From a virus, in the IMG/VR virus record IMGVR_UViG_3300050821_002347, positions 1-48,389 of that record: a stretch of 48,389 nt of DNA. One strand, written 5' to 3'. Below, piece by piece: positions 1-48,389 of the stretch; within the stretch, counting starts at the first letter, position 1, and each line of letters opens with the position of its first letter. A program made the position numbers and the translations under genes. A model generated the notes under the pieces. The model saw only the letters and a program-made list of their open reading frames with translations. It ran no database searches and was not told the origin of the DNA.

Positions 1-97
1 CGCTGCCCACAGCTTCCCTTGATGGAGATACGGACCATGCCAACGGCCAGAATCACAAACGGAATCAGGAGAACGATCTGGATCTGCGTCATGCTCA
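1..97. repeat. 97-bp terminal direct repeat, left copy
   Basis: Bases 1-97 are identical to bases 48293-48389. Joining the two copies restores open reading frames across the junction, including a 39-aa membrane peptide, so the molecule is circular or circularly permuted with a unit length of 48,292 bp. The short, odd length fits an assembler k-mer overlap better than a packaged terminal repeat. This is seen directly; the assembly explanation is inferred. Confidence 0.95.
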
Positions 98-98
98 T
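1..98 (-). CDS. small single-TM protein (5' part; continues at right end)
   Basis: This is the 5' part of a 39-aa leftward gene that crosses the contig junction and ends at 48271. It starts with ATG at 98-96, overlapping the TGA of the gene upstream (95-97). The protein begins MSMTQIQIVLL and has one hydrophobic helix (about residues 5-23) followed by a short basic tail (RISIKGSCGQRRWKGNL). It is too short for family assignment. A small inner-membrane peptide of the early operon is the best reading. Confidence 0.55.
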   Translation of the reverse strand, partial: MSMTQIQIVLLIPFVILAVGMVRISIKGSCGQ

Positions 99-229
99 GC
101 CCTGCCTCCGTTCACTGCCGCTATTAGCGCGTCCAAGATGTACTGATGCAACGATTTGCGGGCAGCATGGGCAGCTTCACTGAGCGTCAGCCAGAAATCG
201 TCATTGAGTTTGATTGGAAAGGTCTTCAC
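95..229 (-). CDS. 44-aa ribbon-helix-helix-like protein
   Basis: A GTG start at 229-227 is preceded by a good ribosome site (GGAGAAATC). The sequence begins MKTFPIKLNDDFW and continues with two predicted helices around LTLSEAAHAARKS and LHQYILDALIAAV. A short N-terminal strand, two helices and the spacing between them are what Arc/MetJ-type ribbon-helix-helix DNA-binding proteins look like. Such small phage proteins often act as repressors or antitoxins. The gene overlaps the end of the upstream gene by 29 bases and its TGA overlaps the ATG of the next gene. A DNA-binding role is inferred from fold resemblance only; no operator was identified for it. Confidence 0.6.
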   Translation of the reverse strand: MKTFPIKLNDDFWLTLSEAAHAARKSLHQYILDALIAAVNGGRA

Positions 230-695
230 TTTTGATTTCTCCTGTGAGTGCGATACTTACGATGTGATCTGAAATTGCGGCCAATAGCCCGCCTTCTCTA
301 GTTTTGCTTGAAACTGTTGAGTCGTCATCTCTTAACTCCTTATGGGGTTGATGTGTTGAAGTGCGAGTATTGCAGCTACCGCGGTCTTTTTCTGCTTCCA
401 TAAGTTTTTGGCGATGCTCAGTTAACTCTAGGATAGAGGGCATCCAACAGTGCTCTGTCACCTGAATATCGTCGTTCTCAAACATCGAGGCTATTTGTTC
501 AGCGTCAGAGCGCCTGCAGAAGCGTATGGCATTGTTCGAGTTATCTGTCCAGCCGAACTGCCATTCAGAAGTGAGCCACATCGGGCTTCCATCCACCTTC
601 TTTTCGATCAGCCAACCCGTCTCTCGATAAACTAAATCGTTGCATGTGGAACAGGCTAACGGATGAATACTCTGGATGTGTTCGCGTATGTTCAT
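201..695 (-). CDS. hypothetical early protein with N-terminal CxxC
   Basis: The 164-aa product starts with ATG at 695-693, overlapping the TGA of the gene upstream (TGATG), which decides the start over a GTG-type extension. It has an N-terminal CSTC pair, a Trp-rich segment (about residues 30-55, GWLIEKK, WQFGW) and a segment reading FCRRSDAEQIASMF, a pattern common in small phage proteins that decorate early operons. The C-terminal half is polar and low in recognisable structure. I do not recognise a family. The base composition is noticeably more AT-rich than the late genes. It is the second gene of the leftward operon, just downstream of the divergent promoter. Confidence 0.6.
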   Translation of the reverse strand: MNIREHIQSIHPLACSTCNDLVYRETGWLIEKKVDGSPMWLTSEWQFGWTDNSNNAIRFCRRSDAEQIASMFENDDIQVTEHCWMPSILELTEHRQKLMEAEKDRGSCNTRTSTHQPHKELRDDDSTVSSKTREGGLLAAISDHIVSIALTGEIKSEDLSNQTQ

Positions 696-919
696 CAGTC
701 CCACACATTCGCAAACGTTAGGTTTGGAAATGCTTCTTGTCGGCTAAAGGAACGACCCTCAACGTTGATCCAACCATGCTTATAGCCATGCTTTAAATCA
801 ATCTCAGCCTGCCGAGCTTCGCGATCCGACCAGTTCATTTCAAGCCACTCGCCAAACGTAAAGGCTAATGTTTCAGCATCATAAGCTTCGAACCGGTTTG
901 CCATCTCTTGAACTGTCAT
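695..919 (-). CDS. first gene of the leftward early operon, hypothetical
   Basis: A 74-aa acidic, aromatic-rich protein (MTVQEMANRFEAYDAETLAF...). The ATG at 919-917 follows a strong AAGGAG site at 928-933 (read on the minus strand), and a sigma70-like promoter lies at 946-974, giving a leader of about 20 nt. It is the first gene of the leftward block and so probably the earliest expressed. The segment FGEWLEMNWSDREARQAEIDLKHGYKHGW looks helical and compact. No family was recognised. First-position early genes in phages often encode host-takeover or regulatory proteins, but nothing in the sequence proves that here. Confidence 0.65.
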   Translation of the reverse strand: MTVQEMANRFEAYDAETLAFTFGEWLEMNWSDREARQAEIDLKHGYKHGWINVEGRSFSRQEAFPNLTFANVWD

Positions 920-945
920 ACTCAGAACTCCTTGTTTACATACAC

Positions 946-974
946 ATCATCCCATGCATGCAAACGGTTGTCAA
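946..974 (-). promoter_or_regulatory. leftward sigma70-like early promoter
   Basis: On the minus strand TTGACA (969-974, perfect -35) is followed 17 bp later by GATGAT (946-951, four of six matches to TATAAT). The spacer contains the 8-bp palindrome TGCATGCA (955-962). Two direct copies of AAYGGTT 10 bp apart (963-969 and 973-979) flank the -35 box and could be operator half-sites. It should drive the whole leftward block starting at 919. Confidence 0.65.
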
Positions 975-994
975 TGGTTATTTACGATTATGAT
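968..994 (+). promoter_or_regulatory. possible rightward promoter overlapping the leftward -35
   Basis: On the plus strand TTGTCA (968-973, five of six to TTGACA) and TATGAT (989-994, five of six to TATAAT) are separated by 15 bp, which is shorter than optimal. The -35 box is nearly the reverse complement of the leftward -35, so the two RNA polymerase sites would exclude each other. It is a plausible weak or activator-dependent promoter for the rightward block. Confidence 0.4.
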
Positions 995-1077
995 GTAACT
1001 CCTTTTGTGATATGCGGGCAAACTGGCGCTCCAGACGAGGATTCGCGCATCTGAGTCAGCAGCAGGAGCGTGCAACC

Positions 1078-1239
1078 GTGTCGATTCTTCCGTTGATCCT
1101 GAGAATCTTTGCCCTGGTATTGTTCGTGATCGCGGCCGTGTGGAACCCAGCGGCGCCGAATCCGTGGTTTAGCCGGCTGGTCGCTGCAGGACTCGCGTGC
1201 TGGGTCGCAAGCGAGATATTTCCAGCACACTCAATCTAA
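1078..1239 (+). CDS. small membrane protein, first rightward gene
   Basis: A 53-aa protein starting at GTG 1078, chosen because AGGAG lies at 1064-1068 with correct spacing. The ATG at 1012 has no ribosome site. It has two hydrophobic segments, about residues 3-18 (PLILRIFALVLFVIAAV) and 30-45 (LVAAGLACWVASEIF), joined by a Pro/Asn-rich loop. Proteins of this size and pattern are frequent in phages and are usually unassigned. It is followed by a gene-poor stretch of about 220 bp. Confidence 0.6.
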   Translation: MSILPLILRIFALVLFVIAAVWNPAAPNPWFSRLVAAGLACWVASEIFPAHSI

Positions 1240-1457
1240 TTTCGTTTTCCGCTATACCCCAGCCTGTCCGCACCCTCAGCGAACGCGCCTCGAGCCTCTG
1301 GCGGGGTCATTTTGACGAGGTTTACGTAATTCTGCCCAATCTTGTGGCCGCACTCAGACAACCACAAGATGTAGGGGCTTGCACCCTCGTGCTACCCTAT
1401 TCCACATCAAGCAAACGCGACCCACAGAACCAACCCGTGCTATGCTTTGGAGCATCA
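1240..1457. other. intergenic region upstream of the packaging genes
   Basis: There is no convincing coding sequence; the frames that cross it lack ribosome sites and read as low-complexity. It contains a 9-bp perfect inverted repeat (1339-1370) and an extended -10-like element, TGCTATGCT, at 1438-1446 just ahead of the gene at 1458. No matching -35 was seen. It may hold a second promoter or an RNA control element for the late operon. Confidence 0.5.
1339..1370. promoter_or_regulatory. 9-bp inverted repeat, hairpin or operator
   Basis: ATCTTGTGG (1339-1347) and CCACAAGAT (1362-1370) are perfect reverse complements separated by 14 nt. There is no following T-run, so it is not a canonical terminator. 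It could be a dyad operator or an RNA hairpin in the leader of the packaging operon. Confidence 0.5.
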
Positions 1458-1691
1458 ATGGCTCACGAGTGCAAACCCGCAAACCAATCCGCCTCAGGCT
1501 CATCGTCCACGTCCAGCGCAACGGACTCAGGAGCGAGCGCGTGTTCATCAAGCCTGAGCGATGCGGATCGCGACTTTCTGGTGCGAGCGGGAGCATTCTC
1601 CAAGCACAGCCCAGCCGAACTTGAGGCCGCTTATCGGCAAATGAAAGCCGGCGCGATTGATTATCTTCGCCGCGAGCGTCGGAGCGCCTGA
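1458..1691 (+). CDS. small Ser-rich protein preceding the small terminase
   Basis: A 77-aa protein. The ATG at 1458 follows a GGAG at about 1449; the longer upstream frame lacks signals. The N-terminal half (about residues 8-35) is a Ser/Thr/Ala linker, and the C-terminal half is a helical region (DADRDFLVRAG, ELEAAYRQMKAGAIDYLRRERRS) rich in charged residues. Its TGA overlaps the ATG of the small terminase gene (TGATG). No family was recognised. Its location suggests an accessory DNA-packaging or regulatory role, which is inference from position only. Confidence 0.65.
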   Translation: MAHECKPANQSASGSSSTSSATDSGASACSSSLSDADRDFLVRAGAFSKHSPAELEAAYRQMKAGAIDYLRRERRSA

Positions 1692-2146
1692 TGCCTGCCG
1701 CGATTGACTGGACGCCGGAACTGGAAACAAGCGTTCTCAACGCAATCGAATCTGGCGATACTTTACGCCAAGCTGCTGAAAAACAAGGTATTTCTGCCTC
1801 TGCGATTATTCGGCATGTGCAAGCAAATAAAGACTTTGCGAAACATTACGCGCGGGTCATCGAAGAAAGAACGGACGCAGACTTTGAATCTCTCGCTGAT
1901 GTAATTACGCAAGCGCCAGTTTCAACGCAATTTGGAGTCGATTCTGGTTGGGTTCAATGGCAGCGCGTTCGCGTAGATACGCTCAAATGGATGTTGAGCC
2001 ATCGCAATCCAAAAAAGTACGGCGAGAACTCAAACCTCAATGTCAACGTGCAGGTTACGCGCATGATTGTGCAAGACGATGAGCCTCGCGCCGTGATCGA
2101 TCAGCAAATCCAGCCGGCATTGCCCAAGCCCGAGTTTGACGAATAG
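1691..2146 (+). CDS. terS: terminase small subunit
   Basis: A 151-aa protein. TerS recognises the phage packaging site and feeds DNA to the large subunit. The N-terminus (about residues 8-50, WTPELETSVLNAIESGDTLRQAAEKQGISASAIIRHV) is a helix-turn-helix with a skip-a-step arrangement typical of TerS DNA-binding domains. The central segment with KWMLSHRNPKKYG (about residues 99-111) is the hallmark tail of Sf6-type small terminases. It lies directly upstream of TerL with no gap (TAG then ATG). Assignment is by motif and position and is strong. Confidence 0.88.
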   Translation: MPAAIDWTPELETSVLNAIESGDTLRQAAEKQGISASAIIRHVQANKDFAKHYARVIEERTDADFESLADVITQAPVSTQFGVDSGWVQWQRVRVDTLKWMLSHRNPKKYGENSNLNVNVQVTRMIVQDDEPRAVIDQQIQPALPKPEFDE

Positions 2147-3772
2147 ATGCCGCGCGCATTCTCTGACGTAGTCTCGCCCGATGGCACGCTCGATGTTCGC
2201 AAACTCTGGACGCCCACACCCAGGAACTCCATCATTCGCCGCTCGCAGGCTACCAACAAGCTGCGTGTAGGCGGCACAGGCTCGAGCAAGTCTTCCGACG
2301 CGCTAATGGAAGTGGTACAGCGCTACCTGATGCGCTGGGATGGCTGCCACGCGTTGTTTCTGCGCAAGAACCTGACTGAGCTTAAGAAGTCTTCGATCCT
2401 GGACCTGAAGGAGTTTCTGCCGGCTGAGCTCTATCACTGGAACGCGACTGACTTTGTAGCGACCATTCACGCTACCGGATCCAAGCTCTTCTTTGGCCAC
2501 CTGCAGAACCTGAGCGAGTCTGACCTGGCGCAATACTTGTCTGCGGCCTTTCCTGTCATTGTGCTCGATGAGTGCGCGCAGCTCTCGGGCGAAGCGTACC
2601 AATTCCTGCAATCGCGCAACCGCGTGAATCGGGAATGTAAGGCCAATGAGAAGAATGAGTTTCCCAAGCCTGTGATGCTGGGATGTACGAATCCGGTAGG
2701 GCCGTTCTGGGGCTTCTACAAGGATATGTTCATCAAGAAGAAGCCCTGGAATGTGGATGCCGACGCCAAGCGCGCCAAAGATGGATCGTGGTGGGTTCCG
2801 CGCGACGGAAGCTGGCTCTGCGTCTATAACCCGTCCGAGTACGACTATGTGCATTCGACTATTCTTGATAACCCGCATCTGATGGCGCGCGATCCTGATC
2901 TGGTGCGCAAGCTTTCAGCACTACCTAAAGACAAGCGCGACAAGTTTCTCTACGGCGAGCTCGATGCGATCAGCGGCCAGTACTTCGATTGCTGGGAGCC
3001 GGGAGTGCATGTCATCACGCGCGAACAGATTGCCGAGTCGATCATCTGGCAGCCGTGGCAACCGCGCTGGCTGGGATGGGACTGGGGCCGCGTGCATCAC
3101 ACGAGCGCAATCTGGATGACACTGGCGCTGGTTAAGCAGCCATCGGGCGAGTTCAGGCAGAAGGTTGTCGTGTACCGAGAATATGTAGACAAGGGCAAGG
3201 ATTACAAGGAGTTAGCGAACACTATCTCGGCCATGACGCGCATGGGCTTACCACAGATTACCGAGGGGCAGAGACGCAAGACCATGAGCCTCGATGCAAT
3301 CTATTTCTCGCACGAAAAGTTTGCATTGCAGATGGATCGGCAATCGCCGGCCATGATCATGAGCGTCTACCTGACGGAATTGGGATTGCCGGCGGCGCGC
3401 AATGGCGGGCGTGATCGGGTGGGCCGGGCGAACCTGCTCTACGACACGCTGAAGACTTGCGGGATCGTGGTGCTCGATAGTTGCGTCGAGACAATTGAAG
3501 CGGTACCGCAGTTGATTCGCGACGAGAAGAATATTGAAGACGTGTTAAAGTTGGAGACAAAAGCCGACGACGTGTACGATGGCTTGTCGATGGGGTTGTT
3601 CGGGCAGCTTGGCCGCGCGGAGACGCCGGACGAAGTGAAGCTGCAGGAACGGCTGAACAAGATCGAGGATCCCATGTGGCGAGCGGTGCAGCAGGTAAAG
3701 GCGACACTGGACCGGGAAAAGGAACAGATCGAGGACTGCCGGCCGGAATGGATGCGGGAAAATGTGGATTAG
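2147..3772 (+). CDS. terL: terminase large subunit (ATPase-nuclease)
   Basis: A 541-aa packaging motor. It hydrolyses ATP to pump DNA through the portal and cuts the concatemer. The N-terminal ATPase has a Walker A loop, GGTGSSKS (residues 42-49, Lys48), and Walker B VIVLDE (137-142, Glu142). The C-terminal RNase H-like nuclease begins around WDWG with Asp312, and later acidic residues lie in the segment rich in DEKNIEDVLKLETKADDVYDG (about 450-480). The length is normal for the family. It starts at the first base after the TerS stop and its end overlaps the next gene by 11 bases. Confidence 0.95.
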   Translation: MPRAFSDVVSPDGTLDVRKLWTPTPRNSIIRRSQATNKLRVGGTGSSKSSDALMEVVQRYLMRWDGCHALFLRKNLTELKKSSILDLKEFLPAELYHWNATDFVATIHATGSKLFFGHLQNLSESDLAQYLSAAFPVIVLDECAQLSGEAYQFLQSRNRVNRECKANEKNEFPKPVMLGCTNPVGPFWGFYKDMFIKKKPWNVDADAKRAKDGSWWVPRDGSWLCVYNPSEYDYVHSTILDNPHLMARDPDLVRKLSALPKDKRDKFLYGELDAISGQYFDCWEPGVHVITREQIAESIIWQPWQPRWLGWDWGRVHHTSAIWMTLALVKQPSGEFRQKVVVYREYVDKGKDYKELANTISAMTRMGLPQITEGQRRKTMSLDAIYFSHEKFALQMDRQSPAMIMSVYLTELGLPAARNGGRDRVGRANLLYDTLKTCGIVVLDSCVETIEAVPQLIRDEKNIEDVLKLETKADDVYDGLSMGLFGQLGRAETPDEVKLQERLNKIEDPMWRAVQQVKATLDREKEQIEDCRPEWMRENVD

Positions 3773-4064
3773 CCGCGAGCACTTCAACCTGATCCGCGAG
3801 CGTGCTGCCGAGTTCCGCGGCTGGCATGAGGACAGGATGCGCGAGAAGGATGCGATCATTCAGCATCAAGAAGCGCGTCTGGCTTCGCTCGAGCAGGAGC
3901 GCAGGGAACTGACGCAGGCGATTCTGACCAATCGGCCTCCTGTATATGCGCTTGAAACCGTGCATCCGCCGCCTGAGAACGAGATGCCATCGGGCGACTG
4001 GATGCGGATCATGGAGGAGCAGGTCAAGGATTTGGAGAAGCCGGATGAGCCTGGAAGAAGTTAA
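3762..4064 (+). CDS. hypothetical coiled-coil protein after TerL
   Basis: A 100-aa protein starting with ATG at 3762 inside the end of the terminase gene. Residues 10-55 are a strongly charged coiled coil (IRERAAEF, MREKDAIIQHQEARLASLEQERRELT). The C-terminus is Pro/Glu-rich. The gene overlaps the next one by 20 bases. No family was recognised. It is the first of seven small genes wedged between terminase and portal. Confidence 0.6.
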   Translation: MWISREHFNLIRERAAEFRGWHEDRMREKDAIIQHQEARLASLEQERRELTQAILTNRPPVYALETVHPPPENEMPSGDWMRIMEEQVKDLEKPDEPGRS

Positions 4065-4209
4065 GCACCAGATAGCGATGCAGATCTCGGCGCTGCCGCC
4101 TGCGATCCAAGCCGAAGTTCTCCGCATTGTCGCAGCAAGTTACACTGCTGGGTATCAGGACTGCAGAAAACATATCAAGGAAGCGTCGAAGTCGCTGACG
4201 GTCCACTAG
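4045..4209 (+). CDS. 54-aa helical protein
   Basis: The ATG at 4045 lies inside the preceding gene. The protein starts MSLEEVKHQIAMQISAL and continues as an amphipathic helix pair ending KSLTVH. No family was recognised. The start is preferred because the upstream in-frame sequence is Arg-rich shadow translation of the neighbouring gene. Confidence 0.5.
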   Translation: MSLEEVKHQIAMQISALPPAIQAEVLRIVAASYTAGYQDCRKHIKEASKSLTVH

Positions 4210-4217
4210 GAGGGTTC

Positions 4218-4604
4218 ATGGCGTTTGAAGCGAAGGATGGCAAGAAGTTCTCAATGAGTTCGCGGATGCGGGCGCATAACCAGGGCATGAGCGCCAAGGA
4301 ACCGCAGGAGAAAGCGCCCTCGGCGGTGCTCTATGCTCCCGGCGGTGAGGAAGAGATGGGGGGCGAAGAGTCTCCTGAACAGGTGCACGAGCAGCATGGC
4401 CCTCCGGTCGAAGTGAACTCGCAGCATGACGATGGAATGACCACGCATCATGTGCATTCGGTGCATGCCGACGGCCACGAGCATCATTCCGAGCACGGCA
4501 GCCGTGAGGAAGCGCACGAGCACATAGGCAAGCTGCACGGCATCGGCAAACAGGAAGAGAGCGCGCCGGAAGAAGGCACGGGTGACGAGGAAGAGGGTTA
4601 CTGA
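4218..4604 (+). CDS. His- and Glu-rich protein, possible metal binder
   Basis: A 128-aa protein with an excellent ribosome site (AGGAGGG) before ATG 4218. The N-terminal third is basic. Residues 45-105 are extremely rich in His and Glu/Asp, with about 20 His, including the repeated THHVHSVHADGHEHHSEHG pattern. The C-terminus is acidic (EEGTGDEEEGY). Such tracts bind transition metals and are often disordered. Between TerL and portal it could be a small virion or scaffold accessory, or a metal buffer. No catalytic motif is visible. Confidence 0.6.
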   Translation: MAFEAKDGKKFSMSSRMRAHNQGMSAKEPQEKAPSAVLYAPGGEEEMGGEESPEQVHEQHGPPVEVNSQHDDGMTTHHVHSVHADGHEHHSEHGSREEAHEHIGKLHGIGKQEESAPEEGTGDEEEGY

Positions 4605-4777
4605 TGCCCTATAAGTCGCTGAAGCAGGAGCGATTCTTCAATGCCAATCGCGACAGGTTGGAAAAGCAAGGTGTTTCTGTCGACGAGTGGAATCAGGCAT
4701 CCAAGGGGAAGGCGCTGCCGGTTGTGGCGCCGCATCTGGAGCGGGAACTGCCGCAAAAGCGAAAGGGAGCACAATGA
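4604..4777 (+). CDS. 57-aa basic protein
   Basis: The ATG at 4604 overlaps the previous stop (TGATG) and the TGA at 4775-4777 overlaps the next ATG. The sequence begins MPYKSLKQERFFNANRDRLE and ends RELPQKRKGAQ. It is short, basic and helical. This clean stop-start linkage on both sides is the main support. No family was recognised; small basic proteins near portal genes may be minor virion or packaging accessories. Confidence 0.55.
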   Translation: MPYKSLKQERFFNANRDRLEKQGVSVDEWNQASKGKALPVVAPHLERELPQKRKGAQ

Positions 4778-4920
4778 ATAACGGCGAAAGCACAGAAAAG
4801 GCGATCGATGATCTGCGGGATCGCGTAGCGGCTCTGGAGGCAGGCAAGCCAGCAGCCAAGGCGTCTTCGAAGCAAGAAGGCGGATGGACACCAGCACCAC
4901 CCCCGGCAGCAAAGAAATGA
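4774..4920 (+). CDS. 48-aa coiled-coil/Pro-Ala tail protein
   Basis: The ATGA junction at 4774 sets the start (MNNGESTEKAIDDLRDRVAALEAG). One coiled-coil heptad stretch (residues 8-24) is followed by a Lys/Ala/Pro tail. The TGA overlaps the next ATG at 4917. No family was recognised. Confidence 0.5.
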   Translation: MNNGESTEKAIDDLRDRVAALEAGKPAAKASSKQEGGWTPAPPPAAKK

Positions 4921-5396
4921 ACGATCGCTTTGAGCGTGATAGAGACGAACGCGAAGAGCGCGATGAACTGCGGCTGTTGAGACGTATTCTGCGGCTGCTC
5001 GAAACCCCACAACTAACCGCATTCCAAGTTGGAGATGACATGGCAATCGGAAACATTACCGCCGGGCAGTCCGGACAATTCGCGTGTGCAATCAACTTCC
5101 TGGCAGGCGTGACGCCTCCGGCTGGATACGACCCCGTTCTCACCCCAAGCTCGCCCGATCCGCTGATCACGTTTGGTCCTGCCACTGCTGACCAGACCGG
5201 CGGCGCGGTTCCCCTGGCGCAGCAATTCCTTGCGTTTGTGGACAAGACCGACACAGCCACCAGCGGCTCCGTGGGATTCTCAACCCTCGGCACTGATGGC
5301 GTCACCGTGCTCACTTCGAATGTGGTCACGTTCACCATCACGCCTGCCACTGTGCCTCCGGCAGAACCCACGCTGGTTGCGTCTCAGGTAGCGTAA
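4917..5396 (+). CDS. hypothetical protein with Ig-like beta domain
   Basis: A 159-aa protein; the ATG at 4917 overlaps the preceding TGA. An N-terminal highly charged helix (residues 1-32, RFERDRDEREERDELRLL) leads into a beta-rich region (about 45-150) with alternating hydrophobics and Gly/Thr/Ser turns (SGSVGFSTLG, VVTFTITPA) resembling bacterial Ig-like or cadherin-like domains. A charged anchor plus Ig-like domain suits a capsid decoration protein, which is inference. It is coupled to the following gene by TAATG. Confidence 0.55.
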   Translation: MNDRFERDRDEREERDELRLLRRILRLLETPQLTAFQVGDDMAIGNITAGQSGQFACAINFLAGVTPPAGYDPVLTPSSPDPLITFGPATADQTGGAVPLAQQFLAFVDKTDTATSGSVGFSTLGTDGVTVLTSNVVTFTITPATVPPAEPTLVASQVA

Positions 5397-5587
5397 TGTA
5401 CGGCACGAAGAAGACAGTCGATCTTGGCTCGAAAGGCAGCTTCGAGGAGCGTCCCGGCGCATTGCATCGGGCGCTCCATGTGCCTTTGGGCGAGAAGATA
5501 CCGGAATCCAAGCTCGAGGGCCATCACGAAGGCAAACTCGGGCGCATGATTGCCAGCGCCAAAGGTTTCAAGGCGATGAAGCACTGA
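5396..5587 (+). CDS. 63-aa hypothetical protein upstream of portal
   Basis: The ATG at 5396 overlaps the previous TAA. The protein (MYGTKKTVDLGSKGSFEERPGALHRAL...) is basic, Gly/His-containing and ends FKAMKH. It resembles small proteins often found just before portal genes in soil phage contigs, but no domain name can be given. A ribosome site for portal (GAGGG) lies in the 7-base gap after it. Confidence 0.55.
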   Translation: MYGTKKTVDLGSKGSFEERPGALHRALHVPLGEKIPESKLEGHHEGKLGRMIASAKGFKAMKH

Positions 5588-5594
5588 GGGCACG

Positions 5595-8150
5595 ATGCCA
5601 GTTGACGAGCTCGAACAGAAAGACCAGCCCGCAGAAGAGCCTGAAACCGAGGAGCGATTGCCTCTCGGCACCTATGCCCCATTCGATGTATCGGACCAGA
5701 AAGAATGGACGAAAGCTGACCTCGATGAAGTGGAGGGCGGCAAGTTCAAGCTGGCTGAGAATCTGCGCGCGATGGTGGTTGCGGCGTGCGCGCGGGAGTC
5801 TTTAGGGCGCAGGCTCGAAGTAGGGCAGGCGTGGCGTCTGCAACTGATGGACCGGGGATTTCACCGGCTCATTCCCCGCAAGGGCGGCGGCTGGAACATT
5901 GCCTTTCAGGGCGGCAATTCTGGATACGATATCTATGGCGGCGCGGCGCTCAATAACCTCTACGATGTCAATATTATCGGGGCGCATAACGATATCATCG
6001 TCAATGCTCTGACCCGCGACATTCCGAAGACTGAGTTCACGGCAAAAAGTGACAACGACAAGGCGAGTACGGCAGCGGCCGCGGCAAACAAGATCAAGTG
6101 GTTCATTCAGGAAGACGCCAACTATAAACAGGGCTCGACCATGGCGGCGCGCTACTACTGCACGGATGAGCGGGTTGCGTGGTATATGCGCCCGGTTGCC
6201 GATGCGCAACGGTTCGGCTTCGAGGATGATGGCGTGGATGTGGTTCCCGAAACGGAAGAGTCCACGCCCGCGGGTAAGCCTTCCAAGAAGCCGAAGATTC
6301 AGACGGTGCTCAATACGTTCGGGAAACTCGAGCACAAGTGCCAGATCGCCGTCGATGACGACGAGCAGAGCCCTTACCAGATCCTCGCCAATGAGTACGA
6401 TACAGCGGCGCTGAGGGCGGAACTTCCATGGATTGCAGAGCAGATTACGGGCGGCAGTGCCGGCATTCCTGAAATTGAATTGGACCGCGTGGCGCGAAGT
6501 TCGATCAAGCTGGCGATTCAAGGCGGACTGGTGACCGGGCAGGGAACGGTCAACGATACGACCAAACTGCGCTGCTGGCTGACGCCCAAGTTCTATTGGG
6601 ATGACTCGTGCTCGGAAGATGCGCGGGACTGGTTCCTTGAAAACTATCCCAAAGGTGTATTGGCGGTCTATGCAGGCACGGAACTAGGGTTTGCGCGTAA
6701 CGAGGCATGGCAGGAAGTTCTGACGATCGGGCACGCTCGAACAGGCAAAGGGCAGAATCGCAGAGCGCTGACAGAAGCCTATTCCGGGCCGAACATGATT
6801 CTGGATAACTGGATCGATCTGCTGAGCAAATTCTTCACAAGCACGGTTCCCAGGGTGTTTCTGGACGAGAAGGCATTCAATGTGCCGGCCATCCGGCAAT
6901 CAGGCAATACGCCGGGCAGGATCGAAGGGTTCAATTCAGCCATCATTCCTCAGGGCAACGTTCCCATGTTGCAGATGCCCATGCCGACCCACCAGCCGAG
7001 CCTGCCTCAATTCATTCAGTATTTCGGCGGCGAACTGGCTGAGCTGCTGACCGGCGCGCAGGTGACGATTGCGGGCGGGGAATCGGAGACGGAAACGACC
7101 CTGGGCGAAGCGAAGATGGATAATGCCTCTGCGCTTACCCGGTTGAGCGAGCCGTGGGCGGCAACCTGCAAAGCGCTCTCGAACTGCACCCGGCAGGCGA
7201 TTGAGTGGAATGCCCGCGTACAGCCGGAAGGCAAAGTCTTTGATCGCGTCATCGGGACTCAAGGTCGGCTGCGGGTTGAAATGAAGGACATCGACACCCA
7301 GGTTCTTGCGGTCGCCGAGACGGACACGAATTTCCCCGAGTCGTGGTCCGAGCGCGAGGAAAAGGTCTGGCAACTGATCCAGCAGATGCCGACCAACCCG
7401 TTTATCGGGGCGCTGATGAGTTCGCCTGCCAATTCGCGGCTCATCAAAGAAGCCGCGCGCATGGGCATCACGGTTCCCGGCGCCGCAAGCTGGGAAAAGC
7501 AGGAAGGCGAGTTCGCGGTTCTGCTCGACGGCCAGCCGCAGCCTAACCCGGCATTGAAACCGTTGCAGATCCAGATTGCGCAATTGAAACAGCGCATGGA
7601 GCAGGGCGCATCTGACGTGAAGCAGCGGCAAATGACCGGGCAGCCTGTAGATCCACAGGAAACCCAGATGCTCCAGCAGGGCTTGCAGGCGATTCAGAAG
7701 CTCATGCAGCAGATGCAGTCGCTTCCGCCACTGATTTCAAGTGTGCCGGTCAGGGCCGACGGATCCGAGGAAGATGCCATCGAGGAGGCGTGCTGCCTGC
7801 TGAAGATGATTTCCCCGGAAGGCCGCAGGATGGCGACCTCGCAACTGCCGCGCGAAAAGGCTGCGTTTATGAATTTGCATCTGCATTGGTCTGAGCACCA
7901 GGCGGCGCAGAAGAAGCTTGCGGCGCAGAACCAGCAGCCGGTCGAGCCGAAGGCTTCGCTCACGCTGGCGGTCGATAAGATGCCCGGCCAAGTGCAGGCG
8001 GAATTGCTCTCGAAGATGGGTATCGCCGCTGATCCTGCCTCCTTCGACCAGTTGGGGCCGCACGAGGTTTCACATACGGTCGAAGGCGTCAATTCAAACG
8101 GCGCGGCAGAGAAGATTGAAACGAAGTTGAGCGGTAAGTCACTGAACTAG
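5595..8150 (+). CDS. portal protein
   Basis: An 851-aa protein. The portal forms the dodecameric ring at one capsid vertex through which DNA enters and leaves. Its length suits the large P22-like portals. Seen here: an acidic N-terminus, a mixed alpha/beta body (NDIIVNALTRDIPKTEF, then KIKWFIQEDANYKQG about residues 165-185), a central segment of long helices with LSEPWAATCKALSNCTRQAIEW, and a Gln/Met-rich C-terminal helical barrel-like stretch (about 655-720, many Q and M), as in long P22-type barrels. It lies between terminase and scaffold, the standard position. Family identity is by architecture and synteny. Confidence 0.82.
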   Translation: MPVDELEQKDQPAEEPETEERLPLGTYAPFDVSDQKEWTKADLDEVEGGKFKLAENLRAMVVAACARESLGRRLEVGQAWRLQLMDRGFHRLIPRKGGGWNIAFQGGNSGYDIYGGAALNNLYDVNIIGAHNDIIVNALTRDIPKTEFTAKSDNDKASTAAAAANKIKWFIQEDANYKQGSTMAARYYCTDERVAWYMRPVADAQRFGFEDDGVDVVPETEESTPAGKPSKKPKIQTVLNTFGKLEHKCQIAVDDDEQSPYQILANEYDTAALRAELPWIAEQITGGSAGIPEIELDRVARSSIKLAIQGGLVTGQGTVNDTTKLRCWLTPKFYWDDSCSEDARDWFLENYPKGVLAVYAGTELGFARNEAWQEVLTIGHARTGKGQNRRALTEAYSGPNMILDNWIDLLSKFFTSTVPRVFLDEKAFNVPAIRQSGNTPGRIEGFNSAIIPQGNVPMLQMPMPTHQPSLPQFIQYFGGELAELLTGAQVTIAGGESETETTLGEAKMDNASALTRLSEPWAATCKALSNCTRQAIEWNARVQPEGKVFDRVIGTQGRLRVEMKDIDTQVLAVAETDTNFPESWSEREEKVWQLIQQMPTNPFIGALMSSPANSRLIKEAARMGITVPGAASWEKQEGEFAVLLDGQPQPNPALKPLQIQIAQLKQRMEQGASDVKQRQMTGQPVDPQETQMLQQGLQAIQKLMQQMQSLPPLISSVPVRADGSEEDAIEEACCLLKMISPEGRRMATSQLPREKAAFMNLHLHWSEHQAAQKKLAAQNQQPVEPKASLTLAVDKMPGQVQAELLSKMGIAADPASFDQLGPHEVSHTVEGVNSNGAAEKIETKLSGKSLN

Positions 8151-8158
8151 GAGACGGA

Positions 8159-9400
8159 ATGGCTGACGAGACGGCAGTATTGGATGCGCCGGTAGAATCT
8201 ACCCCGGCAAGCACTCCTGCGAGTACAGAACCCACCACGCAAGCTGAAAGTAGTACGGAGCTTGTACCAAAACCGTCAACCCCCGCAGACAAACTCGACA
8301 AGCGGACGAACCCCGATGCGCTGCGGAAGACCCTCAAATGGCTGCGCGAGAACGGCGGCGAGCATTCCGAGCGTGCGCAGGACATTGAACGGGCTCTGGG
8401 GGAAAATAAGAGTTTCAAGACTGTCTGGCCCACCGTCCGAGAGGCGCGCGAGGCTAAGGCAGCGGTGGAGGCGGTGGGGGGAGCCGCCAAAATCGCTGAA
8501 TTGCAGACTTACGCCACTTCGATGCGGGAAGTGGATGAAATGCTCGAAGCGGGCGATCCGCGCGTCCTGGACAAGATCTTCGAGACGGGCGAGAAGGGAA
8601 TCGTCAAGCTTCTTCCCGGCCTGATTGAGCGACTGGGCAAATCAAATCCTGCCGAAGTAGCCGCCGCAGTCAAGCCACACGTGACCGGATTCCTCGATTC
8701 AGAAGGCTTGCCGGACGCGATTGATGACATGGTGCGCGCCTTCAACGCCAATAAGCCCGATGAAGCTAAGGCGGTTCTCGCCAAGATCATCGCTTGGTAC
8801 AAGGGCCTGGGAGCCAAGGGAGCGACAGAGAAGCCGGCCGAGCAGCAGGCCTGGGAGCGGGAACGCGATGAAACCCGGCAGAATACCTTCAAAGACGGCG
8901 TTGCCAATGCCTTCAATGCCTCAATGACCCACGCCGAAACGGTCATTGATCGGGAACTGGCTCCGGAACTCAAGAAATATGGCATTCCTCCGGAGACAGC
9001 GGAATTGATTCGCGGGGACGTGTGGAGACGGATCGAGCGCGAGCGTAACGCAGATCCGCTGTTCAAATCCGCGCTTGCCACGAAAATCAATGAGAACTCG
9101 CGCAAAATCGATCCCACGACGGCAGATTTCCTCAAAGCTCAGGTTGACCAGCGCGTGAAAGAAGCGGTGCGCAAGGAAATCGGCCTGCGCTACGGATTTA
9201 TCAAGAAACCAGCAGCAGGTCCGGAAGTTAAAACCAATGTCACCGCAGCGCCCGCAGGCCCTCAGAACATGCTCGACAGCGAAATGACCATGAAGAAACT
9301 GGGCAGGGCTGGAGCGCAGGACGCAATTCTTTCAGGAAAAGGATTTAATTCGGCAGGGAAGCCGCTGATTAAAGTGGGGCGCATCTGGAAATTGGCTTAA
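8159..9400 (+). CDS. putative scaffolding protein
   Basis: A 413-aa protein with the ribosome site GGAGACGGA. It has an acidic, Ser/Thr/Pro-rich disordered N-terminus (residues 1-50), a predominantly helical charged middle (AREAKAAVEAVGG, ERERDETRQNTF) and a basic C-terminus (RAGAQDAILSGKGFNSAGKPLIKVGRIWKLA). Scaffolding proteins are helical, highly charged and encoded between portal and coat, and their basic C-terminus contacts the coat. All of this fits. There is no protease motif, so maturation by a phage protease is not indicated. Confidence 0.7.
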   Translation: MADETAVLDAPVESTPASTPASTEPTTQAESSTELVPKPSTPADKLDKRTNPDALRKTLKWLRENGGEHSERAQDIERALGENKSFKTVWPTVREAREAKAAVEAVGGAAKIAELQTYATSMREVDEMLEAGDPRVLDKIFETGEKGIVKLLPGLIERLGKSNPAEVAAAVKPHVTGFLDSEGLPDAIDDMVRAFNANKPDEAKAVLAKIIAWYKGLGAKGATEKPAEQQAWERERDETRQNTFKDGVANAFNASMTHAETVIDRELAPELKKYGIPPETAELIRGDVWRRIERERNADPLFKSALATKINENSRKIDPTTADFLKAQVDQRVKEAVRKEIGLRYGFIKKPAAGPEVKTNVTAAPAGPQNMLDSEMTMKKLGRAGAQDAILSGKGFNSAGKPLIKVGRIWKLA

Positions 9401-9564
9401 CTATGCTATATTTCCATCCAGCAACCATGATTCATCCGCGAACGATGTAAAACTAGGCAGCAGACAATTTGAGCGCAAGGGCGTCCGGCACGACGTAAAA
9501 CTGCTCTGCTTTGCACTCAGCATGAAGGACCGGCTTAGGCCGCATCTCATTCTGGAGCAAAGCT
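9401..9564 (+). promoter_or_regulatory. structured 164-nt leader of the coat gene
   Basis: A non-coding gap. It contains an extended -10-like TGCTATATT at 9404-9412 without a clear -35; a 12-mer direct repeat CGAYGTAAAACT (9443-9454 and 9491-9502, 48 bp apart); the short hairpin CGGC-TTAG-GCCG (9531-9542); and GCTTTGC (9508-9514), which can pair with GCAAAGC (9557-9563) and cover the coat ribosome site (GGAG 9554-9557). It probably holds the coat promoter and a translational control structure. Confidence 0.5.
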
Positions 9565-10899
9565 ATGCCAAACCCGATGAACGAAGCTGCCGTTGAAAGC
9601 ATTGAGCTTGAAGCGGTGGATGACAAGATTGCAGAACTAGTCCCGCTGTTCGACGGAGACTATACGTTCTTCCGCAAACGCGCGAAGAAAGTTCCCATCA
9701 GCTATTCAACCGCAGCCGGTGGCACCACCGGACGCCCCTCATGGCGTAATTCGATGGTGATTCAGGGCGGCGCTCCGATCGTGACCGGAACAGGCGATCA
9801 GACCTCGCTTCTGCGCGGCACCGGCATTACCACCGCAGCCTTCGCGCAATCCCCGGTAGGGTTTTTCGGCGTGACCGAATATACCTACCTCTCGGAAATT
9901 GCGACCCAGGGCAAAGAGCGCGGACTGGTTGAGATTTCAACCGACCTCGTGAAGCGGTCCCTCAACTCCTTCCTGACCGGCATTGCTGCGCAGATCGCAG
10001 GCCCCGGCGTGGGTTCGGGAACGATTGCCATCATCCCATCGACGGCCACCGTTTCGAGTTCATCCGGTTCTGGTGCCACCACCAGCTACATCTCCGGCAT
10101 CACCAACGCGGCCAGCTTTACCGATCAGCAGGTTATTCAGGTCTTCTCGGCTGAAGGCGGGACCAACCGCGGCACCGCAACCGTCAGTTACACCGACGCT
10201 GTGGCACAGACAGTCTGGTTTTCGACTGCCCTTCCCTCAGGCACCGTGACCGGCGACTACCTGATCATCTCGGGCGCTTCCGGCGCGCAGGGTGCGGGGC
10301 TGGCGAACATTCACTACTGGAACGTCAATTCCAATGCCGGCACTGTGGGCGGATTGAGCCGCGCTTCCTACCCAGGAAGACTCTCGACGCCGACCATCAA
10401 CATGAACGGCCAGCAGATCACTCCGTCGGTCTTCCAGCGCGCGCTGATTCTTCTGGGCCGCGCACTCGGGCCTGACGCAGAAGCCATGTCTTCGATGGTG
10501 TGGTACGGGCAACCGGACCAGCTTTACACCCTCAATGCGCAGTGGTACGAGCGCATGATCACGCAGAACCTTGAGGGCAAAGGCGCTGAAATGATGGACA
10601 TTGGCCGCAAGGAAATGTCTAAGACTTTCGGCGGCCGCGAGTATCAGGTCAGCTACCAAGCCGATCCCACCCGCGTCGATGGGCTCGTCATGTCGAACTG
10701 GATGTTCGGCGAACTCAAGGAATGCGGGCTGTATGATTTCGGCGGCGGGAACACTGTGATGCCTGTTCCTGATGTGGGCACGACAAACGGAACATACATC
10801 ACGGATCGCATGTTCGCTTATGACGCATTTTTTCAATTGTGCAACAAAGCCCCCAGGAGTGGGATTTATCTCCAACAGTGCGGGGTGCTTGCCGTATAG
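9565..10899 (+). CDS. major capsid (coat) protein
   Basis: A 444-aa protein located after portal and scaffold, preceded by its own leader, the normal place for the coat gene. The N-terminal region (to about residue 135) has an acidic helix (VESIELEAVDDKIAELVPLF) and a loop-rich beta part resembling HK97-fold N-arm and E-loop sequence. A Ser/Thr/Gly-rich beta insertion (about 140-245) interrupts it. The C-terminal part (FQRALILLGRALGPDAEAMSSMVWY, then TRVDGLVMSNWMFGELKECGLYDF) looks like the spine helix and P/A-domain strands. The fold identity is inferred from position and layout, not from a diagnostic motif. Confidence 0.75.
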   Translation: MPNPMNEAAVESIELEAVDDKIAELVPLFDGDYTFFRKRAKKVPISYSTAAGGTTGRPSWRNSMVIQGGAPIVTGTGDQTSLLRGTGITTAAFAQSPVGFFGVTEYTYLSEIATQGKERGLVEISTDLVKRSLNSFLTGIAAQIAGPGVGSGTIAIIPSTATVSSSSGSGATTSYISGITNAASFTDQQVIQVFSAEGGTNRGTATVSYTDAVAQTVWFSTALPSGTVTGDYLIISGASGAQGAGLANIHYWNVNSNAGTVGGLSRASYPGRLSTPTINMNGQQITPSVFQRALILLGRALGPDAEAMSSMVWYGQPDQLYTLNAQWYERMITQNLEGKGAEMMDIGRKEMSKTFGGREYQVSYQADPTRVDGLVMSNWMFGELKECGLYDFGGGNTVMPVPDVGTTNGTYITDRMFAYDAFFQLCNKAPRSGIYLQQCGVLAV

Positions 10900-10929
10900 T
10901 TGACTGTCGGTTACATAGTTGAATAGAAT
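10900..10929 (+). promoter_or_regulatory. sigma70-like promoter for the inserted HNH gene
   Basis: TTGACT (10900-10905, five of six) and TAGAAT (10924-10929, five of six) are separated by 18 bp, immediately after the coat stop codon. It would give the endonuclease gene its own transcription start, independent of the late operon. Confidence 0.6.
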
Positions 10930-10949
10930 CGGAGTTAGAGGTTCTATTC
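10921..10949 (+). promoter_or_regulatory. 8-bp hairpin over the HNH translation start
   Basis: GAATAGAA (10921-10928) and TTCTATTC (10942-10949) are perfect complements with a 13-nt loop that contains the GGAG ribosome site. The ATG at 10951 follows the stem directly. In long transcripts the stem would form; in transcripts from the promoter at 10900-10929 it would be lost, because the 5' arm overlaps the -10 box. That is a classic design for silencing late translation. Confidence 0.55.
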
Positions 10950-10950
10950 G

Positions 10951-11427
10951 ATGGAAAACAAAACGTGCTCGAAATGTAAAGTTGCGCAGCCTGTATCAAG
11001 CTTCACGCTTTACAAAACAGGAAAATTGGCGGGCAAGTATCGCTCTCACTGCCGTACTTGCTCGTCAGCACAAGTGAAAGATTGGTCGCGGCGAAATAAG
11101 GCGCATCTTCTCGCAAGACAGCGGCGCTATTACGTTGAGAATTACAAAATGAGCATCCGGGCGCACATGGTCCGGTACGGGAAAAATGAGGAATGGTATC
11201 TTGCAACTCTTGAGAAACAACACGGTCTGTGTGCTATCTGCGAACTTCCCGAACGAGCAAAGCGAAAAGACGGGAAAATACAGCGGCTTTGCGTGGATCA
11301 CGACCACAGAACTGGCGTTGTTCGCGGGCTCCTTTGCACTGCTTGCAATAATCGCTTAGGGATGCTCGAAAAGCATGAGTGGATTCCGAAAGCTCAATCT
11401 TACTTAACGCAGTACCAACCCTCTTGA
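10951..11427 (+). CDS. HNH homing-type endonuclease, endonuclease VII-like
   Basis: A 158-aa protein. The N-terminus has two Cys pairs (CSKC, CRTC), a zinc-binding pair as in many free-standing phage HNH enzymes. The catalytic ββα-metal region reads CAIC, VDHDHRTG, VRGLLCTACNNRLG (about residues 91-140), the pattern of recombination-endonuclease VII-like HNH domains: His in DHDH, Asn in ACNN, and four Cys binding zinc. It interrupts the coat-to-chaperonin gene order, is visibly AT-richer than its neighbours and has its own promoter and a 5' hairpin, all signs of a mobile, recently acquired homing gene. It cleaves DNA; the target is unknown. Confidence 0.88.
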   Translation: MENKTCSKCKVAQPVSSFTLYKTGKLAGKYRSHCRTCSSAQVKDWSRRNKAHLLARQRRYYVENYKMSIRAHMVRYGKNEEWYLATLEKQHGLCAICELPERAKRKDGKIQRLCVDHDHRTGVVRGLLCTACNNRLGMLEKHEWIPKAQSYLTQYQPS

Positions 11428-11439
11428 GACGGAGATGCA

Positions 11440-11856
11440 ATGGAAATCGTAGACAAGCGCAAAGTGGACGCAGAAGGGGAAGCGCGCGAAACGTTCCCCG
11501 TGGAACAATTCGATGATTTCAGGCCGACGCTGGCCGGATTCATGCCGCTTTTTGATGCGGTGCTATTGCGGGAATTGAAACTCCCTGAGGAGTCAGCCAT
11601 CGTCACCCCGGATGCTTTCTCCGAGCCATGCCTTTACTGCGAAGTGATCGCAATTGGCAGCGAAGTAAAGAATGTTCAGACCAAAAATTCAATGATTAAT
11701 ATAAAAGGTAATGAGTACATGCCAAAGGGGATATCTGATGTCGTTCGTATCCTCAAGGGCATAGGGACGACAATCGCATTCTCGGATACCGATCCTGGGC
11801 AGCGGTATTTTACCGTCCACGTTCAAGACATCATCGGCAAGTGGAGTCGGCAGTGA
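11440..11856 (+). CDS. GroES-like co-chaperonin
   Basis: A 138-aa protein, longer than GroES (about 97 aa) by an N-terminal extension of about 30 residues. The core follows the GroES order: PLFDAVLLREL (first strand), a loop EESAIVTPDAF in the place of the mobile loop that docks on GroEL through a hydrophobic tripeptide (IVT here), then CEVIAIGSEV matching the EVVAVG strand, a later DVVRILKGIGTTIAF strand, and a C-terminal YFTVHVQDIIGKW matching the ILxxxDILAVL end. Phage T4 gp31 is the known precedent: it replaces GroES so GroEL can fold the coat protein. Its position beside the coat gene fits. The call is by sequence pattern and needs a structural check. Confidence 0.72.
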   Translation: MEIVDKRKVDAEGEARETFPVEQFDDFRPTLAGFMPLFDAVLLRELKLPEESAIVTPDAFSEPCLYCEVIAIGSEVKNVQTKNSMINIKGNEYMPKGISDVVRILKGIGTTIAFSDTDPGQRYFTVHVQDIIGKWSRQ

Positions 11857-12518
11857 GAAATGTCTGCCCGCCTGCGTTTCAACAACGCATTGCGCGCGCT
11901 GGGGGGCTTAATCGCTATGGCGGCCCTAATTACCGTCTGGCGTGGTCACAGGCTGAGACGCAGCGCGCCGGAGGGGTGTGGGTCCATGACCGATATGCGG
12001 GCTATCGTGAGGTTTATGTCGCCAACGGTTCACCATTCCCTCCCAGGCACGGATACTGGATCCTCATGGAGTGGGTTCCGCCAGAGGATTTTAATGGCGA
12101 AGCGGCCTACTTCTTTCTCCATCGTGACGAGACAACCGGACTTTGTACTCTCGGTCCATATCCGCATCGGGGCAGGTATCAAATCGCCGTCAAGCTCATC
12201 TGGACGACCGTAGACGACGGAGTGATGCAGATTGAACCGTGGCCGCTCAATTCCGCCGTCATCGATATGGTCATTCCGGTCATCATGGCCGGCAAGCGAG
12301 ATTCGGTGCAGAGACGGAAGCAGTTCGCGGCCGCAGAAAAGATCAGAGCCGAGCGCAAGATGGACGCGGCGATTGAATCGCTGATGAACGACGCGAAACG
12401 GCCTTTGTTGCTTCCCGGCAAAATCGAGGATCGTATTCGATTGATGGAGAAGCAGTGGTCCGAGTATCTGGCGAAGCAGCCGAAAATCAACAGAAGCGTG
12501 CAGCAAATTCAGGCATAA
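11853..12518 (+). CDS. hypothetical late protein
   Basis: A 221-aa protein. The GTG at 11853 overlaps the chaperonin stop (GTGA); an in-frame GTG at 11841 is less favoured. The first 120 residues are aromatic and Arg/Gly-rich with beta character (VHDRYAGYREVYVANGSPFPPRHGYWILMEW), and the last 90 are helical and charged (RRKQFAAAEKIRAERKMDAAIESLMNDA). Such a globular head plus helical tail could be a minor head protein. No family was recognised. Confidence 0.6.
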   Translation: MRNVCPPAFQQRIARAGGLNRYGGPNYRLAWSQAETQRAGGVWVHDRYAGYREVYVANGSPFPPRHGYWILMEWVPPEDFNGEAAYFFLHRDETTGLCTLGPYPHRGRYQIAVKLIWTTVDDGVMQIEPWPLNSAVIDMVIPVIMAGKRDSVQRRKQFAAAEKIRAERKMDAAIESLMNDAKRPLLLPGKIEDRIRLMEKQWSEYLAKQPKINRSVQQIQA

Positions 12519-12527
12519 GGAGACGGC

Positions 12528-13406
12528 ATGGCACAAGTGATCACAGAAGGAACCACTACAGAGAGGGCGAAGGCACAGGCCCGGTCCCTCGAGCGCGGGC
12601 ATAACCGTCCCCTGGGTGACGGCGTGTACCCGATGCAGCAGCCGGAGTTCTTTGTCTACCTCTATTCGGTGGCGAAGAAAGAGATGAGGACGGAGCACGC
12701 CCTGCTCGGCCCCGTCGAAGTCTTCCCGCTAGAGGAAGGCCAGCGCTACCGGAGAATTGGTATTCCGATCCCCGAACCGTTCCCGCAGCGCGTGGAAGAC
12801 GTGTTCAATGTGGGGCGCGATCCCTACGATTACCACAGAGGCAATGCGGGAGCACGTCGTATCGCACAGGATGTGTGCGATCCTTCGAACCCGACGCTGA
12901 ACCAGAAAATCGAGGATTACGGCAAGATTGATCCTTATTTCGCGGTGCAGAATGGAACCAATTTCGCCAAGCATGGCGTGTTCTGGAGCCTGAATGCGGA
13001 GCCGACCGAAGAGGAATTGACGTTCTTCGAGGCGCGGCGCGACAAGTTTCTGCGCCATGTCATCAACCTGTTCGACAAGTTCCAGGCCGAAGACCCCAAG
13101 AATGCAGAGCGTCTCATGGGCAACGCAGGATTCGATTCCCGCGACGTTCGGATTGCGCTCTCGACTTTCGGCGAGGAAAGGCCGGGATACAAGAGCTACG
13201 CCCCGATGAGCCAATGCCCGAACTGCGGGGAGAATATCAAGAAGGGCGTTGCCTTTCACAAGGATTCTGACGGGGATTTGTGCGTGATCGATTGGCGGCG
13301 CACGGTTGAAGCCGGCAAGAAGAAGCGCGAGGATGTGCCGCCGGAAAAGAAGTGGTGGGCCGGACCTGGAAGGCCGCCCAAGGAATCGCCGGAAACAGAG
13401 GCGTAA
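12528..13406 (+). CDS. hypothetical late protein with zinc-binding CPNC
   Basis: A 292-aa protein with the ribosome site GGAGACGG. The N-terminal two thirds are mixed alpha/beta (FFVYLYSVAKKEMR, VFPLEEGQRYRRIGIPIPEPFPQRV). The segment QCPNCGENIKKGVAFHKDSDGDLCVIDW (about residues 227-254) is a zinc-ribbon-like element with only three obvious Cys ligands plus His. The C-terminus is Lys/Pro-rich and probably disordered. It is followed by a strong hairpin and then the adaptor gene. Possible minor capsid or neck protein; no family recognised. Confidence 0.6.
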   Translation: MAQVITEGTTTERAKAQARSLERGHNRPLGDGVYPMQQPEFFVYLYSVAKKEMRTEHALLGPVEVFPLEEGQRYRRIGIPIPEPFPQRVEDVFNVGRDPYDYHRGNAGARRIAQDVCDPSNPTLNQKIEDYGKIDPYFAVQNGTNFAKHGVFWSLNAEPTEEELTFFEARRDKFLRHVINLFDKFQAEDPKNAERLMGNAGFDSRDVRIALSTFGEERPGYKSYAPMSQCPNCGENIKKGVAFHKDSDGDLCVIDWRRTVEAGKKKREDVPPEKKWWAGPGRPPKESPETEA

Positions 13407-13408
13407 AG

Positions 13409-13454
13409 GTTGGAGTCTAAAGGGGGCCGAACCGTCTCTCGGCCCCCCTCCAAC
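13409..13454 (+). terminator. 16-bp stem hairpin between late genes (attenuator or processing site)
   Basis: The inner stem is GGGGGCCGA (13422-13430) with TCGGCCCCC (13439-13447) around an 8-nt loop. The outer stem is GTTGGAG (13409-13415) with CTCCAAC (13448-13454), leaving a 6-nt bulge on the 5' side. No T-run follows on the plus strand, so full termination is doubtful. Partial attenuation or an RNase III-type cleavage site separating coat-region and tail mRNAs is more likely. Confidence 0.55.
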
Positions 13455-13467
13455 AAAAGGAGCGTAG

Positions 13468-14298
13468 ATGCCCATTGGTGGAAACCAACCGTATCCGGCT
13501 ATTCAGGATGTGACGAACCTGGTTCGCTCCTGGGTGCAGGACGATATGAAGGGCGCCACGGCTACGCTCGGCGAAGGGCAGTTATTCCCCGACGATACCA
13601 ATATCTCCGTCACGATGATGAACTGCTTTTCCTCGGCGCTGAGGATCGTCTGCCGCAAACTGCGCATGAGCTCGGGGCCCATGCTGATCAAGGACAACAT
13701 TCTCGTTCTCGGCATCCCTCCGCTCAATTCGCCGACGCAGGGACTTGCGGCTCCGGATCCAGGCGTGCAGGTCCAGCTTTCCTATGTCGGGTTTTATGAC
13801 GGATCGCAGTATCAATCGAATTTCGTTCTGCCCATCGACTGCATCATGGTTGATCGCGTGTGGGAGAAGGTCAACGGCTCAAACGACGATTTTCAGGCGA
13901 TGGAGCAGCCTGCGCAGGGTTTGTACTCCTGCTATCAGAATATTTACAACCGCATCTGGGAATGGCGGCAGGATTCAATCTGGATGCCGGGCTCGATCGA
14001 GACGATGGATTTGCGATTGAGATACCAGATTCAATTGCCCAGCCTGTTTACCTCGAATATCGATCCGTCGCAAACCTTCATTCCCATTAATGACTGCCAG
14101 GACACGGTTGCGGCGTACACGTTGAAGCAGATTGCCTTACGTCAGGGCGCGCAGATGCTTCCCGGCGCGATGCAATGGGCCGATGAGCAGATCAACGACT
14201 TTTTGAACGAAATTATCCGCAGAGATCAGGGAATCCCGTACCCGGTGCGCGCGTTCGGCGAGGACAACTCCTCGGGCGGCAATCTGGGCCGATACTAA
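13468..14298 (+). CDS. head-tail adaptor-like protein
   Basis: A 276-aa protein starting after AAAAGGAG. An N-terminal helical segment (IQDVTNLVRSWVQDDMKGA) followed by a beta body and a C-terminal helical region (DTVAAYTLKQIALRQGAQM, WADEQINDFLNEIIRRDQG) resembles the layout of short-tailed phage neck proteins (connector adaptors, P22 gp4 or T7 gp11 role). It sits between coat-region genes and the tail hub, as those do. The assignment is positional with moderate structural plausibility. Confidence 0.5.
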   Translation: MPIGGNQPYPAIQDVTNLVRSWVQDDMKGATATLGEGQLFPDDTNISVTMMNCFSSALRIVCRKLRMSSGPMLIKDNILVLGIPPLNSPTQGLAAPDPGVQVQLSYVGFYDGSQYQSNFVLPIDCIMVDRVWEKVNGSNDDFQAMEQPAQGLYSCYQNIYNRIWEWRQDSIWMPGSIETMDLRLRYQIQLPSLFTSNIDPSQTFIPINDCQDTVAAYTLKQIALRQGAQMLPGAMQWADEQINDFLNEIIRRDQGIPYPVRAFGEDNSSGGNLGRY

Positions 14299-14345
14299 CG
14301 GCGCGAGGAGCGCCACAACCGCAATACATAGTCTGAGGAGGACTC

Positions 14346-15257
14346 ATGGCAAACCAAATCTTTGCATCGAATTATCCACGCGGAATGCAGATGGAGCAGC
14401 GCTTCCAGCATGTGTTTGGCAAGATTCAGCTTGCTGCATCGGTCGGCAGTCAGTTCGGCGGCCCTGAATCTCTGAATTGGTCAAATATCCTGTCTGGCGC
14501 GGTCTATGCTTCCGGGTCAACGACATCGAACGGCACAGCGCTCGTGACCGTGCTCTCGGCGTCTGCCGGAACCATTACGGCAACTGCGGCGAATCGCTTC
14601 TCTGTCGGGCAAGCGGTAACGTTCGTGGGACTGACCTCGGCTCTTGGGCTTTTGCTTAATGGCCAGACCGTCATTGTAGTGACGGCAAGCACGACTCAGT
14701 TCACATTCGCAAACTCGGCGACCGGCACCGGAACCAGCGAGACGGGCATGGCTGTCAGCGGGCAGAAATTCCTCACCTACGGCCTGCCGACCAATCCCAT
14801 TGCTGCGACGGTAACCTCTCTGGCTGCGACAGCTGCGAGCGGCGGCACGCCGGCTTATGTTACCGTGACTGCGGCAAACAACTACTTCGCCGGGGCTCTG
14901 GTGACGTTCTCGGGGCTGACTACAACCCTCGGGCTGCTTCTGAATGGGGTGAAGTTCACCGTTCTCTGGGCGTCCCAAACGCAGTTTGCGATCCTGACTG
15001 CCTTAACGGGCTCGGCGGGCGCTGATTCAGGCACGGCGAGCGCGCAAAATCCCTGCGCTCCTTCGTCCTTCATCGCGGCATCGAGTGCGGCATCGGGCTA
15101 TATCTATCAGGTGGATCAGCGCAACTGGAATATTTACCCGATGCAGGGCGGCGCTTCGGCTTCCCTTCCTCTGGCAAAGGTGACAGGCGCATATCCGGCG
15201 GGCATCACAGGCGATTTGATTTCGTGGTCTGCCTACTTCCTGAAGGATGGCAACTAA
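14346..15257 (+). CDS. virion protein with two beta modules
   Basis: A 303-aa protein; the ribosome site GAGGAG is present. After an N-terminal head (residues 1-50, MEQRFQHVFGKIQLAASVGSQFGG) come two tandem copies of a beta module of about 75 residues. The cores are VTFVGLTSALGLLLNG near residue 93 and VTFSGLTTTLGLLLNG near 189, each followed by a TQF motif. The C-terminal 60 residues (YIYQVDQRNWNIYPMQGG...) form a separate unit. The same module recurs in the tail hub. It is probably a decoration, neck or tail-stem protein. The end overlaps the next gene by 11 bases. Confidence 0.6.
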   Translation: MANQIFASNYPRGMQMEQRFQHVFGKIQLAASVGSQFGGPESLNWSNILSGAVYASGSTTSNGTALVTVLSASAGTITATAANRFSVGQAVTFVGLTSALGLLLNGQTVIVVTASTTQFTFANSATGTGTSETGMAVSGQKFLTYGLPTNPIAATVTSLAATAASGGTPAYVTVTAANNYFAGALVTFSGLTTTLGLLLNGVKFTVLWASQTQFAILTALTGSAGADSGTASAQNPCAPSSFIAASSAASGYIYQVDQRNWNIYPMQGGASASLPLAKVTGAYPAGITGDLISWSAYFLKDGN

Positions 15258-18200
15258 CTTGGCCCAGGTGCAAGTTACCGGGTTTAATGGCCTCGTCGCG
15301 TCTCTCCGTCCTGCGGAGTTGCCGGACGGGGCCAGCCCGCGTTGCATCGACATGGACTTTGTTACCGCCCGCACCATGCAGCGGCCGGGGGAGCAGAACG
15401 TCTATTCCTACTCCGGTCTGAGCATCGGGCCGAACCCTGCTTTTTCGGCAGTCGATACCCCGGCAGGCGGTACACCGGCATGGGCCAATCCCGGCAATAT
15501 CCTGCTGAATGACGGTAGCTATGCCTCAGTCACTCCGGAAGCGCCTATCACTCTCTCGGTAACCAATGTCGAGGTTATTCACGGCTCTTTCGGCTCCTCG
15601 CAGATTGTGGTCACGTTCGGCAGCACTTCGCCGCCAGCGGGGTCCACGTTCACATTCTCAGGCTTGACCGGATATACGGCGCTGAATGGGCAGGCGCTCA
15701 TTGCTGCTTCCGCTTCCGGAAATCAGGCAACCTTCATCGAAGGTTTTCCCACAACGGGCTACGGTCCAGCGCCGGACACCGGATTTGCTTCTGTGGCATC
15801 CTCGGTTACAACCAGCGATTACCTTGATGTTACGAATTTCACTTTTGCAATTCCGGGCACGCAAGGGATTACCGGTATCCAAGTATCGATTAACGGCAAA
15901 AGCTCGTCAGTGGGTACGCCGGGGCTGACGGCGCAGATTCTTGCTGCCGGGACTGTTCGCGGCCTTCCGCAAAACCTGTCTTTTACGGCGTCTGAAACCA
16001 CGCAGAGTGTGGGCGGCGCGGCTAATAACTTCGGCTCGGCTCTGACGCCGGCAATTGCGAATGCTACGAGCTTCGGGATTCGGCTGCAGGCTTCGGGAAC
16101 CGGAACGATCTTTCTTGATTATGTCGAAATCACGCTCTTTCTCACCTCGGCGCTGCCCAATTTCAATTACGAGCACACCTTCAAATCGCCCACCGGAATT
16201 GACTACAACCTCGCATTCGATGCGACCGGCACATGGTGGATTGAGAACGTATCGAGCAATCCCAATGTCTTGAACGAGATTCTTTCCGGCTGCACCGCGA
16301 ACAGCTGGGCATCGGGCACCACGGTGTACGATCGCGCATTTATTACTAACATGAATCTACTGGGCCAGGTCACAGGCAATGACCTTCCCAGGCAGTACAA
16401 CTTTGAGGGCGGATGGTGGGACCGGATCACGCAAATAGGCCCAGGCGCGCCACCGACGATCACGGCGTCGGAAGCAGCCGGCGCTATCGCGACCATCACG
16501 GCAGTCACGATTGGGGCGAGCACGGCGACCATTACGGCGGTCAACACCTACGTTGCCGGCGAAGTAGGGACGTTTTCAGGGCTGACCGGGCCCTCGGCTG
16601 TACTGAATGGCCTGACGCTGATTGTGCTTTCTACTGGATTGAGCGGCACCCAGTTTGAAGTTGCGTTCACAGGCACCCCCGGCGGCCCGTATACCGGGCT
16701 CAGCGGCACGTTCACGCCGCAATACACCTATCCCATCACTTCGATTGTGCAGCCGCCCCAGCAGTCAGATCCAGGCGATACAGGCCATTTCCAGAATCTT
16801 CTCTGGTCTGCCGGTCCCGGTTCGACAAGCGCAGGCAATACGATCACAGTTTATTATTCTGATTCCTTCGTCAACCCGCAGCCGGATACGCAACTCGTCA
16901 ATGCCTTCAATGCCGGGTTTCCGGTCTACGTCTACATCACCAATGCGCCTTTCGGAAACGGTATCTGGCAGGTAACCTCAATCGGCAATGCCATCCCGCC
17001 GGGTGGCGCCTATTTCCGCTGGTACTTCACTTATCAGGTTCCGACCTCGAATTATCAGGATTACGGCGGTCCGGACGACGCAACCGGCTTCTACCAGGTC
17101 ACGCAGGCCACGGTCACGACTGCGGCTCCGGTACCGGGACTAGCAGCGGGCGCGCAGGTTTCAATTGCCGGGGTATCGCCTTCGACCTGGGATGATACTT
17201 ACCCCATTGTCGAAGCAGTCAATTCGGGCGCATTCAATATTTCGCAGACCTCGCTCGCTGACGGAATCGCTACTTACTCGTGGACGCTCACTTCTGGTGT
17301 GGCGCCGGCGGCAGGCGATCTTGTTACGGTCACCAATACCCTTAATGCAAATGGAATTTTGAACGTCGCCGATGCTCTGATCGCGACCGCAACCGGAGTT
17401 TCTAGCGGGACATTCACCATCTCCGGATTCGCCGCAAGTCTGAGTTATCCAACGGCGGTCGAAGAGGGGCAAGCGACCACGGCGGGAACCGAGTTCATCA
17501 TCGACCCCGGTGCGCCGAATGTAGGTTCAACGACCGTCAATCCGATCTATGGCAACGGAACCGGTGGAACGCTGACCGTCGTAGGAACTCCCTCGGGCGG
17601 GACACTCCCCATCGGAGCGGGAACGCGGCAGGGCGTCGTCATCTTCATTACGCGCAATGGACTCTATACGGCTCCATCGCCTCCAATCACGTTTACGGTT
17701 GCCCAGGGTGCGAATTACATCATCTGCGGCAATATTCCGCTCGGGCCTCCGAACGTGATCGCGCGGCTGATTGCTTTGACCGAGGCGGGGCAGAACGGTG
17801 TGCCGGGAGCAAACTTCTACACGACAACGGTGCCTAGCATTTTCACGGTCGGAGGCGTTCAATACACTTCGAGTTCGTTTCTGATTCCCGACAATCAGAC
17901 CACATCGGCCAAATTCACGTTCTCGGACGCGGTTCTGTTGCAATCGGATGCCATCGATATTCCCGGAAACAATCTGTTCAACCTGATCCAGATTGGCAAT
18001 CCTGCAGTGGTCCTTCAGTACGCTGAGCGGACGTTCTACATCGGCTCCGAGAACAAGGTCCAGAACTTCAACAACACAAGCATGGACGGCGGGTACCTTC
18101 AACCGACTGGCGGCGCTCCTGCAGTCCCGCTTGGCTGGAATATCGATTCGGCCTATTCGTTCCCGTTCGGTACTTCATTCACGATCGCCACTTTTTCGAT

Positions 18201-20010
18201 TACAGGCGGAATCGTGACGTTTACCTGCCCGAATACTTTGTCTCCCGGCCTTAACGTCATCGTCAACGGCCTCAGCATTGGGACATATTTGAACGGTGTC
18301 CTGCTGAACGTCCAGACAGCCAGTGGGGGCCAGTTTACCGCGGCTTTCGTTCATGCCGACGTGCCGCTGACGACAGACTCAGGAACGGTGCGCTCCGTAA
18401 GTCAGACGCTTCAGTTGCGTCCTGCTCCCAGTCCGCAATTTGGAAACTCGCTCTATGTGGTGAATCAGACAGCATCCGCACAGGCAGTGATCGGCATGAT
18501 CACGCAATCGGCGTTCGAGGATGCCTACAACGCGCCGATCTTAAACCCGGTAGGTGTGCCGGTTCCTTATTCAGTCCGCATCGTCTGCCGGACGCCCTCG
18601 AGCGCTACGGTGGGCAGCATCACGGTTGATTTGGTGGACTCGAATCAAGGCCTTTACGGACACGTGTACGCTACTTTTACTTTGGCTCTGTCTTCGATCA
18701 CGAACCAGATGGCGACCTATACCGGCGTGCTGGTTCCCGAGCCCGGTCTGGCTACGATCACGCCGGGGCTCTTGCTTCGCGTTTACGGCACCGAAATCCA
18801 GCCGCTCGGCGATTACGAAATCAAGAGCGTCGATCTTTATCCAACGAACGAACCTGTTCTAACCAATACAGTGCTGGTCAGCTATGCAGGCGAGCCGGAG
18901 CAGGTAGACGGCGTAACGGGCCAACTCACGCTTTCCTCGCAGAATCAGGATCCCGTCTATGGGGCAACGATCATCCACGATCAGTTGTGTTTCAAGAAGC
19001 GCAACTCCATCATCGAATGCGAAGACGCAGCCAATTACGAGCCTTCAGAGTGGACGACGCGCGAGGTTTCGCAGCGGGTCGGAACCTGCGGGCCGAATGC
19101 TTTTGCGCAGGGCGATGAGTGGGATTTGTCTTTGCATGAGACGGGTTTCTATGTCTACCAGGGCGGCGCGCCGATGGTTATTTCCCGAGAATTGCAGGGA
19201 TTTGCCTCCGGAGACGAGTTCTGGGATTCGATCAACTGGAACGCCAAGCAAACGTTCTGGCTGGCAAACGACTTGCGCGCGCGTCGGTTCTATGCCGGGG
19301 TTGCGATGCCGACGCCGAACCCCTGGCTACCCAATGCGCCAACATCGAACCCGGCGCAGCCGAACGTGATTCTGATGTGCAATTACGACGGCTGTCCGAC
19401 GGCAGGCGAACTCGAAGCAGGAGCGCCGGTTCACGTCACCATGTTTGGATCGATCAAGGCTCTCGACATGCGGCGCAAATGGTCGGTCTGGCAGATCGTT
19501 TCGCCTTATGCCGGGATCGTTCTCGACGGAACAGAGGGAATTGAAACGCTTTACATCTGCAACGGGACCGGAACCGGGAAGATCTACCGCCTCATCGCTT
19601 CCGACATTCAGATGACCGATGATGGAACTCCGATCGCACCGCTCTACATCACTTCCGGGCAGCCGGACAAAGAGAAAGCGCAAGCTTTGGGAATTGGACT
19701 GGGGCAGAAGTATGCGGCAAGCTGGATGGCGAACATGCAAGGATCTTCGGTTCCGAACGGCCTAAGAATCCGGCACTACCAGAACACGCTTGCCGATCAA
19801 TACCCCGTGCCGGCTCGCTATGTGCCGCCGCTCGCGCCGACTATGCAGAACAACATTGAATGGAAAGCTGAAGTTCGAGGACAGCGGTTCTTTACCGAAT
19901 TTTCGATGAACCAGAACGGTAATCCGGTTGCAGGCTATTTCGAGCTTGGCGAGCTGATGTGCGAGATGCAGGCACATCAATGGGGCGCTTTCCGTGGGGT
20001 TTCGCAATGA
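15247..20010 (+). CDS. giant tail hub/stem protein
   Basis: A 1587-aa protein and the largest gene. The N-terminus (residues 1-60, VQVTGFNGLVASLRPAELPDGASPRCIDMDF) resembles the opening of short-tail hub proteins. Beta modules related to those of the previous gene occur near residues 105-165, 420-495, 600-740 and 980-1050. The last 430 residues (LSSQNQDPVYGATIIHDQLCFKKRNSIIECED onward) alternate strands with Trp-rich turns in a way suggestive of the beta-propeller of T7 gp12 / P22 gp10-type hubs. It probably forms the tail nozzle or stem. Function is inferred from size, position and the C-terminal pattern. Confidence 0.6.
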   Translation: MATNLAQVQVTGFNGLVASLRPAELPDGASPRCIDMDFVTARTMQRPGEQNVYSYSGLSIGPNPAFSAVDTPAGGTPAWANPGNILLNDGSYASVTPEAPITLSVTNVEVIHGSFGSSQIVVTFGSTSPPAGSTFTFSGLTGYTALNGQALIAASASGNQATFIEGFPTTGYGPAPDTGFASVASSVTTSDYLDVTNFTFAIPGTQGITGIQVSINGKSSSVGTPGLTAQILAAGTVRGLPQNLSFTASETTQSVGGAANNFGSALTPAIANATSFGIRLQASGTGTIFLDYVEITLFLTSALPNFNYEHTFKSPTGIDYNLAFDATGTWWIENVSSNPNVLNEILSGCTANSWASGTTVYDRAFITNMNLLGQVTGNDLPRQYNFEGGWWDRITQIGPGAPPTITASEAAGAIATITAVTIGASTATITAVNTYVAGEVGTFSGLTGPSAVLNGLTLIVLSTGLSGTQFEVAFTGTPGGPYTGLSGTFTPQYTYPITSIVQPPQQSDPGDTGHFQNLLWSAGPGSTSAGNTITVYYSDSFVNPQPDTQLVNAFNAGFPVYVYITNAPFGNGIWQVTSIGNAIPPGGAYFRWYFTYQVPTSNYQDYGGPDDATGFYQVTQATVTTAAPVPGLAAGAQVSIAGVSPSTWDDTYPIVEAVNSGAFNISQTSLADGIATYSWTLTSGVAPAAGDLVTVTNTLNANGILNVADALIATATGVSSGTFTISGFAASLSYPTAVEEGQATTAGTEFIIDPGAPNVGSTTVNPIYGNGTGGTLTVVGTPSGGTLPIGAGTRQGVVIFITRNGLYTAPSPPITFTVAQGANYIICGNIPLGPPNVIARLIALTEAGQNGVPGANFYTTTVPSIFTVGGVQYTSSSFLIPDNQTTSAKFTFSDAVLLQSDAIDIPGNNLFNLIQIGNPAVVLQYAERTFYIGSENKVQNFNNTSMDGGYLQPTGGAPAVPLGWNIDSAYSFPFGTSFTIATFSITGGIVTFTCPNTLSPGLNVIVNGLSIGTYLNGVLLNVQTASGGQFTAAFVHADVPLTTDSGTVRSVSQTLQLRPAPSPQFGNSLYVVNQTASAQAVIGMITQSAFEDAYNAPILNPVGVPVPYSVRIVCRTPSSATVGSITVDLVDSNQGLYGHVYATFTLALSSITNQMATYTGVLVPEPGLATITPGLLLRVYGTEIQPLGDYEIKSVDLYPTNEPVLTNTVLVSYAGEPEQVDGVTGQLTLSSQNQDPVYGATIIHDQLCFKKRNSIIECEDAANYEPSEWTTREVSQRVGTCGPNAFAQGDEWDLSLHETGFYVYQGGAPMVISRELQGFASGDEFWDSINWNAKQTFWLANDLRARRFYAGVAMPTPNPWLPNAPTSNPAQPNVILMCNYDGCPTAGELEAGAPVHVTMFGSIKALDMRRKWSVWQIVSPYAGIVLDGTEGIETLYICNGTGTGKIYRLIASDIQMTDDGTPIAPLYITSGQPDKEKAQALGIGLGQKYAASWMANMQGSSVPNGLRIRHYQNTLADQYPVPARYVPPLAPTMQNNIEWKAEVRGQRFFTEFSMNQNGNPVAGYFELGELMCEMQAHQWGAFRGVSQ

Positions 20011-20600
20011 CGCAGCGCGCAGACCTTATCGGCGGCCGGGAACTGGTACAGGTCAGAAACGAGAATCCTTCGCTTGGAAACCTGATTCGGCGCGTCATCG
20101 CGGCAGTTGAGCGTATGGCGCAGAATACCGGTGTTTCGGCGGTAGGGCAGGCCGCGCCGCCTCCGACAGTGGGAGCGGTGCAGGTCAAAGCTGCGGGCGG
20201 GATTGCTCATGTGACGGTTTCAGACAGCGCGCAAGTTTCAAAGCCTGTCGAATATTTCATTGAACACGACACAGACCCCAATTTCCCAGCTCCTCACGTT
20301 GTCCATTTAGTCAGTTCTCGCGGCGCTTTCCTGAATCTGCCTGCCAAGAACGATGCAGGAGCCTCGCAAAACTGGTATTTTCGCGCTTATTCGCAATATC
20401 CGGGTTCGCAGCCATCGAAGCCGGTCTACTTTGGCGGTCTTTCGCCTACGGCGGTGTCTGTCGGGGGAGCAGTACAACTGACGCCGCTTTCTTCTACCGG
20501 AAGTGGTACAGCCTCTCCTCTCGGCGGTCAGGGAGGATGGGGCCGCGGCAAAGTTCCCACCAGACCTGCGCCGGCGCCGAAGCGGAGCGTGACGGGATGA
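20007..20600 (+). CDS. tail-associated protein with fibronectin III-like domain
   Basis: A 197-aa protein; the ATG at 20007 overlaps the hub stop (ATGA). The N-terminus (residues 1-45) is an amphipathic helix (LGNLIRRVIAAVERMAQNTG). Residues 50-150 form an Fn3-like beta domain (VGAVQVKAAGGIAHVTVSD, PVEYFIEHDTDPNFPAP, NWYFRAYSQYPGSQPSKPVYFGG). The C-terminus is Gly/Pro/Lys-rich and flexible. Fn3-type domains are common on tails and help surface binding. It is coupled to the next gene. Confidence 0.6.
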   Translation: MTQRADLIGGRELVQVRNENPSLGNLIRRVIAAVERMAQNTGVSAVGQAAPPPTVGAVQVKAAGGIAHVTVSDSAQVSKPVEYFIEHDTDPNFPAPHVVHLVSSRGAFLNLPAKNDAGASQNWYFRAYSQYPGSQPSKPVYFGGLSPTAVSVGGAVQLTPLSSTGSGTASPLGGQGGWGRGKVPTRPAPAPKRSVTG

Positions 20601-20995
20601 ATGTGCGCGAATACAGACCGGAAGATGCTATCGAGGTTGGCGAGATTCACGCTGCGATGGGGTTGGACTACAAGATGCTGGAACTCGCTAATCCGCTGGT
20701 CGTGGCGAAGGTGGTTTGCGAGGATCAGGGCCGCATCGTGGGAGCGACTGCGTTGAAAATCGAGGCAGAAACCTATCTGTGGGTACGCCCCGATGCGAGT
20801 CCGGCGGTGAAGTGGGATGCCATTCGGCTGATGCAGGCGAATATCGCGCGACAGGCATTCCGATTGGGGATCGAGCAGATGGTTGCGTATGTTCCGCGAT
20901 GTGTTGAGCGATTCTTTTCAAAACGTTTGCTAAGATTAGGCTGGAATCCCAGTAGAGACGGCTGGCGTGCCTGGTCCTTCGAGGTGAAGCGATGA
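20597..20995 (+). CDS. GNAT-like acetyltransferase fold protein
   Basis: A 132-aa protein; the ATGA start at 20597 excludes the longer frame. It starts NVREYRPEDAIEVGEIHAAMG, the typical first strand and helix of GNAT N-acetyltransferases, followed by VAKVVCEDQGRIVGATALKI (strands 2-4) and a helix (DAIRLMQANIARQAFRLGIEQMVAYV) leading to a late strand. The canonical Q/RxxGxG/A acetyl-CoA loop is not obvious, so it may be inactive or highly diverged. Tail-module GNAT proteins occur in several podovirus-like phages with unknown role. Confidence 0.6.
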   Translation: MNVREYRPEDAIEVGEIHAAMGLDYKMLELANPLVVAKVVCEDQGRIVGATALKIEAETYLWVRPDASPAVKWDAIRLMQANIARQAFRLGIEQMVAYVPRCVERFFSKRLLRLGWNPSRDGWRAWSFEVKR

Positions 20996-21630
20996 GGGCA
21001 GCGCAGCAGCAGGCAACGAACGCAGCCAATACAGCCGGATCAACGGCGGCTGGCTATGGCACCGGCGCAGAAGACATCTCTTCGACGCTTACGCCCTTCC
21101 TTACCCGAGAATTGAATAGTCCCGCAGGCATTTCGCAGCAGGATCAGACGGCCATGCTCTCGGCTTCGCAGGGCGGTGCCGGAGGAATAGCCGGAGGGTT
21201 GGCAACGCGCGGCGATGAGCGGGCAGCGGCTACCGGGAACGGTTCGGGATTCGGGTCTTCGCTCGATGACATCGCGCGGCAGCGCGAACAGGCCGCAGCG
21301 CGCGGCTCAGAGTCAATTGCAGGCGAGAACACCCAGGCGAAATTAAACCAGCAGCAAGAGGGTGCAACGGGACTTCGCGGCATGTACGGAACCGACGTAA
21401 ACGCGCAATTGGGAGCGATGGGAGTCAGAAACAACGCCATCAATAGCGAAGTGAATGCTGGCTCTCATGGCTGGTTCCAGAATATGACGAACCTGATTGC
21501 TTCAATCCGTGGCGGCGGTCAAGGTCCGGGCGCATCTCCTCCAGGCGGCGGTGGATCGCCTGACGATGGCTCGATGGACTTTCAGGGCGCACAAGATCCC
21601 GATGAACTGGCAATGATGGGGGGCGGATGA
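20992..21630 (+). CDS. ejection-like internal virion protein (small)
   Basis: A 212-aa protein starting at an ATGA junction. It is rich in Ala, Gly, Gln and Asn (TNAANTAGSTAAGYGTG; SQGGAGGIAGGLATRG) with no Cys, and has an amphipathic middle (LDDIARQREQAAARGSESI) and a Gly/Pro/Asp tail. This composition and its place after the hub match the small pilot proteins (P22 gp7-like) that leave the capsid with the DNA. The function is inferred; no motif is diagnostic. Confidence 0.5.
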   Translation: MRAAQQQATNAANTAGSTAAGYGTGAEDISSTLTPFLTRELNSPAGISQQDQTAMLSASQGGAGGIAGGLATRGDERAAATGNGSGFGSSLDDIARQREQAAARGSESIAGENTQAKLNQQQEGATGLRGMYGTDVNAQLGAMGVRNNAINSEVNAGSHGWFQNMTNLIASIRGGGQGPGASPPGGGGSPDDGSMDFQGAQDPDELAMMGGG

Positions 21631-22907
21631 GCACAGCACCTCTCAATTACGTGCGCCCGCAGCAGGGCCCAAACGAGCTTGATTATCTCGGCACGCAGGC
21701 TCCCGATGGCTCGACTCCGCAACCGTTGCAGCCTATTCGCCCGGTTCCGCAGCCGAGTTATCAGCCGAATCCCCTGCGTCAGCGCGAGATTCAATCGCTG
21801 CAAAATTCTCTGTATTCGCAGGAAAACAAGCCGAAGCCTACCGGGTTCTGGCCGAAAGCAGAGAACGTCCTGCGGAATGTCGGATCGATCGCAGGCGGTC
21901 TGATTCTCGGTAATGACAAACTCGCAGGCATTCCCGGCACGACGCAGCACGAGGCCGCGCAGCACAATGCGACTCTGGGCGAACTAGGCACGCTTGAGAA
22001 GCAGGAAGAGGGTTCTCAGAACGATTTCGCCACGAATCAGTTGAAAGGTGCGCAGGCGGGGAAGGCTGCCGAAGAAACGCAGGAAATGCCCGGCGCAGAG
22101 CAGGCCAAGGAAAAACTGGAGGGCGCGGAAGCTGAGAAGGCTGGACGCCCTGATCTTGCGCAGGCTTACGCTACGGCGGTAACGGCAGCTTTGAATAAAG
22201 GCGGCGACCCTTCGACGGATCCAGTCGTACAGCATCTCGCCGATGCGATTACAGCTATTCAGAAGCAACCAGCAGACGCAACACCGATCGTGAAGCCTAT
22301 CGAGCGCGGCGGCAAACCGCATGAAGTGATGTACGACAAGAAGGGCAACGAGATTAAGGATTTGGGCGAGAGTGGCGAAAAACCTCCAGCACTCAGCCTG
22401 AATCTTGGCCGCGAAGAGAAGAATGATCTTATCAAGGCGTATCAGCCGACGCTTGATTCCGCTGAGCGCATGAATGTGATGACAGAGAGCTACGAGAAAG
22501 CCATCAAGGACCATGATCAGCAGGCCATGCTGAACTTGCTTGCCAATCACCTCGGTATGACGATGGGGCTGCAAAAGGGCGCACGGCTGACCAAGGACAT
22601 CATCAATGAGGCCAAACAATCTCAGCCATGGCTGCAGGGTATTGAATCGAAATTCGACAAGGACGGCTACCTCGCAGGCGTAACGCTCTCGCCTAACCAG
22701 ATGCGGCAGATGGTCGCGCTTGGGCAGGAACGCTACGCCGAGGATGCCAAGAAATCGCGATCAACGGCTCAATATCTCGGCGCAAAAGATGACGGGCCTG
22801 AACGGACACCGGGTAAGGCTACGATCAATTACTACCTCGCAAAAACTGGCGGCGATGCCACAAAAGCAAAACAGTTGGCCCTCGAAGACGGATGGACGGT
22901 GAAATAA
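21627..22907 (+). CDS. ejection-like internal virion protein
   Basis: A 426-aa protein, ATGA-coupled. It has a Pro/Gln-rich N-terminus (residues 1-70), a short hydrophobic Gly-rich segment (NVGSIAGGLILG, about 88-99), a long Ala/Glu/Gln/Lys-rich helical middle (about 110-185), and a more globular C-terminal third (LNLGREEKNDLIKAYQPTLDSAERMNVM to the end). Elongated helical, Cys-free proteins in this location are usually ejected pilot proteins (P22 gp20/gp16-type). No enzymatic motif is seen. Confidence 0.5.
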   Translation: MSTAPLNYVRPQQGPNELDYLGTQAPDGSTPQPLQPIRPVPQPSYQPNPLRQREIQSLQNSLYSQENKPKPTGFWPKAENVLRNVGSIAGGLILGNDKLAGIPGTTQHEAAQHNATLGELGTLEKQEEGSQNDFATNQLKGAQAGKAAEETQEMPGAEQAKEKLEGAEAEKAGRPDLAQAYATAVTAALNKGGDPSTDPVVQHLADAITAIQKQPADATPIVKPIERGGKPHEVMYDKKGNEIKDLGESGEKPPALSLNLGREEKNDLIKAYQPTLDSAERMNVMTESYEKAIKDHDQQAMLNLLANHLGMTMGLQKGARLTKDIINEAKQSQPWLQGIESKFDKDGYLAGVTLSPNQMRQMVALGQERYAEDAKKSRSTAQYLGAKDDGPERTPGKATINYYLAKTGGDATKAKQLALEDGWTVK

Positions 22908-24254
22908 ATGCCTGATCCCTGGGAGGAAGCAGCGAAGAATTTCAAAGGCGCACCCAAAGAGGGTAATGCGCCTGCTGCTACTTCTGCGTCCAATGATGAC
23001 TGGAAAGTGTGGCAGCAACCGGGCGCCACGGAAGCGAGTAAGCCTTCCAGGCTGGAAACGATCCGAAAGGGCATCGATAAAGCATCAGAAACAGAACCTA
23101 TCGCTGGGATCAAATCAGCCGCAAATGATCTTGGTGCCGGAACCACAAGAGTTATGCTAAATCCGTTTGCGCATCCACTTCAAACCCTGAAAGGTGTTGC
23201 GAACAGCATGGGTGCAGCGATGGGCAATCCGGATGCGATTAATAACGTTGCGCGTTCTGGTGCGGACTTTGTGAATCAATTCAGGCAGAATCCGGGTGGC
23301 GAGTCTGTGGCCGCTGTTCCTCAAGCGGTGATGGCCGCAGCGGGGGGTGGCGAGGCCGAGGCTATTCCCGAAGCTACAGGCGAGAGTGCCTTGCAGCGGA
23401 TGAATCTCCGTCCTGCACCCTCTGAATCAATTGTGCCGCCCTCGGAGATGGCTGCGCGGAAATTGAGCCAAGCCGTACTTCCGGCCACAAAGGATGCAAG
23501 CGGATTCATCAAAGCTGCCGACAAAGAAGTTCCGAACGTGCTTGATTACGCGCGCCAGCAGGGAAACCCGCTTAAAACGCAGCTAGAGTTTTCCAAGGCG
23601 GCAGGCGGTCATGCGCAAAATGTGCGGGATTTCTATGAGAATCAGGTACTCGGGCCGAATGACAGGCTGGTAGAAACCACAGGAACGGGATTTGGGCAGC
23701 AAACCGGAGAAGGGCCTAAAACCTACGCGAAACTGTCCGAAATCGACAAGCGTATTACCTCGATCAACAAGCAACTTGATGCGCCGACTCTGAATACCGA
23801 TGATGCGCGCCGCGCCCTCGCCACGAAAGAAGGGCTACAGAATGAGGCGAGCAGTTTACGGCCAATTCTTCACCAGCATCTCGGCGAAGCTACCGGGCTG
23901 GCTCCCGATGCGATTGAGAATCTTCGTCAGCGTGTCGGGCGCAGTTATGAACTCGCCAACGATACCGACGCAGCGGTAACGCAACGGATGCAGGGAGAGG
24001 GGCGCTCCCGGCTCGGGGAACTGCCACTTTCTAAGCTTCCGGCGAGGTTGCTCGAGACTCTGCGCGGGGGACCCACTGCCATTGCCGATAGAGGGTTTCA
24101 GCGCGCCATCAAGGATTATCCGGGGCAGCCAGAACCATTGCCGACAATAAACCCGCAAGGCCGTGCTGATCAATTTGTGCAAGCGCAAAGGGAACAAGAT
24201 TTACTCGCACCGGCCCGCAGCGCGCAGAACGCAGCGAGAACGCTCAGGAAATAG
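22908..24254 (+). CDS. ejection-like internal virion protein
   Basis: A 448-aa protein starting at the base after the previous stop. The N-terminus (MPDPWEEAAKNF) has a phage pilot-protein look. It is Ala/Gly-rich with hydrophobic stretches (VAAVPQAVMAAAGGGEAEAI) and long polar helices. A FxxQ/NxxxxAxxLR-like C-terminus (FVQAQREQDLLAPARSAQNAARTLRK) is highly basic. Third of three consecutive Ala/Gln-rich proteins, it probably belongs to the DNA ejection complex. No lytic transglycosylase motif was found. Confidence 0.5.
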   Translation: MPDPWEEAAKNFKGAPKEGNAPAATSASNDDWKVWQQPGATEASKPSRLETIRKGIDKASETEPIAGIKSAANDLGAGTTRVMLNPFAHPLQTLKGVANSMGAAMGNPDAINNVARSGADFVNQFRQNPGGESVAAVPQAVMAAAGGGEAEAIPEATGESALQRMNLRPAPSESIVPPSEMAARKLSQAVLPATKDASGFIKAADKEVPNVLDYARQQGNPLKTQLEFSKAAGGHAQNVRDFYENQVLGPNDRLVETTGTGFGQQTGEGPKTYAKLSEIDKRITSINKQLDAPTLNTDDARRALATKEGLQNEASSLRPILHQHLGEATGLAPDAIENLRQRVGRSYELANDTDAAVTQRMQGEGRSRLGELPLSKLPARLLETLRGGPTAIADRGFQRAIKDYPGQPEPLPTINPQGRADQFVQAQREQDLLAPARSAQNAARTLRK

Positions 24255-24264
24255 GAGAACCACG

Positions 24265-24960
24265 ATGCCAAGCTACAACAAATCGCCTTTCGCAGCACAG
24301 CCGCAGAAGCTTATTCCCGGCCAGCCCGCTTATGTCTTCGGCTCATGGAACTCTGATATTCCGCCGACAAAAGGCGTGGTCAATAATGTGGCGCTCACGA
24401 CAAACGTGGCGACGGTCACGGTGCTGATCAATGAAGGCAACATTCCCGCAGTCGGCTCGCTGATCACGATTCAAGGCACGGCTTCAACCTCGGGCCTGTT
24501 CAACGTGACCAATGCAACGATTACGGCCGTGAGCATCACTGCATCAACCGGCGCGGGCACTATCACGTTCGCCCTGACTCATGCCAATGTCGTCAGCGCG
24601 GCCGACGGGGGCACATTCATCATCCCGACGCCGGAAGTAGGCGAGACGCTGGCAAATGGCGCATCCTTGGCGGTTGGCGTGCCCTACGCGACGCCGTTCA
24701 CGACGGAGAGCACTACTCAGTCCGTCACCGCGCTCGTGAGCTTCCCGAGCCTGCCAACTACGGCAACGGTGGTGCTCCAGGGCGCGATTCAGAACATTGA
24801 TTCCGAATACCAGACGATTGCCACGGTGGGAACCGTAATCGGGGGCGCGGCTTCGGTCACGTCGGCTGGCTTCATCGGCAAGTGGAATTTCTACCGCCTG
24901 CTGGCTTCATCGGTAACCGGTGGAACGAGCCCGACCATTGTAGGCAAGATTCTCATTTAG
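24265..24960 (+). CDS. virion protein with one beta module
   Basis: A 231-aa protein. The ATG at 24265 has AGGAG 9 bases upstream; the longer frame is out of register with the preceding gene's end and is rejected. A basic N-terminus (residues 1-25, SYNKSPFAAQPQKLIPGQPAYVFGSW) is followed by a beta module related to those in the tail genes (VNNVALTTNVATVTVLINEG, then FALTHANVVSAADGGTF) and an Ig-like C-terminal domain (TTESTTQSVTALVSFPSLPTTATVVLQGAI). It is probably a head or tail decoration or an adaptor for the spikes encoded next. Confidence 0.55.
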   Translation: MPSYNKSPFAAQPQKLIPGQPAYVFGSWNSDIPPTKGVVNNVALTTNVATVTVLINEGNIPAVGSLITIQGTASTSGLFNVTNATITAVSITASTGAGTITFALTHANVVSAADGGTFIIPTPEVGETLANGASLAVGVPYATPFTTESTTQSVTALVSFPSLPTTATVVLQGAIQNIDSEYQTIATVGTVIGGAASVTSAGFIGKWNFYRLLASSVTGGTSPTIVGKILI

Positions 24961-24968
24961 GGGGAGCG

Positions 24969-27900
24969 ATGCGGCGTTATCTTGGGTTTCTCGTCCTGCT
25001 CATGGCGCCGCTGGCGTTCTCGCAGAGTTATTACCGGATGCCGCTCCAGTTGCAGAATCCTCAAGGGCAGGCTATCTCGGGCGCCAAAGTCTACATCCTC
25101 ACGCAGCCAGCCAATACCTCTTCGTTTACCCCGCTGGCTACGCTCTACTCAAACGGTACTGGCGCCGCTTCTCCCTTGAACTGTGGTCCCGTCAACGGCT
25201 CCAATCAGATTGCAAATCCTGTCATCACGAACGGTCATGGCGAAGGTTGCGCTTACGTGATGGGAGCCGGAAACCTTTATACCGTCTGCTATGTGTCGCC
25301 CTATACAGGAACGCAATGCTACCCGGATCAATCGCCTGTGGGCGGGGCTACGGGCGTGCTGGCACCGTCTGCGCCTTCAACCTCGGTGCAGGCGGCTAAC
25401 TCAACAGTCACAGCCTTAGTAAGCGATCCCAATATCACGCTGGACACCACGACTCACACGCTCAAAGCCCAGAACGAGATAGGAAACAACAACAGCACTG
25501 TCTACGTCATGGCTTCGCCGTACAACGCCGCGTGCGATGGCGCAACAGATGACAGCGGCCCTATCCAGGCTGCGATTACGGCTGCGGGAAACCAGGGGAC
25601 TGTCGAATTTCCTCCAAACAAGGTTTGCGCCGCTCATGGCCTTACTACATCGCCGCTCACGCAACTTGATCTGCATGGCTCAACCCTACAGCTAAATCTT
25701 GCGGGCGGCACGATCCTGACCGTTCCGCAATCAACCGGCACGGTGCCCAATTCTAAGCTAGGCCCTTCTCTGCGCAATGGTTCATTCAATTGCAATAGTC
25801 TGACTGGTTCAACGGTTGGAATCTACGTCTCGAGTGCGTCCTTCTACGTGGCGAACGTGAGAGCTTATGGCTGCGCCACAGGCTTGGAGCTTTATGAAGG
25901 CCAGTACGGGGAGTACCACAGCGTCAACCTGTTCAGCAACACGGTTGGGCTTAAACTCTATTCTGATCCCACAAATGGCGGCGGCCTCGATAACAGTTTC
26001 TACGATGCTTTTATCGGGTATAACCAGGTCGGTGTGATCGCGTGGGCAAATTCGTCATTTCCGTTGAATGACAACAATTTCTACAAGCTGCGCATGAGCG
26101 TCAATTCGGTTGCGGGCTTTGCGCTAATCGGGAATCCTGCTGACCCGAGTTTGGCAGGAGTGAACGTCTACGGCGGGTATGGAGAAGGTGATTCATCTGG
26201 TTCCCCGAGCAACATCGTAATCGATGGAAACACCATCAAACCGGCAACATTCTACGCTTCGTATGGGACCATCAACGCCAATAATTTCGGCTCCGATTCG
26301 ACTCCGCAATATCTCTATCGCCTCGAGAACAGCTCCTCGCTGATCCTCTTCAATGGCGGTGGTTATGGAAACACTACTGGCTACTACGTCTCCGCTGATC
26401 CCACGAGCAACGTCTACATGGATGGGCCTGTGGGTGGCGATGGTGTCTATCAGAATGTGGCGACGTGGCCCTCTAATATTCTGTTCAATTACGCCATGAT
26501 GACGGGTTCCCCGATCTCCACGGTGGATCCTTCGACCGTTAACGCTTATACGGGAAATCCGTTTACGATCGGCTTCGCTTTGGTGTCTGGCGGCATCACG
26601 ACATCCACGGTTACCGACCCTCAGTTTGGCAGCGTCTCGCAGGCTATATTCGCCCCCACACCGGGAAATGTCAGCGCCAACCGGGTCACTCTCGGGAGCA
26701 GCGGTTCGGGCGTGTTCCCGACCGTCCCGACCACCGTTGCGTCCACATATCTGGTCAGCGTGATGGTGAAAGCTTCGGTGAATTGCTCTTTCACGGTGCG
26801 CGCGGAATCAACTGCGTCCACGCCATATTTCTCAATCTCGCCAAACTTGGTTGCAGGTCAATGGACGAGAATCGTGCTCGCTCAGATCAGTGTTGCTTCG
26901 GGAGTGCAGATCAATATTGGCGCATTCCCGAATGATTCAACCGGTCCGACTGTCCAGTTTGCCAATCTTGAAATGATCGCGTTGCCAGCCCAGGCACCGG
27001 CAACGATTCAGGCCGTTGCTCATGTGTTGCGGGATGGGGCGGTTGGGCCGAATGGATTTAAGCCTTTTATTACCTCTCTGACCACCATAGGCAGCAGCGG
27101 TCCGGCAACCGTGACCGCTGGCGTTCTGAATATTCCGCAATACACAGGTGGGACCGGCAGCGGTACCGTATCCAACTGCTCAACGCAATACGCCTTTTTC
27201 TACGCCGCAGTTACAGGCACGACAGCAACCTGCGATGGCAACCTGACTGACAATGGCACGCAATTTGTATTTGCGCTCCCCCTCAGCATCAGCGGCACAG
27301 GAGCCAGCCAGATTGCATTCACTTACAACGCCACTCCACTGGTACCCGGCAGCAGCACGACAGCCGTGGTGGGTGCGAACTCTTCCGGCCAAGGCGTGTT
27401 GAGCGAAGCAGGCGCGGCAGCGGGAAGAATCTGCACCGCAACTAATGGCGTGTGTCCGGGTGGGAGTGGAAGCATCAATCCCGGCTACTGCACAACTTCT
27501 GTCGGCAATCAGCTTTGCGTTACCGATTCAACCTACAACGCTTCAGGCAGCGGGGCGACAACAACAACCGTTTCCGGAACGTGGACCGCTGGCACATCAG
27601 GATCAGTAGCATCGTGCTCGACTTTCAGCAGCGCGAATCAGGGTGTCTACATCGCGGGGGCAGGCGCGGCAGGCGCGGCGTACATCGGCGCAGTCGTTTC
27701 CTGCACCGGCACGACCATGACGGTCACCCCGGCGACGAGCACAACTGTTTCATCGAGCAATGTTGTGCAGCATGACGAAACAGCGGCATTTCAGTCCGCG
27801 CTCAATTACTTCGGCACCAACGTGGCGGGCGGAAATATCTGGGTCAACGATGGAATCTATCTCGTCAATGGTCCTCTTCAAGACACCGGCCATGCCAACG

Positions 27901-29291
27901 CGAACGGCAAACTGCTGGTCCCGTCGATTGAGTATGGACTCTCCTCGCCTGTCCCGGTAAGCATCGGCATCAAGGGATTTACTCAGCCCACGCAGACCGG
28001 AATTACGCAAGGCGCAATCATTCAGACCGCAGGCACTTCAGGAAACCTCATCGGTGGTACACATGATGCGGGTGGTCCGTTCGGTATCTTCACTAATGTC
28101 TATCTGACGATGGAAAATGTGACGCTGCGCTCTTACCTGAATCCGACTATCAACATGCTGAATGCGGGCTACATCGCAGGCTTGCGTCTCAATCACGTTT
28201 GGTTTGACGCTGGACTTACCATTTCTACGCCATCGAGCGCTGTTGGTGTAGCCTTAACCGAGCCGTACACTCTAAACAGTGCCTTCGTCCAACTGGATGA
28301 TGTAACTACCATCGGCTATGGAACCGGCATCATATTCGGTGAACATTCAGTGAGTCACTCACTTTATGCCGCAAACGAATTCAATTGCTATGTATTCGAT
28401 GTAGGTGCTAATGGCCTCGGTGGAACTACCAACTCTGTCAACGTGGGTTACCTATGGGCGCAGAGTTGTACAAATCAAATAGTCGGTCCGTCTTCGTCTC
28501 AGCCGACCACCGTTAACATTCAAAACGCGGACATAGAATCGGCTACTAGCCATGGAGTGAATGACCCGAATAACTTGTTGCGCGGAACGATCAATTACCA
28601 CGTTCCTGGATCATCGGGTCCAGTCAGTACTGTTGGAGCAACCGGCGTTTGCCTCTTCAATCTGGATTTTCCGAATAACAGCATTGGCTGTCCGGGCGGA
28701 GCAGTACAGGGGACTTCCTTCACTACCGAACCGAGCGCACCGTGGGCGATCACGAATTTCCAAGCCTCGGGTGCCGCCAACATGGGGGTCCAAAGCGGAT
28801 CAGGCACATGGGCATTCCTTACAGCCAGCAGTGCCGGGAACCCCGGATTCATATGGGATAGCTCGCATAGCTTTTCGCTTGCGACCTCGACAGCTACGAG
28901 TGGGGCAGGGTTTAACCCGCTCTTTGTATTGCAAGCCAGTGGGGTTTTTAGCTTTGCATCCCTCGCTGGAACTGGAAACCGGTATCTTCAAGCAGACGCG
29001 AGCGGCAATGTCACGGCAACCGGAGCCGTTACGCTTTCTGGGACAACTAGTAGCATTGGCGGCGGCGCGTTGCTGGTTAACGCTTGTGCGACTGGTACTG
29101 CAACCATCACTGGGATATCGAGCGCGATGGTGATTCAAGTCACCCCAGTTTCAGATCCGAATGGTTCTACGGCGCAGAATTACGACTGGTACGGATACAT
29201 GAGCGCTGCAAATACAGTGACGGTCAAAGTCTGTGCTTTGGTTGCAGGGACGCCAACAGCCACAACATACAACGTGAGGGCGATACCATGA
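24969..29291 (+). CDS. tailspike-like protein with signal peptide and two beta-helix domains
   Basis: A 1440-aa protein; the ATG at 24969 has GGGGGAG upstream. Residues 1-19 (MRRYLGFLVLLMAPLAFSQ) are a textbook Sec signal peptide, which is odd for a virion protein. Next is a tail-fibre entry domain (residues 25-110, LQNPQGQAISGAKVY, LATLYSNGTG, NPVITNGHGEG). A pectate-lyase-type beta-helix begins near 185 (ACDGATDDSGPIQAAITAAG) and runs to about 510. A CBM-like jelly roll follows (about 515-680). A second beta-helix starts near 930 (HDETAAFQSALNYFG). The last 100 residues form a fibre-tip-like end. It probably binds or degrades host-surface polysaccharide; no catalytic residues can be assigned. 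Confidence 0.7.
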   Translation: MRRYLGFLVLLMAPLAFSQSYYRMPLQLQNPQGQAISGAKVYILTQPANTSSFTPLATLYSNGTGAASPLNCGPVNGSNQIANPVITNGHGEGCAYVMGAGNLYTVCYVSPYTGTQCYPDQSPVGGATGVLAPSAPSTSVQAANSTVTALVSDPNITLDTTTHTLKAQNEIGNNNSTVYVMASPYNAACDGATDDSGPIQAAITAAGNQGTVEFPPNKVCAAHGLTTSPLTQLDLHGSTLQLNLAGGTILTVPQSTGTVPNSKLGPSLRNGSFNCNSLTGSTVGIYVSSASFYVANVRAYGCATGLELYEGQYGEYHSVNLFSNTVGLKLYSDPTNGGGLDNSFYDAFIGYNQVGVIAWANSSFPLNDNNFYKLRMSVNSVAGFALIGNPADPSLAGVNVYGGYGEGDSSGSPSNIVIDGNTIKPATFYASYGTINANNFGSDSTPQYLYRLENSSSLILFNGGGYGNTTGYYVSADPTSNVYMDGPVGGDGVYQNVATWPSNILFNYAMMTGSPISTVDPSTVNAYTGNPFTIGFALVSGGITTSTVTDPQFGSVSQAIFAPTPGNVSANRVTLGSSGSGVFPTVPTTVASTYLVSVMVKASVNCSFTVRAESTASTPYFSISPNLVAGQWTRIVLAQISVASGVQINIGAFPNDSTGPTVQFANLEMIALPAQAPATIQAVAHVLRDGAVGPNGFKPFITSLTTIGSSGPATVTAGVLNIPQYTGGTGSGTVSNCSTQYAFFYAAVTGTTATCDGNLTDNGTQFVFALPLSISGTGASQIAFTYNATPLVPGSSTTAVVGANSSGQGVLSEAGAAAGRICTATNGVCPGGSGSINPGYCTTSVGNQLCVTDSTYNASGSGATTTTVSGTWTAGTSGSVASCSTFSSANQGVYIAGAGAAGAAYIGAVVSCTGTTMTVTPATSTTVSSSNVVQHDETAAFQSALNYFGTNVAGGNIWVNDGIYLVNGPLQDTGHANANGKLLVPSIEYGLSSPVPVSIGIKGFTQPTQTGITQGAIIQTAGTSGNLIGGTHDAGGPFGIFTNVYLTMENVTLRSYLNPTINMLNAGYIAGLRLNHVWFDAGLTISTPSSAVGVALTEPYTLNSAFVQLDDVTTIGYGTGIIFGEHSVSHSLYAANEFNCYVFDVGANGLGGTTNSVNVGYLWAQSCTNQIVGPSSSQPTTVNIQNADIESATSHGVNDPNNLLRGTINYHVPGSSGPVSTVGATGVCLFNLDFPNNSIGCPGGAVQGTSFTTEPSAPWAITNFQASGAANMGVQSGSGTWAFLTASSAGNPGFIWDSSHSFSLATSTATSGAGFNPLFVLQASGVFSFASLAGTGNRYLQADASGNVTATGAVTLSGTTSSIGGGALLVNACATGTATITGISSAMVIQVTPVSDPNGSTAQNYDWYGYMSAANTVTVKVCALVAGTPTATTYNVRAIP

Positions 29292-30469
29292 GATTAAGCC
29301 TAAAAGTACTCTTTCTTGCCGCGCTGACAGTCTGGGCGTTTATACCGCTGACTGTCGCGGCGCAGTACAACCCTCCCCAGGTTGCGGCAACACAGTTCAA
29401 TCAGGGCAATTCTCTGCCTACCGCCTGCAGTGCCATGCAGGTCTACGGACTCATTAGCGGAACAAGTGGATCGCCCTACTACTGTTCTGCGCCAAACACA
29501 TGGACTGCGTTCGGCGGCGGAGTTGGAGGAACAGTAACCAGCTTCAGCGCCGGAACACTATCGCCCATTTTTACGACCTCGGTAGCGACTGCAACGACAA
29601 CTCCAGCACTTTCTTTTACTCTCTCAACCCAAACCGCCAACACCCTGTTCGCAGGACCAGCATCAGGCAGCGCAGCGGGACCCACTTTCCGCGCGCTCGT
29701 CTCAGCCGACATTCCCAACAACGCAGCGAATACCACAGGAACGTCGGGTGGGCTTACTGGATCCCCGGCGATCACGGTTTCTAGCTGCACGGGGTGCGGA
29801 GGCGGCAGTAGTATTCCGATTGTTTCGCCTTACACTTTTGTAGCGGAAACCACCGGAACGGCGGTGACGACTCCAGCAATTTCGGTGACGGCAGGTCAAC
29901 TCCTCATTGTCAGTTGCCGCTTCGGAGTGGGGTCAACCTGTGTGTCCACAGATTCAGCGAGTGACACCTTCACCCCAATCACAGCCCAGAACATCGGTGG
30001 AGTGGGCACAGGCATCCGAATGTCCTACGCCATCGCCACCGCGACTGGATCGACGACCTTTACCTGCACGCAAGGATCATCTGGAGGTGGGCTGTCCTGC
30101 ATCGCGTTCCCGATCTCAGGGATAACCGGTACATCGCCCAACACCAACAACGGCAGCACGACAACCAGTAACTCCACGGTGGTCGGACACCTCCAAAACA
30201 CGGTCAGCTTCACCTTCACAACAACGGCAAGGACCATCGATATTTTCTGTGGAGCGATTGATTCAGGAGCAGACACCTTGCAGCCGGGCATTCTTGCCGG
30301 AGGATTCGGAACGATTGTCGCACTCTCATCAGCCAGCCAAGGCACTAATGCGGATCAGGGATGTGAAGTTCAGATCGTTCCCTATGCTCTACCGGGAGGG
30401 ACGGCGGCAATGTTATACGGCTCTCATGCAGTTGAGTCTGCCTATTCGGTAATCGCGTGGCCCTACTAG
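29288..30469 (+). CDS. fibre-like protein with signal peptide
   Basis: A 393-aa protein; the ATGA junction sets the start. Residues 1-24 (MRLSLKVLFLAALTVWAFIPLT, then VAA-Q) are a Sec signal peptide with an A-x-A-like cleavage site. Residues 90-150 contain the fibre motif FAGPASGSAAGPTFRALVSADIP, a stretch repeated in many phage fibre proteins. The C-terminal half is a Cys-containing Ig-like beta domain (AISVTAGQLLIVSCRFGV, FTCTQGSSGGGLSC). It is presumably assembled with, or functionally linked to, the two large neighbours. Confidence 0.65.
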   Translation: MRLSLKVLFLAALTVWAFIPLTVAAQYNPPQVAATQFNQGNSLPTACSAMQVYGLISGTSGSPYYCSAPNTWTAFGGGVGGTVTSFSAGTLSPIFTTSVATATTTPALSFTLSTQTANTLFAGPASGSAAGPTFRALVSADIPNNAANTTGTSGGLTGSPAITVSSCTGCGGGSSIPIVSPYTFVAETTGTAVTTPAISVTAGQLLIVSCRFGVGSTCVSTDSASDTFTPITAQNIGGVGTGIRMSYAIATATGSTTFTCTQGSSGGGLSCIAFPISGITGTSPNTNNGSTTTSNSTVVGHLQNTVSFTFTTTARTIDIFCGAIDSGADTLQPGILAGGFGTIVALSSASQGTNADQGCEVQIVPYALPGGTAAMLYGSHAVESAYSVIAWPY

Positions 30470-33400
30470 ATGAAGCAAGTCCTCTTACTGTTCGCCCTGA
30501 CAATCCCTGCCTTTGCGCAGACGACGGTCAACGTAACGACCACTCCGATTCATAACGGAGTCTTGCCTATTGGCACGGTCATTGGTGGAATCGGCTGCTA
30601 CAGCACGCGGCAGATTCTCAAGGACTTGAACTACTGTAATTTTGGCTATCTGAATGCCGTCGAGTATCAGACTTCGTGGTATGCAAACACCGGAGGAACG
30701 CTCAGCCCGACCAACTTTTTCAATGCGGCGAACTTTATCGGCGCTTATCCGGCGAACTTCTGGAACGGGGCTTCCTACAACCTGCTCTCGCAGAGCGGCG
30801 GCTCGATCAGTTCCGGCACCATCACAGCGCAGACGGCCAACAACGGCGGCAGCGGCGCGAACTTCACTCCGTCACCAGCATTCAGCTTCACCCCGGTCAC
30901 CGGCGGGAACACAACCGTTCAGGACGTGATGCTGACTTCCTGCCGGGGCTATACGCAATGCCCTAATTCAGTCGCACCGGTCAATGCAATCCTGCCGCAT
31001 ATCTCCGGCACTGGGTCGGCTTCGTGGGATACGGTAAATCTTGACCCGCACTCTGCGAATAAGACTCACACGCTGCAATTGACTGCTGGAGAGCAGGTTC
31101 AATACTTTCTGGATCAGTTAACTCCTCAAGCACAGAACACCGTCACCACGACGCAGGTCAACGCACTCAATGTAAACGGAACCTACACAACAAAGTTCGA
31201 TGATTGGTGCGCGAGTGGCCCTTGTGCGGCGACGTGGAGTGTCAAGAGGGGCACGACGACGCTTGCTTCTGGAACCACAACTCCAACCGGTACGTGGGCG
31301 CAGCGCAGCATTAACTGGACAGGCACAGAGAACGGCGGCCAGAACGATCAACTGACATATAACATCGGTTGCTCCACCGGTGATTGCCGCTTCGCCGACA
31401 TGACGGTGATTGAAGGGTCTACCTTGGCTGGAAACACGACTCCCTTCCGCGATGACTACGTTCGTTCTCTCCAGAACCAAGGCGATAAAGTTGTCCGCTG
31501 TATGGACCCGGCGAACTGGGCTTCTGACGTTTTGAGCGCTACCCTGAATATCGGCGGCGGGATCTTCGCAACCAACAGTTCTCCGTTGAACTCGACCAAC
31601 TTTACGGCTGCTCTGCCCTATGGTGCATGTCTATCGCTGGCGCAATTTCTCGGCGGCACGGCTGTCATCTCCATCGGCAAGAACACGACTGCTTCCGACG
31701 CCGCTATCTGGGCTGAGTATCTCGGCGGGACGTGCGGAACCACCGGAGGAGCGATTCGCTGCAGCCAAGCGCAGTCGGCCACTTGGAATTCCCTTTTCTC
31801 TGCAACCCATGCCATCGTCACTGAATTCGGCAACGAGCCTTGGAACACCGGAGCGGCCGGATCGATTGATTCAGGGAACGGCATCGCTTATGGAGTGTGG
31901 ACAAAATCAGCACTGGCTGCGTTCAAATCCGACCCCGGATACAGTGCGACTATTGATCTGACTTCAGTGAACGGGCAGGCGATCCATCCGCAATCTGATT
32001 CAAACTTCGGCTGGGATTACGAAGTTCTGACCACGATGGGATGCACGGCGGCCAATGCAAATTGCCCAACCTACATCGAGCACGCGCCCTACATCTTCAA
32101 CGAGTACAACTCGACAACCGATGTCTACACGGATGAAATGGTTGAGGGCTATAACACGTCTTCGACCTCGATCGTAGGCTGGCAGAATATGAAGAATGCG
32201 CAGTCTTATATTCATTCGACCTTCGGCATCAACACGATGATTTACGAGGTGAGTTATAGCCCGACCTCCGGCTCTGCTTCACCAACCCAGGCACAGGTCA
32301 ATAACGACACAGCCTCGGTCGGAACGGGTCTGAACATCTGCGAATTTGAACTGGGCATGATTCGCGATGCCGGAATCTATGGCCCAATCAACAACTTCGC
32401 TTTTGTGGATCAGCCATATAACGTAACGGTAGCAGGCCGAGTTCAGTCCTCATGGCAGGATACGCAATATCTGGCAGCGGGACCGGGGCAGCTCGGGTCG
32501 TGGACCGATGTCTTTCGCCCCAAATACTACTGCCAGCAGATGATCAACCAGGCGATTAACGCGACTCCCAACTTGGTTTCCTGTCCTCAAACGGGAACAC
32601 CAACCTTGAACTATCCTGGCGGTCAGGGCGGGCAGGTGCCGGCCAATGCTGCAGTCCCTTATGTAAATACCTTCTGCCTGACAGACGGGGCTGGGAACTT
32701 CAACGTCATCGCCTTCAACAACAACAGGAGCGCCTCCGAATCTATCACCATCACAGGCAACTCCCCCACAGGCACCGTGACGGCCACCAGCATGGGCGGG
32801 CCTACGAACCTCGTCACAGACAACAACGCGCTGACGAACATCAACAATCACGGTACCGCGGCGCCGGTAGTTGCGCCTTCGCCTGCGTCTCTTACGGGCG
32901 TGACGTATTCTCTCGGCGCTGGATCGATTAACGTCTTTTCGTTCGCTACAGGAACGCCCACCGCAGCCACGCCGACCTTCTCTGTGCAATCTGGAACGGC
33001 TCCCCAGTACCTCACTATCTCGGATTCAACGCCTGCCTCGATCATCTACTACACCACGGACGGATCAGCCCCGACGACTTCAAGCTCCCAGTATCACGTC
33101 CCGCTGCTCATCTACCCGACGCAGACCGTGAAGGCGATTGCTGCGGCGGCTGGCTACCTAAATTCCCCCCCGGGCAACACCTCGTACACCATCACCGCCC
33201 CCACTATCCGTGTGTCGTTGATGCGCAATGCCAGTTCGCAGACAGTCACCCCAACGCCCTTGGATGACCGCATGCTCCCTTCAAGTGGCGTGCGGTGGTC
33301 TGACATCTTCCCTACCAGCGGAAGCGCAGGAGTCTTCACCAATTACGACGCATGGGTAGCGGCGGCGAATGCTAATGGGTCCAAAGTCACTTTTACTGCG

Positions 33401-34633
33401 CAGGCTCGGCCTACATGGATGACTGGTTTGGCAGCGAACACGGATGGTCCATCTTCTGACTGGAACACGCCTACCGCCTGTGGGACTGTGGGGGGCATGG
33501 TTCTCGGTACCATCAAAGATTGTCTCTGGGTTACGTCAGACATCAAGTTCTTCATGCACGTCACTGGGCTGAGCACAGTACCGAGTTCTCCGGTCAGTTG
33601 CCCAAATCTGGATACGCTTGAAGCATCGAACGAATCGAACACCTATTCAGGATCGAGTTCCAGCGTCGGATTCAGTGGAACGCCAGCCTCTCTCGTGCAA
33701 ACGATGGATGATATGGCGTGGGTCAAGGCGCAGTGGTGTACGTCGCAAACAAAGATGCTGGTCGGGTCGTTCTCTTCAGTCGTGGGTTCAAACGGAACCA
33801 GCAATCCCCAGTACGACGTTTATGCGGCTGACATTCTTTCACTCATTCCTGCCAATTACGCAGGCTATTACCAAGGCATCTCGATCCATATGTACCCAGG
33901 CAGAGACAATGTGATTCCTGTCCCCCCGCCGACATCGAACGTCAGCTATTCGGACGCTGCTTGCACCAGCGGCAACACGCCCAATAACTCCTGCTACGTT
34001 CCACCGGCAACTCAGGTAGCGCAACTCAAAAGCGTAGCGCTTCTACAAGCCGGAAACGCTTCATGGTCGGGTAACTGGCCTGTCTTCATCACCGAGGGCG
34101 GCTACAACAAGATTCTGAATCTCAACGGCGATAACACGTTTGGGGTTGCGTACATCTCCGAACTGATTCCCCTAGCCGCAGCGCAGCGTGCCTATAACCT
34201 GATGCTCTACCTCGGCAACGACACGTCGGCTGGAACTCCGTGCCCGAGCTTCACGGCAAATTGGGGCTGCTACGGCGTTTCGCCCTTCAACACGGCAACC
34301 AGCCAGTCGATCACCTGGCAGAACTCGACAACCGCAGTCGGCACCTGCACCACATCATCGATCACAGGCGGCACCATGTGGACGTGTCCGGTGACTCTGG
34401 CTTCTCTCGGCTCAGCCGCAATCGTCTGGTGCGCCGTACAGGACCCCGCAACCTGCACCACCTCAACCGCCTTCAACACGCAGCAGAATATCAACGGGAC
34501 TATCTCCTCAACAGGTGGTACGCTCACCCTAAGTTCTACTGCGGAATTGGTCTATACGGTTTCAGCGCCGCCGGTTACCAATGTGACTGTGCAGGGCTTA
34601 GTGAATGCGCAAGGAAAGGTCGTTATTCAATGA
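30470..34633 (+). CDS. multidomain secreted glycoside hydrolase-like protein
   Basis: A 1387-aa protein beginning directly after the preceding stop. Residues 1-16 (MKQVLLLFALTIPAFA) form a Sec signal peptide. A beta region follows. A first clan GH-A-like barrel has EFGNEPWN at 452-459 (acid/base Glu456 in an NEP motif) and a candidate nucleophile Glu593 in IYEVSYS. Residues about 835-912 are a chitobiase/hexosaminidase C-terminal-type beta domain (SIIYYTTDGSAPTTSS), common in Acidobacteriota. A second barrel has ASNES (Glu1055) and FITEGGY (Glu1209). It probably hydrolyses capsule or EPS. The exact family and substrate are unknown. Confidence 0.72.
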   Translation: MKQVLLLFALTIPAFAQTTVNVTTTPIHNGVLPIGTVIGGIGCYSTRQILKDLNYCNFGYLNAVEYQTSWYANTGGTLSPTNFFNAANFIGAYPANFWNGASYNLLSQSGGSISSGTITAQTANNGGSGANFTPSPAFSFTPVTGGNTTVQDVMLTSCRGYTQCPNSVAPVNAILPHISGTGSASWDTVNLDPHSANKTHTLQLTAGEQVQYFLDQLTPQAQNTVTTTQVNALNVNGTYTTKFDDWCASGPCAATWSVKRGTTTLASGTTTPTGTWAQRSINWTGTENGGQNDQLTYNIGCSTGDCRFADMTVIEGSTLAGNTTPFRDDYVRSLQNQGDKVVRCMDPANWASDVLSATLNIGGGIFATNSSPLNSTNFTAALPYGACLSLAQFLGGTAVISIGKNTTASDAAIWAEYLGGTCGTTGGAIRCSQAQSATWNSLFSATHAIVTEFGNEPWNTGAAGSIDSGNGIAYGVWTKSALAAFKSDPGYSATIDLTSVNGQAIHPQSDSNFGWDYEVLTTMGCTAANANCPTYIEHAPYIFNEYNSTTDVYTDEMVEGYNTSSTSIVGWQNMKNAQSYIHSTFGINTMIYEVSYSPTSGSASPTQAQVNNDTASVGTGLNICEFELGMIRDAGIYGPINNFAFVDQPYNVTVAGRVQSSWQDTQYLAAGPGQLGSWTDVFRPKYYCQQMINQAINATPNLVSCPQTGTPTLNYPGGQGGQVPANAAVPYVNTFCLTDGAGNFNVIAFNNNRSASESITITGNSPTGTVTATSMGGPTNLVTDNNALTNINNHGTAAPVVAPSPASLTGVTYSLGAGSINVFSFATGTPTAATPTFSVQSGTAPQYLTISDSTPASIIYYTTDGSAPTTSSSQYHVPLLIYPTQTVKAIAAAAGYLNSPPGNTSYTITAPTIRVSLMRNASSQTVTPTPLDDRMLPSSGVRWSDIFPTSGSAGVFTNYDAWVAAANANGSKVTFTAQARPTWMTGLAANTDGPSSDWNTPTACGTVGGMVLGTIKDCLWVTSDIKFFMHVTGLSTVPSSPVSCPNLDTLEASNESNTYSGSSSSVGFSGTPASLVQTMDDMAWVKAQWCTSQTKMLVGSFSSVVGSNGTSNPQYDVYAADILSLIPANYAGYYQGISIHMYPGRDNVIPVPPPTSNVSYSDAACTSGNTPNNSCYVPPATQVAQLKSVALLQAGNASWSGNWPVFITEGGYNKILNLNGDNTFGVAYISELIPLAAAQRAYNLMLYLGNDTSAGTPCPSFTANWGCYGVSPFNTATSQSITWQNSTTAVGTCTTSSITGGTMWTCPVTLASLGSAAIVWCAVQDPATCTTSTAFNTQQNINGTISSTGGTLTLSSTAELVYTVSAPPVTNVTVQGLVNAQGKVVIQ

Positions 34634-35043
34634 GAATCAAAATCGCCTACGTCCTGTTCGTTACCGGGCTTCTGGCCCTGATCGCATCGGTTGCAGGGAA
34701 TGCGCAGGCTTCCACAGTTGCTCTCCCCGGCCCTTCTCACTCCGCAATGGTGAGCTGGACAGCGCCCGCGAATTGCACGTCTACCGCGCCCTGTACGTTT
34801 CAGGTCTACCGCACCACAGGGACCGCTGCGTGTACGGTGGGGAGTCCGGGGTGGACCTTTGTCGCGACAACCTCGCCACAGGTGGGCAGCTATTCCGACA
34901 ACACGGTGTCTGGCGGGGCGACGTACACTTACGCCATCTTTGTCGTGCAGCCTTCGCAACCGATGTCACCGCCTGCGTGCGGTACCGGAAGCATCCCTTT
35001 CGATGGCGCCCCTGTGCAAAATGTCGCGGTAAAGGGGCAGTAG
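34630..35043 (+). CDS. small secreted fibronectin III-like protein
   Basis: A 137-aa protein, ATGA-coupled to the previous gene. Residues 1-28 (MRIKIAYVLFVTGLLALIASV, ending NAQA-S) are a strong Sec signal peptide. The remainder is one Fn3-type beta domain (VALPGPSHSAMVSWTAPANC, FQVYRTTG, YSDNTVSGGATYTYAIFVVQ) with paired Cys that could form disulfides outside the cytoplasm. It is the fourth consecutive gene with an export signal. It may be a binding partner of the hydrolase. Confidence 0.68.
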   Translation: MRIKIAYVLFVTGLLALIASVAGNAQASTVALPGPSHSAMVSWTAPANCTSTAPCTFQVYRTTGTAACTVGSPGWTFVATTSPQVGSYSDNTVSGGATYTYAIFVVQPSQPMSPPACGTGSIPFDGAPVQNVAVKGQ

Positions 35044-35089
35044 GGATAGCGACAAGCGGCGCGGCAGTAATGGCCGAAATCCATTCAGG

Positions 35090-35530
35090 ATGCCGCAATC
35101 TGGATTGAGGGCCTTGGAGGGAGCGGTGCCGGATGATTGGGGTAGGGACATCGCCGAAGTCCGCAGCGACCTCCGCGCGCTAAACCAGCGCGTCATCAAA
35201 GTTGAACGATGGGCCGAAGAGGATTCCCCGGAGTTTCATAGACGCATGGAAGCATTTGTCACGCGATCGGACACCATCGAAGCAGAGCGGGAACGGGTTG
35301 CGGCTCAACGGCATAAGGAAAACAGCGACAGACTGGAAACCATCAAGGTTCGCAGCGACTTGTGGAATTTGGTAATAGCTTTTTTTGGGCTGGTCTGTAC
35401 AGCCTGTATGTTGTATTTAGCGGTCAGAGCAGCCAATCACGTAGAGAACGACCCAAGCAAGATATTCCATTCCGAGATTCCCAATTCGGTGTACGCTACT
35501 AACCAAGAATCCACAGTTCATGAGCATTGA
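35090..35530 (+). CDS. coiled-coil membrane protein, lysis region
   Basis: A 146-aa protein from ATG 35090, or about 134 aa from GTG 35126, which has the better ribosome site (GGAGGGAG). The first half is a charged coiled coil (AEVRSDLRALNQRVIKVERWAEE, then ERERVAAQRHKENSDRLETIKVRSDLW), followed by one transmembrane helix (LVIAFFGLVCTACMLYLAV, about residues 95-113) and a polar tail. Its placement ahead of the lysis genes suits a phage membrane accessory (for example spanin- or holin-associated), which is inference. Confidence 0.55.
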   Translation: MPQSGLRALEGAVPDDWGRDIAEVRSDLRALNQRVIKVERWAEEDSPEFHRRMEAFVTRSDTIEAERERVAAQRHKENSDRLETIKVRSDLWNLVIAFFGLVCTACMLYLAVRAANHVENDPSKIFHSEIPNSVYATNQESTVHEH

Positions 35531-35538
35531 GGTGACTT

Positions 35539-35733
35539 ATGGGGAGCACCCCGACCAAGCCCAATCCGCCTACGAACCCTGACCCAAACAATCCTTCTCC
35601 GTTCCCGCCGCAGAACCCTCCTCCAACGCCTGCGATAGAAACCGATGACGAAATCGACAAGGCCGCGCAAGAGCACCAGAAGAAGGTTCCGAAGCGGTTC
35701 AAGGATACGCAGGGACACCCTGGAGCGCAATGA
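35539..35733 (+). CDS. Pro/Asn-rich small protein
   Basis: A 64-aa protein; residues 4-32 are almost entirely Pro, Asn, Thr and Ser (PTKPNPPTNPDPNNPSPFPP), and the last 30 are acidic then basic and helical (ETDDEIDKAAQEHQKKVPKRF). It is probably disordered. It is coupled to the next gene by ATGA. No family was recognised. Confidence 0.45.
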   Translation: MGSTPTKPNPPTNPDPNNPSPFPPQNPPPTPAIETDDEIDKAAQEHQKKVPKRFKDTQGHPGAQ

Positions 35734-35963
35734 GCGAAGCCGTAACCGTAGCGGCCATCCACGCTGTTGAAATCATCGTGCCGTCCGGCATCAGTGCTTA
35801 TGTTGCGCTCATGGTCGTGCGAGTCAAGAAAGAAGTCGGCGAAGTCAAACACGCGATGAATAGCATCCTCGACAAGCGGGTGGAAGTGGCGCACGACTTA
35901 GGGGCGGCTGAGGGTAATGCGGCGGGTATAGAGCAGGAAAGAAATCGCGGCAACGGCCATTGA
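35730..35963 (+). CDS. small membrane-associated protein
   Basis: A 77-aa protein, ATGA start. One hydrophobic segment (AIHAVEIIVPSGISAYVALMVV, residues 9-30) is followed by a charged helix (RVKKEVGEVKHAMNSILDKRVEVAHDLG). The single-TM topology with an amphipathic tail suits a lysis-accessory or holin-like protein, but there is no family match. Confidence 0.45.
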   Translation: MSEAVTVAAIHAVEIIVPSGISAYVALMVVRVKKEVGEVKHAMNSILDKRVEVAHDLGAAEGNAAGIEQERNRGNGH

Positions 35964-36005
35964 ATCGGTGTAACATGATGGCAAACTTATTCCTGAAGGT
36001 GCCGA

Positions 36006-36071
36006 ATGAAAGCCTTGATAGCTGGCTTCCTCTTTGTGGTCGCAATGATTGTCACGGAGAAGAAACAATGA
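36006..36071 (+). CDS. 21-aa hydrophobic peptide
   Basis: The ATG at 36006 has an AAGG site about 9 bases upstream and reads MKALIAGFLFVVAMIVTEKKQ: one membrane-spanning stretch capped by Lys. The TGA overlaps the ATG of the next gene at 36068. Minimal single-TM peptides of this kind exist among phage lysis genes. The assignment is tentative. Confidence 0.35.
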   Translation: MKALIAGFLFVVAMIVTEKKQ

Positions 36072-36208
36072 AAAATGACTTTTCAGAGTTCCACACGATC
36101 GCGGTAAATCAAGCCCTCAACAGCGACGCCATCAAGATTCTTAGCTGGCATGAATTGCAGTGCCTTGCGCGCCTGATTATCTGGCCGCGCCCAAAGGCAA
36201 AGGCATGA
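36068..36208 (+). CDS. 46-aa hypothetical protein
   Basis: The ATG at 36068 has GGAGAAG upstream and overlaps the previous stop. The sequence starts MKNDFSEFHTIAVNQALNSDA and ends RLIIWPRPKAKA. The TGA overlaps the next ATG at 36205. The longer frame from 35960 lacks these signals. No family was recognised. Confidence 0.45.
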   Translation: MKNDFSEFHTIAVNQALNSDAIKILSWHELQCLARLIIWPRPKAKA

Positions 36209-36597
36209 GCGCAGTCCCCCAGTACGTCTGGATTCTCGGCTATGCAACCCTGATCTTGATCCTTATCGCTTTCATGGTCATCCGCAGCGGGTTCACGCTG
36301 ACCGGCTTCATTACCGCACTGAACTCCATGAGCAGCCCTATTCTGGCTGTGGTCGTTATCTGTCTTGGCTGCGTTTACTCCATCATTTCCAAGCGCTATG
36401 GCCTCGACGGGAACACGGCTGCAGGCATCGTAGGAGCCGGAATCGGACTGCTGACCGGGCAAGTTCTGGCTTCGACTCGTTCCCAGGTAACCGACGGACA
36501 CCCCACCACCACACAGCAAACCACCGGGAACACGGCTGCCGCGCCAATCCCTCCGCTGCCAGTTCCCGTTCCACCCGCACCACAGGAGCATCTTTAA
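36205..36597 (+). CDS. putative holin
   Basis: A 130-aa protein, ATGA-coupled. Two to three hydrophobic segments are visible: residues 6-25 (YVWILGYATLILILIAFMVI), 35-58 (MSSPILAVVVICLGCVYSI) and a weaker Gly-rich one near 72-86 (AGIVGAGIGLLTGQVL). The C-terminal 40 residues are Thr/Pro-rich and polar. A membrane protein of this size just upstream of the lysozyme gene is the best holin candidate. There is no family signature, so the call rests on topology and position. Confidence 0.5.
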   Translation: MSAVPQYVWILGYATLILILIAFMVIRSGFTLTGFITALNSMSSPILAVVVICLGCVYSIISKRYGLDGNTAAGIVGAGIGLLTGQVLASTRSQVTDGHPTTTQQTTGNTAAAPIPPLPVPVPPAPQEHL

Positions 36598-36980
36598 TGA
36601 AGCGATTAGCAAAACTGACAGCCTTGGGAACTTTGTTTCTGGCTCTTGGCTGGATGGTGGGGTGCAAGACCTCAAACCCGACAACTCCAGCCCAACTCGC
36701 CCCCGGCTACAACAACGCAGCCGATCAACAGATGGGGGAGATTCTGGCCGGAGCGCACGCCTTCTACACGTCGATTCAGCAGCAGGTGGAAGCAAACCAA
36801 ATGGGCATGACGCCGGAACTCAAGGCTCAGTTCAACACATTCGGAGTGAACCTGAATGCCGCCCAGAACGTGTATCTGGCCTACCACGCGGGAACAGCGA
36901 CCCAGGCACAGGCTCAGACAGCCGTAAACACAGTCCAGAGCCAGCAGGCGGCGCTACCGCTGCCGGGAGCGAAACCATGA
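36597..36980 (+). CDS. putative phage lipoprotein
   Basis: A 127-aa protein, TAATG-coupled. Residues 1-22 (MKRLAKLTALGTLFLALGWMV, then GC) look like a signal peptide ending in a lipobox (MVGC, Cys23), so the mature protein would be lipid-anchored. The rest is a Gln/Ala-rich helical domain (FYTSIQQQVEANQMG, LNAAQNVYLAYHAGTATQAQAQTAVNTV). In lysis cassettes small lipoproteins often serve as outer-membrane spanins; here the helical body is consistent but unproven. Confidence 0.55.
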   Translation: MKRLAKLTALGTLFLALGWMVGCKTSNPTTPAQLAPGYNNAADQQMGEILAGAHAFYTSIQQQVEANQMGMTPELKAQFNTFGVNLNAAQNVYLAYHAGTATQAQAQTAVNTVQSQQAALPLPGAKP

Positions 36981-37360
36981 GCACGACACCAACCCCGACC
37001 ACCGGCTTTAACTGGCAGGCTCTTTTGCCCGTCATCGAATTAGCAGGGAACACTATTGTCAGCATCCTTGTCCCAGGCGGTGCTGCCTTCCAGCCGCTCA
37101 TCACCGGCCTTGAGAACGCCTTCAACCCTCTTATTGCATCGATCGGCACCCACCAGACGCCGCAGAACGAAATCATGATCATCTACGGAACGATCATCGG
37201 CGCGCTGACAATCGCCAAACAGCAGCCAGGACTGCCACAGGCAACATTGACCCTGATCGACAACTACATCACGGCAGCGCAGAGCGGCACAGCGGCTTAT
37301 TTGCAAGCGCAGACGGGATATAACCCGGCGCTTCTCACCCCGGTGACGCCCATTGCCTGA
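36977..37360 (+). CDS. hypothetical lysis-region protein
   Basis: A 127-aa protein, ATGA-coupled. It is moderately hydrophobic with several short apolar helices (LLPVIELAGNTIVSILVPGGAAF, IMIIYGTIIGALTIA) and a Gln/Ala-rich end. It may associate with membranes. No family was recognised. The next gene starts with TTG inside its last codons. Confidence 0.5.
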   Translation: MSTTPTPTTGFNWQALLPVIELAGNTIVSILVPGGAAFQPLITGLENAFNPLIASIGTHQTPQNEIMIIYGTIIGALTIAKQQPGLPQATLTLIDNYITAAQSGTAAYLQAQTGYNPALLTPVTPIA

Positions 37361-37832
37361 TTTAAAGATCAGATTCGTTACCGAAGCCGGTTTCGTGTCA
37401 TGGGCTATTCGGGGTGTGACGTTCAGCGAGTTCTCGCATGTCGAGATCGAGCTGCCCGATGGCACATTCCTGGGCGCTCATGCAGGCACAGGCGTTCAGA
37501 TCCGTCCCGCCAATTACATGAAGCCCACCTTCGAGCGCAGGTACGCAATCCCGATGGGCGAGGATGCCTACAACCGTGCGCTGTACTACGCGAAGGCTCA
37601 AATCGGCAGCGCGTACAACTACGCCGACATCACCGGACTACTCTTCCATCGCAACATCACCAAGAAAGGCCGGCTGATCTGTTCGCAATATGTTTTTGAC
37701 GTGATGGAAGCAGGATCGCTCGAAGTGCTGAATGTCCTTTCGGCTTACGATTTCAGGGTGACGCCGGATATTCTGCACCTTGCGCCCATCTTCATCGGGA
37801 AGCAATATCTCCAGACGGCGGTTCCCAAATGA
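37353..37832 (+). CDS. permuted NlpC/P60-like (YiiX-type) hydrolase
   Basis: A 159-aa protein with a TTG start at 37353. The His comes first (FSHVEI, His29) and the Cys later (RLICSQYV, Cys110), the order of circularly permuted NlpC/P60 (LRAT/YiiX-like) papain-fold enzymes. GAHAGTGVQI and AQIGSAYNYADITGLLF match the region between. Such enzymes cleave peptide or amide bonds in peptidoglycan or lipids. It may act with the lysozyme encoded next, giving two different cell-wall activities. It is coupled by ATGA to the lysozyme. Confidence 0.7.
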   Translation: MPDLKIRFVTEAGFVSWAIRGVTFSEFSHVEIELPDGTFLGAHAGTGVQIRPANYMKPTFERRYAIPMGEDAYNRALYYAKAQIGSAYNYADITGLLFHRNITKKGRLICSQYVFDVMEAGSLEVLNVLSAYDFRVTPDILHLAPIFIGKQYLQTAVPK

Positions 37833-38242
37833 CCATCGATCAAGCCGGCCTCGATTTCATCAAAGGCTTCGAAGGATTCTCCGCGAACGTCTACAAGGAT
37901 GTGGCAGGGCACCCGACCATTGGCATTGGGCACCTCGTAGAGCCTTCAGAAGACTTCTCGGCAGGGATAACCCTCAATCAGGCAGAAACGCTGCTGTGGA
38001 GCGACCTGGAGGCTCCTGAAGCAGCATTGCAGCGGCTAGTTCCACGCTCATGCAACCAGAACCAATGGAATGCGCTGTGCTCGTTTGCCTTCAACCTCGG
38101 GGTGGGGAGCCTGGAGACGATGCTGGCGCATGGGTGGGATCAGGTGCCTACGCAAATCCTGAAATGGGACCATGCTGGCGGCAAACAAGTCCCTGGACTC
38201 ACTCGCCGGCGCCAAGCTGAAGCTGCCCTGTTCCAGTCCTAG
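37829..38242 (+). CDS. endolysin, T4-type lysozyme (GH24)
   Basis: A 137-aa protein. It cleaves the glycan strands of peptidoglycan at the end of infection. The catalytic triad spacing is exactly T4-like: Glu15 in FEGF, Asp24 in YKDVAG and Thr30 in PTIGIGH. The later motifs NQWNALCSFAFNLGVGSL and GGKQVPGLTRRRQAEAALF are standard for the family. There is no signal peptide, so release needs a holin. It is the last gene of the rightward block, coupled by ATGA. Confidence 0.93.
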   Translation: MTIDQAGLDFIKGFEGFSANVYKDVAGHPTIGIGHLVEPSEDFSAGITLNQAETLLWSDLEAPEAALQRLVPRSCNQNQWNALCSFAFNLGVGSLETMLAHGWDQVPTQILKWDHAGGKQVPGLTRRRQAEAALFQS

Positions 38243-38286
38243 TCCAAGTGAACCGCTTTGTCTGTGCGCCCGTCGATCATAGCCAT
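38239..38286 (-). pseudogene. mini-ORF, remnant copy of the neighbouring gene's C-terminus
   Basis: The minus strand reads MAMIDGRTDKAVHLD then stop. The 56-aa gene at 38660-38830 ends with VIDGRTDKPVHL. The DNA of 38245-38277 matches 38663-38695 at most positions. The mini-ORF overlaps the 3' end of the lysozyme gene on the opposite strand. It is probably a fragment of a duplicated gene. Confidence 0.4.
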
Positions 38287-38651
38287 TTGATCGCTCCGTA
38301 GTTGATCGCAAGGTGCATCGTGTTATCGGCAATTATGAGTAGCCACACACAGAGCCAGTCAGGTCGCCCCGGTGGGTATCCTGTCGCTGTGCATTCACTC
38401 CACGGACGATTGCCGGGGCCAATCCAGTTTTTCGCCCATACGACATACCGAGCTAGCCGATAGCGGTCGATGAAGAAATGGGTTACAAGAATCGTCCAAA
38501 ACGCCCAATTGTCCCGACACAAGAAAATGAAGGGCGTCGCGTAGAAACAGGCGTGAGTCCACGCAGGTAGGAAGCGCTTTGTCTTGTTTACCGCCATCCA
38601 ATCGCTCTGCGTCACATAGTCGCCAATCAAATGCAAAATCAACTGTTCCAT
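38277..38651 (-). CDS. DUF3307-family membrane protein
   Basis: A 124-aa protein, last gene of the leftward block. The opening HLIGDYVTQSDWMAVNKTK, then WTHACFYATPFIF, THFFIDRYRLARYVVWAKNW and the final DNTMHLAINYGAIKW are the defining motifs of DUF3307 proteins: His/Asp-rich motifs set in four hydrophobic segments. The family is found in phages and bacteria; its function is unknown. The conserved His and Asp residues facing the membrane suggest metal or ligand binding. Confidence 0.78.
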   Translation of the reverse strand: MEQLILHLIGDYVTQSDWMAVNKTKRFLPAWTHACFYATPFIFLCRDNWAFWTILVTHFFIDRYRLARYVVWAKNWIGPGNRPWSECTATGYPPGRPDWLCVWLLIIADNTMHLAINYGAIKWL

Positions 38652-38659
38652 CGTTCTCC

Positions 38660-38830
38660 TTACAAGTGAACTGGCTTATCTGTGCGCCCATCAATAACCA
38701 AATCCTCAATGGCTCTCGCGTCCTCGCGTGCCTGCTGGATGTAGTTGAACGAGTTCGCCAAGCCGTCGCGTTCAGCATCGTCCAGGTGCTTCAGGATGCA
38801 GCGGGTGCGTGCCAGTAGTTCGTCGTTCAT
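38660..38830 (-). CDS. 56-aa hypothetical helical protein
   Basis: The ATG at 38830-38828 overlaps the TGA of the lipoprotein gene upstream (ATGA). It reads MNDELLARTRCILKHLDDAE and continues as a helical acidic protein ending DGRTDKPVHL. A GGAG site for the next gene follows its stop. A near copy of its C-terminal coding sequence lies about 420 bp downstream. No family was recognised, though short proteins with such a helix (ILKHL..AERDGLANSF) are common in early phage regions. Confidence 0.6.
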   Translation of the reverse strand: MNDELLARTRCILKHLDDAERDGLANSFNYIQQAREDARAIEDLVIDGRTDKPVHL

Positions 38831-39339
38831 GGTTGACCCGCTGGTTTAGCCAAAGTCCGCATCTTGAATTGGTTAAGCAGGACATTGTTAAAGATGATTT
38901 CAGCATCGCGGCTACGTGCCTGTTCAATTTCTTTGTAATTGCTAGGGAGGGAACACGTGGAGACGCCGGGACACCAGTCTATTGAACCTCCGCCCTCTGC
39001 GTAAGGTATGATGTCTGGCCCCAACTCCAGTACTTCTTTCATTTCTGCGTCAGTAATAACTCTTGTCCTAATTGCTATCCATAGCTCTTTTTGGTGTTTA
39101 ACTTTAGCCGCCCACTTGGCTTCATCTTCGGCAAGCTCGGCTTCCCTAGCTTTCGTGGCAGCTTCGTCTACAACCCATTTGCCGTCCTTACAAGTTTTAA
39201 CCGGCGATTCAAATGAGGTGGAATCGCCAGATTGGCATTCAGGCTTCGATTGCGCCGTTTGTTTCGGGTGGGTAGATTTAGGCGCCTGGGCGCTGCATGC
39301 TGCCAAAAAGAACGACATCGCTAGAACTGCTAATCTCAC
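38827..39339 (-). CDS. putative early lipoprotein
   Basis: A 170-aa protein with a GTG start at the GTGA junction. Residues 1-15 (MRLAVLAMSFFLAAC) form a signal peptide with a lipobox (LAAC, Cys15). The mature part has four more Cys (PECQSG, VKTCKDG, DWCPGVSTCSLP) likely to form disulfides outside the cytoplasm, and a charged helical centre. An exported lipoprotein in an early operon could act in superinfection exclusion, but no known exclusion protein was recognised. Confidence 0.6.
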   Translation of the reverse strand: MRLAVLAMSFFLAACSAQAPKSTHPKQTAQSKPECQSGDSTSFESPVKTCKDGKWVVDEAATKAREAELAEDEAKWAAKVKHQKELWIAIRTRVITDAEMKEVLELGPDIIPYAEGGGSIDWCPGVSTCSLPSNYKEIEQARSRDAEIIFNNVLLNQFKMRTLAKPAGQP

Positions 39340-39794
39340 TTTTCCGTCTCCTTCGCTCCCTGCAAGCTGGCCATGCGTTCCCGTAGCTGCTGAATGCGAG
39401 AGGCCAGAAGTGCGTCTACTTCGTCGCGCGAACTGTAGTTATGCCTGTGCGTGCCTGCCATCAGTTTCGGGATAGCCCTCCACTCCTCATCGCTGACCTT
39501 CGCTTCAAAGTCCTGGATCCAGAGGGATATCTGGCCGAGGGTGGTGAGTGCGCGCTTTAATTTTTCCTCTGCCTCACCCCAGAATTTAGCGCAAACTTTG
39601 TAGTACCCGTACCAAGTGTGCTTTTCAGATTGCGTAGTTACACACTTTTCTAGCGCACCGATACGGCGATTGAGAACCTTACTCTTGTCGCGCAGCCGCG
39701 CAATCTCCTCATCCTTCTGGCCGAGGGTCGCACGGAGGGTCTGGAGTTCGGATTCGGCTGAAGATTCCAGATAGGGCCTACGATAGAGAGTCAA
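39336..39794 (-). CDS. coiled-coil hypothetical protein
   Basis: A 152-aa protein with a TTG start at the TTGA junction with the upstream gene. Residues 15-52 (ELQTLRATLGQKDEEIARLRDKSKVLNRRIGALEK) are a long coiled coil, followed by a more globular helical part (WYGYYKVCAKFWGEAEEKLKRALTTLGQ) and a second coil (VDALLASRIQQLRERMASLQGAKE). No family was recognised. Confidence 0.55.
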   Translation of the reverse strand: MTLYRRPYLESSAESELQTLRATLGQKDEEIARLRDKSKVLNRRIGALEKCVTTQSEKHTWYGYYKVCAKFWGEAEEKLKRALTTLGQISLWIQDFEAKVSDEEWRAIPKLMAGTHRHNYSSRDEVDALLASRIQQLRERMASLQGAKETEK

Positions 39795-40240
39795 CCCCTA
39801 ATCCTCCTGATGAACTCTTCCGTTGACAGGTCTCCTGTAAAATCCGGATCCGATCCGCCGAGTGATCTGAATGGCAGAACCTTCAGGTCTTCCCCGAATA
39901 TTTCCAAATCCTCAGCCCGATAGAGCATTACTTGTCTAGGCTCAGAGCGCAAATTCCGAGATATTAAGCCGCGAACGCGTACTCGCCGTCCAAGCGATGC
40001 TTTTATCTTTTCCAAAATATCCAACCCGCCATATCGACAAGAGACGGCTTTCCCAAAGAGAGATTCATAAACCACAAACATTGTTCTTTGCTTCTTGGGA
40101 TTCTTATTGTGGATAGAAATTGCTTCAAGCGTGCCTTCTATCGATCCGAGCGATTTATACGCTTCAGGGATGAGCTCATGCAGGTGTCTGATACCTTTGT
40201 TCACGCGAGACACGACCTTGCGCCGCTTCTTGTTGTGCAT
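39791..40240 (-). CDS. uncharacterised widespread family, probably OB-like
   Basis: A 149-aa protein. The N-terminus is very basic (MHNKKRRKVVSRVNKG). The core (residues 33-105, SIEGTLEAISIHNKN, FVVYESLFGKAVSCRYG, LGRRVRVRGLISRNLRSEP) has the strand order of an OB-like barrel. The C-terminus, LGGSDPDFTGDLSTEEFIRRIRG, recalls chromosomal bacterial proteins of unknown function that pair the same barrel with a DFTGGLSSEEFIRRLRG tail. A role in RNA, DNA or protein binding is guesswork. It is more AT-rich than the late genes. Confidence 0.6.
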   Translation of the reverse strand: MHNKKRRKVVSRVNKGIRHLHELIPEAYKSLGSIEGTLEAISIHNKNPKKQRTMFVVYESLFGKAVSCRYGGLDILEKIKASLGRRVRVRGLISRNLRSEPRQVMLYRAEDLEIFGEDLKVLPFRSLGGSDPDFTGDLSTEEFIRRIRG

Positions 40241-40314
40241 GTTCCGGGCCTTGCCACCGATGAACCTTCGCCAACAGGAACTACCGTGTATTGATTAGCT
40301 TCCGCTTCCATCAT
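40201..40314 (-). CDS. possible 37-aa overlapping peptide
   Basis: The ATG at 40314 has an excellent GGAGGG site and reads MMEAEANQYTVVPVGEGSSV..., ending inside the next gene (overlap 40 bases, different frame). It may be a real short gene or a leader that couples ribosomes onto the gene starting at 40240. Support is limited to the ribosome site. Confidence 0.3.
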   Translation of the reverse strand: MMEAEANQYTVVPVGEGSSVARPGTCTTRSGARSCLA

Positions 40315-40329
40315 CCCTCCAGTTCTGGC

Positions 40330-40557
40330 TCAGGCTCGGCGCTCAAGTTCGCGAATGCGGTCCAGCAATCTTCCGTTTTCTTCGCGCTCGCCATTGAGTT
40401 CCTGAATAAGTGCTTGGAACTCGCCAAGCCGCTCTTTTTTCGACATCCGTTCCCAATCACAACAGACGGGTTCGAGTTCGTCTGGATCACCAAAGTGGGC
40501 TAGCGCTGCCTCCTTATCACTGGTCACAAAATTGCAATGAAAGCAGCGCCATTCCAT
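40330..40557 (-). CDS. small zinc-finger protein
   Basis: A 75-aa protein; the ATG overlaps the Tad2 stop (TAATG). WRCFHCNFVTSDKEAALAHFGDPDELEPVCCDW contains CxxC and a later His and Cys pair, likely one zinc site. The C-terminal half is a charged coiled coil (ALIQELNGEREENGRLLDRIRELERRA). This compact zinc head with a coil tail recurs in early regions of many phages. Function unknown. Confidence 0.68.
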   Translation of the reverse strand: MEWRCFHCNFVTSDKEAALAHFGDPDELEPVCCDWERMSKKERLGEFQALIQELNGEREENGRLLDRIRELERRA

Positions 40558-40784
40558 TAGTCAACCTCGACGTAATCATTGGCGAGGATATCGGTTTGCG
40601 ATGGAGCCCAGGGCACCAATAAACCGTCCACAGATTTGATGTAGAGGTACGGCCTTCCCATTTTGCTATTAGCGTCGGGAACCTGCATAGCTACGTACAT
40701 GCCTTTGCCGTTCCATCCAGATCGTTCAAATTTTCCGCCACGCTTGGCGATTCTCAATGCCCAACCAAAATCAGTTTCTTCCAT
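40557..40784 (-). CDS. tad2: Tad2 (DUF2829) anti-Thoeris protein homologue
   Basis: A 75-aa protein, essentially one domain: DFGWALRIAKRGGKFERSGWNGKGMYVAMQV, then LYIKSVDGLLVPWAPSQTDILANDYVEV. The RxGWNGKGM and VPWxxSQTDxLAxDW/Y motifs are the signature of DUF2829. Members studied as Tad2 bind and sequester the cyclic-nucleotide signal made by Thoeris TIR proteins and so block that defence. The length matches the family. It is coupled to the zinc-finger gene downstream. The identity is strong; which signal molecule it binds is unknown. Confidence 0.87.
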   Translation of the reverse strand: MEETDFGWALRIAKRGGKFERSGWNGKGMYVAMQVPDANSKMGRPYLYIKSVDGLLVPWAPSQTDILANDYVEVD

Positions 40785-40842
40785 TTTCGCTCTCCATTTG
40801 CGACCCCTCCGTCGCCGGTTGTCCTCCCCCTTGTTTGCGTGG

Positions 40843-41070
40843 TCAGTGGCTTACCGACCGTAAAAGTATTCTGCGTGCCTCGTCTGATTTGCAGAGGCAG
40901 AGTTGAAGAGTTCCCACCAGCCGAATCGTTTTCTCATGGAAGCCGAGATGCTCTGCAAATGCCGTTGTCATGTGGCAGGAAGGATCAGGACTGCCGTTAT
41001 GTATCCAGTCACTAAGGCGCGCCATTTCCGGGTTGCGCGCTCTCCACGTCATTGTGCTGGCTGCGTTCAC
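40843..41070 (-). CDS. hypothetical protein
   Basis: A 75-aa protein with a GTG start overlapping the VRR-NUC stop (GTGA). It reads MNAASTMTWRARNPEMARLSDW..., with a helical C-terminus (IRLVGTLQLCLCKSDEARRILLRSVSH). The junction is the main support. No family was recognised. Confidence 0.45.
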   Translation of the reverse strand: MNAASTMTWRARNPEMARLSDWIHNGSPDPSCHMTTAFAEHLGFHEKTIRLVGTLQLCLCKSDEARRILLRSVSH

Positions 41071-41468
41071 TTGAGCAACGCCTCCACATCCTCGATTGAG
41101 CGAACTACGGCATAGCGGTGGCCGTGGCTCTCCACCTGTGCCTGGAACGATTTCTGGAGTTCCGATTGCTTGCCCTTCTCGGCCTTCACTTCAAGCCAGA
41201 GCGGTACCGTTGAATCGACCTGTATGCAGGCATTGGCTATTTCAGGGGCCTTCTTTGGCTCATAGATCAATTGCTTTCCGAGTGCATATACCCAGGAACT
41301 AATCTGCGGAAACGCCAGTACGTCAGCCATACCCGGCGTCCCGAATCTCATAAACCGTTTCTTGCCCTTGTACTCGCTGGCAACCGCACCCGTGTTCTGC
41401 CTAAAAGCCAAGATATGTCTCGCTGCCAAGTAATCGAGAATCTGTCGCTGAATCTGCGTCTCACTCAT
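41067..41468 (-). CDS. VRR-NUC domain nuclease
   Basis: A 133-aa protein; the ATG at 41468 sits at an ATGAGTGA junction, so the longer frame is rejected. It starts MSETQIQRQILDYLAARHILAFRQNTG, with GTPGMADVLAF (the Asp of the PD-(D/E)xK-like core) and LWLEVKAEKGKQSELQKSFQ (ExK, Gln), then HRYAVVRSIEDVEALL. These are the complete VRR-NUC motifs. Stand-alone phage members act as structure-specific or junction-resolving endonucleases. It may process recombination intermediates made by the ERF/exonuclease pair. Confidence 0.85.
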   Translation of the reverse strand: MSETQIQRQILDYLAARHILAFRQNTGAVASEYKGKKRFMRFGTPGMADVLAFPQISSWVYALGKQLIYEPKKAPEIANACIQVDSTVPLWLEVKAEKGKQSELQKSFQAQVESHGHRYAVVRSIEDVEALLK

Positions 41469-41658
41469 AGCTTTCCTCGAACGGGCAATCGGCTTTGAAT
41501 TGCGCAAAATAAGTGCGGTCCCATGGGGCCAATCCGCGTTTTTCCGGCAGCAGATGCTTCGCGCAATCCAAGCACCACTCGCCATAGGGAATCGGTCTGC
41601 CACAGCACCCGCAATGGTCGCTATGTTTCCGAGGATCACCGCATTCACAAGCGCTCAT
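41461..41658 (-). CDS. zinc-ribbon protein
   Basis: A 65-aa protein from ATG 41658 (a GTG lies 12 bases earlier). ACECGDPRKHSDHCGCCGRPIPYGEWCLDCAKHLL has eight Cys and a His, enough for two zinc sites. The C-terminus carries acidic and aromatic residues. It is coupled to the VRR-NUC gene by an overlap. Function unknown; zinc ribbons of this type often bind nucleic acids or polymerase. Confidence 0.6.
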   Translation of the reverse strand: MSACECGDPRKHSDHCGCCGRPIPYGEWCLDCAKHLLPEKRGLAPWDRTYFAQFKADCPFEESYE

Positions 41659-41683
41659 CGCCACCCCCACACATGCAACAGCG

Positions 41684-41902
41684 TCATGCCCGACGATTCC
41701 AAGTCTCTATGGCAGCGTCTTGCTTGTCTTTCGATTGAGGGCTCACGGCACACCGAGCGTTGGTGCATTTAACCCAAAAAAGGAGCGGCTCATCTGGATC
41801 GGTGTATTTGAATTTCGGCTTGTTTTCTGTGCGCAGAACTGCATCGCCTCCGCAAAACGGGCACGCTTTCAATTCAACCCCTGCTTCAATCTCGATGATC
41901 AT
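41684..41902 (-). CDS. Lar-like restriction-alleviation zinc ribbon
   Basis: A 72-aa protein with ribosome site GGAGGG. The layout ELKACPFCGGDAVLR, VKCTNARCAV, AAIETWNRRA is that of Lar-family proteins: CPFCGG, a second Cys pair and the terminal EAWNRR box. Rac-prophage Lar lowers EcoKI restriction by acting on the type I enzyme. The family is large, however, and most phage members are untested. It is probably an anti-restriction or nucleic-acid-binding zinc protein. Confidence 0.75.
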   Translation of the reverse strand: MIIEIEAGVELKACPFCGGDAVLRTENKPKFKYTDPDEPLLFWVKCTNARCAVSPQSKDKQDAAIETWNRRA

Positions 41903-41933
41903 TAAACCCTCCGCAACTTCTCCGTTGCCGGTT

Positions 41934-42047
41934 TCATCCCCTCACCCATTTCCACATCTCTGCCAGAATCAGCAACCACAACAGCAATCCCGCCAAATCC
42001 TCACCCACAGAGCGCCACTCTTCGGGTTCGATCATCGGCAGGCGCAT
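41934..42047 (-). CDS. 37-aa single-TM peptide
   Basis: The ATG at 42047 overlaps the HNH stop (TAATG). It reads MRLPMIEPEEWRSVGEDLAG, then one transmembrane helix LLLWLLILAEMW and a basic end KWVRG. It is a translationally coupled small membrane peptide in the early operon, read directly from the sequence. Function unknown. Confidence 0.5.
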   Translation of the reverse strand: MRLPMIEPEEWRSVGEDLAGLLLWLLILAEMWKWVRG

Positions 42048-42523
42048 TAAAGCATCCTCATTTTGTGAAAGAACTCTTTGACATGAAAGCGCAGTTTGCA
42101 GTAATAACAGCGCCCGGCCATTGTCACTTTGTGCCTTCCGAGCGCAATCTGGTGCAGCCGCAATTGTTCCTCGAGCTGTTTAACATGTTTCCGGTACTCC
42201 ACCTGGCTCTGGTGTTGTCCGCGAGTCTGATTACACTCCCAGCACACAGCCCGAATATTAGCCAGCTTCTTGATGCCATGCTTACTTGTCGCAATCGGAA
42301 TAACGTGGTCCTTTGTGCGAAAACGCAAAGAGTCTGGATCGTTATCCATCTTTTCGCCGCACCAAAAACACTTCCATTCCTGATCGGCGCACAACTGCAT
42401 CGTCACAGAATCTGCCGAAATCTGAGGGCGACCTGACGCACCATAGGAAGCGGGAGCCTGCCCGGCCAAGATGCGTTCTTTATCTTCCTTTGTCAGCACC
42501 ACTCGCCTGCTGCTATTAGGCAT
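42047..42523 (-). CDS. HNH endonuclease
   Basis: A 158-aa protein. CFWCGEKM, then FRTKDHVIPIATSKHGIKKLANIRAVCWECNQTRG, is a complete HNH: His in DHVIP, Asn in LANIRAVC, and CxxC zinc pairs. The second half carries another CYYC pair. It is a stand-alone nuclease, similar to homing or junction-cleaving phage enzymes. The start has a rather distant GAGGA site. Two other HNH genes exist in this genome. Confidence 0.82.
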   Translation of the reverse strand: MPNSSRRVVLTKEDKERILAGQAPASYGASGRPQISADSVTMQLCADQEWKCFWCGEKMDNDPDSLRFRTKDHVIPIATSKHGIKKLANIRAVCWECNQTRGQHQSQVEYRKHVKQLEEQLRLHQIALGRHKVTMAGRCYYCKLRFHVKEFFHKMRML

Positions 42524-42998
42524 AAAAAGCTAAATCCTCACTGGGGGCTCGCTTCGCTCGTTTCCCGAATACACTTTCCCCTATTTTCTTGCTTTTTCTT
42601 TTGTACTTAAACAGCTACGCTTGATTCCCGAGCAAAGGAAAAGCAGGGCAGCAATTCCAATGCAAACGCCGTCATCCGTCGCGTTTGGGTGCAAGGTCCA
42701 CTTACGCTGGCTCCCGCAGAAGTCAGTGCCCTAACGACCAGGACCACGCGCACCGCGCACAGGGCTGCCGGATCATCTCCGAGGCTCAATCCTCGTTGAT
42801 CGGATACACGAGTCGGGCGCAGTAATGCGGAGGGATCAAGGCTGTCGATTTTTCGAGAGGCTGAACCATCTTCAAAGCACTCGGCAACTCGACTATTGCA
42901 TAAAGCGTCCAAATGCGCAAGAATGATTTTGCGGGGGTGTATTCCCTCGTGGTTCCATCTCAGTGCTCGGCGGCTTTGATTTGGCACCCCCGCAATCC
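42524..42998. other. gene-poor stretch in the early operon
   Basis: This stretch of about 475 bases holds only one doubtful minus-strand frame (42607-43002). Near the left end, 42540-42610, an A/T-rich run follows a GAGCGAAGCGAG mirror repeat (42546-42560 region, including GCGAAGC, a sequence able to form a very stable mini-hairpin). No clear promoter or terminator was identified. Confidence 0.45.
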
Positions 42999-43002
42999 TC
43001 AT
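42607..43002 (-). CDS. doubtful hypothetical protein
   Basis: A 131-aa frame beginning at an ATGA junction with the gene upstream (ATG 43002). The N-terminal part (MRIAGVPNQSRRALRWNHEGIHPRKIILAHLDAL) is plausible; the C-terminal 70 residues are Ala/Val/Ser/Thr/Arg-rich without clear structure. It could be a real gene, a decayed one or a chance frame. No family was recognised. Confidence 0.3.
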   Translation of the reverse strand: MRIAGVPNQSRRALRWNHEGIHPRKIILAHLDALCNSRVAECFEDGSASRKIDSLDPSALLRPTRVSDQRGLSLGDDPAALCAVRVVLVVRALTSAGASVSGPCTQTRRMTAFALELLPCFSFARESSVAV

Positions 43003-43193
43003 TTCGGCCACCCCGGATTCCAAACCACAACACAGTCATGCGTAGAATCAAGTTTCGGCTTTTCAGGAACGATCAGCTTATCTAGTGCTCGAATCGTTTC
43101 CTCGAAAAGTATAGGATTTGAAAGCGTACCGCCGCTTTTTATGGCCATGGCAAAAATCCTTCTCAAGTGAGCTTCTGTAATTTTGTTTGCCAT
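42999..43193 (-). CDS. small protein, N-terminal paralogue of the HicB-domain protein
   Basis: A 64-aa protein; ATG 43193 after GGAAAG. AHLRRIFAMAIKSGGTLSNPILFEETIRALDKL aligns with DLTRIFTRALEGGDTALSNPELFKHVLRALADL of the gene at 47491-47820, which continues into a HicB-like domain; this one ends soon after in WNPGWPK. It appears to be a duplicated helical domain, function unknown. Confidence 0.6.
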   Translation of the reverse strand: MANKITEAHLRRIFAMAIKSGGTLSNPILFEETIRALDKLIVPEKPKLDSTHDCVVVWNPGWPK

Positions 43194-43441
43194 CGCTCTT
43201 TCCTTTCCGGCGTTTCTGCCTCGGCAATCAGCCATCTCAATTCATTCGCCGTGAGCTCCAAAACATGCGGCCCCTTGCATACAGGGCACCAAGGCGGGGA
43301 CTCTGCGGCTTCCGGCACCGTTTCCTCGGGCGCATCCCAATCGAACGCGCCCTGGCCTTCTAATCGCTTGCGCACCCCTGACCCCGCTTGCTGGTGAATC
43401 CTGCGTGGAACTACTGAGCGATTGTTTCCGCGTGTTTGCAT
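43163..43441 (-). CDS. hypothetical CxxC protein
   Basis: A 92-aa frame whose first 31 bases overlap the previous gene. A start nearer an internal GTG (in GVRKRLEGQ) is possible. It has an acidic middle (FDWDAPEETVPEAAESPP), one WCPVC pair and a helical end (LRWLIAEAETPERKERWQTKL). No family was recognised. The overlaps on both sides follow the operon pattern. Confidence 0.5.
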   Translation of the reverse strand: MQTRGNNRSVVPRRIHQQAGSGVRKRLEGQGAFDWDAPEETVPEAAESPPWCPVCKGPHVLELTANELRWLIAEAETPERKERWQTKLQKLT

Positions 43442-43788
43442 TGCATGTGGCGCGCAAGCTGCTGAAATGTGCGGTTACAGTGAGGGCAGACACCAGCATT
43501 GACGCGCTTCTTGGTCCGCTTTAGTTCGCGTTCGATTCGGGCCTCTGCATTCTCAGCGTCGATCCGCATTGAACGCTCCATCCGGCTGCGCTGCTGTTCT
43601 GCTTCAAGTTCTTTGCGCAATTTATCAGCGGTGCTTTCACGAAATACGCGGGAATGACCATTAGGGCAATACCAATTCTGCTGATCTTTCTCGCGCTGCT
43701 CCATGTAAAACTCAGGAGCCCAGAAGACGATGCCACATTTTCCGCAGCGCATCTCTCGCATATCGAATGAAAACGCGTGTGCTGCCAT
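43411..43788 (-). CDS. double zinc-finger protein including a C2H2 finger
   Basis: A 125-aa protein. The N-terminal zinc unit is MRCGKCGIVFWAPEFY, then YCPNGH. A charged central coiled coil (about residues 52-92, DKLRKELEAEQQRSRMERSM) links to a C-terminal CPHCNRTFQQLARHMQCKH, which matches the C-x2-C...F...L-x2-H-x4-H classical C2H2 pattern. Prokaryotic C2H2 fingers are uncommon outside phages and Ros-type regulators. Nucleic-acid or protein binding is expected; the target is unknown. Confidence 0.72.
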   Translation of the reverse strand: MAAHAFSFDMREMRCGKCGIVFWAPEFYMEQREKDQQNWYCPNGHSRVFRESTADKLRKELEAEQQRSRMERSMRIDAENAEARIERELKRTKKRVNAGVCPHCNRTFQQLARHMQCKHAETIAQ

Positions 43789-44139
43789 CTATCCCTCCAA
43801 TCCTTTCGTGTGCTCGTCCACAAGATGGTGCGGTGGGCAGAGAATCCGTGTGTTGGCAGCCGTGTCCGATCCTCCAGCGCCCCGGCTGACGATGTGCGCA
43901 AGATGTGCTCTCGTAAATACCGACCCGTAAAGAGGCAGCAGTTTCCCGCACCCCGCCCACTGACAGCGGCCTTGATCCCGTTCGTACACTTCATTGCGCA
44001 AATCCTCTAGCGCCTGCCCTGACAAGCGAATCTTGCCCGACACTTTGCCGATGCGTACTTGCGCCTTCTTGCGTGCCCTGATGGGCTTAGAGCGCTTCGG
44101 TAAGGAGGAGTAGGGGGGCAGAGGGCAGGAGTTCTTCAT
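43789..44139 (-). CDS. HNH endonuclease
   Basis: A 116-aa protein; ATG 44139 at the ATGA junction. The N-terminal half is basic (SLPKRSKPIRARKKAQVR). LRNEVYERDQGRCQWAGCGKLLP, AHLAHIVSRGAGGSDTAANTRILCPPHHLVDEH is a complete small HNH nuclease: paired Cys, AHIVxR (catalytic His), Asn in AANTRILC, and HH. It lies just before the gene coupled to the exonuclease, so a role in processing recombination or packaging DNA is possible. Confidence 0.85.
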   Translation of the reverse strand: MKNSCPLPPYSSLPKRSKPIRARKKAQVRIGKVSGKIRLSGQALEDLRNEVYERDQGRCQWAGCGKLLPLYGSVFTRAHLAHIVSRGAGGSDTAANTRILCPPHHLVDEHTKGLEG

Positions 44140-44540
44140 GCAACCGCCTCCCGTTTCTCCCAAGCAAATGCAGGCGCCTCACGAAGTAGCCAGAGATGGC
44201 GCATGTTGGCGACATTCACCACCTCAAAGCTTGGCGGGAATATCTCTACTGCCCAGCATGCCGAATAGCCGATTTGGTTCTTGATGGATTGCAATTCTTC
44301 CCACGAAATCCCGTCGCGCCACCGGCCATCCTCGCCAATCATTGTTCGGTTAACGCTCATTCTGGCCGCGCCATCTTTATGGGGAAACACTTGTACTAGA
44401 AACTGAGAGTTGCGCCATACCTCGGTGGGCATGGGTTCTGTGTGTGGCCACTGATCTTCAGGAACGCGCATAAAGAGAATTCCGTAACACTTGTTCTGCT
44501 CCCGCAAATAGTGCTGCTTGAGTCTGATTTCCTTGCTCAC
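44136..44540 (-). CDS. phage protein of an uncharacterised family
   Basis: A 134-aa protein, downstream of the exonuclease. Key parts: WRNSQFLVQVFPHKDGAARMSVNRTMIGEDGRWRDGISWEELQSIKNQIGY and VEIFPPSFEVVNVANMRHLWLL. I recall similar phage early proteins carrying SVNRT, DGISWxELQ and NVANMRHLW as conserved blocks, so it is a genuine family, but function is unknown. It starts one base after the exonuclease stop and is coupled to the HNH gene. Confidence 0.65.
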   Translation of the reverse strand: MSKEIRLKQHYLREQNKCYGILFMRVPEDQWPHTEPMPTEVWRNSQFLVQVFPHKDGAARMSVNRTMIGEDGRWRDGISWEELQSIKNQIGYSACWAVEIFPPSFEVVNVANMRHLWLLREAPAFAWEKREAVA

Positions 44541-45355
44541 TAGGGCACCATCTCTTTCGCATCAATAGCTTCCATCGCGCTCTCATAGGCCTCTGACTCG
44601 CTCATCTCGGAGGCTAAAACTGCGCTCTCAATCTCTGCCCTGAACTTCGATTTGGGCGCGCCTTTTTCCGGGTACATGGCCCTGAGCTGCTTCACTTTTT
44701 CGGCAGCCTCTTCCATTGCCGACGTGGCACCCTCTTCCATCTGCTCAAAAATGGCGTCATTGCGGAAGAAGCGCTTGCGGAACATCCGAAACTCATTGGG
44801 CATCGCCAAAGCCTCTTGCCCGAATTGCTCATCGGCTGGCATGAAGCTGGCAAAGTCCCACCACTCTTTTTCGCAGCAGAGCATGTTGCAGTAGCACTGC
44901 ATAACCCACTCTTCCGGGATTTCGCCGGTTTCCATCAGCATCTTGTGGCGCGGCATCTGGGGAACCTTTAGTTCTACCCCGCCGTTCTCAAGGAGCCCGT
45001 CCGGGGATGCGCCCAGGTAATTCAGCGTCGGATGCAGCACAAACCCGGTCCGCTTGACCTCTTCATCCTGCGCAAAACGAAAACTGTACTCGGCGCGCGC
45101 CATACGCTCGTAGGCTTTGCCGAGGTCCATCGCCCGGCTAACGAAATGCTCTACAGGGATGTGCGTGATCATTCCCCATGCGAGCTCGGATATGTATTCC
45201 TTGCGCTTCGAAGAGGACTCCCAGCGCTTGTCACCACGCTTCTTGGAGCCCTTCTCCACCATTTTCATGGCCGAGTGAATGCATGAAGCAGTGACTTTTC
45301 CGATTCTTGCTTCAAACCACTCGGACGAATCCTGTGTTGCGCAAATGACTCTCAT
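44540..45355 (-). CDS. YqaJ-like (lambda exo-type) recombination exonuclease
   Basis: A 271-aa protein; ATG 45355 overlaps the ERF stop (ATGA). Motifs: TQDSSEWFEARIGKVTAS (N-terminal DNA-binding helix), LGASPDGLL (Asp of the core) and GGVELKVPQ (ExK), then a Trp/Tyr/Cys-containing helix. It degrades one strand of duplex DNA to make 3' tails for annealing by ERF. The length matches the family. It is organised as ERF-exo in the leftward operon. Confidence 0.88.
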   Translation of the reverse strand: MRVICATQDSSEWFEARIGKVTASCIHSAMKMVEKGSKKRGDKRWESSSKRKEYISELAWGMITHIPVEHFVSRAMDLGKAYERMARAEYSFRFAQDEEVKRTGFVLHPTLNYLGASPDGLLENGGVELKVPQMPRHKMLMETGEIPEEWVMQCYCNMLCCEKEWWDFASFMPADEQFGQEALAMPNEFRMFRKRFFRNDAIFEQMEEGATSAMEEAAEKVKQLRAMYPEKGAPKSKFRAEIESAVLASEMSESEAYESAMEAIDAKEMVP

Positions 45356-46113
45356 CGGGCCTCCGCAAATCCGGCTTGGCACTTCTCCCAGACGTCGATC
45401 ACATGCAGCGTGGCCTCGTTGTTCTTGAGCTCACGCGCCATCTTGTAGGCTTTGCGGTAGGCCTCCAGACCGTCTTCCCGTGTCGCAGAGGCTTCCATCT
45501 GCTTCACGAGCTGCTGGAGCGCATCCCCCTGCTCCGGGCTCAGCAAACCAATCTTCTCGTCCTTGTCGATCCCCACAGCGATGTTGAAGATGTCAAGCAT
45601 CAGGTAACGCTTCACGCGCGAAGCTGCTGCCGCGTCGGCATCCACCTTGCTCATCTTGCTGTTAGAAGGAGTGCGGGTAATCTCGGCAAAGAACTCTTTC
45701 GACACGCCACCTTTGGAAACGATGGCCTTCATGCGCAGCCGGTCACCTTCGCCTGGCTCTTCAGAGAACGCCACAGAGAAGCCAGCCTTCGTGTAGAGCG
45801 GCCGGATGGCCTTGTCGATGTGGATGTAATCGGCCCACTTGATGCCGTTCTCGCGGTCCTGATTGGGAATGATCCGTTCAATCTGCGACTGGCAATTGTT
45901 CAAAGCTTCGTCAAATTGGAGCCGCGCCTGCCGCTCTTCGCGCTCCCAGGCAAAGCGCTCTTCAGATTGCCGAACGAGAGCCAGCTCCTTGATGACGTGG
46001 GCCATCTCAGCGCCCGGCATGCCACTTGCAAGGGCCTGCGACATCATCTCCATCACAGTGGGCTCACGCTCAATCGGCGCTTGCTCCTGCAAAACCAAAC
46101 TCGCTTGCTTCAT
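45352..46113 (-). CDS. ERF-family single-strand annealing protein
   Basis: A 253-aa protein with an excellent ribosome site (GAGGTGAGGGG). After a helical N-terminus (VMEMMSQALASGMPGAE), the core ERF signature appears: FDEALNNCQSQI, IKWADYIHIDKAIRPLYTKAGFSVAFSE, then RMKAIVSKGGVSKEFFAEI and AAAASRVKRYLMLDIFNIAVG. It pairs homologous single strands in phage recombination and helps restore or replicate ends. It is coupled to the exonuclease. Confidence 0.88.
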   Translation of the reverse strand: MKQASLVLQEQAPIEREPTVMEMMSQALASGMPGAEMAHVIKELALVRQSEERFAWEREERQARLQFDEALNNCQSQIERIIPNQDRENGIKWADYIHIDKAIRPLYTKAGFSVAFSEEPGEGDRLRMKAIVSKGGVSKEFFAEITRTPSNSKMSKVDADAAAASRVKRYLMLDIFNIAVGIDKDEKIGLLSPEQGDALQQLVKQMEASATREDGLEAYRKAYKMARELKNNEATLHVIDVWEKCQAGFAEAR

Positions 46114-46143
46114 AGCCCCTCACCTCCATGTACCAGCCAAAAG

Positions 46144-46656
46144 TTAGAACGGGATATCAACCAAACTCTCTGCTTCGAGTTGAGGCGTTTCTGGAGCAGA
46201 CAGCGCGGGAGTGTCGCCGTCAATCACATGAGAGGAGCCTGCCGTCATTACCGGATGGCAGCGCCATTCAACTTCATCGACGGTCTGTTCTGGGGTTGCA
46301 GCAATAACCCGTTCCGGCTGGGCGGCAATCAGTTTCTTGCCAACTATCACGCGCTCGCAAACAGTCTCGCGGAGAGTCCCGATTTGGAACTTGACGAACC
46401 GGCCAAAATCCAGCCGAATGTGCGCGAACGCATCAGTGTATAGCTTTTCAGCTTTACCTACGCGCGCCATGCGGCGGGTGAGGTTGGCGATCGCAATGCG
46501 CCGTTCCTCATCACCAGTGTGCAGATACCAAGCATGAAAGTTAGCTTGGACGATGTCAGTATCAGTGCCGGGTACGAACTCGAAGTCATCATTTGCTTCG
46601 ACAAAGGCCAGCAATCCGCGCAGACCTTGAATTAACTCAGCATTTTTCGTGTTCAT
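46144..46656 (-). CDS. recombination-associated protein with SSB-like C-terminal tip
   Basis: A 170-aa protein with ribosome site GGAGCAAAT. The N-terminal helical domain (residues 1-105, LRGLLAFVEANDDFEFVPGTDTDIVQAN, ERRIAIANLTRRMARVGKAEKL) does not look like an OB fold. A long acidic, Ser/Pro/Thr-rich linker leads to the last residues SLVDIPF. The DIPF end is the peptide with which bacterial SSB recruits partner proteins. It is directly upstream of ERF and exonuclease. A recruitment or SSB-substitute role is inferred. Confidence 0.62.
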   Translation of the reverse strand: MNTKNAELIQGLRGLLAFVEANDDFEFVPGTDTDIVQANFHAWYLHTGDEERRIAIANLTRRMARVGKAEKLYTDAFAHIRLDFGRFVKFQIGTLRETVCERVIVGKKLIAAQPERVIAATPEQTVDEVEWRCHPVMTAGSSHVIDGDTPALSAPETPQLEAESLVDIPF

Positions 46657-46713
46657 ATTTGCTCCTTCAAATTGGATTCCGTGTTCAACTTCGCCAACCC
46701 CTGCGCTGCGCCC

Positions 46714-47103
46714 CTACACATGGACCAACGAATCCATATCACTAGTGTGGACCGGTTGCTGTGAGTTTCGGTAATGGTTTATTTTGAAGCATTTAGAACA
46801 CTCTACGTCGGCGGTGAACGGCTTGCCGCAGAATGTCAGCCGATGTCCACAGTTTATGCAATTACCAACCGGTGAGTTCGGGCAGCTCACCACATCGCCG
46901 CCTTTATTCATTTCAGCCTCGCTGTGTCGATTATGTCGAGATGCCAAGCCTTGGCAGGCATTAGCGAATCGTGCGTTGCATCTATCGCACAAATACCCTG
47001 CAATCGTGTCCGTCAGGGTGGTTACTTCTTCGCCGCAGTCGTCGCACTCTGCGGGATCGCTGGTGGAGAAGCGGGTGGGGTGATTTGAGAGGATGGTGAT
47101 CAC
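46714..47103 (-). CDS. Com-like zinc protein
   Basis: A 129-aa protein; GTG 47103 at the GTGA junction. The N-terminus has a zinc ribbon (CDDCGEEV, LCDRCNARF). The C-terminus, NCINCGHRLTFCGKPFTADVECSKCFKINHY, matches the Mu Com zinc finger (two CxxC pairs ending in xxINH). Com binds an mRNA hairpin and activates translation of the DNA-modifying Mom enzyme in Mu. No mom gene was found here, so the target RNA is unknown. Confidence 0.65.
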   Translation of the reverse strand: MITILSNHPTRFSTSDPAECDDCGEEVTTLTDTIAGYLCDRCNARFANACQGLASRHNRHSEAEMNKGGDVVSCPNSPVGNCINCGHRLTFCGKPFTADVECSKCFKINHYRNSQQPVHTSDMDSLVHV

Positions 47104-47294
47104 GATTCCCACTTTCTTGCGCAGGCTACTGCCAGTGCTTCAATGGTGCGGGCGCAGGCGTTACATCCTCGTTTGTATTCGTCGCTTACGTTCGGCATTT
47201 CCTTCATGCCGTTGCAGGCTCTAATCGCAGTCGCAAAGGTTATGCGCTCTGCTTCCTTTATGGCGTAATCGGTAACTTTGCCTGTCACATTCAT
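47100..47294 (-). CDS. small hypothetical protein
   Basis: A 64-aa protein, ATGA start. It is helical with an internal CNGM...GCNAC region (ATAIRACNGMKEM, YKRGCNACARTIEALAVACARKW). It is coupled on both sides. No family was recognised. Confidence 0.55.
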   Translation of the reverse strand: MNVTGKVTDYAIKEAERITFATAIRACNGMKEMPNVSDEYKRGCNACARTIEALAVACARKWES

Positions 47295-47494
47295 TGCATC
47301 ACCATCGTCTTCTCCAACCGCGCAATCTGCTCGCGAATGGCTGCTAAAGTCTTGCGTTTGTCTGCTCTGAAACGCTCGGCTGCTTCCAGATCTTCGCGGC
47401 GCAACTCAACAACCAGGCCAGCCGCAATCATTTCCTCTTCCGCCTGATCGCGCGCAGTTCTGAGGTACTCCAGCGTCTCTGGGTGGTTAGTCAT
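47291..47494 (-). CDS. small coiled-coil protein
   Basis: A 67-aa protein; ATG 47494 at the ATGA junction, so the longer frame is rejected. It is helical throughout (MTNHPETLEYLRTARDQAEEEMIAAG; AIREQIARLEKTMVMQ). No family was recognised. Confidence 0.55.
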   Translation of the reverse strand: MTNHPETLEYLRTARDQAEEEMIAAGLVVELRREDLEAAERFRADKRKTLAAIREQIARLEKTMVMQ

Positions 47495-47820
47495 GGCTGT
47501 CCTACTTTCACAGTAAGGACGGATATAATTGCATCGCTGATGTTTGAAATTGCAGAGAGGGTAGTCTTTCCCTGCGAGTAGCATCCGGGAAGTTCTAAGC
47601 ATTCGGCCACAATCCATCCGTCTTCGCCCTCCCGAAGTTGAATAGTGAATCTGCCTTCCGCGTGCCTAAAAGATTTCAGATCCGCGAGTGCTCTAAGCAC
47701 ATGTTTAAACAACTCAGGATTGCTGAGAGCGGTATCTCCACCCTCCAAGGCTCTGGTAAATATTCGCGTCAGGTCGTCTTCTCTCTGCGCGTCAGTAAGG
47801 GGAGGATGCCATTTCCTCAT
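47491..47820 (-). CDS. protein with solo HicB-like domain
   Basis: A 109-aa protein; ATG 47820 overlaps the upstream stop. Residues 15-51 form the helical domain shared with the gene at 42999-43193. Residues 55-104 (RFTIQLREGEDGWIVAECLELPGCYSQGKTTLSAISNISDAIISVL) are a HicB antitoxin-type domain (partial RNase H fold, ELPGC). No HicA-like toxin gene is adjacent, and no DNA-binding RHH/HTH tail follows. It may neutralise a host HicA or have another role. Confidence 0.72.
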   Translation of the reverse strand: MRKWHPPLTDAQREDDLTRIFTRALEGGDTALSNPELFKHVLRALADLKSFRHAEGRFTIQLREGEDGWIVAECLELPGCYSQGKTTLSAISNISDAIISVLTVKVGQP

Positions 47821-48089
47821 TTCGCCCCCCACATCTCAAAGCACGTCACCGCACAAGAGAACGCCACAATGAGGGTCAAGCCGATGAAGAAGCGGCGCAG
47901 GCGAAACTGCAGCTTCGTCATGGGCGGCTCTGGCGCTTCTGTAATCGTGATCCGATCCGACGCCTGGGCCAACATATGGAGGCTCGATTCGTCGTCTGTG
48001 AGCTCGCGCGAATATCTGCACAAGGGCAATGGCTCGCCCAAGTGATTGCGCTCAAACCAGCGGTAGGTGATTTTCTGTGTACTTGTCAT
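47817..48089 (-). CDS. small membrane protein with charged domain
   Basis: A 90-aa protein from ATG 48089. Residues 1-55 are polar (MTSTQKITYRWFERNHLGEP, DDESSLHMLAQ) and residues 65-85 form a transmembrane segment (FFIGLTLIVAFSCAVTCFEMW). A cytoplasmic domain with a C-terminal anchor is likely. It is coupled to the next gene by ATGA. No family was recognised. Confidence 0.55.
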   Translation of the reverse strand: MTSTQKITYRWFERNHLGEPLPLCRYSRELTDDESSLHMLAQASDRITITEAPEPPMTKLQFRLRRFFIGLTLIVAFSCAVTCFEMWGAK

Positions 48090-48091
48090 AG

Positions 48092-48289
48092 CTAAATGGC
48101 TCCCGGTGTGCCAGCAGGCACTTCCCACGGCTTCAATGCTTCGGCTATACGGACGTCAAGGTCTAACTTCACCCCATGCAATCGGGCGCTCGCTAAACTG
48201 ATGGCTGGAAGAGCATCGCGACACTCGATCAATAGCCGCGCCAACTGGTTACACTTTTCACATTCTGGCGTCACAGATTCCCCTTCCAT
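48092..48289 (-). CDS. small CxxC helical protein
   Basis: A 65-aa protein (MEGESVTPECEKCNQLARLLIECRDALPA...). An N-terminal CEKC pair is followed by a long helix and a Pro/Gly-rich end. It starts inside the preceding membrane-peptide gene. Similar short ECxxCxxLxxLLxECRxxL proteins are frequent in phage early regions; function unknown. Confidence 0.55.
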   Translation of the reverse strand: MEGESVTPECEKCNQLARLLIECRDALPAISLASARLHGVKLDLDVRIAEALKPWEVPAGTPGAI

Positions 48290-48389
48290 CTCCGCTGCCC
48301 ACAGCTTCCCTTGATGGAGATACGGACCATGCCAACGGCCAGAATCACAAACGGAATCAGGAGAACGATCTGGATCTGCGTCATGCTCA
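48271..48389 (-). CDS. small single-TM protein (3' part; begins at left end)
   Basis: This is the 3' part of the 39-aa gene whose start lies at 98 in the left repeat copy. In linear form only the internal ATG at 48384 is available, giving 37 aa. It has one hydrophobic helix followed by a basic tail, ending at TGA 48273-48271. It overlaps the start of the 65-aa gene at 48289 by 19 bases. Confidence 0.55.
   Translation of the reverse strand, partial: SMTQIQIVLLIPFVILAVGMVRISIKGSCGQRRWKGNL
48293..48389. repeat. 97-bp terminal direct repeat, right copy
   Basis: Exact copy of bases 1-97; see the left copy. It should be counted once when the genome is circularised. Confidence 0.95.

Follow-up and report, generated by a model that had tools for sequence, protein, structure and literature searches.

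Four consecutive genes of an uncultured soil-type phage begin with predicted Sec signal peptides (SPs), and the first of them, A, is best explained by sequence comparison as a virion-type spike, built of an SP, then a tail-spike anchor domain, then a variable body. We favour, with somewhat better than even confidence, a model in which such spikes would be exported by the Sec system, disulfide-bonded and docked on particles at lysis, the same cassette probably also supplying exported helper enzymes.

Four consecutive genes start with predicted signal peptides

The window, that is, the whole stretch of DNA analysed, is an entire IMG/VR virus record of 48,389 bases. The four genes, here named A to D, and their neighbours are as follows.

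24265-24960, +, 231-aa structural-type gene directly before A, with counterparts ahead of the L083 homolog of A and of the L109 SP genes (inspection of N-termini)
24969-29291, +, gene A, 1440 aa, SD GGGGGAG
29288-30469, +, gene B, 393 aa, ATGA overlap with A; SP (25 aa, cut between VAA and Q), fibre-repeat module and C-terminal domain; 10 Cys
30470-34633, +, gene C, 1387 aa, abutting B (TAG directly followed by ATG)
34630-35043, +, gene D, 137 aa, ATGA overlap with C; SP and small beta-rich protein of ~110 aa, Fn3 not confirmed; 4 Cys
36160-37832, +, genes downstream of the cassette that probably form the lysis region, encoding a membrane protein (36160), a lipoprotein (36597) and a cysteine-peptidase-like protein (37353, phrog_1128); the others assigned by sequence inspection and position

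The genes are contiguous, their coordinates and start codons check out, and they are translationally coupled or abutting. The N-termini are MRRYLGFLVLLMAPLAFS followed by Q in A, MRLSLKVLFLAALTVWAFIPLTVAA followed by Q in B, MKQVLLLFALTIPAFA followed by Q in C, and MRIKIAYVLFVTGLLALIASVAGNA followed by QA and then S in D, with a candidate cleavage site on either side of QA; Gln is thus at or near +1 in all four. Each start has the n-h-c organization of a Sec-type SP according to our own scorer, which combines the n, h and c regions with positions -3 and -1, and the scores of 6.9, 7.6, 7.8 and 7.9 for A, B, C and D can be read against reference values of 8.1 for OmpA, 7.4 for MalE and 7.0 for LolA, with no call for LacZ and PhoA missed. 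Shuffles of the first 44 residues matched these scores in 80, 18, 6 and 39 of 5000 cases for A, B, C and D, respectively, and none of the 24 other window genes checked, other structural genes included, scored at this level. Because spurious six-frame ORFs with alternative starts sometimes score 7, a lone SP would be weak evidence, which four consecutive SPs at real starts are not. An earlier note on this DNA, which had claimed a Sec SP for each of the four neighbouring genes, is borne out on this point; its description of them as one cassette is right as to position and gene coupling, less so as to content, since the cargo differs between relatives.

The mature proteins are of low charge and Cys-rich (1.6-3.6%), and the four genes directly upstream (20992-24960) contain zero cysteines. 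PHROG and Pfam searches of A-D returned almost no matches, pattern scans with the full-length sequences of A, C and D turned up no relatives among viruses, and isolated phages yielded no match to B, C or the mature A N-terminus. Elsewhere in the window, two lipoprotein-like ORFs lie outside the cassette (36597, +; 38827, -), the tail module includes an acetyltransferase-like small gene (20537-20995) with similar-looking genes in L083 and L109, and a 158-aa ORF among the head genes (10951-11427; 9 Cys, 20% Lys+Arg) may not be a gene.

Gene A combines a signal peptide with a tail-spike anchor

24969-25022, +, SP of A, 18 aa, cut between AFS and Q; kept in the sister-phage homologs L083/L107 and L109
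25023-25331, +, tail-spike N-terminal anchor domain of A, residues 19-121, four Cys; 47% identical in sister phages
25332-29291, +, body of A, variable and possibly a beta-helix, with no relation to the sister-phage bodies; weak sub-threshold Pect-lyase_RHGA_epim match

Gene A is located between late virion genes and lysis genes (the lysis assignment being partly by inspection), and at this position the sister phage G401, whose TerL is 67% identical, encodes a homolog of A that also starts with an SP. The two proteins align over their first ~121 residues only (47%), and the other ~1300 are unrelated. A third relative, L109, has likewise kept the SP and anchor in front of an unrelated body, and SP genes flank its A homolog on both sides. 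The SP and anchor are the only part of A conserved in two sister phages (~47%), with no homology to the sister proteins past residue ~121-150. Tail spikes and other receptor-binding proteins evolve in just this manner, keeping the N-terminus and swapping the body. The anchor is homologous to those of podovirus tail spikes of the PBR31 type, at profile level only (hhalign prob 85, E 6e-6); its AlphaFold model was too poor to use (pLDDT 45). Matches of the A4 scan to L110 and L111 were discarded as false frames. Tat export of A was considered on account of its MRRYLGF start, but a short n-region and the lack of RR in the sister SP favoured Sec.

Signal peptides and cysteine pairs in unrelated tail-protein families

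About 20 other virus contigs carry SP-bearing fibre or spike genes, often two or three in succession (consecutive SP genes occur in L002, L036, L051-L054 and L109), and 41 of 54 SPs fit an AxA-Q type site. The fusion points are exact in several of these. Met1 of the PBR31 depolymerase tail spike, the anchor of which is common to dozens of phages, with no SP in any whose gene start was checked, coincides in alignment with the SP cleavage site of the L052 protein; Met1 of ZP6 gp17 (phrog_1640 tail protein) lines up with residue 21 of the L054 protein, and the SP of L053 is joined at the start of the SP-less L033:10792. Within the ZP6-type family, mature SP forms start with TVT and many SP-less forms with MTVS, and the 8 distinct SP rows make up one fully supported group, which is consistent with a single SP gain that was subsequently kept. 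In the PBR31-type family, 79 of 80 anchors begin at Met without an SP, the single SP protein being that of L137, and the earlier premise that virion spikes normally have no such signal is therefore sound. A Gp53-like tail-fibre C-terminal domain is present on one SP protein (L051), and among fibre ORFs with the B module about half start with an SP and about half with ordinary fibre N-termini. As judged from these alignments, at least four unrelated tail-protein families, the window type counted, have gained a predicted SP ahead of an ordinary virus-type domain, and paired Cys with it.

The median Cys content was 1.79% in SP-bearing proteins versus 0.09% in SP-less fibres with the same module (p 2e-8), and an even Cys count was found in 39 of 43 complete SP proteins, with an odd count in 4 (p 1.6e-8; SP-less control, 5 to 7); some SP proteins are mutually related and both p-values thus overstate independence, and the separate families agree. 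Exactly two Cys are present in 11 of 11 SP anchors of the ZP6-type family versus none of 16 SP-less ones. For the PBR31-type family, the long SP-less proteins have a median of 0.32% Cys, and the SP protein of L137 has 20 Cys (2.5%). Each of three SP anchors of the window-type family carries four Cys and the SP-less G278 anchor one, and a 131-aa protein of L048 has two Cys that are absent from its SP-less homologs. The total of A is odd (23 Cys), and L189 is Cys-rich with no SP found. Together, the gain of Cys, the even counts and the Cys pairs in anchors make export of the SP-bearing spikes to an oxidising compartment well supported at the level of sequence.

A few further loci deserve mention. 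A jumbo-sized virus contig (L047, 264,912 bases) has an SP-bearing fibre-type gene of 1629 aa with 34 Cys (226-5115). A conserved chromosomal locus in the Bacteroidota contigs L061, L062, L064, L066-L068 and L072 encodes SP-bearing fibre-like proteins of 1200-1700 aa and an SP protein of ~235 aa; the same Bacteroidota-type locus is found in L063, which is titled Comamonas and probably mis-binned.

Genes B, C and D

The fibre module of B is common to 59 virus loci and its C-terminal half is shared with the SP proteins L051:10507 and L085:7632; B is probably a further exported fibre. The AlphaFold model of D was too poor (pLDDT 57), and the Foldseek result obtained from it is meaningless. Gene C has the following parts.

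30470-30517, +, SP of C, 16 aa, cut between AFA and Q
30518-32950, +, module 1, GH51-like (clan GH-A) hydrolase, conserved E456 (GNEPWN) and E593 (YEV), alignment A9
32993-33166, +, CHB_HEX_C_1 / Fn3_assoc domain, Pfam 3.5e-13 and 7.5e-12, above cut-offs
33167-34633, +, module 2, C-terminal part, NES and ITEGG motifs only

Residues ~13-816 of C match Acidobacteriota proteins of ~820 aa (to 6e-38), several of which carry SP or lipoprotein signals. No GH model of Pfam or NCBIfam accepts C on its own; the joint profile matches GH51 arabinofuranosidases (to 2e-13), and both glutamates expected for clan GH-A, conserved in module 1 as E456 and E593, are likely the catalytic residues by comparison with GH51. 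C is hence best seen as a host-derived secreted hydrolase, GH51-like and related to Acidobacteriota proteins. Of the domain labels first given to the cassette, the profile upholds a glycosidase for C, but A has just its sub-threshold pectate-lyase match, B and D have no Pfam match worth naming, and the Fn3 fold of D is unproven.

Exported enzymes and exported spikes may therefore share one cassette. One version of this, to which we give a near-even chance, is that A and perhaps B are exported virion spikes and that C and D act as secreted accessories and stay off the particle, which refines our main model and is not opposed to it. A recognisable anchor is present in A only and C begins directly with a host-type enzyme module, as this version would have it, but B and D are assignable either way.

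Another possibility is that the four proteins are exported but none of them belongs to the virion, and that former spikes and host-derived hydrolases act as soluble enzymes in the periplasm or after release, as receptor destroyers or as decoys, for instance by limiting superinfection or freeing progeny from polysaccharide. The Acidobacteriota homology of C and the secretion signals of its homologs fit this idea, as does an SP-bearing subtilase inside the phage SP cassette of L053 (15246-16718; PF00082, 4e-12), which like C looks to be a plain secreted enzyme, and so does the cargo that differs between relatives. However, A, L109, L083, L052 and L054 have all kept the anchor and its exact N-terminus while the bodies were swapped, which would be needless for a soluble enzyme, and a second, SP-less spike of the same anchor type was not seen on the contigs tested, each having one copy of its own anchor type. 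We consider this possibility unlikely. The earlier suggestion that soluble polysaccharide-degrading enzymes are exported accordingly fits C but not A, in which the SP leads into a tail-spike anchor with a body that is swapped in sister phages.

Prophage relative and host

A search of 396 Acidobacteriota-group genomes with the A anchor gave one match, on the contig with the best TerL relative. This match, an SP-less homolog of the anchor in L085 (3621-4136, E 1.4e-20), a region that we take as a probable Acidobacteriota prophage, matches the A5 profile at 1.8e-5; this domain has its own Met start and is without the last two of the four Cys. It is followed downstream by a large protein with an SP (less certain, from a TTG start) and by one of 251 aa, related to B, whose start resembles an SP. 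The arrangement in L085:3618-8387, a separate SP-less anchor protein and then SP-bearing fibre-type genes, is possibly a split version of A. An anchor and TerL relative on an Acidobacteriota contig point to an Acidobacteriota host, which we regard as more likely than Bacteroidetes. A Q-rule has been described as Bacteroidetes-specific (PMC5837995); in a small Acidobacteriota sample (L192-L211, L070, L071 and L073), Gln also followed predicted SP sites more often than any other residue (7 of 27).

A proposed export route for tail spikes

Our preferred model of exported spikes is built by comparison on the conserved SP, the exact anchor fusion, the Cys pairing, the conserved slot, the swapped body and the variable cargo. 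Late in infection, the host Sec system would translocate A, and once the SP was removed its N-terminus would correspond to that of SP-less spikes. Periplasmic disulfide formation would come next, and the mature protein, presumably trimeric, would meet finished particles when the envelope breaks at lysis, attach to them and thus be present in the particles. The P22 tailspike attaches to finished heads in vitro, which makes late docking plausible.

The predicted status of SP cleavage in A-D would accommodate a different reading, in which the N-terminal segments stay uncleaved and act as hydrophobic tails in the virion or as membrane tethers; the frequent AxA-Q type sites and the even Cys counts, which imply an oxidising compartment, make this very improbable. 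The idea of an unusual membrane-linked assembly, also raised in the earlier note, hence comes closer in its unusual assembly route than in its membrane link, the evidence favouring Sec export, cleavage and disulfides. That the N-termini are vestigial or chance hydrophobic stretches recently captured from host secreted genes can appeal to the presence of some fibre modules in secreted proteins encoded on Bacteroidota and Acidobacteriota chromosomes, but is scarcely credible given that the SP persists both in sister proteins of 47% identity and in 8 distinct spikes of the ZP6 type, with matching Cys pairs.

More broadly, and more tentatively than for the window itself, we propose that many tailed phages finish their particles outside the cytoplasm, sending receptor-binding spikes through the host Sec and periplasmic disulfide machinery and adding them only when the cell bursts, by a route with several separate origins in unrelated spike families. 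If true, assembly of the whole particle in the cytoplasm would be a wrong assumption for many soil phages, spike assembly would depend on host Sec and disulfide formation, and disulfide-rich receptor-binding proteins would be explained. Before lysis, spikes would already be outside the cytoplasm, where they could serve as decoys or have an effect on the envelope. An SP, an anchor and even cysteines would provide a simple sequence marker for such phages, and it should be kept in mind that not every SP-bearing phage "carbohydrate enzyme" is an auxiliary metabolic gene.

Comparison with known systems

The open papers searched (subscription papers and preprints were outside the search) contained no account of SP-bearing tail spikes and no precedent for an exported spike docking on a tailed phage, and the suggestion of an undescribed system holds for those papers only. 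The nearest account concerns Porphyromonas gingivalis phages whose encoded SPs have Gln at +1 and seem adapted to the Sec/SPI of the host (PMC10367356), but these are five genes of unknown function that are not tied to tail spikes. T4 Spackle gp61.3 is exported, has a cleaved 22-residue SP and one disulfide, and binds the virion protein gp5 (PMC7650644), thereby providing a precedent for a Sec-exported phage protein that binds a virion component; unlike A, it is a small lysozyme inhibitor and not a receptor-binding spike. C resembles soil-virus auxiliary carbohydrate enzymes such as the chitosanase of PMC9485262, which differ from the present case in that A is a virion-type spike and several consecutive SP genes occupy a tail slot. 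Coat proteins of filamentous phages, for example M13 G3p, include a receptor-binding virion protein made with a signal sequence (PMC8310372), but M13 is not a tailed phage and assembles its filament at the membrane. The podovirus spikes of PBR31 (Xanthomonas), ZP6 (Alteromonas) and X14 (Shewanella), while differing from the SP-bearing spikes in having no SP and no Cys pair in the anchor, share with them a homologous N-terminal anchor and the plan of a conserved anchor with a variable body, and the gene of the PBR31 spike is placed likewise, with internal proteins encoded on one side and lysis genes on the other.
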